DNA of 53,329 nt from Bacteroidales bacterium (lineage in GTDB: Bacteria; Bacteroidota; Bacteroidia; Bacteroidales; UBA10428): positions 1 through 53,329 of the forward strand of contig JAFGEO010000164.1 of the NCBI GenBank assembly GCA_016931575.1, in the 5' to 3' direction. The translations under genes and the position numbers were made by a program. Each line of letters opens with the position of its first letter. Position 1 is the stretch's first letter. The notes beneath the pieces were generated by a model. The model was not told the origin of the DNA. It saw nothing but the letters and a program-made list of their open reading frames with translations, and made no database searches. Below are positions 1-53,329 of the stretch, one piece after another.

Positions 1-95
1 AATTGGGCAGCGCCCTTTTTGTTGCAAGCACCTTGTGCTTCCCCGGCAACCCTGTAAGAGTTACAAACCAGGATATGATACTCAGGTTTTTTCAT
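1..95 (-). CDS. [2Fe-2S] ferredoxin, thioredoxin-fold type (partial, runs off the window)
   Basis: An ATG at 95 opens a frame that continues off the left edge with 31 codons visible. It begins MKKPEYHILVCNSYRVAG and has Cys11 and Cys24, the C-x12-C spacing of the first two cluster ligands in the thioredoxin-like [2Fe-2S] ferredoxin of Clostridium pasteurianum. That family is known to bind the nitrogenase MoFe protein and is often encoded in nif clusters. The gene starts 21 bases after the second NifX-like gene and is probably the last or next-to-last gene of the nif operon. An electron-transfer or FeMo-cofactor assembly role is inference. The remaining two ligands lie outside the window, so the assignment rests on the N-terminus and context. 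Confidence 0.72.
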   Translation of the reverse strand, partial: MKKPEYHILVCNSYRVAGEAQGACNKKGAAQ

Positions 96-115
96 TTTTG
101 TGTGATTTTTAATAA

Positions 116-430
116 TTAAATACCCAGAATTTCTTTAATGTCGCCCTCTACCTGGCGGATCTTGATTCCCAGAGACTGGCAGCGCTGTTTTGGGATATCC
201 CTGATCCGTTGCGTGAAGGTTATGTCACAATCCTTGATCGTCTCATAAACCCTTTCAAATGAATTCCGACTAAATGCCTGATGGGGTCCGGAGATGCAAA
301 ACTGCCTGGTCTGCCGCTTCTCCATGCCCTGGATCTGGTTCCCTTCGAGCGTGTAAACATAGATCTCCTGTGCTTTTGCAAATTCAGTATCCACGATTCT
401 GCCGTTGCTTGAGGTTATTGCTATTTTCAT
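116..430 (-). CDS. NifX/NafY-family protein, distal copy (degenerate HFG motif)
   Basis: The 104-residue protein is a single Nitro_FeMo-Co (NifX/NifB C-terminal) domain, normally a carrier for NifB-co or FeMo-co intermediates. It aligns over its full length with its neighbour at 488-802: both start M-[KR]-[IV]-A-[IV]-[TS]-S-x-N-G and end ILG[IM]. Where the neighbour has HFGKA at residues 16-20, this copy has EFAKA, so the conserved His and Gly are lost. It lies 57 bases after the neighbour in the nif operon and 21 bases before the ferredoxin. It is probably an ancient tandem duplicate with a shifted role; the exact partner cannot be read from sequence. Confidence 0.8.
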   Translation of the reverse strand: MKIAITSSNGRIVDTEFAKAQEIYVYTLEGNQIQGMEKRQTRQFCISGPHQAFSRNSFERVYETIKDCDITFTQRIRDIPKQRCQSLGIKIRQVEGDIKEILGI

Positions 431-487
431 GATGGTATGTAGTTGAAATTGAAAAACCTGTATTGATATCCCCGCCCGGAAAGGTTT

Positions 488-802
488 TTACATGCCCAGA
501 ACCTCCAGGATCCCTCCTTCTGCCTGCGTTACCCGGATTCCCAATGACCTGAGCTTTTCAGCAGGCACCGCACCGATCTGTTTGGTGTACACTGCCTGGC
601 AGTCTCCGATCACCTTCAGGACCTTATCGAATTGTTCTGCCCTGAAAGCATGCAGCGGATCTTTGCTGGCATAGCTGGGAGTGTTCCGTATTTCCATAAA
701 CCGGATGTTTTCCCCTTCGATTTCATACACATAAAATGTACGGGCTTTCCCAAAATGTGAATTGATCGTTTTTCCGTTTGTTGAACTAACTGCTACTCTC
801 AT
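488..802 (-). CDS. NifX/NafY-family FeMo-cofactor carrier-like protein
   Basis: This 104-residue single-domain protein has the Nitro_FeMo-Co fold signature: an N-terminal beta strand, then HFGKA at residues 16-20, then a YVYEI strand. In NafY and NifX relatives a His in this region helps bind the cofactor. It follows nifB by 42 bases, which fits a carrier receiving NifB-co for the NifEN scaffold. It could serve as NifX, NifY or NafY, since in this lineage the short forms are not separable by eye. The domain is also repeated at the C-terminus of the adjacent NifB, so the operon encodes three copies of the fold. Confidence 0.82.
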   Translation of the reverse strand: MRVAVSSTNGKTINSHFGKARTFYVYEIEGENIRFMEIRNTPSYASKDPLHAFRAEQFDKVLKVIGDCQAVYTKQIGAVPAEKLRSLGIRVTQAEGGILEVLGM

Positions 803-844
803 TTTTTTAATGTTTTATCTGATCAGAAAACTTTTTTTTATTGG

Positions 845-2104
845 CTACGCACATCCCTGGGCATTGCCACTGCAAGCCTGACCGCACTTGAAGGCATCAG
901 CCTTTTTAACGGTGCGCAAAGCTTTGCCATGGTAAACCGTGTCGAGCCCTGAATCGATCAAACCAGTCATCTGGATGATTCTCAAGCCGGATTTTTCCAG
1001 GATTTTCACAGGTGAAGGGCCGGCTCCGCCAACCAGGATCGCTCGACAGTCCTTCAGAACCCCTGCCAGTTCCATCCAGCGGAAATCTCCCGCTCCGCGA
1101 TCTGGCGTTTTTCTTGTTTCCACCAGTTTATATCCTTTTTTAGATTCCTCGAAGATGTACAGCTCACCAGCTTCACCAAGATGCTGGTTCACCAGGATGC
1201 CTTCGTGTGTGGCGACGGCAACATAGGGCCGGTTCTCATAGGACTCCATTTCTTTGCCGGCGTATTCACGCAGCATTCCTGCAGTACCTTCAATATCCTT
1301 GCCCAGCAATCCTGCTGCATCGGCACGGCAACGTGCACAGTGGGTCATTGGCTTAATATGTTTTGCCACTTTGCTCTTGGTGGTAAGGATCAGTTTCTTT
1401 GATGGTTTCTCAACCGTTTCAAATGCTGTATCTTTCGTGGGATACAAGGGAATGGCATTCATGAGGTCAGCCCCCATTCCTGCCACCTTCTCTGCCAGGG
1501 TTTCGATATGGTCCTCGTTGATTCCCGGAAGAATGATGGTGTTGATTTTTACCGTAATGCCTTTGGCTTTCAGTAAGGGGATACATTCCAGTTGCTTTTG
1601 CAGGATTATTTCGCCGGCTTCCCTCCCGCGGTATACTTTTTTGTCTGCCCTTACCCAGGCATATACTTTCCCAAGCATATCCGGATCCAGACCGTTCATC
1701 GTGATCGTCACGTGGCTGACGCCAAGCTCGGCAAGATCATCGATATAAGGTTTCAGGTTAACACCGTTGGTGGAAAGACAGAACAGCATGTCCGGAAATT
1801 TTTCGTTGGCCAGTCGGAGTGTATCCATGGTTTCCTCCGCATTGGCAAAAGGATCTCCCGGCCCGGCAATGCCCACTACACTCAGGTTGGGCATCTTTTT
1901 CCTGAGCTCACCCAGATAGGCTACAGCCTGTTTCGGATTAAGTAGTGCACTGGTTACCCCGGGCCGACTTTCGTTGACACAGTCATACTGACGGTTGCAG
2001 TAGTTACACTGTATGTTGCATTTTGGAGCCACAGGCAGGTGTACTCGTCCATAATTACCTTTTGCTTCAATGTTAAAACAGGGGTGTTTGCTGGTATCTT
2101 TCAT
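845..2104 (-). CDS. nifB: NifB, radical SAM FeMo-cofactor biosynthesis protein with C-terminal NifX-like domain
   Basis: NifB makes NifB-co, the Fe-S-carbide core of FeMo-co, from two [4Fe-4S] clusters and S-adenosylmethionine. The 419-residue protein has the radical-SAM CxxxCxxC motif at Cys29, Cys33 and Cys36, a conserved Cys9 in an HPCF motif, and a CxxC at 256-259 followed by RADAAGLLG, the usual NifB cluster-ligand region. Residues from about 292 form a NifX-like domain with HLGEA at 308-312. The last 20 residues add three Cys. It follows nifN by 74 bases and precedes the two NifX-like genes. The ATG at 2104 gives a normal N-terminus. Length matches two-domain NifB proteins. Confidence 0.96.
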   Translation of the reverse strand: MKDTSKHPCFNIEAKGNYGRVHLPVAPKCNIQCNYCNRQYDCVNESRPGVTSALLNPKQAVAYLGELRKKMPNLSVVGIAGPGDPFANAEETMDTLRLANEKFPDMLFCLSTNGVNLKPYIDDLAELGVSHVTITMNGLDPDMLGKVYAWVRADKKVYRGREAGEIILQKQLECIPLLKAKGITVKINTIILPGINEDHIETLAEKVAGMGADLMNAIPLYPTKDTAFETVEKPSKKLILTTKSKVAKHIKPMTHCARCRADAAGLLGKDIEGTAGMLREYAGKEMESYENRPYVAVATHEGILVNQHLGEAGELYIFEESKKGYKLVETRKTPDRGAGDFRWMELAGVLKDCRAILVGGAGPSPVKILEKSGLRIIQMTGLIDSGLDTVYHGKALRTVKKADAFKCGQACSGNAQGCA

Positions 2105-2144
2105 AGCTCAAAATTTTTTGTTGTTCCGACCTTGTTCAGGTCAT

Positions 2145-2168
2145 CCCGGCCCCCTAAACTGGGCCGGG
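2145..2168 (-). promoter_or_regulatory. GC-rich intercistronic hairpin between nifN and nifB
   Basis: CCCGGCCC and GGGCCGGG form a perfect 8-bp stem around an 8-base loop in the 74-base gap between the nifN stop and the nifB start. No T-run follows on the minus strand, so it does not look like an intrinsic terminator. It may protect or process the mRNA and set the NifEN to NifB ratio; that role is inference. Confidence 0.6.
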
Positions 2169-2178
2169 ACTCAACATG

Positions 2179-3576
2179 CTACATATATTTATAGCCCACG
2201 TTTGACTTTTCTTGTTTGTATTCCATCAGTGCATTGACAATGCGGTCGAATAGCTGTTGTGTCCCTTTGTAGCCCAGGTGCATCACGCGTTGGGCCCCGA
2301 AGCGGTCATGTATGGGGAACCCTACCCGTATCAGGGGAATGTCAAGCTTGCGAGTGATATAGTACCCCTTGCTGCTGCCGATGAAAATATCGGGTTTCAT
2401 GCCTTCAGCAGTTTCACGAAGGGTCTCAAAGTCCCCATCATCAAGAACGCTGATTCCGGACGGTGATTTTCCGGTGGCATCCTCCAGCTTTTTCTCAAGC
2501 AGCCCGCTCCTGGCACCTGAAACAACCATAATGTTGTCCATTCCTATTTCATCCAGGAAACCTACCAGTCCAATGATCAGATCTTCTTCTCCATACACTA
2601 TTGCCCGTTTGCCAAAGACAATCTTATGGGCATCCACATAAGCATCCACCAGACGGCCACGTTCACGCTTGTGCCTCAACGGAGTCGGCTTTCCTGAGAT
2701 TTCCTCAAGCGTTTCAAAGAAACGGTCGGTGGCTTTGATGCCCATCGGGAAGGGCATGGAGTAATTTTTTACAAAGTGTTTTTTCTCCAGGTATTCACCG
2801 GCCGTGAGAGTATGTTTTCGGGTTTCTGCTTTTGCCGGCAGGTTGCCACGGTTAAAAACTGAGCCGAACTCAATGCTGGCTTTTGCTCTCGCTGTGCGTG
2901 CAATCTCCGTGATGGAGGTTCCGCCTTCAGGGATCCGGGTATACTCCGTCCAGTTAGGATTGTCCAGGGAGTCTGAATAGTCGGGCAACAAAATGTACCC
3001 GATCCCGAAATCTTCCAGGACATCTTTCAGGTACCGGAGATCCTCAGGGGAAACAAATCCCGGGAACAGGTTCAGGATTTCTTCTTTTGGGCCTTCCACC
3101 CCAAAAGTTTTTACCAGGGCCAGAACAGCTTCATGGAAACCGTCCAGGTGTGTACCCGAATAGCTGGGTGTTGAAGCATTGACAAATGCAGGCAGTTCCT
3201 CCCCGGCATGGATGGACCGGTATTCGTGGATCAGCCTGGGGATATCCTCACCAATGGTTTCGCTGAGACATGTACTGGTAATCGCAATAACTTCAGGATT
3301 GTACTGTTCCCTGATATTGGTAATACCGGTATTAAAAAGCTGGTTGCCTCCAAAGATCGCTGCATCTTCACTGAAACTGGAGGAAGCAATGTCAACAGGT
3401 TCCCGGTAATGACTGATCATGTAGCGGCGTATGTAGGTGGCACAACCCTGTGATCCGTGAATCAGGGGAAGACATCCTTTTACCCCTTTGAAGGCGACAC
3501 AGGCTCCCAGTGGGGTGCAAAGCTTGCACGCATTGCGGGTGGAGCTGTAGGGTTTGTCTCTTTTAATTGCTGTCAT
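2179..3576 (-). CDS. nifN: NifN, FeMo-cofactor assembly scaffold beta subunit
   Basis: NifN pairs with NifE in the scaffold that matures NifB-co to FeMo-co. The 465-residue protein has the NifK/NifN N-terminal pattern: NACKLCTPLGACVAF, then LPLIHGSQGCATYIRR, then STCLSETIGED. Within the nif order it follows nifE by 64 bases. The frame is open to 3705, but the added 43 residues overlap nifE and look unlike any NifN, so the ATG at 3576 (MTAIKRDKPY) is taken as the start. NifN is chosen over NifK because a complete NifK with full P-cluster ligands lies at 5089-6471 and this protein sits in the E-N-B assembly block. Confidence 0.93.
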   Translation of the reverse strand: MTAIKRDKPYSSTRNACKLCTPLGACVAFKGVKGCLPLIHGSQGCATYIRRYMISHYREPVDIASSSFSEDAAIFGGNQLFNTGITNIREQYNPEVIAITSTCLSETIGEDIPRLIHEYRSIHAGEELPAFVNASTPSYSGTHLDGFHEAVLALVKTFGVEGPKEEILNLFPGFVSPEDLRYLKDVLEDFGIGYILLPDYSDSLDNPNWTEYTRIPEGGTSITEIARTARAKASIEFGSVFNRGNLPAKAETRKHTLTAGEYLEKKHFVKNYSMPFPMGIKATDRFFETLEEISGKPTPLRHKRERGRLVDAYVDAHKIVFGKRAIVYGEEDLIIGLVGFLDEIGMDNIMVVSGARSGLLEKKLEDATGKSPSGISVLDDGDFETLRETAEGMKPDIFIGSSKGYYITRKLDIPLIRVGFPIHDRFGAQRVMHLGYKGTQQLFDRIVNALMEYKQEKSNVGYKYM

Positions 3577-3640
3577 GTTGTTTGTTTTGTTGTGTTTGTA
3601 TCCTTCAGGTTGATGCAGCCTGGTTTGGCTATGAAGGGAT

Positions 3641-4978
3641 TCAGGATGACAGTTTCGTAAATTGCCACACCGGACTGGTTGCAGATGAGTAGACCTCCCT
3701 GGCAAAGTTCAGCATACCCTCGTACCCTGCCAGTGCTTCTTTCCGTTCGTGATTGTGGTCGCAGAAGCCAAGTCCCATTTTATGGGCAATGGGCCTTTCC
3801 TTTACCCCTCCGATAAAAATGTCGGCCCCTGTTTCTTTCACAAATGCAGACAGCTCATTCGGATTGGAATCATCTACCAGGATGGTCCCTTCATCGCATA
3901 ATTCAGTAAGCAGTTTGTAATCGTCCTGGTTGCCGGTCTGTGAACCTGCCACAACCGTTTGTACACCGATAAGCCTAAGGGCTTTCACCAGTGAGATAGC
4001 TTTGAAGGCGCCGCCGACATAGATGGCTGCTTTCTTGCCCTGAAGCTTTTCGCGGTAGAAGGATAGAGCAGGCAGCAGTTTACCCAACTCTTCCGAAACA
4101 AGCTTCTTTGCACGGGTCATCAGGGAGTCATCTTTAAAAAAAGTGGCCACCTCGTAAAGCGCATCCGACATATCCTCGATCCCGAAATAGGAGACTTTCA
4201 TAAAAGGTATGCCATACTTTTCTTTCATTTCTTTCGCCAGGTGCATCATCGATCCTGAACACTGGACCACGTTAAGGGCAGCCTGATGCGCATTGCAGAT
4301 GTCGTCCACCCTGCCATCACCGGTAATGGTGGCATTGATCTGGATGCCCATCTTTTCATAGTAATCTTTCAGCATCCACAATTCCCCGGCCAGGTTAAAG
4401 TCGCCAAGGATGTTCAGGCTGATGGGGCTGACCGCTTTGTTATTTTTAGTTCCGACCAGTTTTAAAAGTGCCTCGCAGGCAATTTTGTATCCGTCCTTTT
4501 TTGACCCCTGGAAACCTTCCGATTGAACGGGGAGAACAGGGATCTCTTTTTCCCGGCTTACCTTGTTGCAGATGGCATTTACATCATCGCCGATAAGGCC
4601 GACAATGCAGGTGCTGTATACAAAGGCAGCTTTCGGCTTTAGCTCGTCAATAAGCCCGGACAGTGCCTGATAAAGTTGTTTTTCGCCGCCGAAGATCACA
4701 TGTTTTTCACGAAGGTCGGTAGAGTACGAATTGCGATAAATATCCCTTCCTGAGGACAGGGCGCCGCGGATATCCCAGGTATAGGCAGCACAGCCAATCG
4801 GACCATGGACAATATGGAGGGCGTCGGTTATCGGGTAGAGGACCACCCTGGAACCGCAGAAAACACAGGCGCGTTGGCTCACCGAACCCGCCAGGCTTTG
4901 TTTTGAACATTCTATGGCACTCTCACCGGTGCCTTTGGTGATGATCTGGGCTTTACGTTCGCTTAAGTGTGCATCCAT
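3641..4978 (-). CDS. nifE: NifE, FeMo-cofactor assembly scaffold alpha subunit
   Basis: The 445-residue protein is the NifD-like half of the NifEN scaffold. Cys38, Cys63 and Cys125 lie in RACVFCGS, GPIGCAAYTWDIRG and STCIVGLIGDD; their spacings of 25 and 62 match the NifE ligands that share a [4Fe-4S] cluster with NifN. The later FIGGVKERPIAHKMG region resembles the cofactor-site end of NifD, but the catalytic HSxDYxGP motif is replaced by DHNHERKEALAGYEG, as expected for a scaffold. It lies between nifK and nifN, with 110 bases before it that hold a hairpin. Confidence 0.95.
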   Translation of the reverse strand: MDAHLSERKAQIITKGTGESAIECSKQSLAGSVSQRACVFCGSRVVLYPITDALHIVHGPIGCAAYTWDIRGALSSGRDIYRNSYSTDLREKHVIFGGEKQLYQALSGLIDELKPKAAFVYSTCIVGLIGDDVNAICNKVSREKEIPVLPVQSEGFQGSKKDGYKIACEALLKLVGTKNNKAVSPISLNILGDFNLAGELWMLKDYYEKMGIQINATITGDGRVDDICNAHQAALNVVQCSGSMMHLAKEMKEKYGIPFMKVSYFGIEDMSDALYEVATFFKDDSLMTRAKKLVSEELGKLLPALSFYREKLQGKKAAIYVGGAFKAISLVKALRLIGVQTVVAGSQTGNQDDYKLLTELCDEGTILVDDSNPNELSAFVKETGADIFIGGVKERPIAHKMGLGFCDHNHERKEALAGYEGMLNFAREVYSSATSPVWQFTKLSS

Positions 4979-4996
4979 CGCTGCGATTTTTAAAAA

Positions 4997-5033
4997 CCCC
5001 CTCCTGCTCGACCGGAGTCAGACAGGAGGTGGG
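4997..5033 (-). promoter_or_regulatory. Hairpin in the nifK-nifE gap
   Basis: CCTCCTG (5000-5006) pairs with CAGGAGG (5023-5029), and three more G-C pairs extend the stem past a one-base bulge. It lies in the 110-base gap between nifK and nifE. There is no clean U-tract downstream on the minus strand, so partial attenuation or mRNA processing separating structural nifHDK from assembly nifENB messages is more likely than full termination. Confidence 0.5.
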
Positions 5034-5088
5034 TCAAACAACAAAAACAACCTAAATAGTGCCGGGCCTTCGTGCGGGCTCAGCGGAA

Positions 5089-6471
5089 TTACATAACTAA
5101 TTCGAAACTGGTTTCCGGAGAATCGGCATCCTGTTTGTCCATAAGTAAACCAAGGATTTTCTCCAGTATCCTGATGCCTCCCATGTACCCAACGGTTGGG
5201 AAGTATGAATGACCCACGCGGTCCATGATCGGGAAGCCCATTCTGAGGAAGGGGATGTTCTCATCGCGTGAGATATATTTACCGTAGCTGTTTCCGATAA
5301 GCAGGTCTACGGGCTCATTTTTGATCCACTGATGCATGAGGAACATATCGGCCAGTTCTCCGTTTTTGTACCTGGCTTCGGGTACTTTTTCAGAAAGTAG
5401 TTTTTCCAGCTTTGCAGCCATCTTCTTACCAGGTGTTCCGGAAACAATGTATACAGGTTTCATATCGAGGTCGAGCAGGAACTCAACCAGCGGAATCAGC
5501 TGATCGGGATCTCCCCAGAGGGCAACACGCTTTCCATACAGGTACTGCTGGTAATCTGTGATGACATCTACAAGGCGTCCGCGTTCAGTGGTGATACTTT
5601 CCGGAATGGTTACCTCAGCCAGTTTCGACAGGGCCTGGACAAACCGGTCAGTGGCACATAGTCCGATAGGCAGATCAGTGATCTCAAAAGGAACTTTACA
5701 CTTGTTTTCCAGTTTGATAGCCGCATCTTTTGTTGCCCATTCACCGAATCCGAGGCTAGCTTTACTGTTTCCCGAAGCGATCAGCTCGGAAATGCTTGTT
5801 CCCCCTTTGGGATACATCGTGTACCTGCCTGTTTGAGGGGCATCCAAAACGTCTGAGGTGTCGGGGAAAATGATGGTGTTTGCACCCATCATTTTAGCCA
5901 TTCTTTTCACCTCGCGCATGTCAGCGGGCTCAACCCATCCGGAAATAAGGTTCAGACAGTCCACTTTTTTTCCTGTTGACTCAGGAAAATAGTCAACAAT
6001 TCCCTTAAGCATATTGGCATAACCTGTAACGTGTGAACCGACATAACTCGGCGTATTGCAATAAATAACGTGTTTTCCCAGGGGAACTTTGCCTTCTTCC
6101 TTGGCTTTCTCAGAAATCTGCTTCAGGTCATCGCCAATTGTTTCAGACAGGCAGGTCGAATGAATAGCAATAACATCAGGTTCATAGATCGTGAAGATGT
6201 TATTGATCGCTGTCAGCAGGTTTGCCTGTCCACCGAATACAGAAGATCCTTCTGTGAATGAGCTGGTGGCAGCCATAACAGGCTCCTTGTAATGCCTTGT
6301 CAGCGTACTTCTGTGATAGGAACAACAACCCTGTGAACCATGACTGTGAGGCAGACACCCGTGTATTCCCAATGCTGCGTACATGGCACCGATCGGCTGG
6401 CAGGTTTTTGCCGGATTGACCGTGAGGGCTGAACGCTCCTTTATTTCTTTTGGTGTATGTCGTAGTAACAT
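5089..6471 (-). CDS. nifK: NifK, nitrogenase MoFe protein beta subunit (short N-terminus)
   Basis: NifK forms the alpha2beta2 MoFe protein with NifD and shares the P-cluster. From the ATG at 6471 the protein is 460 residues with Cys24, Cys49 and Cys107 in KTCQPIGAM, HGSQGCCSY and STCLSETIGDD; the spacings 25 and 58 equal those of Azotobacter Cys70, Cys95 and Cys153. The N-terminus is therefore 46 residues shorter than in Azotobacter, as in the Clostridium-type enzyme. The frame is open to 6561, but those 30 residues overlap nifD and look random. The C-terminal half carries PFLRMGFPIMDRVGH. The gap to nifD is 61 bases. Confidence 0.97.
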   Translation of the reverse strand: MLLRHTPKEIKERSALTVNPAKTCQPIGAMYAALGIHGCLPHSHGSQGCCSYHRSTLTRHYKEPVMAATSSFTEGSSVFGGQANLLTAINNIFTIYEPDVIAIHSTCLSETIGDDLKQISEKAKEEGKVPLGKHVIYCNTPSYVGSHVTGYANMLKGIVDYFPESTGKKVDCLNLISGWVEPADMREVKRMAKMMGANTIIFPDTSDVLDAPQTGRYTMYPKGGTSISELIASGNSKASLGFGEWATKDAAIKLENKCKVPFEITDLPIGLCATDRFVQALSKLAEVTIPESITTERGRLVDVITDYQQYLYGKRVALWGDPDQLIPLVEFLLDLDMKPVYIVSGTPGKKMAAKLEKLLSEKVPEARYKNGELADMFLMHQWIKNEPVDLLIGNSYGKYISRDENIPFLRMGFPIMDRVGHSYFPTVGYMGGIRILEKILGLLMDKQDADSPETSFELVM

Positions 6472-6532
6472 AATTTTAGAATTAAAAGTTAAAGTTGAAA
6501 ATTGAGAGTTCAAGCCTGAACCCAAAACCTTA

Positions 6533-8161
6533 TTAATATTCAGCATCAGCGAATTTCGCAACGATCTCAGGCTGATCTTTCCAGGGTGGAGGAATGAGTT
6601 TCCAGATCCTGGTGTTGACCATCCGGTCGATTTCCTTGTAGAAATTCACCGCACCCTTGAACCCGGCGAAAGGTCCGCCATAGTCATAGCTGTGCAGCTG
6701 CTTCAGAGGTATGCCATATTTCTGGATAACATATTTTTCCTTGATGCCGGCGCAGAAGATCGCCGGCTTGTAGTACTCGATCAGCTTCTCTGATTCCCAG
6801 TGGGAAATATCGTCGATAACGAGGCTGTTCTTATCCATATCAGGCATCATTCCCTCATAGTCTGAAAACTTGTACCCTTTGGCTTCCAGTTTTGCTTTCT
6901 TTTCAGGAAGATCCTTACGGAAGAGTTTTTCATCCTTCTCAACTTCGAGTTCTTCGATGTTACGGCTATCAGCATCTACCTTAATGCTACCCAGAACCTT
7001 ACGGCCTTCATAATCATCGCGGTGGGCAAATTCGTAACCTGCAGAAACGGTTTGCATGCCAATTTCCGTGAATAACTCCTGGTAGTGATGGGCACGGGAA
7101 CCCCCTACGAACATCATAGCCAGTTTGCCTTCGCAACGGGGTTTAACGTCTTTTAACGTGTCAGTCACTTCTTGCATCTCTCTTCTGATGAGCTTTTCTA
7201 CTTTCGCCATCATCTCATCATCTTCAAAATATTCAGCAATCTTACGGAGTGACTTAGCGGTTGCCTCTGCACCGATAAAGTTGACTTTGATCCACGGTAC
7301 ACCGTACTTTTTCTCCATCATTTCAGCAATGTAGTTGATCGAGCGGTGGCACATAACCATGTTCAGGTCAACCATGTGGCTATTCTCAAAATCAAGTATC
7401 GATGAGTTACCGCTAAAGGTTGATACGAGAGTGATCCCTATTTCTTCGAAGTAGTTCTCCAGCTCAAAGGCATCTCCTCCAATGTTGTATTCCCCCAGGA
7501 GGTTGATCCGGTATTTTCCGGGACGAACCGAGTCATCCAGACCAACTACATCGGTAAAGATCCTGTTGTTGGCAATGTGGTGCCCGGCAGACTGGCTGAC
7601 ACCTTTGTAACCTTCGCAGCTGAAACCAAAAACGTTAATTCCCAGTTCTTTCTTCATCGTTCGGGCCACAGTGTGAATATCGTCCCCGATCAGACCTACA
7701 GGACAGGTGGAGAAGATGGATATGGCGTGGGGCTTGAAAATTTCGTATGCCTCCCTGATAGCCTGGGCCAGTTTCTTTTCACCCCCGAATACGATGTTTG
7801 AATCCTGCATATCGGTGGAAAAGCAATAGGGTATGAAGTTTGTTCCATCTGCGCCCGCATCGGTTTGGTTCCGGCGCGTCAGCCAGGAATAAAAACCGCA
7901 ACCGATAGGTCCATGTGTAAGGTTTACAATGTCACGGGTAGGCCCGAGAACTACACCCTTACATCCTGCATAGCAGCAACCACGTTGTGTGATGATACCG
8001 GGGATGGTACGGACGTTTGACTGTTGTACCTGGTGTTCCTCCGGATCATTAATTACGATAGAGCCAGCTCTTTTTTTGGCTACTTTCTTGGGATATTTCG
8101 AAAGAATCTCTTCTTTCAGTTCCGAGGGATCAGGAAGTATTGCCTTATTCTTTTTTGACAT
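6533..8161 (-). CDS. nifD: NifD, nitrogenase MoFe protein alpha subunit with group-III type insertion
   Basis: NifD binds FeMo-co and reduces N2. The P-cluster ligands are Cys62, Cys88 and Cys153; the FeMo-co ligands are Cys271 (CHRSINYIAEMMEKKYG) and His490 (LHSYDYGGPFAGF). Gln190 and His194 lie in GVSQSAGHHIAN, matching Azotobacter Gln191 and His195. The distance between Cys271 and His490 is 219 residues against 167 in Azotobacter, so there is an insertion of about 52 residues, seen as a charged Lys/Glu-rich stretch around 395-445. Clostridium pasteurianum NifD is known for a similar insertion. Cofactor residues typical of Mo nitrogenase are present, and no VnfG/AnfG-type delta gene follows, so this is a Mo enzyme. 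Confidence 0.98.
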   Translation of the reverse strand: MSKKNKAILPDPSELKEEILSKYPKKVAKKRAGSIVINDPEEHQVQQSNVRTIPGIITQRGCCYAGCKGVVLGPTRDIVNLTHGPIGCGFYSWLTRRNQTDAGADGTNFIPYCFSTDMQDSNIVFGGEKKLAQAIREAYEIFKPHAISIFSTCPVGLIGDDIHTVARTMKKELGINVFGFSCEGYKGVSQSAGHHIANNRIFTDVVGLDDSVRPGKYRINLLGEYNIGGDAFELENYFEEIGITLVSTFSGNSSILDFENSHMVDLNMVMCHRSINYIAEMMEKKYGVPWIKVNFIGAEATAKSLRKIAEYFEDDEMMAKVEKLIRREMQEVTDTLKDVKPRCEGKLAMMFVGGSRAHHYQELFTEIGMQTVSAGYEFAHRDDYEGRKVLGSIKVDADSRNIEELEVEKDEKLFRKDLPEKKAKLEAKGYKFSDYEGMMPDMDKNSLVIDDISHWESEKLIEYYKPAIFCAGIKEKYVIQKYGIPLKQLHSYDYGGPFAGFKGAVNFYKEIDRMVNTRIWKLIPPPWKDQPEIVAKFADAEY

Positions 8162-8179
8162 GATCTTCTTTTTTAAAAA

Positions 8180-8557
8180 TTAATCTAATACTGAATCTCC
8201 CTTTTCACCTGTACGAACACTGATTGCTTCGTTTGCAGGCAGGACAAATATTTTACCATCACCGGGCTGGCCGGTGCTGTTTGATTGCATCAGGGCCTTT
8301 ACCGCAACTTTAACTTTACTGTCAGGGACCATGAGGGTGATCATTCTGTGGGGCCTCAACCGGGGTTCCGGGCCAAGAAGGGCCAGGGCTTCGGGACGGT
8401 TTTCTCTTACACCTTCCATAACCTTGGCGTCATAGGTTCCTTTGCCACGGCCATAAACCCGGCCTGTCGCCGTGAATGAGGGCAGTCCGGCATCGGATAA
8501 AGCCTTCTTGGTCTCATTCATCGTATCTATTTTTAATATGGCTAAGATTGTCTTCAT
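8180..8557 (-). CDS. nifI2: NifI2, PII-like nitrogenase regulator
   Basis: The 125-residue protein belongs to the GlnB/PII superfamily. It has a long T-loop region (VYGRGKGTYDAKVMEGVRE) and the C-terminal GDGKIFVLPANEAISVRTGEKG signature that marks NifI2. It lacks the uridylylated Tyr of GlnB. In methanogens, NifI1 and NifI2 together bind the MoFe protein and block its contact with NifH when ammonium is present, relieved by 2-oxoglutarate; the same role is inferred here. It sits between nifI1 (29-base gap) and nifD (18-base gap), the diagnostic position for this pair. Confidence 0.95.
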   Translation of the reverse strand: MKTILAILKIDTMNETKKALSDAGLPSFTATGRVYGRGKGTYDAKVMEGVRENRPEALALLGPEPRLRPHRMITLMVPDSKVKVAVKALMQSNSTGQPGDGKIFVLPANEAISVRTGEKGDSVLD

Positions 8558-8586
8558 GTGAATCGACTTTAAAATGAACAGTGAGA

Positions 8587-8913
8587 TTATAATTCTTTGG
8601 TGCCGCGACTTACGGTATAAGCCTCTTCAACCGGGCTGACAAAGATTTTTCCGTCACCAAAAGCACCCTTCTCACCGGTTCTTGCAGATTCAAGGATCGT
8701 GTTTACTGCGAAATCCTTGTCTTCATCCTTAACCACGATCATGAGCATATCTTTCTGTAATTCATCATATGTGATGTCACCCACCTTGATACCACGTTGT
8801 TTTCCACGTCCTACGACAGGGATTTTAGTTACGGCTACATAACCTGCCTCGAAGAGAGCTTTCATTACTTTGGCTGATTTTTCGGGGCGTACAATGGCTC
8901 TTATTAGTTGCAT
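8587..8913 (-). CDS. nifI1: NifI1, PII-like nitrogenase regulator
   Basis: This 108-residue PII-family protein starts MQLIRAIVRPEKSAKVMKAL, has the T-loop segment VVGRGKQRGIKVGDITYDEL, and ends with FGDGKIFVSPVEEAYTVSRG. The T-loop form is that of NifI1 rather than GlnB or GlnK. It is the second gene of the operon, 35 bases after nifH, with a strong ribosome binding site (AAGGAGA) before its ATG. With NifI2 it should sense 2-oxoglutarate and adenine nucleotides and switch nitrogenase off after ammonium addition. Confidence 0.95.
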   Translation of the reverse strand: MQLIRAIVRPEKSAKVMKALFEAGYVAVTKIPVVGRGKQRGIKVGDITYDELQKDMLMIVVKDEDKDFAVNTILESARTGEKGAFGDGKIFVSPVEEAYTVSRGTKEL

Positions 8914-8948
8914 AGCGTTTATCTCCTTTTACTTTATTTCTTTACTAC

Positions 8949-9911
<963 letters not shown>

Positions 9912-9984
9912 TTATTGAAATATTTTAGTACGTCCTTGTCCCGATACTGAAATACTACTTGCTGGTCGGCATTGATAGGGCGTT

Positions 9985-10000
9985 CCTACATTTTGGTAGG
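9985..10000. promoter_or_regulatory. Dyad CCTAC-N6-GTAGG, candidate activator site upstream of nifH
   Basis: A perfect 5-bp inverted repeat with a 6-base spacer lies about 180 bases upstream of the predicted nif transcription start, the usual distance for a sigma-54 enhancer. No TGT-N10-ACA (classical NifA site) was found between 9774 and 10225. Binding by the NifA-like protein is inference; short dyads also arise by chance. Confidence 0.35.
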
Positions 10001-10049
10001 ATTAATATTCAGGAAGGGTTTGAGGTCCAGCCTATCTGCCTGCATTCGG

Positions 10050-10087
10050 ATAATTATCACACTTATTGGCCTAAGCCTATAATTATC
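10050..10087. repeat. Two direct copies of the palindrome ATAATTAT(C) in the nifH upstream region
   Basis: ATAATTATC occurs at 10050-10058 and 10079-10087, 29 bases start to start, just under three helical turns. The core ATAATTAT is self-complementary. The pair lies in the 452-base region shared by nifH (leftward) and the barrel gene at 10226 (rightward). It could bind a dimeric regulator of either gene. Nothing else gene-like is seen in this region. Confidence 0.35.
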
Positions 10088-10225
10088 TGCTGAAAGCAAC
10101 CTATTGAGAAAAATATTGTTCTTACTTATGCAAGCGGCTTATAACAGAATGAATGAGCAGTCGGGCACTAGAACTCATGCAGGCACGTTAATAGGATTAC
10201 ACTACTTACTTACACAGATTTTCAT

Positions 10226-10960
10226 ATGTCAAAGCGTACACTATTTACTATAACACTAGCCATTTTTCTTGGAACAGGACTAAATTTGAATGCACAGGAC
10301 AATGTCGCTAAACTGAATTTAGGCGGACTGGTTTTCCGAAGGATTGAGCTGGGATACGAACGGGTGCTAACCGATAAGCAGTCTGCAGCATTAAGTTTTG
10401 GATATACCCTGCCGATAAGAATTCCAGGGTTAAACTCGGCAGTGACCATCCTGTCAGTTATGGAGCCAGCCGAAATAAGTTCTTCCATGAGTGGGATACG
10501 GGCTACAGGAGAATACAGGTTCTACCTGAATGCTGATCAGAAGAAACGGGCCCCGAGGGGCCTATACCTCGGACCCTATCTTTATATGACCAATTACCAT
10601 GTTGATGGCAGGGCATCCCTTTCCGACTATTACATTTCAGCTGAAGGGAATATGTTTACATTCGGGGGCGGGGCCCAGATCGGTGTGCAATGGTTAATAG
10701 CCGACAGGGTCTCCATCGATTTCACGATCCTGGGCCTTGGTCTGGCACAAACAAGGATAAAGGGGGAATTCAGGTCAAGTGCCACCTCACCGGATTATAA
10801 TGCCCTGGTGGAGGATATCAGTGCTTTCTGGGAAAATTTGTCTGTTATCGGGGGTAATGATAAGCTTGAACTGGAAGCCTATGATAATGGCATATTTGCC
10901 GGTTACACCACCTTTGCTCCTGGCTTCAGGGCAGTGTTGTCGATCGGGGTGGCTTTTTAG
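10226..10960 (+). CDS. Exported outer-membrane beta-barrel protein, DUF3575-like
   Basis: The 244-residue protein has a signal peptide ending NLNAQ at about residue 24. The mature start KLNLGGLVFRRIELGYERVL resembles DUF3575 proteins of Bacteroidota, and the chain alternates aromatic and glycine residues as in small barrels, ending in Phe (LSIGVAF). It is transcribed away from nifH, with a 452-base shared upstream region, and converges on the HAD gene at 11041. No substrate or partner can be named. A link to nitrogen fixation rests only on the shared intergenic region and is weak. Confidence 0.75.
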   Translation: MSKRTLFTITLAIFLGTGLNLNAQDNVAKLNLGGLVFRRIELGYERVLTDKQSAALSFGYTLPIRIPGLNSAVTILSVMEPAEISSSMSGIRATGEYRFYLNADQKKRAPRGLYLGPYLYMTNYHVDGRASLSDYYISAEGNMFTFGGGAQIGVQWLIADRVSIDFTILGLGLAQTRIKGEFRSSATSPDYNALVEDISAFWENLSVIGGNDKLELEAYDNGIFAGYTTFAPGFRAVLSIGVAF

Positions 10961-11040
10961 AAAGGAGGATCACCGGATAAGGTATTGCGTGCCTGTATTC
11001 GGAAGCCTGGCAGCCGGGAAACATCTTTATGCTCCTGGCT

Positions 11041-11829
11041 TTATTCCGCTACGATCTCACCTACTCCCTTCAGGATATAGCTGGGCTGGTACGGAAACTG
11101 CTTGATGGTCCCGCGTGTGGAAATACCGCTGAGTACCAGGCAGGTATCGATCTCAGACTCAATCCCGGCAATGATATCCGTATCCATCCTGTCCCCGATA
11201 ATTACCGTCTCCTCCCTGGTACAACCCAAAATTTTGAGGGCATTCCGCATCATCAGCGGGTTGGGCTTACCGACAAAGTAGGCATTTTTTCCGGTTGCCA
11301 TCTCAATGGGGGATATTAAGGCTTTTGTTGCAGGGGCGATGCCTTCCTCTATGGGACCCGAAACATCGGGATTGGTGCCGATTAGCTTGGCCCCGCGCAG
11401 GACAAGATTTACGGCTTTTTCAATCTTTTCATAGCCATACGATCGTGCTTCCCCCATCACAACATAATCAGGATCAATGTTGTTCATGGTATACCCCACA
11501 TCATACAGGGCATTAATGAGCCCGGCCTCTCCGATAATATAAGCGCTGCCCCTGGGCTTCTGGCTCGCCAGGAACATGGCCGTTGCCAGGGCGGAGGTAT
11601 AAAACTTATCTTTATCCACTTTGATGCCCAGTCTGGCCATTTTTTCCTGTAATTCTTTCGGCGTGCGTTCCGATGAATTGGTCAGGAATAGAAATTTCTT
11701 TTTCTCCCCGGTTAGCCATTCAACAAATTCTCTGACCCCTGGCAAAAGTTTATTTCCATGGTATAACACACCATCCATATCGCAGATGAAGCCGTTTTTT
11801 GCTTTTAAGCTTGCTAGATTTTTTTTCAT
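11041..11829 (-). CDS. HAD-superfamily phosphatase, NagD-like (subfamily IIA)
   Basis: The protein of about 262 residues has HAD motif I DMDGVLYHG (nucleophile Asp17, general acid Asp19), motif II FLTNSS and motif IV VIIGDRMDTDI, with the C2 cap of NagD-type enzymes between them (GTNPD and KPNPLMM regions). Such enzymes dephosphorylate nucleotides, phosphoglycolate or 4-nitrophenyl phosphate in the cytosol. The frame is open from a TTG at 11865; the ATG at 11829 is preferred because family members start shortly before motif I. The substrate is unknown. It stands alone, convergent with the barrel gene. Confidence 0.88.
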   Translation of the reverse strand: MKKNLASLKAKNGFICDMDGVLYHGNKLLPGVREFVEWLTGEKKKFLFLTNSSERTPKELQEKMARLGIKVDKDKFYTSALATAMFLASQKPRGSAYIIGEAGLINALYDVGYTMNNIDPDYVVMGEARSYGYEKIEKAVNLVLRGAKLIGTNPDVSGPIEEGIAPATKALISPIEMATGKNAYFVGKPNPLMMRNALKILGCTREETVIIGDRMDTDIIAGIESEIDTCLVLSGISTRGTIKQFPYQPSYILKGVGEIVAE

Positions 11830-12059
11830 TTCCTGTTCAAAATACCTTTGCAGCTGATGGATCAATGCCCTAAATCCTGTAACAGGTTTTTTTAGGTGAA
11901 TTGATCCATAAAAGTAGTAAGATATTGCGTTTTTCCATGTTTCCTGGTCCGGAATAACTCACAAACTGTGCTTTATAACTAGTCGCCGGAAATCCGGATA
12001 AAATCTGATCCCGGGAATCGATATCCCTGTTGGGTTTTCCGGAAGACAGAAAATCACCC

Positions 12060-12245
12060 TCAGTTCGTTTGCCACCGTGTTCCCCGCCGGTAAAACTCAA
12101 TGTATTCCTTTTCCCAGTCGGTTTCAGCTTTGTGCTCAGTTTCCGGGTGAGTGTTCACCGCCGGTTTGGTTCCATTTTTCAGAATAAAGAAAAAATTCTT
12201 TATTACAGCTTTTAAAAAAAGCTTTTTATTCATACGTGTTTTCAT
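12060..12245 (-). CDS. Possible small basic/amphipathic protein downstream of rex
   Basis: A frame of about 61 residues follows rex; an upstream ATG at 12269 would overlap the rex stop by 14 bases. It has a basic, aromatic N-terminal helix (KKLFLKAVIKNFFFILKNG) and a charged C-terminus rich in Glu, Trp and Arg, a composition that looks protein-like. An AGGG lies just before the ATG at 12245. No family is recognised. It may be a small membrane-associated protein co-transcribed with rex or chance. The rest of 11830-12255 shows no gene. Confidence 0.35.
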   Translation of the reverse strand: MKTRMNKKLFLKAVIKNFFFILKNGTKPAVNTHPETEHKAETDWEKEYIEFYRRGTRWQTN

Positions 12246-12255
12246 AACCCTATAG

Positions 12256-12933
12256 TTAAATTTGACCATATTGCTTATTTTTCAATTCCTTCAACCGTTG
12301 CAGGAGGATAGCCACATTTGCATACATTGAAGTGTTCTGGACGACGACAGAATCAGGTACCTGGAGGAAAGTCGGGGTAAAATTCCAAATGGCTTTGATT
12401 TTGGCATCCACCATGATGTCTACAGCTTCCTGAGCAATCCGTGCAGGCGTCGTCAGGATCCCGATCTCGACCTTTAGCCGTGTGACCAGCTCGTTCAGGC
12501 GGCTGACATGCATAACACTCACGTTGCCAATCTGTGTTCCGACCTTCGTGGGTGCGACATCAAAAGCTGCGATGATCTTGATACCAAAACCACTCAGGTT
12601 ATCATACGAAAGAAGGGCAGAGCCCAGGTTCCCTGCACCTACCAGAATTGCTTCGCTTTTGGTATTCAGGCTCAGAAAGTCTTCAATGATCCGGATCAGC
12701 TCATAGGTAACATATCCAACCCGGGGTTTGCCCACAGCACCAGTATAGGAAAGATCCTTAACAATTTGAGTGGGATCGTAATTCAGCTCCCTGGCGATAG
12801 CCGGCGCTGAAATATTCATCTGCCCCTGTTCCCAGATACCCTGCAAAAAGTGCAGGTAACGGGGGAGGCGCCTGAGTGTTGGTTCAGGAATTTCAGTGCG
12901 GGGGCGCTTCCTATGGAGATCCTTCTTTGTCAT
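12256..12933 (-). CDS. rex: Redox-sensing transcriptional repressor Rex
   Basis: Rex represses fermentation and anaerobic respiration genes and is released by high NADH/NAD+. The 225-residue protein has an N-terminal winged helix (residues 15-85, with PAIARELNYDPTQIVKDLSY) and a Rossmann NADH domain with GAGNLGSAL at 99-107, then the C-terminal NTSMYANVAILLQRLK domain-swap helix. The start is the ATG at 12933 (MTKKDLHRK); the frame upstream begins only with TTG. A TAnnTTTG box lies 16 bases upstream. Its place next to nifA and near the nif operon suggests, but does not show, redox control of nitrogen fixation. Confidence 0.95.
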   Translation of the reverse strand: MTKKDLHRKRPRTEIPEPTLRRLPRYLHFLQGIWEQGQMNISAPAIARELNYDPTQIVKDLSYTGAVGKPRVGYVTYELIRIIEDFLSLNTKSEAILVGAGNLGSALLSYDNLSGFGIKIIAAFDVAPTKVGTQIGNVSVMHVSRLNELVTRLKVEIGILTTPARIAQEAVDIMVDAKIKAIWNFTPTFLQVPDSVVVQNTSMYANVAILLQRLKELKNKQYGQI

Positions 12934-12948
12934 GATTAATAATTGATA

Positions 12949-12956
12949 CAAATATA
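12949..12956 (-). promoter_or_regulatory. TAnnTTTG -7 box of rex
   Basis: TATATTTG on the minus strand matches the Bacteroidota housekeeping -7 element exactly; TTTT lies 19 bases upstream where TTTG is expected. The start ATG is 16 bases downstream, so the leader would be under 10 bases. Confidence 0.5.
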
Positions 12957-12957
12957 G

Positions 12958-13001
12958 AAAAAACTTTTATTAAAGAAAAATATCTTTAATAAAAGTTTTT
13001 T
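12958..13001 (-). terminator. Perfect 18-bp inverted repeat, AT-rich, between nifA and rex
   Basis: AAAAAACTTTTATTAAAG (12958-12975) and its exact complement (12984-13001) flank an 8-base loop. In the direction of nifA transcription it forms a hairpin ending in a T-run, about 166 bases after the nifA stop. It also lies directly against the rex -7 box, so it may instead be an operator, for example for Rex autoregulation. Both readings are inference. Confidence 0.6.
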
Positions 13002-13166
13002 TACTCATCATATTTTCTGGTCGGGGGATTTGGTATCTAGGAAGGAAAAGTAATGAATTCAGATTCGTGTCTTGTCTGGAGGTAGTTCTTATCCTGCTTA
13101 TACTACCCTGTAAAATGTTTTGAGGATACCTACAGCTTTCTTGCAGGACGGTAGTCACGGAATTCC

Positions 13167-14744
13167 TTAGCCGCGCTTATACCTTCTGGGATCAATATCA
13201 TACTTTTTAGCCCTAAGGCCCATGATGCGTTCGGTGATGCCAAGCTGGGCTGCAGCCTTAGCCAGGTTTCCATGGGTTTGAAGCAGGGTTTCAATGATCA
13301 GCTGCTTCTCTACACGGTCGAGGATGACCTGCAGGGTACCTTTCGATTCAGTACTTGAAGAAGTCGCCGTTTGCAGGGTTGGGGGCAGGTTGTGGGCGCG
13401 GATAACGCCATCGGTGGTCAGGATGGAGGCACGCTCAATACAGTTTTCCAGCTCGCGGACATTGCCGGGCCAGTGGTAGACCATCAGCATGTCGATGGCC
13501 GAGGAGGAGATGCGCTTGATCTCTGTATAGTTTTCCCGGTTGCATTTTTGTATGAAATGATCAACCAGCATCGGAATGTCGTTGATCCTTTCTTTAAGTG
13601 ACGGAACATAAATTGGAAAGACATTGAGACGGTAGAAAAGGTCCTCACGAAATGTTCCCTTTTCGATAAGGTTTTCAAGGTTCCGGTTGGTGGCTGCCAC
13701 AATTCGGACATTGGACTTGATGGTTTCAGCACCTCCGACCCGTTCATATTCTTTTTCCTGAAGGGTCCGTAAAAGCTTCACCTGGACCGTGGCCGGCAGG
13801 TCGCCGATCTCATCCAGGAAGATGGTTCCACCCTCAGCCAGTTCGAAGCGGCCTTTCCGCAGTTTTTCTGCGCCAGTAAAAGCCCCTTTTTCGTGGCCGA
13901 AAAGTTCACTTTCGATCAGACTTTCAGGCAGGGCTGAGCAGTTTACTTTGATCAGCGGGGCTTCCGATCGCGGGCTGTTGTAATGTATCGCATCGGCAAT
14001 CAGCTCTTTTCCTACTCCGCTTTCACCACGGATCAGTACGGTGGCATTGGTGGTTGCTACCCTTTCGATAAGCTTGTAGACTTCACGCATGTGGCCCGAA
14101 TTCCCGATCATATTGGAGGGGATGAACTTGTCCTTCAGTTCGATATGAAGTTTGGCGTTCTCCTCCTTTAATCGTTCGATCTCTTCCAGCCTGTCCTGCC
14201 GGGCCCTTACAAACTGGGCAATCATGCTTCCAAGAATGGTTAAGATCCGTACCTGTTCGTTGTGATCATCCCCTTCCTTGAAGGCTACATCGATGCTTAG
14301 GGTCCCGGATATCTGATCTTCCACCTTTACGGGCACACAGATAAAGGTGATATGCCTCCGGTCGGAAGTAAGAAGTTTTGATTTCGTACGGTTTAAATAG
14401 GTATTGTCTTTCAGGATCTTCGGGATGACAATGGGTTCACCGGTTTTTACCACCCTTCCGATGGCTCCTTCCCCTATCTGGTATACACCAAGGGCCTTGG
14501 CCGCCTCACTGATCCCATACCCCCGCTCGATAAAAATACTGGAATTTTCACGATTCAGAATGGTGATAATGGTCCGCTCAGCGGAAAGGTAGGTCGAGAT
14601 TATTTCCAGGATGCTATCCAGGTCTTCCTTGATATTCCGGCTGTTATTCAGCCTGCGACTGACATCCAGCAATAAAGGCAGTTCCGTGGATCCGTAACAT
14701 TCTCTCCCCGTTTTCTCACAATAGATATGCCTTTCTAGTCTCAT
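13167..14744 (-). CDS. nifA: NifA-like sigma-54-dependent activator (GAF-AAA+-Fis HTH)
   Basis: The 525-residue protein has an N-terminal GAF domain (about 25-180), a linker helix, then the sigma-54 AAA+ domain with Walker A GESGVGKE at 240-247, the sigma-54 contact loop GAFTGA at 287-292 and Walker B GGTIFLDE at 305-312. A Fis-type helix-turn-helix at 493-516 ([25 protein letters not shown]) closely resembles NifA recognition helices. Alternatives such as NorR are less likely given the nif context. The N-terminus has a Cys9/Cys16 pair; the interdomain Cys-x4-Cys of rhizobial oxygen-sensitive NifA is absent. It should activate the promoter at 9826-9840. Confidence 0.9.
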
Positions 14745-14767
14745 TTCTATCAGTCTGAAATATTTTA

Positions 14768-14775
14768 CAAAGATA
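14768..14775 (-). promoter_or_regulatory. TAnnTTTG -7 box of nifA
   Basis: TATCTTTG on the minus strand, 23 bases before the nifA ATG, matches the housekeeping -7 element exactly. No TTTG is found at the -33 position. It suggests nifA itself is read by the housekeeping sigma factor rather than sigma-54. Confidence 0.5.
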
Positions 14776-14827
14776 ATGGTTAATATTTCAAAAAATACGA
14801 GAAGACCCCTTAAAAAGTATAACTAAA

Positions 14828-14842
14828 ACTAATATAATTAGT
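14828..14842. promoter_or_regulatory. Dyad ACTAAT-ATA-ATTAGT upstream of nifA
   Basis: A perfect 6-bp inverted repeat with a 3-base centre lies 53 bases upstream of the nifA -7 box. It is a candidate regulator site for nifA. The region is very AT-rich, so chance is possible. Confidence 0.35.
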
Positions 14843-14855
14843 AAAAAATAGACAT

Positions 14856-14877
14856 AACCCCTCTAAAAAATGGGGTT
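14856..14877 (-). terminator. Hairpin terminator after the LytTR regulator
   Basis: AACCCC (14856-14861) and GGGGTT (14872-14877) form a 6-bp stem 18 bases after the stop of the LytTR gene. On the minus strand it is followed within a few bases by a TATTTTTT stretch. It probably ends the six-gene operon above it and insulates nifA. Confidence 0.55.
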
Positions 14878-14895
14878 TAATTGAAAATATTATAA

Positions 14896-15606
14896 TTATA
14901 ACAAGCGGCCATGTGTTTTTAATATCAGGTAAAAAGCTTTCTGATAGCTTTCGGATACCGGAATGATCTGATCGCCGATGTGAATGCGGTGATTGCTGAT
15001 GGATTCGATCTTATTCAGGGCCACTACCCAGGATTTGTGGACCCTTACAAAATCATTTTCGGGCAGGATATTCATCAGGGAGGTGAAATTCTGCAGGCAC
15101 ATCAGTCTTTTTTGTCGGGTCACGATTCCCAGGTAGTCTTTCATGCCCTCGACATAAAGGATGTCGTTCAGGAATACCCGTTCGATCTGGTAGGCTGTTT
15201 TCACAAATATCAGATCCGATGCAGTTCCTGTTTTTTGTTCACGGACAGGATTTCCGATAAGTTCTCTGGCCTTAACCACTGCCTGCATGAACCGCTCGAA
15301 GGGATAGGGCTTCAGGAGGTAGTCGATTACTTCGAGTTCATAAGCTTTTAGAGCGTACTCATGAAATGCCGTGGTGATAATCACCCTGGGTTTGTTTGGC
15401 AGGGATTCCAGCAACTGGATACCGTTCAGCTTGTCCATCTGGATGTCCAGGAAAAGAAGGTCCGGGGTATGGGTGGTGAGGTAATTGAGTGCATTCAGGC
15501 TGCTGGAGAAACTGGCCTGCAGCGAAAGAAAAGGGACATCGCTGATGAAACTTTCAAGCTTCTTCAGGGCCATAGGTTCATCTTCAACAGCAATGCAGTT
15601 AATCAT
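14896..15606 (-). CDS. LytTR-family response regulator
   Basis: The 236-residue protein has a receiver domain (residues 1-120) with acidic pocket Glu8-Asp9-Glu10, phospho-acceptor Asp54 (LLFLDIQM) and the YLLKPYPFERF segment containing the conserved Lys. A LytTR DNA-binding domain (about 135-235) follows, with ILYVEGMKDYLGI and FVRVHKSWVVALNKI signatures. It overlaps the kinase gene by 8 bases and is its cognate partner. LytTR regulators often control cell-surface or stress genes. The target could be its own operon of membrane proteins or the protease gene upstream, but no binding sites were resolved. Confidence 0.93.
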   Translation of the reverse strand: MINCIAVEDEPMALKKLESFISDVPFLSLQASFSSSLNALNYLTTHTPDLLFLDIQMDKLNGIQLLESLPNKPRVIITTAFHEYALKAYELEVIDYLLKPYPFERFMQAVVKARELIGNPVREQKTGTASDLIFVKTAYQIERVFLNDILYVEGMKDYLGIVTRQKRLMCLQNFTSLMNILPENDFVRVHKSWVVALNKIESISNHRIHIGDQIIPVSESYQKAFYLILKTHGRLL

Positions 15607-16612
15607 GGTATTTCAGGTTTAGCCTGACCCGGTAAAGATCAGATTTTTTTTCGATCTCCAGTTCATACCTTCGGGGATAGTAAGCTTCCAGCCTTTTTTT
15701 TACGTTTTCTATCCCCAGGCCCCCGACTGACTTCTCCTGCCGGTGTGGATCGAAATAATTGGTGCAGATGAAATCGAGAGCGGAGCCATCGTCGAGTAAA
15801 AACACCGTAACAAGGGGCTTGCCTTCTTTTTCGCTCGCAAACTTCAGGGCATTCTCCACAAAGGGCAGCAGCAGGAAGGGCCTGATCTGCCTGTCACCAT
15901 CAAGGATGGAATGTTTAAACTGGATGGCATCGGGAGACTGGTGCCGTAAACGGTGAAGATCAAGCAGGTCTTCAAGGTATTTCTTTTCCTGACTAAGACG
16001 GACAAGTTCCGTATTGGTTTCATAAAGCATGTAACGCATCATATCTGAAAGCTTGATGATGGCCTGGGAGGCCATTTTCGGGTCGTGGCGGATCAGGGAA
16101 TCAATGTTATTCAGGGTATTGAACAGAAAATGGGGGTTGACCTGGTTCCGGAGCAGGTTCAGCTCGTTTTGCAGGTTGATCTTTTCCTGTTCGGCTTTAT
16201 TTTCCTGTGAATTATACCAGTGTTCAAATGCCCGGATAAGTGTACCCAGTTGAATCAGGATGAAAGTGGTAATGGTCGAGCCGGTGTAGAGCCGGAGGGT
16301 AAGCATCTCCTGGATATCCTGAAAACCAAGATAAAGTACCGAGAAGAAGAATCCGCTGATCAGGGGGCTTGCTGCCAGCGAGCTTATCAGGTAACGGTAA
16401 GGTTTTCGCTGTTGCAGGATGAAGTTTGCCAGCCGGAAATAGGTCATATAAACAGCGACAGCGGCCCAAACCAGGTGGACGATATAGACCGGGTAATAGG
16501 CTTTAAAAAATTTCCAGCCATCCGTGATATTAAAGGCGGTCTGTAGCGAAAGGGCTATGAATACCGACCAGAAGATCAGGTGTACAGAGGTAAAGATCAG
16601 CTTCTTCAACAT
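15599..16612 (-). CDS. LytS/YehU-type sensor histidine kinase
   Basis: The 337-residue protein has four predicted membrane helices (about 7-25, 41-60, 76-95, 112-128), then a His_kinase domain with the phospho-acceptor motif NQVNPHFLFNTLNNID (His161) and an ATPase domain with LLPFVENALKFA and GGLGIENVKKRLEAYY. There is no separate periplasmic sensor domain, so the signal is probably sensed in the membrane or through a partner. It starts 26 bases after the fourth small membrane gene and overlaps the regulator by 8 bases, so the small membrane proteins are candidate sensory partners. Confidence 0.93.
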   Translation of the reverse strand: MLKKLIFTSVHLIFWSVFIALSLQTAFNITDGWKFFKAYYPVYIVHLVWAAVAVYMTYFRLANFILQQRKPYRYLISSLAASPLISGFFFSVLYLGFQDIQEMLTLRLYTGSTITTFILIQLGTLIRAFEHWYNSQENKAEQEKINLQNELNLLRNQVNPHFLFNTLNNIDSLIRHDPKMASQAIIKLSDMMRYMLYETNTELVRLSQEKKYLEDLLDLHRLRHQSPDAIQFKHSILDGDRQIRPFLLLPFVENALKFASEKEGKPLVTVFLLDDGSALDFICTNYFDPHRQEKSVGGLGIENVKKRLEAYYPRRYELEIEKKSDLYRVRLNLKYHD

Positions 16613-16638
16613 AGTTCAAAGATACTCTAATGTATGGA

Positions 16639-17049
16639 TCATCGGAACGAAAATCCTCTGTCCCTGATGGACCCTGTAGGAATCAACGCCGGGATAAAGA
16701 AGCAAAGTATCATTACAGCAAGAAATGCAGCCATAAAAATAGTGCCCCCGGGCAGTATAAATTCAAGGGCCAGGCGCACGGCGTAAACGATTCCCAGAGT
16801 AAGCAACAGGAATCGTCCCAACAGGCTCTCCGTTATGTTTTTTCTGAACCGGATGCACATGATGCCGATAAGCAGGAAAAAGGTGGCCAGACAATAGTTC
16901 AGCATAAGCATGATATTTCTGTCGATCGTGCTAAGGGTGGAGAGGGTATCTTTCCAGTTGAAAAGATACCAGAACGCAAAATGGAAGAGGGCACCAAGGA
17001 TGTTAAGAATACCTCCTGCCAGCAGTAAAAATGAGTTAGTTTTTGTCAT
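16639..17049 (-). CDS. Small four-helix membrane protein (fourth of four in the LytS operon)
   Basis: The 136-residue protein is almost entirely membrane helices (about 5-25, 45-65, 77-95, 98-120) with a basic C-terminus (RDRGFSFR). The first helix begins LLLAGGILNILGALFHF, with a Gly 11 residues before a His. The same Gly-to-His pattern occurs in the three preceding genes, so the four are probably distant paralogues. It overlaps the preceding gene by 14 bases and ends 26 bases before the kinase gene. No function is known. Signal modulation for the kinase, or being its regulated output, are both possible. Confidence 0.78.
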   Translation of the reverse strand: MTKTNSFLLLAGGILNILGALFHFAFWYLFNWKDTLSTLSTIDRNIMLMLNYCLATFFLLIGIMCIRFRKNITESLLGRFLLLTLGIVYAVRLALEFILPGGTIFMAAFLAVMILCFFIPALIPTGSIRDRGFSFR

Positions 17050-17482
17050 GGTTTTTATTTTTTATCAGTCCGGTCAGGAACAGCACACCAATAGCCAGTG
17101 AATAGAGTGAAAAGAACGGATACAGGGTACGTTCCGGCTTCTGAAAGGATATTAAATAGTGGATATCATAGAAAATAACCAGTCCCCTAAATGTGAAAAC
17201 GATGGCTATAATCCAGCTGATGGTTTTTTTCCATGGAAGGAATGGTCTGCCTGTTGCTGTTGCATAGCTATAGATGCTGCATACCAGGAACACGAGCGCG
17301 AGGAACAGAGTAGTGATCATGGGCACAGGGGATCCGTTTCTGTCTTCCCGGGCAAAATCCTCTCCCGCACCAAAGCTGATATAGAGATCTCCCCCCGCGA
17401 GAGCGATGTAAACATGCAGAAGAGATACCAGGAGCACCAGGAAACTTCCAGCCAGCAGAAAATAGCTGTATTCTGTTTTCAT
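17036..17482 (-). CDS. Small four-helix membrane protein (third of four)
   Basis: The 148-residue protein has four hydrophobic segments and starts with FLLAGSFLVLLVSLLHVYIAL, again with a Gly 11 residues before a His in helix one. The first loop, GGDLYISFGAGEDFARED, is acidic and probably extracytoplasmic. The C-terminus is basic (IKNKNHDKN), fitting a cytoplasmic end. It overlaps the preceding gene by 4 bases and the next by 14, showing translational coupling. It resembles the uncharacterised small membrane proteins of Bacteroidota; no enzymatic motif is seen. Confidence 0.78.
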   Translation of the reverse strand: MKTEYSYFLLAGSFLVLLVSLLHVYIALAGGDLYISFGAGEDFAREDRNGSPVPMITTLFLALVFLVCSIYSYATATGRPFLPWKKTISWIIAIVFTFRGLVIFYDIHYLISFQKPERTLYPFFSLYSLAIGVLFLTGLIKNKNHDKN

Positions 17483-17928
17483 TGTCTGGAAGTTGTTGTT
17501 GCATTCCGCATATTCCTCATGCTTTTATACAGGTTTTGGATCAGCATAAAAAGTGCATGAGGCAGCATAATGAAGGTCATGCCGGAATTCGGGACCATAT
17601 AAACCCCCAGCCCGACGAAGAGAAGATAGCTTATCGTAAAGCTATGGGGCAGGTACTTCTGCTTTCTCAGTATTTCGAAAACCAGGATTCCCAGGGGAAT
17701 CAGCAGGATTCCAAAGTAGAAGAACCAGAAAGCTGTAAAAGCTTCGAAATCGGTTTTCCCGGCAGCCGGTGGCAGTTCTGCCATTCCTGAGCTGATGCGA
17801 AAAAAACCGGAGCCGGCAAATTCCGACATTTTATACCCAAAACCCTCCGGGGAAAAGGCCAGACTGGTATGTAACAACCCGATCAGAATCAGGATGCTGC
17901 CTTGATTAATATAGTTTTGGACTCTCAT
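17479..17928 (-). CDS. Small four-helix membrane protein, DUF6463-like (second of four)
   Basis: The 149-residue protein opens with a membrane helix containing GSILILIGLLHTSLAF (Gly 10 residues before His). A soluble loop of about 35 residues follows, then three more helices and a basic tail (KSMRNMRNATTTSRQ). The layout, with an extracytoplasmic FAGSGFFRIS loop, resembles DUF6463 proteins, a family with no known function. It overlaps the genes on both sides by 4 bases. Tight coupling suggests equal production of the four proteins, perhaps as a complex. Confidence 0.78.
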   Translation of the reverse strand: MRVQNYINQGSILILIGLLHTSLAFSPEGFGYKMSEFAGSGFFRISSGMAELPPAAGKTDFEAFTAFWFFYFGILLIPLGILVFEILRKQKYLPHSFTISYLLFVGLGVYMVPNSGMTFIMLPHALFMLIQNLYKSMRNMRNATTTSRQ

Positions 17929-18305
17929 ACTGTTTGCGCTTTAAGATGAGTGCTACTCACTGCCAGTAAGACAGTCCCGATAACAGCAACCAGGAGGCTC
18001 AGCCAGGCAAAGGGGTTCTCCGGCATGCAACAGGCAGCCAGTATTCCTGCCAGCAGTATGAAACCGAACGTAAGCCTGATACGAAGGTTGTCGGCCTTGC
18101 CTTCTTTTACCAGGTTTGACTCCTTGATGAGGATCCATCCGACATAGATAAAGGCCATTCCGGTGGCTAAAAACATAAAGAGGAAAGGTTTGAAAATTGC
18201 CTTTGGAATTCCCCGCATGATGAAAGGGGTAAAGGCGCAATGGATAACTCCAAGCAGCAGTTCAAGACTGCCAACAATCCGGAGGGTTCTGATGAAAAGT
18301 TTCAT
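17925..18305 (-). CDS. Small four-helix membrane protein (first of four)
   Basis: From the ATG at 18305 the protein has 126 residues, with helices at about 4-22, 30-50, 70-88 and 98-118. Helix one contains GSLELLLGVIHCAF, the shared Gly-to-His motif (spacing 10). The frame is open to 18416, but the added 37 residues are not membrane-like and would overlap the protease gene's stop, so the internal ATG is preferred. It overlaps the next gene by 4 bases and begins the run of six coupled genes. The 107 bases upstream should hold the operon promoter; no exact TAnnTTTG was seen there. Confidence 0.74.
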   Translation of the reverse strand: MKLFIRTLRIVGSLELLLGVIHCAFTPFIMRGIPKAIFKPFLFMFLATGMAFIYVGWILIKESNLVKEGKADNLRIRLTFGFILLAGILAACCMPENPFAWLSLLVAVIGTVLLAVSSTHLKAQTV

Positions 18306-18412
18306 AATTTCAGGAATTGATTCCCGACAAAATTCCCGGATTTCCCCTGTTTGAACAAAAAAAATATATGTCCCGGGCAGAGTATCCGACCAGTTGGGCA
18401 GATTGATCGATA

Positions 18413-21400
18413 TCAATCCCTGCTAATCAGGATCAGCGCATGTTCTGAATGATGCATTTCAATGATTTGAAGGATATAGATCCCGGTTGGAAGTGAGAAG
18501 AGATCAAGGGTAACCGTCTCGTTTCTTTGGAGCTCACCAATGGTGTTCTTCATCAGGATATTCCCGCTTTCACTGAGAATATGAATCTCGACCTGCTCCC
18601 GGTTGCGGTCAGTGAATTGAAAATTCAATGTCCCCGAAGTCGGATTTGGATGGATCCTGAGTACTTCAGAATGTGGCAGGGTTTGGAGAGCTATTACATC
18701 AGTAATTTTTAACTTGACTGTGTCGGAAACAATACATCCCAGACTGTCTGTAACCCTTAACCATACAGAAAATTCACCCACCCCCAGCTGTTCCCCTTCC
18801 AACTTAAGAGAGGAGCTGGTGGAGCCGTCAAACCACACATAAGCGTCAAAGTTGTCTGAACTTGCTAACAGCGTGTATTCATCGAGGAATATTGTTGTGT
18901 CGGAAAAGGCAAATAATTCCGGATACTCACCAATTGTCAGATTCACCTGCCATGCATCACTTTCAATATCCTGTATGGTTTGTGTAACATAAAAGGGATA
19001 GGTTCCCGGGGCATTAATGCCGGTGCTGTAAGGACTGCCTGAATACAAAAGCTGCGAGAGTTCAGGATCAATATACCACTTAATATTCTGGCCGGAAGCA
19101 GTCATATTCGGTATAGTTTCGCCAAAACAGGCAAACTGATCTTCAGAATCAGGTGGTAAGGGGGTTATTGTCAGCGATATTTTGATCGCCTGGCTGCTGC
19201 AATCCTCTGTCTGTGTTACATAATAAGTATACATGCCGGGTTGGTCCATACCCGTTTGAAAAGTGTCGCCTTCAAATACACACTGAGTCAGTGTCTCGTC
19301 AGCATACCAGCAGATATCTTCCCCTTCGGCAATCAGGGGAGGAATAACGTCTCCATATATAACTTCCACATCCTGAACAACAGGAGGGGAAGGCACGGGA
19401 TAAATGGTGAGGGTGAGTCCTGCAGGCTCACTTTCAAATCCTGCTTTGGTCTGGGTAGCATATAGGGTGTATACTCCCGGCGCCATAAAGGCATTTCGAA
19501 GGGTATCACCCGATGCGAGCAGGGAGGGATTTGCCTGAATGCACCGTACGGAATGATATTGGCTCATACAATAAAAATCCCGGTTGATCTTAGATTCATT
19601 ATTGCTGAAACTTCGGGCCACACCTAAGTTGGTTAAGGTAGTATATGAACGTGTCCAGAAGTAGGCTTTTTCACCCTGAAAAACAAAATCGCTTCCGGAG
19701 TAAAAGCCAGCAGGCAGCACGGTAAAACCATAATCATCGGTACCAAAATTTTCTGGCAACCAGTGTTCTTCTCCGGGTTCTTTCAACTTATTCCCCTCAG
19801 TGGTTCCTCTCCAGCCGCCCATATTGGATGCACTTACTGACATGCCGATTGTTCGCTCGAGGATCTTCCATTCCTCATCACTGGGTAGTTTCCAACCGGA
19901 TGGGCATACCTTCCTGGCTGTTTCCCAGGTATATAACCGGCCATATACTTCCGCATTGTTCAGGCTATCGTGCTCAATATAAGCTGATCCTTCCGGTGTG
20001 AAAAAATTCAGGTTTTCGGCCATCCAGATCTGTTCGCCGATTTGTACACTTTTATAGGTTTGTCCGTCCCGGGGGTCGGTGTTTCCGGGAGCAAGGTACC
20101 AGTTAAGGTTTTCTCCCTCAGCAGTGACTTCCAGAGGACATCCGGTACAACCTATGGCGTCTGAAACAAGGGGAGGGTTCACTTCAGTAAAGATGGTGAG
20201 GGTAACTTTATCATCACCTCCCTCACAACTACCAAGGGTTTGGGTTACATAAAACTGATGGATCCCCGGACTGCTTATTCCCGGAGAATAGGTGGTGCCC
20301 TCATGGATAAGCTGGGTGAGATCTGCATCGGCATACCACTTTACCCCGGTTCCGGTGGCAACCAAATCGGGGATGGGCTCTCCCTCATTGATGATAGTAT
20401 CACGGACCAATGGAGGTAAGGGCAGGAGGGTGTAACGGCCATAGGAATCTATAGGACCCAGACAGGGATCGGAGTCATCCCCATCCCGCAAATCAGGACA
20501 TGGAGGACAATGATCCGGTTTTGGACCGGTACCCCAGGAATAGTAGCCGTCACCATCGTTGTCAACACATGCAATATCCAGCTTGCTATGTCCGTAGGAA
20601 CTATGTAAGCTTAGACGGTAAACCCATCCAAGGTCTGAAACATCGCAAACAATCCATGCATAGCCCTGTTCCCCGAAATTGGTTCCATAGGAATTTTTTA
20701 TCTGCCAGGCTGTTTGTCCTACCAATGGATCGCCTTCTGCTATTTTGATCCAGGGGATTTCGGATGAATTTGTGTAGATCGAATCGCCGGGCTCAATCGT
20801 TTTATATCCGGCCAGGGCGACAACATGTGACCAGGGCAGGACTTCCATGGTAACAGGCCCCGTGATGATCATGGTTTTCACACAGTCAAAAGTTTGGGTC
20901 CAGTAATAAATAGTGCCCAGGATGATGCGGTTATCATAATAACTACACAGATTACACGGTGCATTATCCGCTATGTAGGGGAAGCAGGCTTCATCCCGGA
21001 TACCCTTATTTTGTATGTGGTTCAGGGCCAATGTCAGATTACCTCCTGAGCAGTCTCCCGCTTCTGAGCAGGATACCAGTTCCTGTTCAGAAAGATCGAG
21101 ATCCAGGTGCCGGTTAAAATAAATATTTGCCAGCAGTTCAGTTGCTGCCACAGCACCGAATGCCCAACAACTTCCACAGCCCTGCTGATTTTTAACGGGT
21201 GTCATCCAGTCTTGTCCATGACGGTGCCGCCAGTTAAATTCCTTTACGTAAGGCAATTCGATCTTTGCCGGGGGAGGAAGGCTCATTTTTGAGCGGCGTG
21301 AAGCATTAAAGGTACCAGGCATAAGGTAAATGCCTCCTGTGTAGTATTCAAACCCCTGTAAATTAGGTATTCTCCCTCCAAAGAAAAGCTTCTTCTCCGC

Positions 21401-22006
21401 ATAGCTCATTTCAGACAGGGAGGTTTTTCCGGCTATCCATTTTTGACCGGTTCGCTGAAGGCTTGTGTTGATGCTTTTGATTTTTTCCGCCTGTTGCTCC
21501 TGTTGCTGCAGTAGCGTTCTTTTTCGGGCTGTCTGGAGGTCCTGTCCTACGATAATTTCTTTGAGGAGCAGGGAGGCATCAATTATTTCAATTTTCAGAG
21601 AGACAGGAACGACATGGTTCAAATCTACGGTCTCATCCGCAAACCTGGTTATCGAGAAATGTTGTTTGTTGTTCAGCAGCGGATAAGTCTCGTACACCAG
21701 GTATTCTGAAAATTTTTCATCAATTAGGATGATACGCACCAGGCTGGTATCCGAGTTTAAACTTATTTCCGCATCGATCGCTAAGCCTGAAACAGCTTCC
21801 CTGACAGTAAAAGGATAAAGGGTGATACCTTGACTGATCTGTTTTTGTACAGCAATTTTTTTTATATTGTTCTGGTTCAGACGGAAAGCCTGTGGAGAAT
21901 CTTGTGCATGCAGGTTATGTCCGGCAGTAAGGCTAAAGAACAGGAGATTTAATAAGCATATACCATGCTGAAAGATTTTTTTCTGTACAGGATTCACTGA
22001 AAACAT
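18413..22006 (-). CDS. T9SS-secreted papain-like (C1) cysteine protease with FISUMP and Ig-like repeats
   Basis: The 1,197-residue protein has a signal peptide (cleavage near LHAQ35), an N-terminal region, then a C1 peptidase domain (about 255-475) with oxyanion Gln274, catalytic Cys280 (GCGSCWAF), His394 (WSHVVALAGY) and Asn438 (IKNSYGTNFGEQGY), so all catalytic residues are present. A Cys/Asp-rich, possibly calcium-binding stretch follows (NDGDGYYS), then Ig-like repeats each containing a [VI]-x-W-Y module and F-Y-V-T-Q-T, interrupted by a FISUMP domain (about 655-825). The last 80 residues are a T9SS type A sorting domain (HPNPTSG, PTGIYILQI). It should be exported through T9SS and anchored or released at the surface. 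Confidence 0.93.
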   Translation of the reverse strand: MFSVNPVQKKIFQHGICLLNLLFFSLTAGHNLHAQDSPQAFRLNQNNIKKIAVQKQISQGITLYPFTVREAVSGLAIDAEISLNSDTSLVRIILIDEKFSEYLVYETYPLLNNKQHFSITRFADETVDLNHVVPVSLKIEIIDASLLLKEIIVGQDLQTARKRTLLQQQEQQAEKIKSINTSLQRTGQKWIAGKTSLSEMSYAEKKLFFGGRIPNLQGFEYYTGGIYLMPGTFNASRRSKMSLPPPAKIELPYVKEFNWRHRHGQDWMTPVKNQQGCGSCWAFGAVAATELLANIYFNRHLDLDLSEQELVSCSEAGDCSGGNLTLALNHIQNKGIRDEACFPYIADNAPCNLCSYYDNRIILGTIYYWTQTFDCVKTMIITGPVTMEVLPWSHVVALAGYKTIEPGDSIYTNSSEIPWIKIAEGDPLVGQTAWQIKNSYGTNFGEQGYAWIVCDVSDLGWVYRLSLHSSYGHSKLDIACVDNDGDGYYSWGTGPKPDHCPPCPDLRDGDDSDPCLGPIDSYGRYTLLPLPPLVRDTIINEGEPIPDLVATGTGVKWYADADLTQLIHEGTTYSPGISSPGIHQFYVTQTLGSCEGGDDKVTLTIFTEVNPPLVSDAIGCTGCPLEVTAEGENLNWYLAPGNTDPRDGQTYKSVQIGEQIWMAENLNFFTPEGSAYIEHDSLNNAEVYGRLYTWETARKVCPSGWKLPSDEEWKILERTIGMSVSASNMGGWRGTTEGNKLKEPGEEHWLPENFGTDDYGFTVLPAGFYSGSDFVFQGEKAYFWTRSYTTLTNLGVARSFSNNESKINRDFYCMSQYHSVRCIQANPSLLASGDTLRNAFMAPGVYTLYATQTKAGFESEPAGLTLTIYPVPSPPVVQDVEVIYGDVIPPLIAEGEDICWYADETLTQCVFEGDTFQTGMDQPGMYTYYVTQTEDCSSQAIKISLTITPLPPDSEDQFACFGETIPNMTASGQNIKWYIDPELSQLLYSGSPYSTGINAPGTYPFYVTQTIQDIESDAWQVNLTIGEYPELFAFSDTTIFLDEYTLLASSDNFDAYVWFDGSTSSSLKLEGEQLGVGEFSVWLRVTDSLGCIVSDTVKLKITDVIALQTLPHSEVLRIHPNPTSGTLNFQFTDRNREQVEIHILSESGNILMKNTIGELQRNETVTLDLFSLPTGIYILQIIEMHHSEHALILISRD

Positions 22007-22205
22007 GGTCTGCTACGCTCTGAATTTGATACTAATACTACAAAATTCTTTTCAGATCATAATTTTTCTTTCATGCAAAGTGGCATAATGATGACGAATG
22101 CACAGAATATCCAGGTGGCGGACTTCAATGGAAGGCAAGCCAAAATTCAAAATTAGGGGCATTTCTTTATCCCTGATATCCGATCAGGTCTTAGTATCAG
22201 GATTA

Positions 22206-23015
22206 TTATTTCTGCTTCCCTTTACCTTTATAAATATATTCACCAATACGTCTCACACGTTCCATTTCCCCGGAACTTAATGGTCCAAGCTCTATAGCCT
22301 TCAGGTTCTCCTGCAGGTGTTCCAGGGTTTTTGGGCCGGTCAGGCAGACATGGATATGCTCATCCGACAGGGCAAAACGGTAGCAGTCGGCAGCTGTAAG
22401 AGGAGCTTCCCCCGGCGGCATTTTCTTCGGATCCATTAATTGTCTCCAGCTTGTAGCCGTGAAAGCAACAATTCCAGGATTGTGTTTTTCTGACACAAAG
22501 GGGAAGATATCCTTCTCGGCCCCTGAATGCACTGCATTGTATCGAACATGGTATACCTCCAGCAGGTTTTCATTAATCATCTTCCCGATCATTCCCCGGT
22601 TATGACCGGTCATTCCGATGTGGCTCACCAGTCCCTTCTCTTTCAGTCTTTTAGCTCCCTGCAGTACCCGAGGGGAGGGTTTCCAGCTGTAATAACCCAG
22701 CAGCATGACATCAATATGGTCTGTTCCGAGTAGCTTCAGGCTTTTTTTAACATAGTAGCTGTTCAGCAGGGAATTATGCCCGTAGCTGTGCACGGCAATG
22801 ATCAGCCGGTCGCGCATCCCCGCATGGATTATGTTGCGCATGGCTTTTAACATTTCTTTCGACCGGCCTTTCATGAAGGAGTTCCATACAAAGTAATTGC
22901 AGCCTTTCTCAAAGGCTTCTTCATAAGCCCTGGCTGGGGCGCCATAACTGGATGCAATACCCAGCGGGCCAACCTTCAGATTTGTATTTCCAAGTATGCG
23001 GGGAGCGAAGTTCAT
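22206..23015 (-). CDS. Aldo/keto-reductase-like protein lacking the catalytic tetrad
   Basis: The 269-residue protein has the AKR barrel pattern: LGNTNLKVGPLGIASSYG, EAFEKGCNYFVWNS, SLKLLGTDHIDVMLLGYYSW, GLVSHIGMTGHNRGM and HVCLTGPKTLEHLQEN. The residues that normally carry catalysis differ: the F-D-T-A motif reads FVWNS, the Lys strand reads IIAVHSYG, and the LLLH His reads LLGYY. An NAD(P)H-dependent reduction by the usual chemistry is therefore doubtful. It may bind nucleotide or a ligand without catalysing, or use other residues. It is divergent from the small lipoprotein gene at 23071, with 55 bases between. Confidence 0.8.
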   Translation of the reverse strand: MNFAPRILGNTNLKVGPLGIASSYGAPARAYEEAFEKGCNYFVWNSFMKGRSKEMLKAMRNIIHAGMRDRLIIAVHSYGHNSLLNSYYVKKSLKLLGTDHIDVMLLGYYSWKPSPRVLQGAKRLKEKGLVSHIGMTGHNRGMIGKMINENLLEVYHVRYNAVHSGAEKDIFPFVSEKHNPGIVAFTATSWRQLMDPKKMPPGEAPLTAADCYRFALSDEHIHVCLTGPKTLEHLQENLKAIELGPLSSGEMERVRRIGEYIYKGKGKQK

Positions 23016-23070
23016 GGTGGAAAGTTTTAGTATGGTAAAATAATTATGTCTTACTTTAGTTAGTTTTGTA

Positions 23071-23301
23071 ATGGATAAAAATAGAAAAATGATCAGGAAT
23101 AATTTGAAATATCTACTTCGTTCTGCATGGCTTTTATTGCCATTTATCGTAATGGGGAGCCTCCAGTCCTGCCAGAAAACTGATTGTCAGGGTTGCTACC
23201 CGGATGCTCCCTGGTCGGCGCCGGGACAATCCGTATGCTATCCCGATAAAGATATGTGCGAGGACGAACTGGGTGTGGAATGCTACAGGTGTAATAAGTA
23301 A
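23071..23301 (+). CDS. Small Cys-rich lipoprotein
   Basis: The 76-residue product has a basic N-terminus, a hydrophobic segment (AWLLLPFIVMGS) and a lipobox-like LQSC, after which come six Cys in about 40 residues (DCQGC, VCYPD, MCEDE, ECYRC). It would be exported, lipidated and perhaps disulfide-bonded or metal-binding. A TAGTTTTG box lies only 3 bases before the ATG at 23071, which would place the transcript start inside the frame, so the ATG at 23089 (MIRNNLK) may be the true start. No family is recognised. Confidence 0.6.
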   Translation: MDKNRKMIRNNLKYLLRSAWLLLPFIVMGSLQSCQKTDCQGCYPDAPWSAPGQSVCYPDKDMCEDELGVECYRCNK

Positions 23302-23319
23302 CCGTCCGAAATAAAACTG

Positions 23320-23327
23320 TAAGTTTG
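23320..23327 (+). promoter_or_regulatory. TAnnTTTG -7 box before the SUI1-like gene
   Basis: TAAGTTTG matches the housekeeping -7 element exactly and lies 19 bases before the ATG at 23346. No TTTG at -33 was found. Confidence 0.42.
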
Positions 23328-23345
23328 TCCGTAAAATAATGTGCT

Positions 23346-23678
23346 ATGGCAAAGGATTGGAAAGACAGGCTGGGGGTGGTATATTCGACTAATCCTGACT
23401 TTCAGTATAAGAAGGAGCAGGGCGACGAGGATGAAACTCCCGGACCTTCGAAGCAGAACTTACGCGTATATAAGGAAAATAAGGGGAGGAAAGGTAAAAC
23501 CGTAACCCTGGTTAAGGGATTTGTCGGGACAGAAGATGACCTGAAGGAGCTGGGTCGGATGTTAAAAACCAAATGTGGCGTCGGGGGATCTGTAAAGGAT
23601 TCCGAAATCCTTATTCAGGGGGAATTTGTTGATCGTGTGAAAAAGATTCTCTCTGAGGAGGGGTACAGGGTAAAATAG
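23346..23678 (+). CDS. Translation initiation factor SUI1/eIF1-like (YciH family)
   Basis: The 110-residue protein has the SUI1 fold: GRKGKTVTLVKGFVGTEDDLKELGRMLKTKCGVGGSVKD, then EILIQGEFVDRVKKILSEEGYRVK. The GVGGS turn and the IQG strand are family hallmarks. Bacterial YciH proteins are related to eIF1 and can influence start-site fidelity, but are not essential in E. coli. The first 40 residues are charged and probably disordered. It ends 182 bases before the convergent TonB receptor gene. Confidence 0.92.
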   Translation: MAKDWKDRLGVVYSTNPDFQYKKEQGDEDETPGPSKQNLRVYKENKGRKGKTVTLVKGFVGTEDDLKELGRMLKTKCGVGGSVKDSEILIQGEFVDRVKKILSEEGYRVK

Positions 23679-23760
23679 TATCCTCCAGAGACGCCCGATT
23701 TGGGCGCTTGTTCCATATCGCCCCCAAAAAGCTGTTTGTTAGCCCGCAATAAAATCTTCC

Positions 23761-23837
23761 TCTTCCTGAAGTATGAGCCAGAAATCCCGCAGCGTTGCTA
23801 CGCCGCGGGATCAGGAAGAAACCCTAACAGGTTTCTT
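23761..23837. terminator. Nested stem-loops in the convergent SUI1/TonB gap
   Basis: Three dyads overlap: TCTTCCTG/CAGGAAGA (23761-23768 with 23812-23819), ATCCCGC/GCGGGAT (23784-23790 with 23805-23811), and AAGAAACC/GGTTTCTT (23816-23823 with 23830-23837). The outer and last stems share bases and cannot form together. Being between two converging genes, they probably act as a bidirectional terminator. A further CGCCC/GGGCG stem lies at 23692-23706. Confidence 0.5.
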
Positions 23838-23860
23838 ATATATACTCGTAAAGTAAATCC

Positions 23861-26281
23861 TTAGAACTTGCCACCACCGTTATTCTTGTCGTACTCAACA
23901 TCGCGTTCTATCTTCTTCACCTGGCCACCGTAGCTGAAATTATAGGTAAACTCTATGGCGAACAGGTGTTGTACATCAACAGCACCCTCCCAGTATTCTG
24001 AATAGCCTGGTGCGTTAGTAGCTACGGCTGAATATTTGAAGTCCTTGATGAATGGATTATAAAATGCACTGAAATGCATCTTTTCGCCAATCTGCTTGTC
24101 GACCCCTATCAGGAAGAGCAGGTCTCTGCTGAATTCCCTCTGGTATGAGATGGATGGGCTCTGATATTGAAGTACCCCGACAAGAACAAATTCCTTTGGC
24201 AGGAAAATCAGAGCTGTGCCATCTGCACGGAAGCTGATCTTTTGGTTGTCTTCATCCAGGGAAAGGTCATAGTTCGAGCTAACTTCCCGATTGTAAACCG
24301 CAACATTCGAATTCAGCCTGAAGAACTTGAAAAGCTGAAAGGCAGAAGAAAATCCTACACCGTATTCCATGTCCCTGCCAATATTGGCGCGACTGATCTC
24401 GGTTACACCGTCAGGCCGGATGGTAGACAGATCCTGGATGCCGTTTTCAGTATAGCGGAAGTAGAGTTTTGGTGACAGGTAATTGCTTCCAAAGTTTTTG
24501 GAATAACTCAGCTCAAGCCGGTTTTCAATGGCCGGCCGGAGGTCGGGATTCCCTATGCGGACATGCAGTGAGTCTGTCCACGTAGTGAAGGGATTCAGGT
24601 CGCTCATGCCGGGTTTATAGAGTTTTCGGCGGAAAGTGAGTTTTACGGATTGCATATTGCCGAGGTCCTGACTTAAACTGACTTGTGGGAGCAGGCTCAT
24701 CAGAGTGATGTTGGTAGTATCCTCAATGTTAATGCCGGTATATTCCAGACGGACGCCAGCCTGCCAGCTAAATGTATTGACTTTTCCCATGATGTTGTAG
24801 TAGGCCGCATTCCAGTTTTCCGTATAGTGGAATTCTTCATTTTTAAGTTCGGAAATGTTCAGGGCGTTGGTGACGGCGAAGTCGTTGTTCATCCATCGCT
24901 CGCTCAGGCGGATACCTGCTTCGTTCTTAATTTCCTTAATGAAGAATGAATAATCCGACTTAAACTCAAGGGTGGTTCTCAGGTTCTCGGTGCGGTCGTA
25001 CCGATCAAATGTGGAGAGTTCCGTTACCTGGTCCTCCGGATCAAAGTAGTGAAAGGTATACGTATTATCGTTTGCTCCCGTCTGTGTGTAGTAATTTAGT
25101 TCCGCTGTAATCTCAGAACCTTTGTCATTGATGGTATGGCGGAAGAAAGCAGAGTGGAAATGGTTGTTGCTCTTATCCAGGTTATCCTGGTAGCTTTCAT
25201 AGTATTCCGTTAGGTTTTCGCCGGAATAGGTGCTGTGCTGACTGAAGTACGCGTCAGTGACACCTTTATGGCTTCTCCATTCGCCCAGGAGGTTCAGGGA
25301 GGTCTTTTCGCTCAGGAAAATGTCGACCCCATAGTTCATGTAGTTAAACTGCCAGCTGTTGAATCCTTCACCTCTTTTCTCATAGTAGAAGGGATTCTCA
25401 AATGAATTATCGATTTGAGTTGTCAGGAGTTCAGAACCCTTAAAGCGTTCATAATGAAGACGGTCTCCTACGTAAATGCGCATATTCTTATTTCCGAATT
25501 CGATATTGCCTCTCGGATTTAAAAGCAGTTTATCTGGAAGGGCTGCCGGGATCAGTACTGAGCCGTTCACCCCGGCCCTGCGGTTCTTCTTCAGGACGAT
25601 ATTTACCACTGCCGAAATATCCGAGTCGTACTTTACACCCGGATTGGTGATCAGTTCCACTTTATCAATTACCTCAGGGGACAGCTGTGCAACAAAGTCT
25701 TTATTCCGGAGTACCCCGTCAACGAAAAACTGGATATCCGACTGGCCCTCAATAGTCACGTTATCCTGAAAGTCAACGGATACAGATGGAATATGTTTGA
25801 GCAGGTCAACCCCTGAGGTCGAAGCCGACCTGATATCATCGTTAATGGTGAAAACGGTACGGTCAACTTTTTCCTCCCCCTTGAGTCTTTCCTGTGTTAC
25901 TGATACTTCAGTCAGGTTAACAACATCAGCTTCGAGACCGGTGGGATCAATAGAGACAATCCTGTCCTTTCGGGTAATGGAGATGTTTTCAATGATTCTC
26001 GGTTTATACCCGATAAAGCTTACTTTAAGCTTGTAGTTGCCTTTCGGCACCTTGCCAATCACGAATTCTCCGGCATCGTCAGAAATAACCCCGGTTATCA
26101 GGCTCAGGTCTTCAGCCTGCAGGAGCGAAACCGAGGCGAAAGCAATGGGCTCCAGAGAGCTGCCATCAATAATTTTGCCTGTTATTTCCCCGGTAACCAG
26201 GTCGCCCTCATTCTCATTGGCAAACAGGCTTCCCGCGGATAAACAGAATAGCATCAATACAGTTAAAATTTTTGTTTTCAT
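23861..26281 (-). CDS. TonB-dependent-receptor-like outer membrane protein (CarboxypepD_reg, plug, barrel)
   Basis: The 806-residue protein has a signal peptide (to about residue 21), a carboxypeptidase regulatory-like domain (about 30-115: GEITGKIIDGSSLEPIAFASV to FIGYKPRIIENI), a plug-like domain (about 125-235: VSVDFQDNVTIEGQSDIQFFVDG) and a long barrel typical of the outer-membrane beta-barrel family with CarboxypepD_reg. It ends with KNNGGGKF, not the usual terminal aromatic on a strand, as is common in this subfamily. It imports or senses an unknown ligand. It lies 42 bases after the small exported-protein gene and is probably co-transcribed with it. Confidence 0.9.
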   Translation of the reverse strand: MKTKILTVLMLFCLSAGSLFANENEGDLVTGEITGKIIDGSSLEPIAFASVSLLQAEDLSLITGVISDDAGEFVIGKVPKGNYKLKVSFIGYKPRIIENISITRKDRIVSIDPTGLEADVVNLTEVSVTQERLKGEEKVDRTVFTINDDIRSASTSGVDLLKHIPSVSVDFQDNVTIEGQSDIQFFVDGVLRNKDFVAQLSPEVIDKVELITNPGVKYDSDISAVVNIVLKKNRRAGVNGSVLIPAALPDKLLLNPRGNIEFGNKNMRIYVGDRLHYERFKGSELLTTQIDNSFENPFYYEKRGEGFNSWQFNYMNYGVDIFLSEKTSLNLLGEWRSHKGVTDAYFSQHSTYSGENLTEYYESYQDNLDKSNNHFHSAFFRHTINDKGSEITAELNYYTQTGANDNTYTFHYFDPEDQVTELSTFDRYDRTENLRTTLEFKSDYSFFIKEIKNEAGIRLSERWMNNDFAVTNALNISELKNEEFHYTENWNAAYYNIMGKVNTFSWQAGVRLEYTGINIEDTTNITLMSLLPQVSLSQDLGNMQSVKLTFRRKLYKPGMSDLNPFTTWTDSLHVRIGNPDLRPAIENRLELSYSKNFGSNYLSPKLYFRYTENGIQDLSTIRPDGVTEISRANIGRDMEYGVGFSSAFQLFKFFRLNSNVAVYNREVSSNYDLSLDEDNQKISFRADGTALIFLPKEFVLVGVLQYQSPSISYQREFSRDLLFLIGVDKQIGEKMHFSAFYNPFIKDFKYSAVATNAPGYSEYWEGAVDVQHLFAIEFTYNFSYGGQVKKIERDVEYDKNNGGGKF

Positions 26282-26323
26282 AGTTCAGGTTTATAATAAG
26301 ATGGATAATAATTCCAATGCAGG

Positions 26324-26668
26324 TCATTTCTTTTTTGCCCATTCTGAGGTGTCGGACATCCAGCTCTCGATCTCCAGCTTATCTTCCTTCAGATCTTCTT
26401 CTTCCAGGATAGACATCCACAGGGGGGCGTCGGATTTGTAAACCCAGCTGTCCAGTTTGATTTCTTTTGCATCTTCCGCTATAAGCTCAGAAGCAAAATT
26501 TATCATTTCGGTTTCAGATGCTTTTTGTGCAGGCTGGGATTTATTGGTTTTGTCCTTGTCAGAATCTACACTTGCTGCCATTAATACAGTTGAGCAGATC
26601 AGCATTCCCCATACAACTCCAACTTTAATCAGCTGGTTTCTTTGCATTCTTTCAGTTCTTGTTTTCAT
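26324..26668 (-). CDS. Small exported acidic protein upstream of the TonB-like receptor
   Basis: The 114-residue protein has a basic start and a hydrophobic segment (VGVVWGMLICSTVLMAAS) giving a plausible signal peptide cleaved near residue 33. The mature part of about 80 residues is rich in Glu, Lys and Asp and contains four Trp, three in the last 40 residues (LWMSI, SWMSD, EWAKKK). No family is recognised. The 42-base gap to the receptor gene suggests an operon, so it may be a periplasmic or surface partner of the barrel. A palindrome at 26803-26820 lies upstream. Confidence 0.6.
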   Translation of the reverse strand: MKTRTERMQRNQLIKVGVVWGMLICSTVLMAASVDSDKDKTNKSQPAQKASETEMINFASELIAEDAKEIKLDSWVYKSDAPLWMSILEEEDLKEDKLEIESWMSDTSEWAKKK

Positions 26669-26802
26669 GGCCCTGGTTTATTGTGGTTGGAGATTTCATA
26701 ACAGCTAACGTGCCAAAACACACAAACCACAAAAAATCAATGCTATACGCTTAAATTGCTTTAAAAACTTCACCTGAATATTGAACGGAAGACTGACAAT
26801 AA

Positions 26803-26820
26803 CTGTTCGATAACGAACAG
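26803..26820. promoter_or_regulatory. Palindrome CTGTTCG-N4-CGAACAG
   Basis: A perfect 7-bp inverted repeat with a 4-base centre (ATAA) sits 135 bases upstream of the small exported gene and 13 bases after the stop of the MDP-1 gene. Its size and symmetry fit an operator for a dimeric repressor of the receptor operon. It could also act as a weak terminator for the upstream gene, though only TTATTGT follows it. Confidence 0.5.
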
Positions 26821-26832
26821 GAGAAGGAGGTA

Positions 26833-27303
26833 TTAAAACCTTAATTCCAGGTATTTTTTAGCAAGCTGGCGACTGATGCCCTCATCAACCCAAACGGCTT
26901 TTACATTCAATCGGCTGACATCATCGACATTTCGCATTTCATCATCAAAAAACAACATGTTTTCGAAGGGGATCCCGCTTTTTTCATGGAGCTGATGGAA
27001 ATGTCCGGGTTTGGATCCCGGATAGATTTCGAGGTAGTTAAAGAAATGGTGCAACCCGAACAGACTAAGGAGTTCTAATGCCCAGGCCGGACGGTGTGTC
27101 CTTGAGGCAACAGCAAGTTGGAAGGTAGTGCTTAGCTCTTGTACCAGCCCGGCTGCATCAGGGTACAGGAAGATTCTGTTATCCTCCGAATCGAGAATAT
27201 ACCCGTTTGCCCTTCGGTAAGGAGGCCAGGTGTGGTCACACCAGGTACCCCCGGCATTCCATATAGTAAAATCAAGGTCAAAAACGATCAGGGAGGGTCT
27301 CAT
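26833..27303 (-). CDS. Magnesium-dependent phosphatase-1 (MDP-1) family HAD hydrolase
   Basis: The 156-residue protein has the MDP-1 signature at its start, FDLDFTIWNAGGTWCDHT (nucleophile and acid Asp of DLD), then VASRTHRPAWALELL and FFDDEMRNVDDVSRL. It has no large cap domain, as usual for MDP-1. Eukaryotic MDP-1 acts on sugar or protein phosphotyrosine; the bacterial substrate is unknown. The ATG at 27303 is preferred over the open start at 27354, which would overlap the GNAT gene's coding end. It lies 11 bases after the GNAT gene and is probably co-transcribed. Confidence 0.86.
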   Translation of the reverse strand: MRPSLIVFDLDFTIWNAGGTWCDHTWPPYRRANGYILDSEDNRIFLYPDAAGLVQELSTTFQLAVASRTHRPAWALELLSLFGLHHFFNYLEIYPGSKPGHFHQLHEKSGIPFENMLFFDDEMRNVDDVSRLNVKAVWVDEGISRQLAKKYLELRF

Positions 27304-27314
27304 ATTGAAAGGGC

Positions 27315-27779
27315 TTACAGGTATTTTGTCCAGAAGTGCATGGGAGGGTGGCATTCCTCATAGCCCATCCTTTTATACAACTTCTGAGCATAAACATTGT
27401 CCTCCCGAACCTCAAGGGTGATCTTGGCACAATCCAGTAGTCTGGCCTGTCGGGTGATTTCTTCCATCAGCAGGTGCCCGATACCTTTCCCCCTGAAGGA
27501 ATTCAGAATGACAATGTCGTGGATATTAATAAAAGGTTTTCCGGCAAAAGTCCCGAAATTGATGAAGCAGTTGGACAGGCCAACAAATTGATCACCTTCA
27601 CGGACCAGCAATATCAGTTTGGAGGGATGCCTTTCCAAACCCTCCAGCACAGCTTTTTCAAGCTCTGGAGTGTATGCAGGCAGACCTCCTCCCATCGTAT
27701 CACTCATGTAATCGTTCATTAGATCGATGATGGCCTGCCGGTGGTCAGAACGGCTGAAGTCGGCATGTTCAATGTTCAT
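27315..27779 (-). CDS. GNAT-family N-acetyltransferase
   Basis: The 154-residue protein has the GNAT core: IHDIVILNSFRGKGIGHLLM, containing the acetyl-CoA pyrophosphate loop RGKGIG, and the C-terminal AQKLYKRMGYEE. An amine or protein substrate is acetylated, but it cannot be identified. It is transcribed divergently from the receptor operon at 27978, with 198 bases between that show no clear promoter match. Confidence 0.9.
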   Translation of the reverse strand: MNIEHADFSRSDHRQAIIDLMNDYMSDTMGGGLPAYTPELEKAVLEGLERHPSKLILLVREGDQFVGLSNCFINFGTFAGKPFINIHDIVILNSFRGKGIGHLLMEEITRQARLLDCAKITLEVREDNVYAQKLYKRMGYEECHPPMHFWTKYL

Positions 27780-27977
27780 TTCAGATGGTTTTTTTGGTAG
27801 TGCAAAAATAGGATATTTAGGATAAGAAGACTATGCAGACCCTTGTTAATTGAAAAGGGTTTATCCCCTTGTGCCAACCATTGTCTGGAATTATCTGACA
27901 GGATTAGGGGTTGAGATAGTATTATGTGTATTGGTTATAAATAAGGTAAAAACAGAAAAACTTGAGTGTTGTGTGAA

Positions 27978-30779
27978 ATGAGTAACAATATTTTTATTAA
28001 ATTGCGGTCCTATTTCCGCGCCTTACCGTTTAGCTTGTTTTCAGGAATGAAATACTTTCAATATTATCTCAGAACTGCACTGATATATTTATCGCTATTC
28101 TTGTTTCAGGGAATATTTGCCCAGGATGCAGGATCTCTGATTTTATCAGGAATTAAAGACAGGACCCCACTGGAAGAGTACCTTGCTGAAAAGGCTTCCG
28201 GAAATTATCGTTTTTTCTATGCCGATGATCTTCTGGACGATGTGTATCTGTATCCTACGGATAACGGGAAGGAACTGGTCGATTACCTGAATACTGCTCT
28301 GCCGCAGAAGGGTTTAAGCTACATTGTTTACAAAAATAAAAACATTGTCTTCATCAGCAAGTCACAGCTTGCTGCCAGGGACCAGGCAAACTATGCTGAA
28401 ATCGATCGTAACGGGGGATACTACAGCTCAGTTGACATTGGAGACCCGATGCTTGCCGGAAAGTATAAGAAAGCTAAACTGAGCGGATACCTTCGTGACG
28501 GTGCTACCGGTGAACCCTTGCCCGGCGCCGTAATTTATCTCACTAAAACAGACGCAGGAGTGGTGACGGACCATTCAGGGTATTACGCTGTAGAAATGCC
28601 GGTTGGAAAACAGTCCGTAAACTTTTCCTATGTGGGTTTTGAGAAAATGGAGCTGGACGTAAACATGATCTCCCCCGGAAACCTGGATATCGAGCTGTTC
28701 GAGAGTACTTATGCCATCGACCAGGTAGTCATTACGAGTAACAGCGATGCAAATGTTGTAAGTACCGAAAGCAGCATTGTCAGACTTGATTCAAAAACCC
28801 TGAATACTATTCCGGTACTGATGGGTGAACCAGACCTGATGAAAACTATGACACTCCTTCCCGGGATACAATCTTCCGGTGACCTGGCTTCGGGGTTTAA
28901 CGTTCGGGGGGGCGGTTCAGACCAGAATCTCATCCTGATCGATGGTGTTCCTATCTATAATTCCAATCACCTTTTCGGAATGTTCTCCATTGTGGATACC
29001 CGGAACATTGATAACCTCGAGTTATTTAAAGGCAGTGCACCGGCCCGCTATGGCGGCCGCCTGTCAGCATTCATGGATATCAACCTGAAAGAAGGTAATT
29101 TTAAAGAATATAAAGGTGCCGGCAACCTGGGTCTTTTCAGTAGCAAACTTTCCCTCGAAGGGCCCCTTGTTAAAGAAAAGGCATCCTTCATGATCGGCGG
29201 CAGAACAACCTATTCCGACTGGATATTGAAAAACGTGCCCGATCTTGAAATCCGCAACAGCCGGGCCAATTTCTACGATTTTAATGCCAAGGTAAATGTT
29301 GTTTTTAACCGGGACAACAGGTTGAGCCTCTTCACTTATCAGAGCCACGACCTCTTCAACCTTGCGGGCAGGAACCTGTTCGAATATACCAACAGGCTGG
29401 GAGCCGTGCGATGGAACCACATTGTCAATGAGAATTTCACCTTCTCTACCAACGTATTTTATTCAGCTTACAATACCGGCACCATGGATACTGAAAATCC
29501 GGTGACTTCTTTTAAAATAGGAACCGGCATTGCACAGGGAGGAGCTGATTTCCGCTCATTGCTGACAATCGGTGAAAAGCACTCGGTGGAAGCCGGAATC
29601 GAAGCAAATCACTATTCATTTTCTTCAGGAACACTCAGCCCCTACGGAGAAGAGTCGGAAGCAGAAGAAGAAGCACTGGAACCCGAACAATCCCTTGAAC
29701 TGGCAGTATATATTCAGGATGTATATAATATCAGCAAAAACATCTCACTAAGCGCCGGATTAAGGTATTCTTACTATATCGATCTGGGTCCCAGGACCAT
29801 CAACCTCTATGAGGGGGATTACATTAGCCAGTCGACTTTCACTGGTACCGAGACGGTTGGCAACAATGAGGCTGTGGCACATTATTCAGGGCTTGAGCCC
29901 CGACTGGGCTTACGCTATGTTGTGGGCGAGAACAGCTCTCTGAAGCTGGGTTTGAGCAGGAATTTTCAGTATATGCACATTCTTTCAAACAGTACAGTCG
30001 TGATCCCAACGGATACCTGGAAATCAAGTGACCGTTACATCAAGCCTGCAGTCGGCGATCAGGTTTCTCTGGGGTATTTTAAAAACTTCCTGGGAGGATT
30101 GATCGAAACTTCCGTCGAGGGCTACTATAAGAGAGTGAAGAATGCGCTGGAATTCAAGCCGGGAGCACAACTGGTGATGAACGATGCCATTGAGCAGGAT
30201 GTGATATCTGCCGATGTTGAAGCCTACGGAATTGAGCTGCTCGTGAAGAAAACAGCGGGAAGGTTAACCGGCTGGGTCGGATATACTTACTCACGATCAT
30301 TTTACCAGACCTCTGGAGCCGTTGCGGAAGAGCTTATTAATCGCGGTGAAAAGTATCCGTCTTATTTTGATAAACCTCATGACCTGTCCGTCGTAGCCAG
30401 CTATAAGATCTCCAGGAGGTTTACCTTCAGTACATCCTTTTCTTACAGCACCGGCAAACCGGCTACCTTTCCGGAAATGCAACTCCCGGTAAGCTCAATG
30501 CCAGTTGTATATTATTCCGACAGAAACAAATACAGGCTCCCGGACTATCACAGACTCGATGCCTCCCTGATCTGGGATACCAGCCTGAAGAAAAACAGGA
30601 AGTTTTACAGCTGCTGGATATTGTCAGTCTACAATGTCTATGGCCATAAAAATATCTATTCAACCTACTACCAGAAAGCAGTACCCACTGCTGCCAATAA
30701 CTACAGGGCCTATGCATTTTATGAGCTATCAATAATTGGTATCCCCATACCTTCCATAACCTATAATATTCGTTTTTAA
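27978..30779 (+). CDS. TonB-dependent receptor with STN-like and CarboxypepD_reg-like N-terminal domains
   Basis: The protein of about 933 residues starts with an uncleaved or long signal region, with the hydrophobic core ALIYLSLFLFQGIFAQ ending near residue 49. An STN-like domain follows (about 55-125: ASGNYRFFYADDLL, GLSYIVYKNKNIVFIS), then a CarboxypepD_reg-like domain (about 165-240), a plug (FNVRGGGSDQNLILIDGVPIYN) and a 22-strand-type barrel ending in NIRF. Receptors with an STN domain often signal to an anti-sigma factor, but none is encoded here. The frame begins with GTG at 27966; ATG at 27978 is chosen, and ATG 28047 (MKYFQYY) would give a more standard signal peptide. It heads a four-gene operon. 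Confidence 0.92.
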   Translation: MSNNIFIKLRSYFRALPFSLFSGMKYFQYYLRTALIYLSLFLFQGIFAQDAGSLILSGIKDRTPLEEYLAEKASGNYRFFYADDLLDDVYLYPTDNGKELVDYLNTALPQKGLSYIVYKNKNIVFISKSQLAARDQANYAEIDRNGGYYSSVDIGDPMLAGKYKKAKLSGYLRDGATGEPLPGAVIYLTKTDAGVVTDHSGYYAVEMPVGKQSVNFSYVGFEKMELDVNMISPGNLDIELFESTYAIDQVVITSNSDANVVSTESSIVRLDSKTLNTIPVLMGEPDLMKTMTLLPGIQSSGDLASGFNVRGGGSDQNLILIDGVPIYNSNHLFGMFSIVDTRNIDNLELFKGSAPARYGGRLSAFMDINLKEGNFKEYKGAGNLGLFSSKLSLEGPLVKEKASFMIGGRTTYSDWILKNVPDLEIRNSRANFYDFNAKVNVVFNRDNRLSLFTYQSHDLFNLAGRNLFEYTNRLGAVRWNHIVNENFTFSTNVFYSAYNTGTMDTENPVTSFKIGTGIAQGGADFRSLLTIGEKHSVEAGIEANHYSFSSGTLSPYGEESEAEEEALEPEQSLELAVYIQDVYNISKNISLSAGLRYSYYIDLGPRTINLYEGDYISQSTFTGTETVGNNEAVAHYSGLEPRLGLRYVVGENSSLKLGLSRNFQYMHILSNSTVVIPTDTWKSSDRYIKPAVGDQVSLGYFKNFLGGLIETSVEGYYKRVKNALEFKPGAQLVMNDAIEQDVISADVEAYGIELLVKKTAGRLTGWVGYTYSRSFYQTSGAVAEELINRGEKYPSYFDKPHDLSVVASYKISRRFTFSTSFSYSTGKPATFPEMQLPVSSMPVVYYSDRNKYRLPDYHRLDASLIWDTSLKKNRKFYSCWILSVYNVYGHKNIYSTYYQKAVPTAANNYRAYAFYELSIIGIPIPSITYNIRF

Positions 30780-30781
30780 GC

Positions 30782-31876
30782 ATGCGGAATTTACTTTTCA
30801 TACTATTCATTGCAGGCATAGCAGTCGGTTGTCAGGAGGTCTTTGAACCTGAGGTGGAAGAGGTAGATCCATTTCTGGTCATCCAGGGAACCATTACAAC
30901 GGAAGCAGGCCCTCACAGCCTGACAATTTTTAAGTCGACAGCCTATACGGCCCATCCTATCTATGAAGGGCAATCCGGAGCAAGCGTTTACCTGCTCGAT
31001 CAGAATATGGAGCGGTACGACTATGTTCAAACCAACTCCGGTTCTTACCAGGTGACTTTTGCAGAGACAGACCTGCCTCGCGCAGGGGATACCTATACCC
31101 TCCATATTATTACTAAGGAGGGTGATGAGTATGTTTCAACTCCGCAGGAGATCAGATCGGTCCCAAAAATATCGGAGCTGTATTGCAAATACGGACTCAG
31201 GTCTGTGCTTACGGAGGATGCTTACGGAGCGCCCATGGAAATTGAATTTTCCGGGCTCGACATCCTCATGGAAACTCATGGCGCTTACCCGGTGAATAAT
31301 TGCTACATGTATTCCTATGAAGGGTATGAGGAGCACCATACAAATATTATGATTGGATATAATCCATACTACCTCTACAGACACCGAAAGTTAAATGCCC
31401 GGTATGGATCGAAGATCAAAACGGTCAATGCAGACGATTTCGGGGGGTTCTTTGTCAGGAATGAATCAGTGGTTTTCCTGTCAAAGGATGATATGAATAC
31501 CTACACTCCCATAGTTCCTGATACCATCGAAGTAACCGGTACCAAGTGGGAAGGGACCCTGTTCAAATTAAACCAGCTGTCCATTTCTCCGGATGTGTAT
31601 AATTTTTACAGTTCTGTTGAGGATCAGTTGAATGCCGAAGGAAAAATGTTTGATCCTGCCGTTCCGCAGATAAAAGGAAATATTCATTGTGTAAGTGACA
31701 CTACCAAAACGGTTGTTGGTGTTTTTGCTGCATCGGATATTACCACCCGCTATGCCTATTTTTATGTTGACTACCGCGGGCGCGCCTTTTCCAGACAGAT
31801 AAGCGGATATCCCGAGCTTTGGCTGGATACCTGTTCCTGGGGACAACCGGATGACTGGATCAGTCCTCCTTTCTAA
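30782..31876 (+). CDS. DUF4249 family lipoprotein
   Basis: The 364-residue protein begins with a lipoprotein signal (LLFILFIAGIAVGC, lipidated Cys17) and has the DUF4249 pattern: DPFLVIQGTITTEAGPHSLTI, GASVYLLDQN, YQVTFAETDLPRAGDTYTLHI. These lipoproteins sit directly downstream of TonB receptors in Bacteroidota and are thought to be surface ligand-binding partners, in the way SusD serves SusC, though without SusD similarity. Only 2 bases separate it from the receptor gene, so the two are co-translated. Confidence 0.88.
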   Translation: MRNLLFILFIAGIAVGCQEVFEPEVEEVDPFLVIQGTITTEAGPHSLTIFKSTAYTAHPIYEGQSGASVYLLDQNMERYDYVQTNSGSYQVTFAETDLPRAGDTYTLHIITKEGDEYVSTPQEIRSVPKISELYCKYGLRSVLTEDAYGAPMEIEFSGLDILMETHGAYPVNNCYMYSYEGYEEHHTNIMIGYNPYYLYRHRKLNARYGSKIKTVNADDFGGFFVRNESVVFLSKDDMNTYTPIVPDTIEVTGTKWEGTLFKLNQLSISPDVYNFYSSVEDQLNAEGKMFDPAVPQIKGNIHCVSDTTKTVVGVFAASDITTRYAYFYVDYRGRAFSRQISGYPELWLDTCSWGQPDDWISPPF

Positions 31877-31888
31877 TGAGAAGTAATT

Positions 31889-34207
31889 ATGCAGTACAGA
31901 TTTAGCATCGAAAATATTTTTCAAATGTCCCTCCTGAGGTGGAGCGGGATCCTTGTCCTTGCCGTAGTTCTTGGTCTGGCTGTCGATGCACAGTCGGGGG
32001 AACCCTACCGGGAATTCGTTGATATGCATGTGCCCAGAACCGATTTTGTGGCGGGTGAAAATATGGCCCTGAAGGCCTATTGCTTCTCGAATCAGGATGA
32101 TCCGGCTGAATTTTTCAGCAAAGTGCTCTATATCGAAATACTGGATAAAGAAGGGGGAAGCCTGCTCTCTCAGGTGCTGGAGGTCGAATCGAACTCGGCT
32201 GCCACACTGGTCAGTTTGCCCGATACCCTGCGCACCGGAAGTTATACCGTCAAAGCCTATACCAACTGGATGAAGAACTTTGGGGATCGCTATTTTTATT
32301 CACAGCCTATTTTTGTCTATAATCCTTTTAACAACGATGCGGAGGCAGAACTTGCCGGTAGTTACCAGCTCTTTGAGCCCCGTGTATTTATTGAAGGCGG
32401 AAAATTGATAGCTGATAATCCGGTTCGTATGAAAATTGTTGATCCGGGGAATATTAAGCCGGGTTTGAAGGGTCAATTAACCGAAGATCTTTCCGGGTCT
32501 GTCATCCGGGAGTTTTCCCTTGATAAATCCGGAGAACATATACTCCGGTTTAGCCCCCGGTCGGGAAATCAGTATGCCTTGCGCTTTGGTGATTCTACCC
32601 TGGGATTTCAATCATTTAGTTTACCTGAAGTCGATCCTGCAGCTTATCTGATCAGCATTGATTCACTCTATCAGGGTGTGCTGGCAGTAACTGTCTGTTT
32701 AAATAATGAGAGAAAGGATCCATTAAATCTTTGCTTGAGAAAAGGAGAAAGGATTTTAAAAGAGGAGCGGATCTACCTCGAGGAAGACAGAAAACAGGTT
32801 TTGTTAGAAGTTCCTGCAAGTTTTGAAGGTGTCTATACGCTGGAGCTGATGGATCAGAGGGGACAGGTTGTGGCATCTCAGGAGATTCTTTCAAAAGCTG
32901 AGGATCAGATCTCCAAAAGAACCTATGGCATACATGACAGGGTAAAGGCAGAATTTGATCTGATGGATAGCGATATTCTGCCGGAAGCTGGATTCTCTGC
33001 CTGTGTCCATAAGAAAGAGAATTATTCTGGAAGCTTTCAGTCAGCCGGTTGGTCCGGATTAAAAATCGCAGGAGGGATCGAGTTAATTCTTCCGCGTGAA
33101 TATTCAGTCATGCAACAGGGAAAATCAACCCGAAAGGGTAACCTCCAGGCGGAATACATGGTGGAGGACCTTGGAATTCTATACACCGGCTATATCATGA
33201 ACCCGATGAACAATTCCCCGCTGTCCGACCTGGAAGTTGTTCTGGCCCTGAAAGATACCCTGGGGGTGATCTTGTCTTCAAAAACCGATCAGGACGGAAA
33301 ATTCTGCATCCTGCTCAACGAGCAGCAGAATAAGGATGCGTACATTTCCCTGTACCTGAATTACTTTCCGATATCCGGGAATTTCAGCTTGCTGCTGGAC
33401 CAGAAATATTATTTTAAAGCCCTCAGGAATGGTCACCAGGTTTATTTTGAGAATGCCATGGATCCCGGACTGAACCAGGAAATGAAAGACGAAGCGGACC
33501 GTGTGCTTATACAACGCGTTTTCGAAAATCTCTGGACACTTGAAGGTACGGCCCCTGAAAAGTTAAGCTTCCGCGACAGAAGGTTCTACGGAGAACCCAT
33601 GATAACTGTTCATCCCGGTGAGTTTTTCTTTCTTCCAAATTTCGAGGAAATTGCCAGGGAAATACTGCCGCGGGTCAGGTACAAACATAATGAGGATGAA
33701 TGCGAACTGATCCTTAGCCATGTCGAGAATGGGGTTCGCGCTGCGAACCCGATTATCCTTGTAGATGGCAACATGGTGACAGATGCCTGTAAACTTTACG
33801 ATTTGAATTCAGATGATATCCAGCGTGTAGAAATAAAAACAGGTTCCCGGACATCGGGCAATTTGTTTTACTCGGGTGTACTGGCGATTTATACCACAGA
33901 GCTTTATAAGAAGAAAAATGGCAGGCAGAACGGGCGAACCAGCTATCCTGTACCGGGATATGTGAATAATGATCAGGTTCTGGTCATGGATTCTTTACAG
34001 GGGAAAGCTGATGCCGGATCCAATACTCCGGATTTCAGAAACATGCTTTACTGGAACCCACGGCTGAATGCTGATGACGATGGAAAGGTCAGCTTTGAAT
34101 TCTTCACTTCGGATGAAGAAGGCGACTATATTATCGAACTGGTTGGCTTTACTGCAGAAGGAGTGCCTGTAAGCCAATATCAGTTAATTCATGTAAACGC
34201 GAATTAA
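31889..34207 (+). CDS. Large exported MG2/alpha-2-macroglobulin-type protein with orphan TonB plug-like domain
   Basis: The 772-residue protein has a signal segment (ILVLAVVLGLAVDAQ; an internal ATG at 31925 would give a shorter n-region). The first part, FVDMHVPRTDFVAGENMALKA with TGSYTVKAYTNWMKN, is a macroglobulin MG2-like domain as found in Bacteroidota exported proteins. Near residues 610-675, NPIILVDGNMVTDACKLYDL then IQRVEIKTGS and GVLAIYTTE resemble a TonB receptor plug, but there is no barrel. The C-terminus WNPRLNADDDGKVSFEFFTSD resembles the last MG domain seen in such proteins. It probably works in the periplasm or at the surface with the receptor. Confidence 0.78.
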   Translation: MQYRFSIENIFQMSLLRWSGILVLAVVLGLAVDAQSGEPYREFVDMHVPRTDFVAGENMALKAYCFSNQDDPAEFFSKVLYIEILDKEGGSLLSQVLEVESNSAATLVSLPDTLRTGSYTVKAYTNWMKNFGDRYFYSQPIFVYNPFNNDAEAELAGSYQLFEPRVFIEGGKLIADNPVRMKIVDPGNIKPGLKGQLTEDLSGSVIREFSLDKSGEHILRFSPRSGNQYALRFGDSTLGFQSFSLPEVDPAAYLISIDSLYQGVLAVTVCLNNERKDPLNLCLRKGERILKEERIYLEEDRKQVLLEVPASFEGVYTLELMDQRGQVVASQEILSKAEDQISKRTYGIHDRVKAEFDLMDSDILPEAGFSACVHKKENYSGSFQSAGWSGLKIAGGIELILPREYSVMQQGKSTRKGNLQAEYMVEDLGILYTGYIMNPMNNSPLSDLEVVLALKDTLGVILSSKTDQDGKFCILLNEQQNKDAYISLYLNYFPISGNFSLLLDQKYYFKALRNGHQVYFENAMDPGLNQEMKDEADRVLIQRVFENLWTLEGTAPEKLSFRDRRFYGEPMITVHPGEFFFLPNFEEIAREILPRVRYKHNEDECELILSHVENGVRAANPIILVDGNMVTDACKLYDLNSDDIQRVEIKTGSRTSGNLFYSGVLAIYTTELYKKKNGRQNGRTSYPVPGYVNNDQVLVMDSLQGKADAGSNTPDFRNMLYWNPRLNADDDGKVSFEFFTSDEEGDYIIELVGFTAEGVPVSQYQLIHVNAN

Positions 34208-34947
34208 TGGACCAGATCAGAAAAAAAGGAATGCAAAAAGTTGTACTGGCCCTGATCTTTGGGTTCAGCCTGAACAGTATTTTTGCCCAACAACTTAAAC
34301 TGGGATCTGAGGTGTATCCCGAGCATCGTTACTATCCACTGCGCGGAGAGATATTCTATAAAGCCTATACACAGATTAAAGGCAATGCCTACCTGAGCGA
34401 TGACTGGGTTGAGGGAGATATATTTCTTAGCAATGGTCTGGTGCTGAAGGATGTCAAGTTCAAGGCAGACGTCTATGCACACGACCTCCTCGTATATAAC
34501 GAATACCTGAAGCGCGTTGTGGTTCTGGACAGGACACAGATCGATCATTTCGTGATGCTGGAGGACGGACAGCCACGTTACTTTAAACGGACTCAATCAG
34601 GAAAGAACTTCAAAATGGGGCATAATGAATTCTTTGTTGAAGTTTTGCAGGAGGGGCCGATGGCGTTATATAAACTGTACTTCAACGAGGTAGTTCCCCT
34701 TAAGCTTCCGGAGATGCCTTACATCGATGAATTCTATTTACAGAAAGATTATTACCTGGTATGGAACGGCGAGTGGGATGAGATCTCCCTGAGGCGCGCT
34801 ACACTGATCAGAAAATTCCCGGAACGGAAGGATGAGATCAAGAAATTTATCCGTAAAAACAAACTGAGGATGAGGGAGGAGAAGGATTTTGCCCGGTTGG
34901 TAGATTACCTCAGCATTAAGCTACAAGCCGACCAGGTATCCGATTAA
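34207..34947 (+). CDS. Exported protein of unknown function in the receptor operon
   Basis: The 246-residue protein starts with the overlapping TAATG of the preceding gene; an ATG at 34231 (MQKVVLALIFG) gives the more typical signal peptide, cleaved after IFAQ. The mature part is rich in Tyr, Leu and charged residues (YHPLRGEIFYKAY-like segment, EGDIFLSNGLVLKDVKFKADVY) and ends with a basic helical region (KFPERKDEIKKFIRKNKLRMREEKD). It looks like the many uncharacterised exported proteins of Bacteroidota. Tight coupling to the MG2 protein suggests a shared pathway. Confidence 0.68.
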   Translation: MDQIRKKGMQKVVLALIFGFSLNSIFAQQLKLGSEVYPEHRYYPLRGEIFYKAYTQIKGNAYLSDDWVEGDIFLSNGLVLKDVKFKADVYAHDLLVYNEYLKRVVVLDRTQIDHFVMLEDGQPRYFKRTQSGKNFKMGHNEFFVEVLQEGPMALYKLYFNEVVPLKLPEMPYIDEFYLQKDYYLVWNGEWDEISLRRATLIRKFPERKDEIKKFIRKNKLRMREEKDFARLVDYLSIKLQADQVSD

Positions 34948-35001
34948 TCCTTTCTGCCGATCTTTTTCGCCGGCCTTTTCTCGCATTTACAAGGAAATAG
35001 A

Positions 35002-35009
35002 TATCTTTG
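35002..35009 (+). promoter_or_regulatory. TAnnTTTG -7 box of lepA
   Basis: TATCTTTG matches the housekeeping -7 element exactly, 19 bases before the lepA ATG. A TTTT run about 22 bases upstream could be a weak -33 element. Confidence 0.5.
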
Positions 35010-35028
35010 TGCGCTAAATTCTGAATGG

Positions 35029-36816
35029 ATGCAAAGGATTCGTAATTTTTGTATTATCGCTCACATTGATCATGGTAAAAGTACCCTGGCCGACCGGTTA
35101 TTAATGGCTACACAGACGGTCACGGCACGGGATTTTCAGGACCAGGTGCTGGATAATATGGATCTTGAGAGGGAGCGTGGAATTACCATTAAGAGCCATG
35201 CCATTCAGATGAAATATACCCACGGGAATCAGGCTTACCTGCTGAATCTGATCGATACCCCCGGACACGTGGATTTTTCCTATGAAGTATCCCGTTCCAT
35301 CGCAGCCTGTGAAGGGGCCCTCCTGATTGTTGATGCCACACAGGGTATTCAGGCTCAGACTATCTCCAATTTATACCTGGCTATCGAACACGACCTGGAG
35401 ATTATTCCCGTGTTAAACAAGATGGATATGCCCAGTGCCATGCCGGAGGAAGTAAAGGATCAGATTGTTGACCTTATTGGTTGCGACAGGGAGGATATTA
35501 TTGAGGCAAGCGGGAAAAGCGGACTGGGTGTGGAAACCATCCTGACACGGATCGTGGAACGTGTCCCTTCACCGAAAGGGGATCCTGAGGCTCCCCTCCA
35601 GGCCCTGATATTTGACTCCATCTTTAATTCGTACCGGGGGATCTTCATCTATTTCAAAGTGCTGAATGGTACCATGCATACCGGCGACCTCGTTAAATTT
35701 GTGGCCACCGGGAAAGAATACAATGCCGATGAAATCGGGGTACTGGGGTTTAGACCCGAAGCCAGGAAGAGGCTGAGTGCAGGAGATGTCGGATACATTA
35801 TTACGGGAATAAAAACCTCTGCCGAAGTAAAGGTGGGCGATACCATCACTCATGTGCAGCGCCCCTGTTCATTGGCCATCGAAGGATTTGAGGAAGTGAA
35901 ACCTATGGTGTTTGCCGGGATATATCCGGTGGAAGCCGATGATTATGAAGAACTTCGCGCCTCCATGGAGAAACTCCAGCTGAACGATGCCTCTCTGGTA
36001 TTTGAGCCTGAATCGTCTGCCGCCCTGGGTTTTGGTTTTCGCTGCGGATTCCTGGGACTGCTGCACATGGAGATCATCCAGGAACGGCTCGACCGTGAGT
36101 TTGACATGGATGTGATTACCACTGTGCCCAACGTATCTTTTAAAGCCTATACCACAAAGGGAGATGTGATCGATGTTCACAATCCTTCAGGGATGCCTTC
36201 ACCAACATTGCTCGACCACATCGAAGAGCCTTATATTTATGCCCAGATCATCACGAAATCCGAATACGTCGGATCGATCATGAGCTTATGCATCGATAAA
36301 AGGGGGACACTGAAAAATCAAGTCTACCTGACCAGTGACAGGGTGGAAATTACCTTTGAAATGCCTCTCTCGGAAATTGTATTCGATTTTTACGATAAGC
36401 TGAAAAGTATTTCAAAAGGATATGCCTCTTTCGACTACCACCAAACGGGTTATAATCCTGCAAAATTAGTCAGACTGGATATCCTCCTGAATAGTGAAAT
36501 GGTGGATGCCCTGTCTTCCCTGATCCATGTGGATCATGCATACTCTTTCGGCCGGCGCATCTGTGAAAAGCTTAAGGAGCTGATACCAAGGCAACAATTC
36601 GATATTGCCATTCAGGCGGCTATCGGGGCAAAAGTCATTGCCAGGGAAACCGTGAAAGCCGTCAGAAAGGACGTTACTGCAAAATGCTACGGAGGTGACA
36701 TTACCCGGAAACGAAAGCTGCTTGAGAAACAGAAGAAGGGTAAAAAGCGTATGCGCCAGGTAGGAAATGTTGAAGTTCCGCAATCGGCATTCCTGGCCGT
36801 TCTCAAGCTTGATTAG
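35029..36816 (+). CDS. lepA: Elongation factor 4 (LepA), ribosomal back-translocase GTPase
   Basis: The 595-residue protein has the GTPase motifs [10 protein letters not shown] (residues 11-20), [16 protein letters not shown] and NKMD, followed by domains II, III (EF-G fold) and V and the LepA-specific C-terminal domain ([37 protein letters not shown]). Length is standard. EF4 binds stalled ribosomes and affects translation under stress and subunit biogenesis. It stands alone with its own promoter. Confidence 0.98.
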
Positions 36817-36896
36817 CGGATTTCTGAAAATCCCCTGAAGCATTGTTTTTGATTCCGAAAAGGATCTGATTTTGAACTAACCAAATACTATATCGT

Positions 36897-37424
36897 ATGA
36901 AAAAGAAACTTTTCTTTTTAATCCTCCTGTTCATACCGGGTTTCTGTACACTTTCCGCTCAGGACGGGGAAATCGTATTGTCATCTTCCGATGTTAAAAG
37001 CTTCATAACAAGCTATCCCTCCATTAAAACCGACTTTGAGAAATTGGGTATCGGGTATGATAACGATCATGAAATAACACTTCCGGAAGGATTTGAAGCC
37101 ATGAATGAGGTGAACAGGATCGTGGGTAAACATGGCTATGCCGACTGGGAAGATTACTATTCCAAATCAGCCGCCATTCTGCTAAGCTATGCAGCCATTA
37201 AACTGAATGTTGAGCAGGGGGAGGTACAACCCGAGTTACAGGCTGCCATTGAGGAGATTAAAAATAATACCTACTATACAGCGGAACAAAAGGAACAGAT
37301 GATTGAAGCCATCAGGCAGGGAATGACGGCCCTCGTTGAAGCGAGCAATTCAATGTCCGAAACAGGGAATATGGATGTTGTTCAACCCTTTGTCGAACAA
37401 CTTGATAAGCTGCTGGAAGAATAA
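36897..37424 (+). CDS. Exported helical protein of unknown function
   Basis: The 175-residue protein has a clear signal peptide (KKKLFFLILLFIPGFCTLSAQ, cleavage near residue 21). The mature part is mostly predicted helix, acidic, with DVKSFITSYPSIKTDFEKLGI, then a GKHGYADWEDYYSKSAAILLSY segment and a long C-terminal helix. No family is named with confidence. It probably lives in the periplasm. It converges on the flavin reductase gene with a 15-base gap. Confidence 0.7.
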   Translation: MKKKLFFLILLFIPGFCTLSAQDGEIVLSSSDVKSFITSYPSIKTDFEKLGIGYDNDHEITLPEGFEAMNEVNRIVGKHGYADWEDYYSKSAAILLSYAAIKLNVEQGEVQPELQAAIEEIKNNTYYTAEQKEQMIEAIRQGMTALVEASNSMSETGNMDVVQPFVEQLDKLLEE

Positions 37425-37439
37425 TGCCAGCCTGCAGGA

Positions 37440-38030
37440 TCATTTATTTCTGTACCTCGAAGAACTGATCCTCAGGCCAGTTTTCCAGGCTGCCCCAATC
37501 TTCCTTCCGGTCTTATAATAGTCTTTCGAGGTAATCGAGAACAGGATGGGGTCCAGTTTTCGGATGTCAGGGTATCCTTTATTCAGGTATTTCTTCGATG
37601 AATAAGTCTGAATGATTTCACCAATGAAGAGCTCTGTTTGGTCTCCGGGATGCAGGACTTCAACAAGCTTGCATTCCAGGTTCAGTGGGGCTTCCTTAAT
37701 CATCGGTGCGTTTTCCAGCTTTCCATAAAAGACCTCAAACAGCGAACTTTTGTTGATTATGGCTCCTGAGTTCATTCCAACAAAATCAGTTTTTGCCAGC
37801 ATTTTCGTGTGGGGTATATTAATGCTGAAGGTCTGGTTTTGTTTTATTCCCTTGTTCGTCAGATGGTTGTTTACCAGGGATACCGATACCATGGGTGGCG
37901 ACTGTTGTACGATACCTATAAAAGACACGGTGATAAATGCGGGCTTTCCATCAACCTCTGATCCGAGGATCACAGTGGGCATAGGGTAGATAAAAGGAAA
38001 AGCGCCAAGTGGAATTTTTTCTTTTGGCAT
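37440..38030 (-). CDS. Flavin reductase family (FMN-binding split-barrel) protein
   Basis: The 196-residue protein has the flavin-reductase-like FMN-binding fold: PMPTVILGSEVDGKPAFITVSFIGIVQQSPPMVSVSL, NQTFSINIP, and LVEVLHPGDQTELFIGEII. Many such anaerobe proteins act as flavoredoxin-like electron carriers. The true start is the ATG at 38030 (MPKEKIPLG); the upstream frame begins with TTG and overlaps the aspS stop region. It lies 22 bases after aspS in the same direction. The substrate and partner are unknown. Confidence 0.88.
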   Translation of the reverse strand: MPKEKIPLGAFPFIYPMPTVILGSEVDGKPAFITVSFIGIVQQSPPMVSVSLVNNHLTNKGIKQNQTFSINIPHTKMLAKTDFVGMNSGAIINKSSLFEVFYGKLENAPMIKEAPLNLECKLVEVLHPGDQTELFIGEIIQTYSSKKYLNKGYPDIRKLDPILFSITSKDYYKTGRKIGAAWKTGLRISSSRYRNK

Positions 38031-38052
38031 ACTGTTTTTATGCAGAAACAAG

Positions 38053-39810
38053 CTAAGCTTTGGCTTGTTCGATGCGCAAGCGTAATTCTTTCAACAATTC
38101 TTCTTCAATTTTTGCCGGGGAGTCGATCATAACATCCCGGCCCGAATTATTTTTCGGGAAGGCAATAACATCCCGGATGGAGTCGAGTCCGGCAAAAAGT
38201 GAAACCAGACGGTCAAATCCAAATGCGATCCCTCCGTGCGGAGGGGCACCAAATCGGAAAGCATTCATCAGAAAGCCGAACTGAGCCTCTGCTTCCTCCG
38301 GTGCGAAGCCCAGGGTTTTGAACATTTTCTGCTGCAGTGCCTTATCATGGATCCTTATTGATCCGCCCCCGATTTCAACACCGTTGATAACCAGGTCGTA
38401 TGCGTTGGCCCGGACTTTCCCCGGATCGCTGTCCAGTAATTCGATATCTTCGGGACGGGGTGACGTGAAAGGATGGTGCATGGCATAGAAACGCCGGCTA
38501 TCTTCATCCCACTCAAGCAGTGGAAAGTCTACCACCCAAAGGGGCGCAAATATAGTTTTATCCATCAGGCCCAGCGTCCTTCCCATTTCCAGACGTAATT
38601 CGCTCAGGGCACTCAGCGTTCTGCTCTTGTCACCGGCAAGGACCAGAAGCAGGTCCCCGGGTTTTGCCCCAAGCTCTGAAGCCCAGCCGGCCAAGGCATC
38701 CTGGTCAAAGAATTTGTCAACGGAAGATTTATAGCTTCCGTCCGGATTGCATTTCACATACACCAGGCCTTTTGCGCCGATCTGTGGTTTTTTTACGAAA
38801 TCGGTGAGGGCATCAACCTGCTTGCGGCTGTATTCCGAACAGGATTCCGCACAAATGGCCCCTACATATTCTGCCGAATCGAAAACTTCGAATCCTTTGC
38901 CTTTTACGAGTCCGGAAATCTCGTGCAGCGTCATTTCAAAACGGATATCAGGCTTATCATTGCCATAATTCTCCAGGGCCTCGGAATACGACATCCTCGG
39001 GAAGGCCTCAGTGATCTCCACACCCTTTATGTTGGAAAGCATGTTTTTGGTCAGGCCCTCGAAAGTATCGAGGATATCGTCCTGCTCCACAAAGGCCATC
39101 TCACAATCGATCTGCGTAAACTCCGGCTGGCGGTCGGCACGCAGGTCTTCATCACGGAAACACTTCACGATCTGAAAATACCTGTCGTATCCAGCAACCA
39201 TCAACAATTGCTTGAAGGTTTGCGGTGATTGGGGCAAAGCATAGAATTGTCCCGGGTTCATGCGTGAAGGGACCACGAAATCCCGGGCACCTTCCGGAGT
39301 TGATTTTATCAGGACCGGGGTTTCTATTTCAAGGAAATTCTGTTTGCTCAGGTAGTTCCTTACTTCCTGAGCCATCCTGTGGCGAAGCTCCAGGTTTTTC
39401 TTCATGACTGAACGGCGCAGATCGAGGTACCTGTATTTCATACGCAGTTCATCTCCTCCGTCGGTCTCATCTTCGATGGTGAAGGGGGGTACTTCGGAGG
39501 CATTGAGGATGTCGAACTTATTACAGATGATCTCAATTTCGCCTGTGGGTATTTTCAGGTTCTTGTTGCTGCGTTCAGCTACTTTGCCGGAAATCCGGAT
39601 GACAAATTCCCTGCCCAGTTTACGCGCCTTTTCACAGAGGGCACTGTCGGTTTCCATGTTGAAAACAAGCTGGGTAATGCCGTACCTGTCACGAAGGTCA
39701 ATGAAGGTCATTCCGCCAAGGTCCCTGGAACGTTGTACCCAGCCGGCAAGGCTTACCATCTTATCAACATCTTCTATTTTTAGCTGTCCGCAAGTATGTG
39801 TCCTGTACAT
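38053..39810 (-). CDS. aspS: Aspartyl-tRNA synthetase
   Basis: The 585-residue class II synthetase has an N-terminal OB-fold anticodon-binding domain ([24 protein letters not shown]), motif 2 ([24 protein letters not shown]), the bacterial GAD insertion domain (about 285-420) and motif 3 ([11 protein letters not shown]). It charges tRNA-Asp with aspartate. Whether it is discriminating or also charges tRNA-Asn is not clear from sequence alone. It is divergent from tadA with 102 bases between, which contain a GCAAGA/TCTTGC dyad. Confidence 0.98.
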
Positions 39811-39912
39811 TTTATTCTATTTTTACTGAAAAAGATTGTGTTTCTTTTTTTCAGGATGTGAAGATAGCAAGAAAATCTTGCCTGAAAATTCAGTTTATTA
39901 ATAATTATTCAG

Positions 39913-40362
39913 ATGATCCGGGAAGACTTTCTGACTGATGAATTTTTCATGAAGCAGGCACTCCAGGAAGCCCAAAAGGCTTTTGACAAGGATGAGGTGC
40001 CCGTAGGTGCGGTTATTGTTGCCAATCAGACCGTGATTGCCCGGGCTCATAATCTGACCGAAACCCTGAACGATGTTACCGCTCATGCGGAAATGCAGGT
40101 GATCACAGCCGCGGCTAACCACCTTGGGAGCAAGTACCTGAATGATTGTACGATGTATGTGACCCTGGAGCCATGTCCTATGTGTGCCGGAGCTATTTTC
40201 TGGGCACAGCTGGGGAAACTGGTTTTTGGAGCTTCAGACCCTAAAAGGGGATACGAGCTGCTGCCCGCTGAGTTGTTACATCCCAGGACCCAGGTTTACC
40301 GAGGGATACTGAACCATCAGGCGGAATCCCTGCTTAAGGAATTTTTTAAAAGAAAGCGATAA
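39913..40362 (+). CDS. tadA: tRNA-specific adenosine deaminase TadA (nucleoside deaminase family)
   Basis: The 149-residue protein has the zinc deaminase signature: HAEMQV with the catalytic Glu, then PCPMCAGAI with two zinc Cys, and DEVPVGAVIVANQ at the start of the fold. TadA converts A34 of tRNA-Arg(ACG) to inosine. The C-terminus is short and basic (EFFKRKR), in line with tRNA binding. A guanine deaminase cannot be fully excluded. It stands between divergent aspS and the hypothetical gene at 40462. Confidence 0.9.
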   Translation: MIREDFLTDEFFMKQALQEAQKAFDKDEVPVGAVIVANQTVIARAHNLTETLNDVTAHAEMQVITAAANHLGSKYLNDCTMYVTLEPCPMCAGAIFWAQLGKLVFGASDPKRGYELLPAELLHPRTQVYRGILNHQAESLLKEFFKRKR

Positions 40363-40433
40363 ACTATGGAGCATCATTTCTGCGTTTTCAAACTAAAATT
40401 AGGATGTGATCAGGATTGTACTTGATGATTTCA

Positions 40434-40441
40434 TACATTTG
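40434..40441 (+). promoter_or_regulatory. TAnnTTTG -7 box before the two-helix membrane protein gene
   Basis: TACATTTG matches the housekeeping -7 element exactly and lies 20 bases before the ATG at 40462. No TTTG at exactly 19 bases upstream. Confidence 0.45.
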
Positions 40442-40461
40442 AGTATTCAAATTCAATAAGC

Positions 40462-40959
40462 ATGATTTTAGATATTAAACGAACCGTTATCAGAACACAA
40501 CTCAGAAGGTTTCTTACCCTTATTGTATTCTGCATAGCTATTATCTGGGTACTTCTGTCAGGTGGCTGGGATGGCTTCGAAGGTTTGGAAGACACACTCC
40601 TGGGGATGAAAAAATCTTCCCTGGCATTGTGGATCGGACTGATCTATGCGCTGTCGCTTGTGGTAGAATCATTATTCGAACTGAACTATATTTATTACAG
40701 CGATCATGGGGATTTTATCATTTTCCGATACTTTTCCATGAGTGTTATGAATAAGAAGAAAAATTCCATTGAAATTCCCAAAGAGGAATTCGGAGGATAT
40801 CAGATCCTCAGCTCTTTCCGGGGGTTGAAAAAAAGAATAGTTTTTTTACACCGGTTTAAGGAGAAAGACGCTCCCTATCCTGCAGTTAGCATCACTGGTC
40901 TTTCAAAGCAGGAATTAAAAGGTTTGTGCGCTTCCCTTGACAGGTGGAAAAAGAAGTAG
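40462..40959 (+). CDS. Two-helix membrane protein of unknown function (PH-like C-terminus possible)
   Basis: The 165-residue protein has a basic N-terminus (KRTVIRTQLRRF), two membrane helices (about 17-33 and 52-70), and a soluble C-terminal region (YYSDHGDFIIFRYF, FGGYQILSSFRGLKKRIVFLHR) that looks like a small beta-rich, PH-like domain. No name can be given. It has its own TAnnTTTG box and lies 24 bases before dprA, so the two may be co-transcribed. Confidence 0.72.
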   Translation: MILDIKRTVIRTQLRRFLTLIVFCIAIIWVLLSGGWDGFEGLEDTLLGMKKSSLALWIGLIYALSLVVESLFELNYIYYSDHGDFIIFRYFSMSVMNKKKNSIEIPKEEFGGYQILSSFRGLKKRIVFLHRFKEKDAPYPAVSITGLSKQELKGLCASLDRWKKK

Positions 40960-40983
40960 TATTTACTAAAAGTTAGGCGAAAT

Positions 40984-42087
40984 ATGGACGATCTTCAATT
41001 TAAGATTGCCTTAAATTGTATTCCCCAAATCGGTCCGCTGCTTACCCGTAGGTTAATAGCCTATGTGGGAAGTGTGGAAGGGGTTTTTAAGGAAAAAAAA
41101 CAACATTTAGAGAAAATCCCGGGAATTGGTACCGTGAAAGCACGGGGATTCAACCCTTGTCAGCTGCTGAAGGAAGCAGAAGAAGAACTGAAATATGTGA
41201 ACAAGCACAGCATTTCGGTACTGTTCTACCTGGATGATATCTTCCCAAACCGGCTGGGAGAGTGTGAGGATGGACCCATAATACTCTACGTGAAGGGTGT
41301 GGCAAACTTCAATGCTGCTAAGGTGATCAGCATGGTGGGTACGCGGAAGGCCACGCCGGGAGGCAAAGCCCTAACGGAAGAGATTGTGGCCTTTCTGGCC
41401 GCAAATCATCCGGAGATGCTCTTTGTGAGCGGCCTGGCATATGGCATTGATATTACTGCCCATAAGGCAGCTCTCGACGCACAGGTCGAAACTGTTGCTG
41501 TTATGGGTCATGGCTTTGAATACCTTTATCCTGCCTCGCACCGGCAGCTGGCTGAGAAAATTGCCGGCCGGGGCGCCCTGGTCACAGAATTTCAAAGTCG
41601 CCGGAAACCGGAAGCCGGGAACTTTGTGAGCCGCAACAGGATTATTGCGGGTCTGGCGGATGCGACCCTGATCATTGAATCGGCAGAAAAAGGGGGAGCC
41701 CTGATCACAGCCGATCTGGCAAATTCATACAACCGCGATGTCTTTGCTGTTCCCGGCCGCCCCGGGGATTACTATTCCAAAGGATGCAATGAGCTCATTA
41801 AAACTAACCGGGCAGCCCTGGCTGAATCGGGTGCGGATATTGAAAAAGCCATGCGGTGGAGTATCCCAAAGAAAAACCAGGCTGTTCAGCAGAAATTAGC
41901 CCTGACCGACCTGAAAGCCGAAGAAAAACTGGTCCTCGATTACCTGGGTGAAAAAGGCGAAACAGCCCTCGATCAGCTTAGTTACGAACTGGACATCCCC
42001 GTCCATGTGCTCTCAGGGATATTGCTTCAGATGGAATTTAAATCCTGGATAAGTTCGCTGCCTGGAAAGTGCTATCGAAGAAATTGA
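40984..42087 (+). CDS. dprA: DNA-processing protein DprA
   Basis: DprA loads RecA on incoming single-stranded DNA in natural transformation. The 367-residue protein has an N-terminal helix-hairpin-helix (IPQIGPLLTRRLIAYVGS), the Rossmann-like DNA-binding core with ISMVGTRKATPGGK, FVSGLAYGIDITAHKAAL, SRNRIIAGLADATLIIESAEKGGALITADLA and PGRPGD, and a C-terminal winged helix (about 310-365). All expected motifs are intact, so the gene is likely functional even if competence is not otherwise seen. Confidence 0.96.
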   Translation: MDDLQFKIALNCIPQIGPLLTRRLIAYVGSVEGVFKEKKQHLEKIPGIGTVKARGFNPCQLLKEAEEELKYVNKHSISVLFYLDDIFPNRLGECEDGPIILYVKGVANFNAAKVISMVGTRKATPGGKALTEEIVAFLAANHPEMLFVSGLAYGIDITAHKAALDAQVETVAVMGHGFEYLYPASHRQLAEKIAGRGALVTEFQSRRKPEAGNFVSRNRIIAGLADATLIIESAEKGGALITADLANSYNRDVFAVPGRPGDYYSKGCNELIKTNRAALAESGADIEKAMRWSIPKKNQAVQQKLALTDLKAEEKLVLDYLGEKGETALDQLSYELDIPVHVLSGILLQMEFKSWISSLPGKCYRRN

Positions 42088-42145
42088 TTTTTATTAGCTT
42101 TTTACTCCCGGGGTTTAGCTATTTTCGTAGTAAATTATTCGGCTT

Positions 42146-42913
42146 ATGCAGTTGATTGATACGCATTCTCACCTCTACCTTGATGATTTTCAGAACGATA
42201 TTTCAGCCATAATTCGCAGGGCACAGGAGCAGGGAATCTCTCAGATTATCCTTCCGAATATTGATGCAGCTTCAGTTGCACACCTGCTGAAACTGGCTGA
42301 AGATTACCCCGGAATATGCATTCCCCTCCCCGGATTGCACCCTACACATGTCCGGGAAAATTATCTGGAGGAGCTGGATACGATATACGGTCTGATGGAT
42401 GTGAACAAGTATAAGGCAATCGGCGAGATCGGGATAGACCTATATTGGGATAAGACCTTCTACCGGGAGCAGGTCAGCGCGTTTGAATACCAGCTTACCC
42501 TGGCCCTCCGGCATGATCTTCCCGTTGTCATTCATGCCCGCGACTCCTTCCATGAGATCCTGCAGGTTGTCAGGAAAGCAGAATTTACTGGACTGCAGGG
42601 CGTTTTCCATGCTTTTACGGGCGATTCGGAGCAGGCCCGGGAAATTGTTGAACGGGGCTTCTTCCTGGGTGTGGGAGGGATTATTACGTTTAAAAATTCG
42701 CACCTCCCGGAGGTAATCAGCAGGGTACCCCTGGAGCGACTGGTCCTCGAAACGGACTCACCATTTCTTGCTCCGGTGCCCCACAGGGGAAAACGGAATG
42801 AAAGCAGCTATGTTATTCATGTGGCGCAGCGGCTTGCAGAACTAAAGAATGTCTCCATTGAACAGGTAGCACAACAAACAACTGAGAATGCATGCAAACT
42901 ATTCAGCCTATGA
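42146..42913 (+). CDS. TatD family metal-dependent hydrolase (DNase)
   Basis: The 255-residue protein has all TatD metal ligands: THSHLY (HxH), GEIGIDLYWD (Glu), VIHARDS (His), FHAFTGD (His) and ETDSPFLAP (Asp). TatD enzymes are 3'-5' exonucleases on DNA or RNA. Its stop codon overlaps the start of the asparaginase gene (ATGA), so the two are translationally coupled. A TATTTTCG box at 42120-42127, one mismatch from TAnnTTTG, lies 19 bases before the ATG. Confidence 0.94.
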   Translation: MQLIDTHSHLYLDDFQNDISAIIRRAQEQGISQIILPNIDAASVAHLLKLAEDYPGICIPLPGLHPTHVRENYLEELDTIYGLMDVNKYKAIGEIGIDLYWDKTFYREQVSAFEYQLTLALRHDLPVVIHARDSFHEILQVVRKAEFTGLQGVFHAFTGDSEQAREIVERGFFLGVGGIITFKNSHLPEVISRVPLERLVLETDSPFLAPVPHRGKRNESSYVIHVAQRLAELKNVSIEQVAQQTTENACKLFSL

Positions 42914-43953
42914 TCACCCGGAACGAATCGAAGTCTTTATTGATCATTTATACCGGTGGTACCATCGGGATGGTGAGGGACCCCCGGACAGGATCCTTGC
43001 AGCCCTTACCCTTCAGTAATATGGTCGACGAAATCCCCGAGTTGAAATCATCCAGCTACCATTTGACTTCCTACGCCTTTACACCCCTGATTGATTCCTC
43101 AAATGTCAGTCCCGAAGTATGGGTTAAGATCGCCCGCCTTATCGAAGAAAACTACAAACGTTTCGATGGTTTCGTTATCCTGCACGGTACGGATACCATG
43201 ACCTATTCTGCATCGGCCCTCAGCTTTATGCTCGAGAACCTGGGCAAACCGGTTGTATTTACCGGCTCTCAATTACCCATTGATATTCCCAGGACCGATG
43301 CAAAGAAAAATCTGCTTACCGCGATTGATATCGCTGCCGCAGAAAAAAACGGAAAACCCGCAATTCATGAAGTGACGATTTTCTTTCAGAATATTCTTTA
43401 CAGGGGAAACCGGACCATCAAACACAATGCTGAGGAATTTAAAGCTTTTCAGTCTTACAATTATCCTGTACTTGCTGAAAGCGGTGTGCACATTCGGTTT
43501 AATTATCCTTCCCTCCTGAAAAACGATCATTCTGCAGCTTTCAAGGTAAGTACAAAGATCGATACCAATGTCATGTTGCTTAAGATCTATCCGGGGATCA
43601 ACCATGAGATTACCCTGAATATCCTGAATGCCCCTAAAATTAAAGCCATCATCCTGGAAACCTATGGTGCGGGAAATGCTCCCAGTGAAGACTGGTTCCT
43701 GGGAGGTATTGAGGAAGCCATCCGCAAGGGGAAGATCATCATGAACATCACGCAATGTGCCGAAGGGAGCGTGGAAATGGGCTTGTATGAAACCAGCCGG
43801 GCTCTTGAAAGATGTGGTGTTATTGGAGGTTACGACATCACCACCGAAGCCGCAATCACGAAAATGATGTACCTGCTCGGAAAATATGACAGCGTCCCTG
43901 AAATCGTATCCGCTCTAAATAAGTCGTTGCGGGGAGAAATAAGTATTTACTGA
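42910..43953 (+). CDS. ansA: Type I (cytoplasmic) L-asparaginase
   Basis: The 347-residue protein has the two asparaginase signatures: LLIIYTGGTIGMV with the nucleophile Thr, and VILHGTDTMTYSASALSF, plus the QLPIDIPRTDAKKN segment. No signal peptide is present, so it is a cytoplasmic enzyme making aspartate and ammonia. The ATG at 42910 (ATGATC, overlapping the TatD stop) is preferred; an in-frame ATG at 42892 would add six residues. Ammonium released here would matter to nitrogen control, but no regulatory link is visible. Confidence 0.95.
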   Translation: MITRNESKSLLIIYTGGTIGMVRDPRTGSLQPLPFSNMVDEIPELKSSSYHLTSYAFTPLIDSSNVSPEVWVKIARLIEENYKRFDGFVILHGTDTMTYSASALSFMLENLGKPVVFTGSQLPIDIPRTDAKKNLLTAIDIAAAEKNGKPAIHEVTIFFQNILYRGNRTIKHNAEEFKAFQSYNYPVLAESGVHIRFNYPSLLKNDHSAAFKVSTKIDTNVMLLKIYPGINHEITLNILNAPKIKAIILETYGAGNAPSEDWFLGGIEEAIRKGKIIMNITQCAEGSVEMGLYETSRALERCGVIGGYDITTEAAITKMMYLLGKYDSVPEIVSALNKSLRGEISIY

Positions 43954-44022
43954 TAGGCAATTAAAATATTTTTACTAATTTTCCGCGCCAAATTCAGAGG
44001 GGATTTTAGGTTGCTGATATAA

Positions 44023-44112
44023 GGAGAGGTGGCCGAGTGGTCGAAGGCGCACGCCTGGAAAGTGTGTATACCGCGTGAAACGGTATCGGGGGTTCGAATC
44101 CCTTCCTCTCCG
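44023..44112 (+). tRNA. tRNA-Ser (anticodon GGA)
   Basis: A 90-base type II tRNA: acceptor GGAGAGG/CCTCTCC, D-arm GGCCGAGTGG, anticodon loop with GGA at 44057-44059, a long variable arm (TATACCGCG to CGGTA) and T-arm GGGGGTTCGAATCCC. CCA is not encoded. It reads TCC and TCT codons. Its last 16 bases are repeated 134 bases downstream. Confidence 0.97.
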
Positions 44113-44230
44113 CAGAAAGATTGAAAAGGGTTCTTTGATAATATACGCACAGGATTGAGCGAGCGAGGATTCGAACAGAAGCGATGGAAGGGTTCGAAAC
44201 GAAGTTCACGAACCGACGCAGGAGGTGAGT

Positions 44231-44246
44231 AATCCCTTCCTCTCCG
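44231..44246 (+). repeat. 16-bp direct repeat of the tRNA-Ser 3' end
   Basis: AATCCCTTCCTCTCCG here is identical to 44097-44112, the last 16 bases of tRNA-Ser. The 118 bases between contain tRNA-like fragments such as GGTTCGA. This is the arrangement left by an att duplication or by slipped duplication of a tRNA end. No integrase is nearby. Confidence 0.7.
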
Positions 44247-44275
44247 TCTTCGCTCGCCGTAGCCCGACTGACAAG

Positions 44276-44366
44276 GAGGGCGAAGGCGAGCTGCCAAAGA
44301 GGGCAAAGGCAAGCTACCAAAGAGGGCGAAGGCGAGCTGCCAAAGCGAGCGAAGGCGGCTGCCAAA
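44276..44366 (+). repeat. Four-unit tandem repeat of 23 bp
   Basis: GAGGGCGAAGGCGAGCTGCCAAA occurs at 44276-44298 and again at 44322-44344, with a variant (four changes) between at 44299-44321 and a 22-base variant after at 44345-44366. The stretch 44113-44636 between tRNA-Ser and the ExbB gene contains no credible gene; frames in it are translations of the repeat or of antisense tRNA. A TATTTTCG box at 44572-44579 may be the promoter of the ExbB operon. Confidence 0.75.
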
Positions 44367-44636
44367 GAAAACAAACGTTCCTTTTTTCATGCAGATACCT
44401 TGCCGGAAGGAAATCTCTTCGATCCCCTTACAGTTACCAAAGCAGAGATTATCTTCTTTGAGATGAGGGAAATAAGTGTTTCTGAGGAGAGCATTGTCAC
44501 TGGAATGATGTTTTTTACGCTAAAAAGAGATGTTTTCTCGCATTCCATAGGGGAAAAAACATTCAAAATTGTATTTTCGTAACTTCAAAATATAAAACAA
44601 AGAAAAAACAAGTAATAATTAAACGTAAAGTAGATC

Positions 44637-45482
44637 ATGAAAAAATTATTTGCATTTATAGCAGTAATTATGATGCTCAGTTTTGGAGTGTCAAATATAG
44701 TTAAAGCTCAGGCGGATGCTGATAAGCCAGCCACCGAAGCACCAGCTGAAGTTGCTGAGGCCGGTGCCGAAGCAGTCGACTCACCAGCTGTAGCGGAAGA
44801 AGCTGCAACTACAAAAGACGAAGGTGATAAGAAAGCGGAAGATAAAGCTGTATACACAACCATTAAAGATAAATTCATTGAGGGTGGTGCCGAATTCATG
44901 GGTATCGTTCTTCTCTGTCTTATCGTTGGTTTGGCTTTAGCTATCGAAAGAATTGTTTACCTGAATCTTGCCAGCGGTAACAATAAAAAATTACTTGAAA
45001 AAATTGAGGATGCACTGAATGAAGGTGGTGTTGAAGCAGCCAAGGAAGTTTGCCGGAACACACGCGGTCCTGTCGCCAGCATTTTCTACCAGGGGCTCGA
45101 CCGTTCTGAGGAAGGGATCGACATGGTTGAGAAATCAATCATTTCCTATGGTAGCGTTCAGATGGGCCTTCTCGAGAAGAACCTCAGCTGGATCTCTCTC
45201 TTTATCGCCCTGGCCCCTATGTTGGGTTTCATGGGAACAGTTATCGGTATGATCGATGCCTTCGATAATATCCGTATTGCTGGTAATGTCAGCCCGCAGA
45301 TCGTTGCCGGTGGTATTGGTGTTGCCCTTCTGACAACCCTCTTCGGACTTATCGTTGCTGCTGTCCTGCAAGTATTCTACAACTATATTTTAACAAAAAT
45401 TGACAGCATTGTAAACCGTATGGAAGATGCTTCTATCTCTATGGTAGATTTATTGATAAAATACAACCAAAAAAATAAATAA
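44637..45482 (+). CDS. MotA/TolQ/ExbB proton channel protein with acidic Ala/Glu-rich N-terminal extension
   Basis: The 281-residue protein has a signal-like segment (residues 1-25), a low-complexity Ala/Glu/Asp/Lys stretch (about 26-75), then an ExbB core: membrane helix near 86-105, a cytoplasmic loop, and two helices near 185-205 and 220-245 with APMLGFMGTVIGMIDAF and ALLTTLFGLIVAAVLQVF. It would form a proton channel with the two ExbD proteins to power TonB or a related envelope machine. The low-complexity N-terminal extension after a signal-like segment is seen in Bacteroidota homologues. Confidence 0.93.
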   Translation: MKKLFAFIAVIMMLSFGVSNIVKAQADADKPATEAPAEVAEAGAEAVDSPAVAEEAATTKDEGDKKAEDKAVYTTIKDKFIEGGAEFMGIVLLCLIVGLALAIERIVYLNLASGNNKKLLEKIEDALNEGGVEAAKEVCRNTRGPVASIFYQGLDRSEEGIDMVEKSIISYGSVQMGLLEKNLSWISLFIALAPMLGFMGTVIGMIDAFDNIRIAGNVSPQIVAGGIGVALLTTLFGLIVAAVLQVFYNYILTKIDSIVNRMEDASISMVDLLIKYNQKNK

Positions 45483-45485
45483 ATT

Positions 45486-45905
45486 ATGTCTGGAATACAG
45501 AAAATAGCTGCTGGCGTATTATACGTCTTAGCAGGACTTTCCATATTATTTGCAGCTTTCTATTTCTTTGGTGGGGATGATCCGTCATACGCTACAGAAG
45601 CAGGCACAACGGTTACTCCAAAATCGTATACTGACCTTGCTCTGATTTGGACCGTTGTTTTAGCAGTACTGATCACAGTCCTGACACTCGGATTTTCAAT
45701 TCTTGCAATTGTTACAAGCCCCAAAGCACTTAAAGGTTTTGGAATCTCTTTAGTTGCTGGAGTTGTTCTGGTTGGTATTTCCTATGCACTGGCTGACAAG
45801 TCTGAATATGTTTGGGTCGGTACAGGTATTAACCTGACCATCATTCTGGCGGTAATTGCCTTTGTGGGAATTATTGCATCAGAGGTTTACCGTGCAATAA
45901 AATAA
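45486..45905 (+). CDS. Small membrane protein inside the ExbB/ExbD operon
   Basis: The 139-residue protein has four hydrophobic helices (about 8-28, 50-75, 82-100, 112-132) and short loops, one acidic (GGDDPSYATEAG). It lies 3 bases after the ExbB gene and 43 before the first ExbD gene. Proteins in this position are common in Bacteroidota but uncharacterised. It may assist assembly of the proton channel. Confidence 0.78.
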   Translation: MSGIQKIAAGVLYVLAGLSILFAAFYFFGGDDPSYATEAGTTVTPKSYTDLALIWTVVLAVLITVLTLGFSILAIVTSPKALKGFGISLVAGVVLVGISYALADKSEYVWVGTGINLTIILAVIAFVGIIASEVYRAIK

Positions 45906-45948
45906 CCAATCGGTTATCCGAATTAAGAAAATGAAACTTTAAAATATT

Positions 45949-46578
45949 ATGGCTAGAAGACAAGTACAGGAGATCAATGCAGGATCTATGGCGGATATCG
46001 CCTTCCTGCTCCTCATCTTCTTCCTGGTGACTACCACCATGGAATCGGATAAGGGGATCCTCAGGATTCTTCCTCCCATGGAGGAGAAGAAAACGGATGT
46101 TGAGATCAACCAGCAGAATCTCCTTAAGGTGAACATTAACTATAAAAATGACATTCGGGTCTCTGGCATTAGTCGCACCATTGATATTACAGAACTTAGG
46201 AGTATCGCCAAAAGATTTATTCTTGGGGAAAATGTCAGGGTCGATGATCCGGCAATCGGTGGTGCAGATATGGTACCACTTGAGCAGGCCAAAGTGCCCT
46301 ATACCTGGAGATATCTGCCGGCTGATTTTACCATTACAGCAGATCATATCATTCAGTTAAAGAACGACCGGGGTACTTCCTATGAGAAATACCTGCAGGT
46401 TCAGAATGAGCTGACTGCTGCTTACCGTGAAATCAGGGACGATTTCTGCCTGAAGTATATTCCCGATGCAGATACCTATGATGAAGTAATGGACCTGAAT
46501 GTGCGCGATGAGATCGAGAAAGAGATCTATCCAAGAAAAATTTCGGAATCAGATCCAGTGAATAACGCTCAACAATAA
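45949..46578 (+). CDS. ExbD/TolR-family biopolymer transport protein (first copy)
   Basis: The 209-residue protein has the ExbD start QEINAGSMADIAFLLLIFFLVTTTM, with the membrane-embedded Asp (residue 15) that carries protons. The periplasmic region is longer than in E. coli ExbD (141 residues) and has an inserted helix-rich stretch near 110-190. A second ExbD gene follows after 4 bases. Two different ExbD copies imply a heteromeric channel. Confidence 0.93.
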   Translation: MARRQVQEINAGSMADIAFLLLIFFLVTTTMESDKGILRILPPMEEKKTDVEINQQNLLKVNINYKNDIRVSGISRTIDITELRSIAKRFILGENVRVDDPAIGGADMVPLEQAKVPYTWRYLPADFTITADHIIQLKNDRGTSYEKYLQVQNELTAAYREIRDDFCLKYIPDADTYDEVMDLNVRDEIEKEIYPRKISESDPVNNAQQ

Positions 46579-46582
46579 GATT

Positions 46583-47047
46583 ATGTCAAAATTCAGAAAA
46601 GGCGAAAAAAAAGAGGTGGGAGCCATTTCAACAGCTTCCCTTCCTGATATCGTATTCATGCTGCTTTTCTTCTTCATGGTAACGACAGTGATGCGCGAAG
46701 TGGATGTCCAGGTTGAAAATACACTTCCTGAGGCTACGGAAATTACCAAGCTCGAAGATAAAGCGCTGGTTAGCTACATCTATATTGGAAGACGTAGAGG
46801 TGCCAGTGAAAATGAATTACCGAAGATACAGCTGAATGATGCTTTTGCAAGTGTTGAGCAGATCAAGAGTTATGTCACGGGTAAAGTGGCTCTGATTCCT
46901 GAAGTGGACAAGAAGAAGATGACTGTTTCCCTTAAAATCGATAAAAGTACCAAAATGGGAATTGTCAGTGAGGTGAAAATAAAACTTCGTGAAGCTAAAG
47001 CCTTCAAGATCAGCTATGCTGCTTTCGAGACCAGTGAGATCGAATAG
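46583..47047 (+). CDS. ExbD/TolR-family biopolymer transport protein (second copy)
   Basis: The 154-residue protein has a basic N-terminus (RKGEKKEVGAISTASLPD), the conserved Asp in ASLPDIVFMLLFFFMVTTVM and a periplasmic TolR-like domain (about 50-150). It is the last gene of the ExbB operon and is followed after 24 bases by a strong intrinsic terminator. The two ExbD copies are only distantly alike beyond the first helix. Confidence 0.93.
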   Translation: MSKFRKGEKKEVGAISTASLPDIVFMLLFFFMVTTVMREVDVQVENTLPEATEITKLEDKALVSYIYIGRRRGASENELPKIQLNDAFASVEQIKSYVTGKVALIPEVDKKKMTVSLKIDKSTKMGIVSEVKIKLREAKAFKISYAAFETSEIE

Positions 47048-47071
47048 CGTAAAACGCATTTGAGATATCAT

Positions 47072-47101
47072 AAAAAAGGGACGGATTTCTGTCCCTTTTT
47101 T
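47072..47101 (+). terminator. Intrinsic terminator of the ExbB/ExbD operon
   Basis: AAAAAAGGGAC (47072-47082) and GTCCCTTTTTT (47091-47101) form a perfect 11-bp stem with an 8-base loop, ending in a T-run followed by ATTTTT. Its A-tract also allows use on the minus strand. Confidence 0.92.
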
Positions 47102-47239
47102 ATTTTTAAACTCCTCATGATCCCTACTGAAAGGACTAAAAAACAGCATGATGATTACTCTCATCTCTGAGAACTCACAACACATTCATGAATGAAATAG
47201 TTGAAGGTAACAGTTCCAGAGCCAGAGTCAGTATACAGA

Positions 47240-47290
47240 AAACAGAGTGAGTGAGAATGCTCGTCCCTCGCTCTCACACTCACTCTGTTT
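47240..47290 (-). terminator. Hairpin terminator after tRNA-Arg
   Basis: AAACAGAGTGAGTG (47240-47253) and CACTCACTCTGTTT (47277-47290) form a perfect 14-bp stem four bases after the 3' end of tRNA-Arg. On the minus strand the right arm ends in TTT and runs on as TCTG. The 23-base interior can extend the stem past a two-base bulge. Confidence 0.75.
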
Positions 47291-47294
47291 ATAG

Positions 47295-47366
47295 TGACCC
47301 CACCGGGATTCGAACCCAGATCATAAGAACCGGAATCTTACATTCTATCCATTGAACTATGGGGCC
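47295..47366 (-). tRNA. tRNA-Arg (anticodon CCG)
   Basis: A 72-base tRNA on the minus strand: acceptor GGCCCCA/TGGGGTC (one G-T pair), D-arm with GTTCAATGGATAGAAT, anticodon stem TAAGA/TCTTA around loop TTCCGGT (anticodon at 47331-47333), T-arm CTGGGTTCGAATCCCGG, discriminator A. CCA is not encoded. It reads CGG. Confidence 0.95.
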
Positions 47367-47402
47367 AAACAGACCGCAAATTTAGTACTTTTTACAGATG
47401 CA

Positions 47403-47624
47403 TCAAGTTTGTGATGAATTTCTTGTCTGATCAGAAGGATTATTTGTATCAAGCTGACTGTTCAAGAGCTTTTTCAGTTTTTCCTTTTCCGAACCTGCCT
47501 TCCAATACTTTTCTCTTTTTCTGGCTTCTGAGCGTGACTCACAAACTTCAGAATAGATCAATTTCCAGGGACCATAAGGTTTGGTAGATTTAGTATAGCC
47601 GGAATTATGTTCTTTAATTTTGAA
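47403..47624 (-). pseudogene. 5'-truncated GIY-YIG nuclease gene
   Basis: The minus-strand frame from 47624 to the TGA at 47403 encodes about 73 residues matching the second half of small GIY-YIG nucleases: KEHNSGYTKSTKPYGPWKLI, then YSEVCESRSEARKREKYWKAG and KLKKLL. A TAA lies immediately upstream and the N-terminal GIY and YIG motifs are missing. Upstream, one base out of frame, lies the 21-bp repeat array. The gene is therefore a remnant, perhaps broken by expansion or insertion of the repeats. Confidence 0.8.
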
Positions 47625-47704
47625 TTATGCATACGTTTAGCTTGTTGAAACAGGTTTTTACACAACTTGTCCACCCCTTTGGAAGGAGACTCCCGTTCTG
47701 CCCG

Positions 47705-47935
47705 CTTGCAGCATATCTCAGCCATCTGTAAGTATACTTCTACCAGCTTACAGCATGTATTTCTATGCTTGCAGGATATTTCAATGATCTTGCAGCATAG
47801 TTTTGCCTGCTGACACTGCCCTTCTGTTAGTTTACAGGGTATTTCTGTCATGTTGCAGCGTATTTCTGATGGCTTATCGGATATTTCTGTGAGTTTGCAG
47901 CCTGTTTCAGTCTGCCTACACAGCATTTTTAATGT
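47705..47935 (-). repeat. Eleven-unit tandem repeat of 21 bp (heptapeptide-coding)
   Basis: Eleven consecutive 21-base units start at 47705, 47726, 47747 and so on to 47915, with plus-strand consensus near CTTGCAGCATATTTCTGTCAG. Units differ at many positions but none breaks the period. On the minus strand an open frame (47558-47950, GTG start or internal ATG) reads them as heptapeptides of the form C-K-x-x-E-I-x. Whether the frame is translated is unknown; conservation of frame over 11 diverged units without a stop is suggestive. Confidence 0.8.
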
Positions 47936-48045
47936 GAAGTTCTCATTCACATGCTCTTCCTAAAAATTACGCCTGCTTTCACCGCAGCCACGATCCAAGC
48001 CCCGGAGGAGCGCAATCTTGGTAGCCCTTTAACCCGGGGGATTAT

Positions 48046-48066
48046 GCGCCATGCGCAATCAGGCGC
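48046..48066. other. Gene-free stretch with short GC-rich dyads (47951-48483)
   Basis: No credible gene is seen from 47951 to the leuS promoter. The region 47980-48160 is more GC-rich than its surroundings and contains CAAGCCCCGGAGGAGCG, AACCCGGGGG and the dyad GCGCC/GGCGC at 48046-48066. It looks like a decayed intergenic repetitive element of the REP kind, but other copies in this window were not found. Confidence 0.35.
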
Positions 48067-48483
48067 TAGCAAAACAATCCTTTGGGGAAAAGAATCCATG
48101 CGCCACCTATCCGGCGTCCGGGCAGGGCAACGCCTGGACAAAAAGCCACTGAGCCAGACAATAGGACAACAAGGCTGATGAAGAAGACCTTTGTTGGTTG
48201 GGGTTTCCTGCAGACCCCCGATAAACTGGATAGATTTGATTTTTCAATTTAGTAATAAATCCTGTTTTTATCTAAAGCTGATTGGTTAAATATGTAATGA
48301 TTCCCGATTCCTCCAACTTATTCCGGAAAATTCCGGATATATCTACCACTCGGTTGTAATCTGTCAGAGTTTTTTAGAAGCTTTCGGTTATGGGATCTGA
48401 ATCTCAAGGCAGGAGCTCCTGGAGTTTGTTTACCTTAGAGGGTACTTTAACTACGCATCCCTTTTTCATCTTTCAAGTTTTAT

Positions 48484-48491
48484 TACTTTTG
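48484..48491 (+). promoter_or_regulatory. TAnnTTTG -7 box of leuS
   Basis: TACTTTTG matches the housekeeping -7 element exactly; TTTT lies 19 bases upstream at 48461-48464, close to the TTTG expected at -33. The leuS ATG is 28 bases downstream. Confidence 0.55.
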
Positions 48492-48519
48492 TGAACTTGA
48501 AAATCAAACGGACATACCG

Positions 48520-51183
48520 ATGGAATATAATTTTACTGAATTAGAAAAGAAGTGGCAGGAATACTGGGAACAGCATAAAACGTTTAAAACGGTGGACGAC
48601 CTGTCTAACCCGAAGAAGTTTTATGCCCTGGATATGTTCCCCTATCCATCGGGAAGCGGACTGCATGTCGGGCATCCGGAGGGATACACGGCAACAGATA
48701 TCGTAAGTCGCTACAAGCGAATGAACGGCTTCAACGTCCTGCACCCCATGGGATGGGATGCTTTTGGCTTACCTGCCGAGCAATATGCCATCCAAACCGG
48801 GACGCACCCTTCCATTACCACGCAGGAGAATTGTGATACTTTCCGCCGGCAGATCAAATCGCTCGGGCTTAGCTACGACTGGGACCGGGAAATCAATACA
48901 ACAGACCCGGGATATTTTAAATGGACTCAATGGATCTTTATCCGCCTGTATAATACCTGGTTCGATAAAGAACAGCAAAAAGGACGGCCTGTTGCTGAAC
49001 TTCCCATCCCTGCCGATATTGAAAAGCAGGGCAAAATGGCTGTTCAGGATTTTATTGATGAGAAGCGCCTGGCCTACTATGATAATGCCCAGGTGTGGTG
49101 GTGCAAGAAATGCCAGATAGTCTGCGCCAATGAAGAGGTCCTGAATGACGGTTCTCATGAGAAATGCGGAACTAAGGAAGTTGAAAGGAAAAACCTGAAA
49201 CAATGGATGCTGCGGATCCCCCACTATGCTGAGCGTTTGCTGGCAGGTTTGGATACACTTGAAGAATGGCCCGAAAGTGTAAAGGATATGCAACGTAACT
49301 GGATCGGGAAATCCAAAGGCGCTGAAGTAGATTTCAACGTGGAAGGAATTGATGAACCACTGAGGGTATACACTACCCGCCCGGATACGCTTTTTGGAGC
49401 TACTTATATGGTCATTGCACCGGAACATCCCTTGCTGGACCGGATCGTAACAAACGATAAGCGGGAAGAGGTGGATAAGTATGTGAAGGCTGCTTCTCTG
49501 AAATCTGATCTCGACCGTACCGAACTGGCCAAAGAGAAAACCGGGGTCTTCACCGGAAGGTATGCCATCAATCCGGTAAATGGTGAAAAAATACCCATCT
49601 GGGTAGCCGACTATGTCTTGATAGGCTATGGTACCGGAGCTATCATGGCGGTACCGGCACACGATACCCGCGACTTTGAATTTGCCAAAACATTTGGGAT
49701 AAAGATCACCTGTATCCTCGATCCGGAACATGCCGATGCGGAAGTCCGCCAGAAAGTGCTTGAGGGAAATCAATGCTGGACTGACGATGGAGCATATATC
49801 AACTCTGCCGGTAGCGATAGTCTGGATATCAATGGGATGAACAAGGAAAAGGGGATCCAGACCGTGATCGACTGGCTGGAGAAAAAAGGTCTGGGAACCG
49901 GCGCTGTAAATTATAAACTCCGCGACTGGCTGTTTAGCCGCCAGCGCTACTGGGGAGAACCCTTTCCGGTGATCCACTGGGAAGACGGGGAGGTGACCCT
50001 GGTTCCAGATGAAGATCTGCCGGTTCGGCTCCCCGAAATGGAAAAATTCCAGCCCGGCGCCAACGGGGAATCTCCCCTGGCAAATGCCGGAGACTGGCTT
50101 ACCCTGACAGATGCCAATGGTCGCAAAGGTCGCAGGGAGACGAATACCATGCCCCAGTGGGCAGGTTCCTGCTGGTATTACCTCCGCTATATTGATCCCC
50201 TGAACGATAAAGCGCCTTTCAATGCCCAAAAGGAAAAATACTGGATGCCGGTCGACCTTTATATCGGAGGTGCCGAGCACGCCGTGCTTCACCTTCTATA
50301 CAGCCGCTTCTGGCATAAAGTGCTCTTTGACCTCGGCATTGTCTCCACGGACGAACCTTACAGGAAATTATACAACCAGGGAATGATCCTGGCATTTGCC
50401 TACGAGACAAAAGCAGGATCAAAAGTTCCTTCTGATGAGGTTGGGGAGCGCGACGGAAAATATTACCACAAAGACACGGGTGAAGAGCTGCAGCAGATCG
50501 TTGCCAAAATGTCCAAGACCCTTAAAAATGTCGTGAATCCTGACGATGTTACTGTCAAATATGGTGCAGACAGCCTCAGGCTTTACGAAATGTTTATGGG
50601 GCCTCTGGATGCTACAAAACCCTGGACAGATACAGGGGTGAAGGGTGTGTATAACTTCCTTTGCAGGGTACACCGTTTCTTCGCTGACCCGAACAGCATT
50701 AAGGAGGGGGAAGAGGATGCCGAAATGCTGAAAACCCTGCATCAGTCCATAAAGAAAGTAACTTCCGATATCGAGAACCTGAAATTCAACACAGCAATCT
50801 CGCAGTTAATGATCCTTACTAACCTGGCCATCAAAAAAGGCAGGGTTAGCCCGGGAACGGCCCGGATATTCGCAAAACTGCTTTCACCCTTTGCCCCTCA
50901 TCTTGCCGAAGAACTTTGGGAAAAGTATGGTGCGCAGAAGACGATCTCGTATGAGGCCTGGCCCGAGGTCAATCCTGCGTTTCTGCAGGAGGACAGCTTT
51001 GAATACCCGGTATCTTTCAATGGAAAGATGCGTTTCAAAATAGAGTTCCCGGTCGATGCCTCCAGGGAAGAGATCGGGAAAGCAGTGCTCGCCCATGAGA
51101 AAGCCCAAAAGTGGATCGAAGGGAAGCAGGTGAAGAAGGTGATCGTCGTACCTAATAAAATTGTTAACATAGTAGTAGGATAA
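48520..51183 (+). CDS. leuS: Leucyl-tRNA synthetase
   Basis: The 887-residue class I enzyme has the HIGH-type motif HVGH at 49-52 ([16 protein letters not shown]), the CP1 editing domain with [14 protein letters not shown] and [16 protein letters not shown], the KMSKS-type motif KMSKT near residue 663, and the C-terminal anticodon-binding region. Length is normal for the family. The editing site residues look intact. It is followed after 4 bases by the M23 peptidase gene. Confidence 0.98.
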
Positions 51184-51187
51184 CAGC

Positions 51188-52453
51188 ATGATAAAAAAAT
51201 ACTGGAAAATTCTCACACTCGTTGCAGCTTCAGCGATCCTGATCGGTGGAGTTTCACTATATTATTTCTTAAAGTCTTCAGGCAGTGCGCAGAAAGGAAG
51301 CATTAATCCTTCCGGGCAAGTCGCGGCCGATCCCGAAATCAGGATGGAATACGGCATTCCGGCCGATTCCTTCCGGATCGAATACGGCAGGGTGAAGCGC
51401 GACCAGATGCTGATGAGCATCCTGTCCCAATATAAGCTTCCTGAGGGTGCTGTGAATAAACTGCTTACATTGAAGCAGAAGGTTTTTGATGTCAGGAAGA
51501 TCCGTGCCGGGAACACGTATGCTGCATTTTCAGACCCTGATTCCACCGGGTATCTGAGGTACCTGGCTTACGAACATACTGCCATTGATTATGTGGTATT
51601 CTCTTTTACTGATTCGGTGACAGTAAGCCTGGGGCAGAAGGCGGTGGACACCCTCACGCTAAGGGCCCAGGGTACCATTAGTTCCTCCCTGTGGAACGCC
51701 ATGATCGATCGTGAAATCAATCCCCTGCTGGCAAATGATCTGTCAGAAATTTATGCCTGGAGCATCGACTTCTTCGGTTTGCAGGTGGCCGACAGCTTCC
51801 GGGTGATCTATGATGAACACTTTGTGGATACGGTATCGGTAGGACTGGGAAAGATCCATGCCGCCTATTTTTATCACGCGGGAAATGATTTTTTTGCGAT
51901 TCCATTTGTGCAGGACAGCGTTGAAAGTTATTATGACATCGAGGGGAACAGCCTGAGGAAAACATTCCTGAAAGCACCCCTGAATTACCGAAGGGTAAGC
52001 TCCCATTTCTCCTATAGCAGGATGCATCCGGTCCTGAAGATCAGGAGACCCCACCTCGGGGTTGACTATGCCGCACCAGCCGGCACCCCGGTGGTGTCGA
52101 TCGGCGACGGAAAGATCATTGAACTCAAGCCCGGCTATAATAAGGGGGGAGGAAACATGATCAGGATCAAGCATAACGGAGTGTATTCCACTGCCTACCT
52201 GCACCTGCAGGGCTTTGCGAAAGGAATTAAAACAGGCGACTGGGTGAAGCAGGGGGATGTGATCGGGTATGTTGGTCAGACCGGTTTGGCAACAGGGCCC
52301 CATCTTGATTTCAGGTTTTACATGAACGGCAATCCTATTGATCCCCTTAAGGTTGAATCTCCCCCGGTGGAACCGATCCATGAAGAAAACAGGGAGAAGT
52401 TTGATTCAGTAAAAACGATCATCATCGGGGACTTGCAGCGCGATATTCAATAA
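51188..52453 (+). CDS. M23-family metallopeptidase (LytM-type, membrane-anchored)
   Basis: The 421-residue protein has an N-terminal membrane anchor (residues 9-28), an OapA/LysM-like region (DQMLMSILSQYKLPEGAVNKLL) and a C-terminal M23 domain with zinc ligands in RPHLGVDYAAP and GPHLDFRFYMNG, plus YLHLQGF. It should cleave peptidoglycan cross-links in the periplasm during growth or division. It lies 4 bases after leuS and is convergent with purN, with 4 bases between stops. Confidence 0.94.
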   Translation: MIKKYWKILTLVAASAILIGGVSLYYFLKSSGSAQKGSINPSGQVAADPEIRMEYGIPADSFRIEYGRVKRDQMLMSILSQYKLPEGAVNKLLTLKQKVFDVRKIRAGNTYAAFSDPDSTGYLRYLAYEHTAIDYVVFSFTDSVTVSLGQKAVDTLTLRAQGTISSSLWNAMIDREINPLLANDLSEIYAWSIDFFGLQVADSFRVIYDEHFVDTVSVGLGKIHAAYFYHAGNDFFAIPFVQDSVESYYDIEGNSLRKTFLKAPLNYRRVSSHFSYSRMHPVLKIRRPHLGVDYAAPAGTPVVSIGDGKIIELKPGYNKGGGNMIRIKHNGVYSTAYLHLQGFAKGIKTGDWVKQGDVIGYVGQTGLATGPHLDFRFYMNGNPIDPLKVESPPVEPIHEENREKFDSVKTIIIGDLQRDIQ

Positions 52454-52457
52454 GCGG

Positions 52458-53039
52458 CTACTTCCCGGAGGTGGTTTTCTGAATCAACTGTCGTATTACT
52501 TCCGGATAGTGCTTGTGTTCCAGCTCATGGATGCGGTTTGCAAGCGTAGCAGGGGTGTCTCCGGGCTTTACCTCACACCGGGCCTGGAAGATGGTCGTTC
52601 CTTCGTCATAGTGCTGGTTAACATAATGGATGGTTATTCCGGATTCTTTTTCGCCATTAGCTATGACGGCCTCATGCACCTTACCGCCGTACATGCCCTT
52701 GCCACCATATTTTGGCAGTAAGGCCGGATGAATATTAACGATAGCACGGGGGTAAGCAGTAATCAGATTTTCCGGGACCAGCCACAAAAAGCCCGCCAAC
52801 ACAACAAAATCAATCCTGTGGCCTTCCAGGATTTTCAGGATCCTGTCCGAACCGTAAAACTCCTCCCTGGTAAAAGTGTAGGCAGGAATAGTAAGCCTTT
52901 TTGCACGCTCCAGGACATAGGCATTTTCTTTATTTGATAAAATACAGGCGATATTTGCCTCAGAACCCCCGGAGAAGTGATCAGCAATGGCTTGTGCGTT
53001 GGTTCCGGACCCGGAGGCAAAAATGGCTATATTTTTCAT
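52458..53039 (-). CDS. purN: Phosphoribosylglycinamide formyltransferase (PurN)
   Basis: The 193-residue protein has the PurN motifs: FASGSGTNAQAI (phosphate loop), IVNIHPALLPKYGGKGMYG with the catalytic Asn and His, and YVNQHYDEGTTIFQ with the catalytic Asp. It transfers a formyl group from 10-formyl-THF in step three of purine synthesis. The ATG at 53039 (MKNIAIFASG) is the start; the frame upstream to 53093 adds a hydrophobic stretch not seen in the family. It is divergent from acpP. Confidence 0.96.
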   Translation of the reverse strand: MKNIAIFASGSGTNAQAIADHFSGGSEANIACILSNKENAYVLERAKRLTIPAYTFTREEFYGSDRILKILEGHRIDFVVLAGFLWLVPENLITAYPRAIVNIHPALLPKYGGKGMYGGKVHEAVIANGEKESGITIHYVNQHYDEGTTIFQARCEVKPGDTPATLANRIHELEHKHYPEVIRQLIQKTTSGK

Positions 53040-53130
53040 AATCAATAAAATAGAAAAGACGGTTTTCTGACAGAAGTAGAGAAAACTTGACAAAAAAAGC
53101 TAATTTTGAATCAATATTTCAATATTTTTA

Positions 53131-53161
53131 TTTGTTTTTTTTCAATTATTGCATTTCTTTG
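53131..53161 (+). promoter_or_regulatory. Housekeeping-type promoter of acpP
   Basis: TTTG at 53131-53134 is followed after 19 bases by TTTCTTTG at 53154-53161, one mismatch from TAnnTTTG. This is the best -33/-7 pair with correct spacing in the window. The ATG lies 42 bases downstream. Confidence 0.55.
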
Positions 53162-53203
53162 CACCGTTGATTTTTAACCTAATTATAATTTAAAATTTAA
53201 ACT

Positions 53204-53329
53204 ATGTCTGATATTGCATCTAGAGTAAAGGCTATTATCGTTGACAAACTTGGAGTTGATGAAAGCGAAGTAACACCTGAAGCAAGTTTTACTAACGATT
53301 TAGGTGCAGACTCACTGGATACAGTTGAG
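53204..53329 (+). CDS. acpP: Acyl carrier protein (partial, runs off the window)
   Basis: Forty-two codons are visible from the ATG at 53204. The product is acidic and has the ACP pattern: [20 protein letters not shown], then [14 protein letters not shown], with the phosphopantetheine Ser in the DSL motif. ACP carries acyl chains in fatty acid synthesis. The gene is cut by the window end. It is divergent from purN, and fab genes probably follow. Confidence 0.97.

Follow-up and report, generated by a model that had tools for sequence, protein, structure and literature searches.

Organization of the LytS/LytTR operon

The window analyzed here, a stretch of 53 329 nt from a Bacteroidales contig, contains at positions 14896–18305 a LytS/LytTR cassette of six genes, which by the coordinates of their open reading frames all lie on the minus strand in one operon. 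Read from its 5′ end, the cassette encodes A (17925–18305), a small membrane protein of 126 aa with four helices and a histidine, His22, in the first helix (TM1); B (17479–17928), a DUF6463 membrane protein of 149 aa with TM1 His20; C (17036–17482), a four-helix membrane protein of 148 aa with TM1 His23; D (16639–17049), the core small membrane protein of the cassette, with 136 aa and four helices; a LytS-type membrane histidine kinase (15599–16612, 337 aa); and a LytTR response regulator (14896–15606, 236 aa). A TTG at 18416 is an alternative start of A within the same open reading frame. The overlaps listed in an earlier note on this DNA (4 nt for A/B, 4 nt for B/C, 14 nt for C/D and 8 nt for LytS/LytTR) match the coordinates exactly, and the gap between D and the kinase gene is 26 nt, as had been claimed. 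Downstream of the regulator, on the same strand, a nifA-like gene (just under the equivalog cut-off) follows at 151 nt, and then rex and a nif cluster, of which the window includes nifH, nifD, nifK and nifB. A scan for promoter and terminator consensus sequences returned about as many hits as in shuffled sequences.

The kinase matches PF06580 (E 1.1e-22, 80.5 bits), and a typed motif search placed its phospho-acceptor, the His of an NPHFLFN box, at residue 161 (His161), and the ATP-binding N- and G-boxes, with the motifs ENALK and GGLGI, near residues 252 and 296. HATPase_c was not listed for the kinase by Pfam at E 1. The regulator combines a receiver (PF00072, E 6.7e-18, 65.3 bits) containing the phospho-acceptor Asp54 with a LytTR domain (PF04397, E 1.5e-16, 60.9 bits). 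Judged by sequence, the two regulators of the cassette are an ordinary LytS/LytTR pair. The kinase had been described as lacking a sensor domain, which holds insofar as the histidine kinase domain is the only one over the cut-off, but the protein also contains its own membrane region, with 2 to 5 helices depending on the hydropathy setting and with residues that are invariant in nine aligned kinases. In a tree from which the duplicates L028, L030 and L035 (the same as loci L011, L076 and L102) were removed, the LytS of the window falls into a clade of 13 with an SH-aLRT support of 97.

The small membrane proteins

For A, neither Pfam nor NCBIfam gave a family match over the cut-off. Its relatives occur in two LytS cassettes (L010 and L011) and in four other contexts (L022–L025), in one of which, L025, a flavodoxin adjoins the A relative. 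B lies above the Pfam gathering cut-off for PF20064 (DUF6463; E 1.8e-11, 44.4 bits against a cut-off of 26), and a relative with 51% identity is encoded in cassette L056, while C is weakly DUF3995-like and stays under the cut-off for PF13160 (E 3.3e-6, 28 bits against 34.3). Among 247 genomes B was found in one and C in two, the genome of the window being counted in both cases; a search for plasmid relatives yielded none for B and two weak ones for C. No Pfam or NCBIfam family match was found for D, in which His23, Trp32, Arg92 and Glu96 are invariant in an alignment of eight relatives. An AlphaFold2 model of D of medium quality (mean pLDDT 71, pTM 0.57) found no fold match in the PDB, and sequence searches gave no credible solved relative of D, B or DUF2867, whose own structure model (pLDDT 37.6) was left out of the analysis. 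Transporter families in Pfam and NCBIfam gave nothing over the cut-off for A–D, and the LrgA/LrgB families no match. Pfam matches to DoxX (PF13781 or other) were likewise absent, and HHalign gave each of the four proteins a probability of at most 0.6% against a DoxX_3 protein. Pfam matches to Lia/PSP domains (LiaI-LiaF-TM, PspC, Toastrack) were absent in A–D as well as in E and G.

The earlier note had regarded A–D as four paralogous four-helix proteins sharing a Gly/His pattern in the first helix. By simple hydropathy A, C and D have four helices at every setting tried; for B the description is unsettled, because its helix count shifts with the setting (1, 3 or 4), and we therefore grade this observation as partly confirmed. 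The Gly/His pattern is indeed present in all four proteins. However, by itself the motif is poor evidence, judged from how often G-x(8-10)-H arises elsewhere: by chance in 15–31% of shuffles of each N-terminus, and also in 3 of 24 unrelated small membrane reading frames. It gains weight because the TM1 histidine is conserved across relatives, being kept in 7/7 sequences for A, 2/2 for B, 2/2 for C (the second C being a match of only 22% identity), 12/12 for D and 24/24 for the wider D-like set. Profile–profile comparison with HHalign, which is lenient since the controls are single sequences, scored the pair A and D at 34.3 and the pair C and D at 32.9, compared to control maxima of 16.0–19.2. 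Within the control range were A with C (11.3), A with B (14.7) and B with D (13.8), and B with C (18.5) was barely over the controls that scored highest for B and for C (17.9 and 17.7). The score of C with D hinges on one distant C relative, as the D profile against C alone scored 10.8, below 17 of the 24 controls. On these scores A and D look like distant relatives, and C and D less surely so; the idea that all four are paralogues is not supported, as B fails to rise clearly over the controls.

D accompanies one clade of LytS kinases

Of the 11 clade members with readable flanks, 10 have D in the operon of the kinase, compared to 0 of 92 other LytS kinases with D nearby; the proposed link of D to this kind of LytS/LytTR pair is thus borne out. 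The count leaves out L029 and L079, in which LytS lies at a contig end, and the one readable member without D is L032/L061. Nine of the 11 either come from the window or were reached through the kinase or the regulator, and eight of these nine carry D, whereas L010 and L173 are not independent support because they were found through D. Three members (L067, L103 and L173) were absent from the seed profile for LytS. Small genes with at least three helices lie upstream of LytS in 10/11 clade members and in 2/89 others, three of the 92 being dropped for having <500 nt upstream.

In total 14 distinct cassette loci were found, with a shuffled gene order. The small proteins were expected to be conserved together, which they are not: A occurs in 3 of the 14 loci, B in 2 and C in 1, and the A-B-C-D set was seen in the window only, so it was rejected as one conserved unit. 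DUF2867 is present in 11 of the 13 cassette loci where the flanks tell; it is absent from the genome of the window, in which B and C are present. In L103, D is the sole small gene adjoining LytS, and in L177 a DUF2867 relative is fused to a reductase-like domain. Members of the clade occur in five genomes from the genus to which Bacteroides ihuae belongs. Of 393 genomes from the order, 205 contain a match to the kinase of the cassette at E 1e-30. By eye, we noticed no Toastrack, PspC or PspA adjoining the cassettes. In the earlier note the cassette had looked like an undescribed one, and in the literature searched we found no description of the gene set.

D-like proteins were also found in a different operon, in which DUF2071 and a UbiE-like methyltransferase accompany them (25 of the 28 loci L145–L172) and no LytS/LytTR was seen. 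Loci L147–L172 had been considered as possible cassettes and proved to be such methyltransferase operons. Their D-like proteins share the TM1 His and TM3 Arg of cassette D, and they score 9e-17 to 6e-7 against a D profile whose seed comprised cassette D plus one orphan, compared to values below 1e-26 for cassette D. Because they also occur without LytS, the distribution suggests that D-like proteins have their own function.

Direct repeats upstream of the cassettes

Upstream of A we found a candidate LytTR site (18375–18404, minus strand), which consists of the direct repeats AATCTGCCC (18404–18396) and ACTCTGCCC (18383–18375) with a period of 21 nt, 70–99 nt 5′ of the ATG of A; a start of A at the TTG would put the site within its reading frame. 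As criterion we used paired repeats of 9–11 nt with an 11–13 nt spacer in target promoters, and LytTR sites, according to the available text of PMC4847170, share this period-21 geometry. The half-site in the window fits the common GCAGA form only in inverse orientation. Period-21 repeats begin 76–99 nt 5′ of several cassettes, that of the window among them. Repeats matching at 8/9 positions or better occur in 4 of 10 cassette promoters, including the window, and in none at other periods from 12 to 33; in 500 shuffles at most one locus reached this level. At 7/9 or better the count is 8 of 13, compared to 5 of 13 for the next best period, and the repeat is absent at this level from the other five promoters; this second count omits L067, whose upstream part is cut. 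For the promoter counts, the first gene in each of L010, L060, L103 and L193 was given an internal start, which in L010 and L060 lies one codon early. The promoters are not all independent because L193/L194 and L058/L195/L196 are close relatives. Ordinary LytS operons also show a period-21 excess (20 of 91, against 1–10 at other periods from 14 to 29).

Discussion

The cassette resembles several known systems. Like LytSR-LrgAB of Staphylococcus aureus, as far as described in the available part of PMC4830213, it has a multi-helix LytS, a receiver-bearing LytTR regulator and, as proposed below, a membrane-protein output, but it contains several different small proteins, shuffled among relatives and located in the operon of the kinase, and most of its relatives include a DUF2867 partner. 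LytTR regulatory systems (LRS; HdrRM, BrsRM) likewise co-encode a LytTR protein with a membrane protein and have direct repeats near the operon promoter, and in ‘LRS-like’ Bacteroides operons the membrane gene comes first, as in the cassette (both from the available text of PMC6193735). However, LRS regulators lack a receiver and are paired with a membrane inhibitor and no kinase, while the cassette regulator has a receiver and a kinase partner, which places the cassette outside LRS; in the ‘LRS-like’ operons, the same partial source indicates, the regulator itself has membrane segments, unlike here. Small four-helix LiaI-LiaF-TM proteins in Lia/PSP modules also go with two-component systems, sometimes with LytTR (PMC11237479, in the portion available), but A–D, E and G differ from them in the absence of Lia/PSP matches.

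We propose, with about an even chance of being right, that the locus is a modular, autoregulated cassette of Bacteroidota whose small membrane proteins are the output of LytTR. The distinct LytS clade would sense through its own membrane region and, as the protein families imply, phosphorylate the LytTR regulator. The regulator would bind the pair of period-21 repeats 5′ of the first gene, which are present in part of the loci, and thereby control the whole operon. Its main output would be the small membrane proteins, with D as the near-constant part, joined by partners that can be swapped (DUF2867, A, B, C, E or G). These might form a membrane-embedded protective or modifying complex acting on a lipophilic or redox-active molecule, perhaps through buried His and Arg/Glu residues, a chemistry suggested by the neighbouring genes. 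Points against the proposal are the inverse orientation of the half-site in the window, the position of the repeats within A if the TTG is used, the five promoters without a period-21 repeat at 7/9, the kinship among some loci and the clade member that lacks D. The earlier note had left open whether the small proteins are sensor or output, and the repeats of LytTR type that some loci have upstream of the first gene favour output under autoregulation, with a possible feedback on LytS. An improbable, more far-reaching version is that A, C, D and their kin form a novel class of His/Arg/Glu proteins embedded in the membrane, where they bind a lipophilic molecule or oxidise it, and that the LytS clade has taken them up as near-obligate partners. 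Its kinase would directly read the state of the substrate in the bilayer and answer with more such proteins, in a one-operon lipid/quinone sensor–effector loop.

LytS/LytTR pairs are abundant in Bacteroidota and, to our knowledge, the inputs and outputs of most of them are unknown. This LytS clade, with its link to a single family of small proteins and a candidate promoter box that can be read, makes a testable signal–output pair, and the cassette for the first time places DUF6463, DUF2867 and the still unnamed families of A and D in a context.

Alternatively, D and its partners may be accessory sensors or inhibitors that attach to the membrane part of LytS and adjust the kinase activity, in the manner of LiaF or of the membrane inhibitors in LRS; the operon would then be a signalling unit with its true targets elsewhere. 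The adjacency of D to the kinase clade and the lack of a recognised input domain in the kinase would fit this, and there are precedents in membrane inhibitors co-encoded with LytTR regulators (PMC6193735, in part) and in the LiaI-LiaF-TM proteins mentioned above (PMC11237479, in part). Yet the partners other than D are freely exchanged, D-like proteins occur where no kinase is nearby and the DUF2867 relative in L177 is fused to a reductase-like domain, and we consider this reading rather unlikely. That the small proteins are a channel or small transporter for a substrate sensed by LytS recalls lrgAB under LytSR control (available text of PMC4830213) and the LytTR systems linked to pyruvate carriers (available text of PMC9504724 and PMC7730263), and the operon does hold several small membrane subunits; this is quite improbable to us given that A–D match no transporter family over the cut-off and that D stands alone beside LytS in L103.

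A further reading is a role of the cassette in controlling nitrogen fixation in this organism. It draws on the nifA-like gene and the rex and nif genes downstream, but inspection by eye turned up no nif-like gene beside other cassettes and the interval between LytTR and nifA contains no period-21 repeat at 8/9, which leaves it very improbable. The hairpin 3′ of LytTR is not decisive here because it is no stronger than in shuffled sequence. Least probable, and only marginally credible, is a chance clustering of unrelated small membrane genes in a LytS/LytTR operon: the exact A-B-C-D set is confined to the window and B and C are rare among the 247 genomes, but the clade-wide linkage of D and the period-21 repeats oppose it. 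On the present evidence, chance clustering is hard to hold for D, and C may still be such a case.

Linkage of the small membrane protein D to one LytS clade

With the window kinase as query, 205 of 393 genomes from the order gave matches at E 1e-30. Reading the flanks near D matches and the best kinases, we observed that small membrane genes and a gene for a DUF2867 protein (F) lie upstream of LytS. With E and G as further small membrane proteins of the relatives, the gene orders preceding LytS-LytTR are F-D-A (L010), F-E-D-A (L011), F-D-B (L056), E-F-D (L058), D-F-G (L059) and D-F (L060), and the sequences show that the partners of D are exchangeable between cassettes. A LytTR-alignment scan of named genome contigs, a sample of at least 80 loci, showed D adjoining four kinases among the matches listed (L067, L076, L102 and L103); L076 is the same locus as L058, and L102 the same as L060. 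In the genus of Bacteroides ihuae D was found at E 1e-15 in 6 of 99 genomes, five of which carry the cassette (LytS being cut by the contig end in L196), while the sixth D (L197) stands alone. The window included, this makes 14 distinct cassettes, of which 11 contain DUF2867; those of the window and L103 lack it, and in L067 the gene could not be read. At E 0.001 nothing in the whole genome of the window matched DUF2867, and each of the other seven genomes in that search carries a match in its cassette.

In a tree of 105 LytS kinases (quick method, support by SH-aLRT only) one group of 13 kinases has a support of 97; the exact place of the window kinase is unsure because its branch is long. 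Ten members of the group have D, two are cut by the contig end and one lacks D (L032/L061), so that D adjacency requires two changes on the tree. Beside the other 92 kinases D was not observed in the stretch read, which comprised at least 500 bases upstream in 89 cases and at least 1000 in 87. A small gene with at least three helices occurs in the upstream same-strand run of 10 of 11 informative clade members compared to 2 of 89 others. Nine of the 11 entered the set as the window itself or through searches with the kinase or the regulator, and D is present in eight of these nine; L010 and L173 were found via D. Early loci served as seeds for both profiles, LytS and LytTR, and in two of them (L057, L061) no D is visible. 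By sequence, the linkage of D to LytS is clade-wide.

In Bacteroides ihuae (L076/L058) and in L195, LytTR is followed on the same strand by a gene for an HlyD-type adaptor, identified by profile in L058 alone, and one for a long multi-helix protein that looks RND-like by eye.

The cassette proteins and their kinship

Re-measurement in the window confirmed the minus-strand operon of six genes (14896–18305), with overlaps of 4, 4, 14 and 8 bases and a gap of 26 bases before the kinase as described in the earlier note, and the Gly-to-His pattern is indeed present in the first helix of A, B, C and D alike. By domain search both regulators are ordinary (LytS, PF06580; LytTR, PF00072 and PF04397). 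Family searches identified B as DUF6463, C scored below the DUF3995 cut-off, and A and D reached no family over a cut-off. The TM1 His is conserved within each small-protein family as far as sampled, as are Arg and Glu in D. A model of D from five sequences has four main helices (mean pLDDT 71); against the PDB its matches all had E values of 5.2 or higher.

The four proteins had been called paralogues. BLAST among them returned short matches only (best E 0.010, C-D). Profile–profile scores were 34.3 for A-D, 32.9 for C-D, 28.4 for A-G, 30.0 for C-G and 28.9 for D-G, compared to best scores of 19.2 (A), 17.9 (B), 17.7 (C), 16.0 (D) and 20.1 (G) per query among 24 unrelated small membrane ORFs. 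The A-C, A-B and B-D scores fall inside the control range, and B-C (18.5) and B-G (21.6) are marginal. The C-D score leans on a distant second C sequence; against C alone the D profile scores 10.8, under 17 of the 24 controls, and against D alone the C profile scores 22.5, over all 24. Aligned with each other, C and D share the position of the TM1 His, of a TM3 Arg and of a TM3 acidic residue. From these profiles we read A, D and G as distant kin, C less surely so, and the kinship of B as unproven.

Repeats upstream of the cassette

LytTR regulators are described as binding two direct or inverse repeats of 9–11 nt, 11–13 nt apart (PMC4847170). For 10 loci we scanned the zone from 130 to 40 bases ahead of the first cassette gene for paired 9-nt direct repeats at periods 12–33. 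Repeats with at least 8/9 identities occur at period 21 in four loci (window, L056, L059, L103), and the remaining periods gave none; among 500 letter shuffles 466 gave no locus with a period-21 repeat and 34 gave one. In a second count of 13 loci (Bacteroides loci added, L067 removed) such repeats occur at period 21 in four, at period 28 in two and at other periods in none, and at 7/9 or better at period 21 in eight, at period 14 in five and at any other period in at most three. The first repeat starts 76–99 bases before the gene; L058, L195, L196, L060 and L173 have no period-21 repeat at 7/9. Period 21 is also found in 21 of 322 non-cassette upstream regions, compared to 3–8 at other periods from 18 to 25, and in 20 of 91 ordinary LytS operons, so in these genomes the geometry is shared by such operons in general and is not cassette-specific. 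In the window, the half-site CTGCCC is similar to the common GCAGA form only when read inversely; this makes the LytTR site there a weaker candidate. In front of ordinary LytS operons (such as L070, L075, L110, L120) the half-sites of a period-21 repeat are TTGCAG/TTTGCAGA-like, which makes it a candidate for a common LytTR box of Bacteroidota.

Possible function and wider distribution

LytS would pass phosphate to LytTR, which would autoregulate the cassette operon with the small membrane proteins as its output. Our guess, from gene neighbours only, is that this output acts on a lipophilic or redox-active target, because L177 has DUF2867 fused to an NmrA-type domain, a flavodoxin adjoins an A relative in L025, and a methyltransferase and DoxX_3 occur near D-like proteins. 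Searches on LytTR in Bacteroidetes or alongside small membrane proteins turned up no description of the cassette in titles or abstract openings, in a collection that covers subscription literature thinly; the papers found for DUF6463, DUF3995, DUF2867 and DUF4345 contain passing mentions only, one of DUF2867 and one of DUF4345, and DUF2071 together with a methyltransferase gave no paper.

At E 1e-6 there are 36 matches to D-like proteins, spread over 35 of 395 class genomes. Among the 28 loci L145–L172, 25 have both DUF2071 and a UbiE-like methyltransferase within the flank, one has the methyltransferase alone, and the remaining two, an orphan D (L145) and a cassette (L146), have neither. DUF2071 and the methyltransferase form a widespread operon with the D-like four-helix protein (L147–L172, L175), joined by a DoxX_3 protein in L175 and with a DCC1-like protein beside it in L162. 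The L173 cassette also came from the D search. Counting the window's genome, class samples contain B in 1 of 247, C in 2 of 247 and A in 1 of 295 genomes; single-sequence searches of the family's 23 genomes, again including the window's own, found D in three and A in six. The sole C relative found in the class sample is one of two tandem small multi-helix membrane genes in L186, which have a gene of Crp-like appearance (by eye) on either side.

In the window a minus-strand nif cluster (nifB, nifK, nifD, a PII-like gene and nifH; 845–14744) shares its interval and strand with rex and a gene for a nifA-like activator that scores 505.7 bits, slightly short of its cut-off (528.85). The region follows immediately downstream of the LytTR gene; the genome is probably that of a nitrogen-fixing member of the Bacteroidota. 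On the other side, a minus-strand gene (18413–22006) encodes a 1197-aa protein with papain-type protease, Fib_succ_major, Ig-like and Por secretion tail domains, and its 3' end overlaps a possible TTG start of A by 4 bases.
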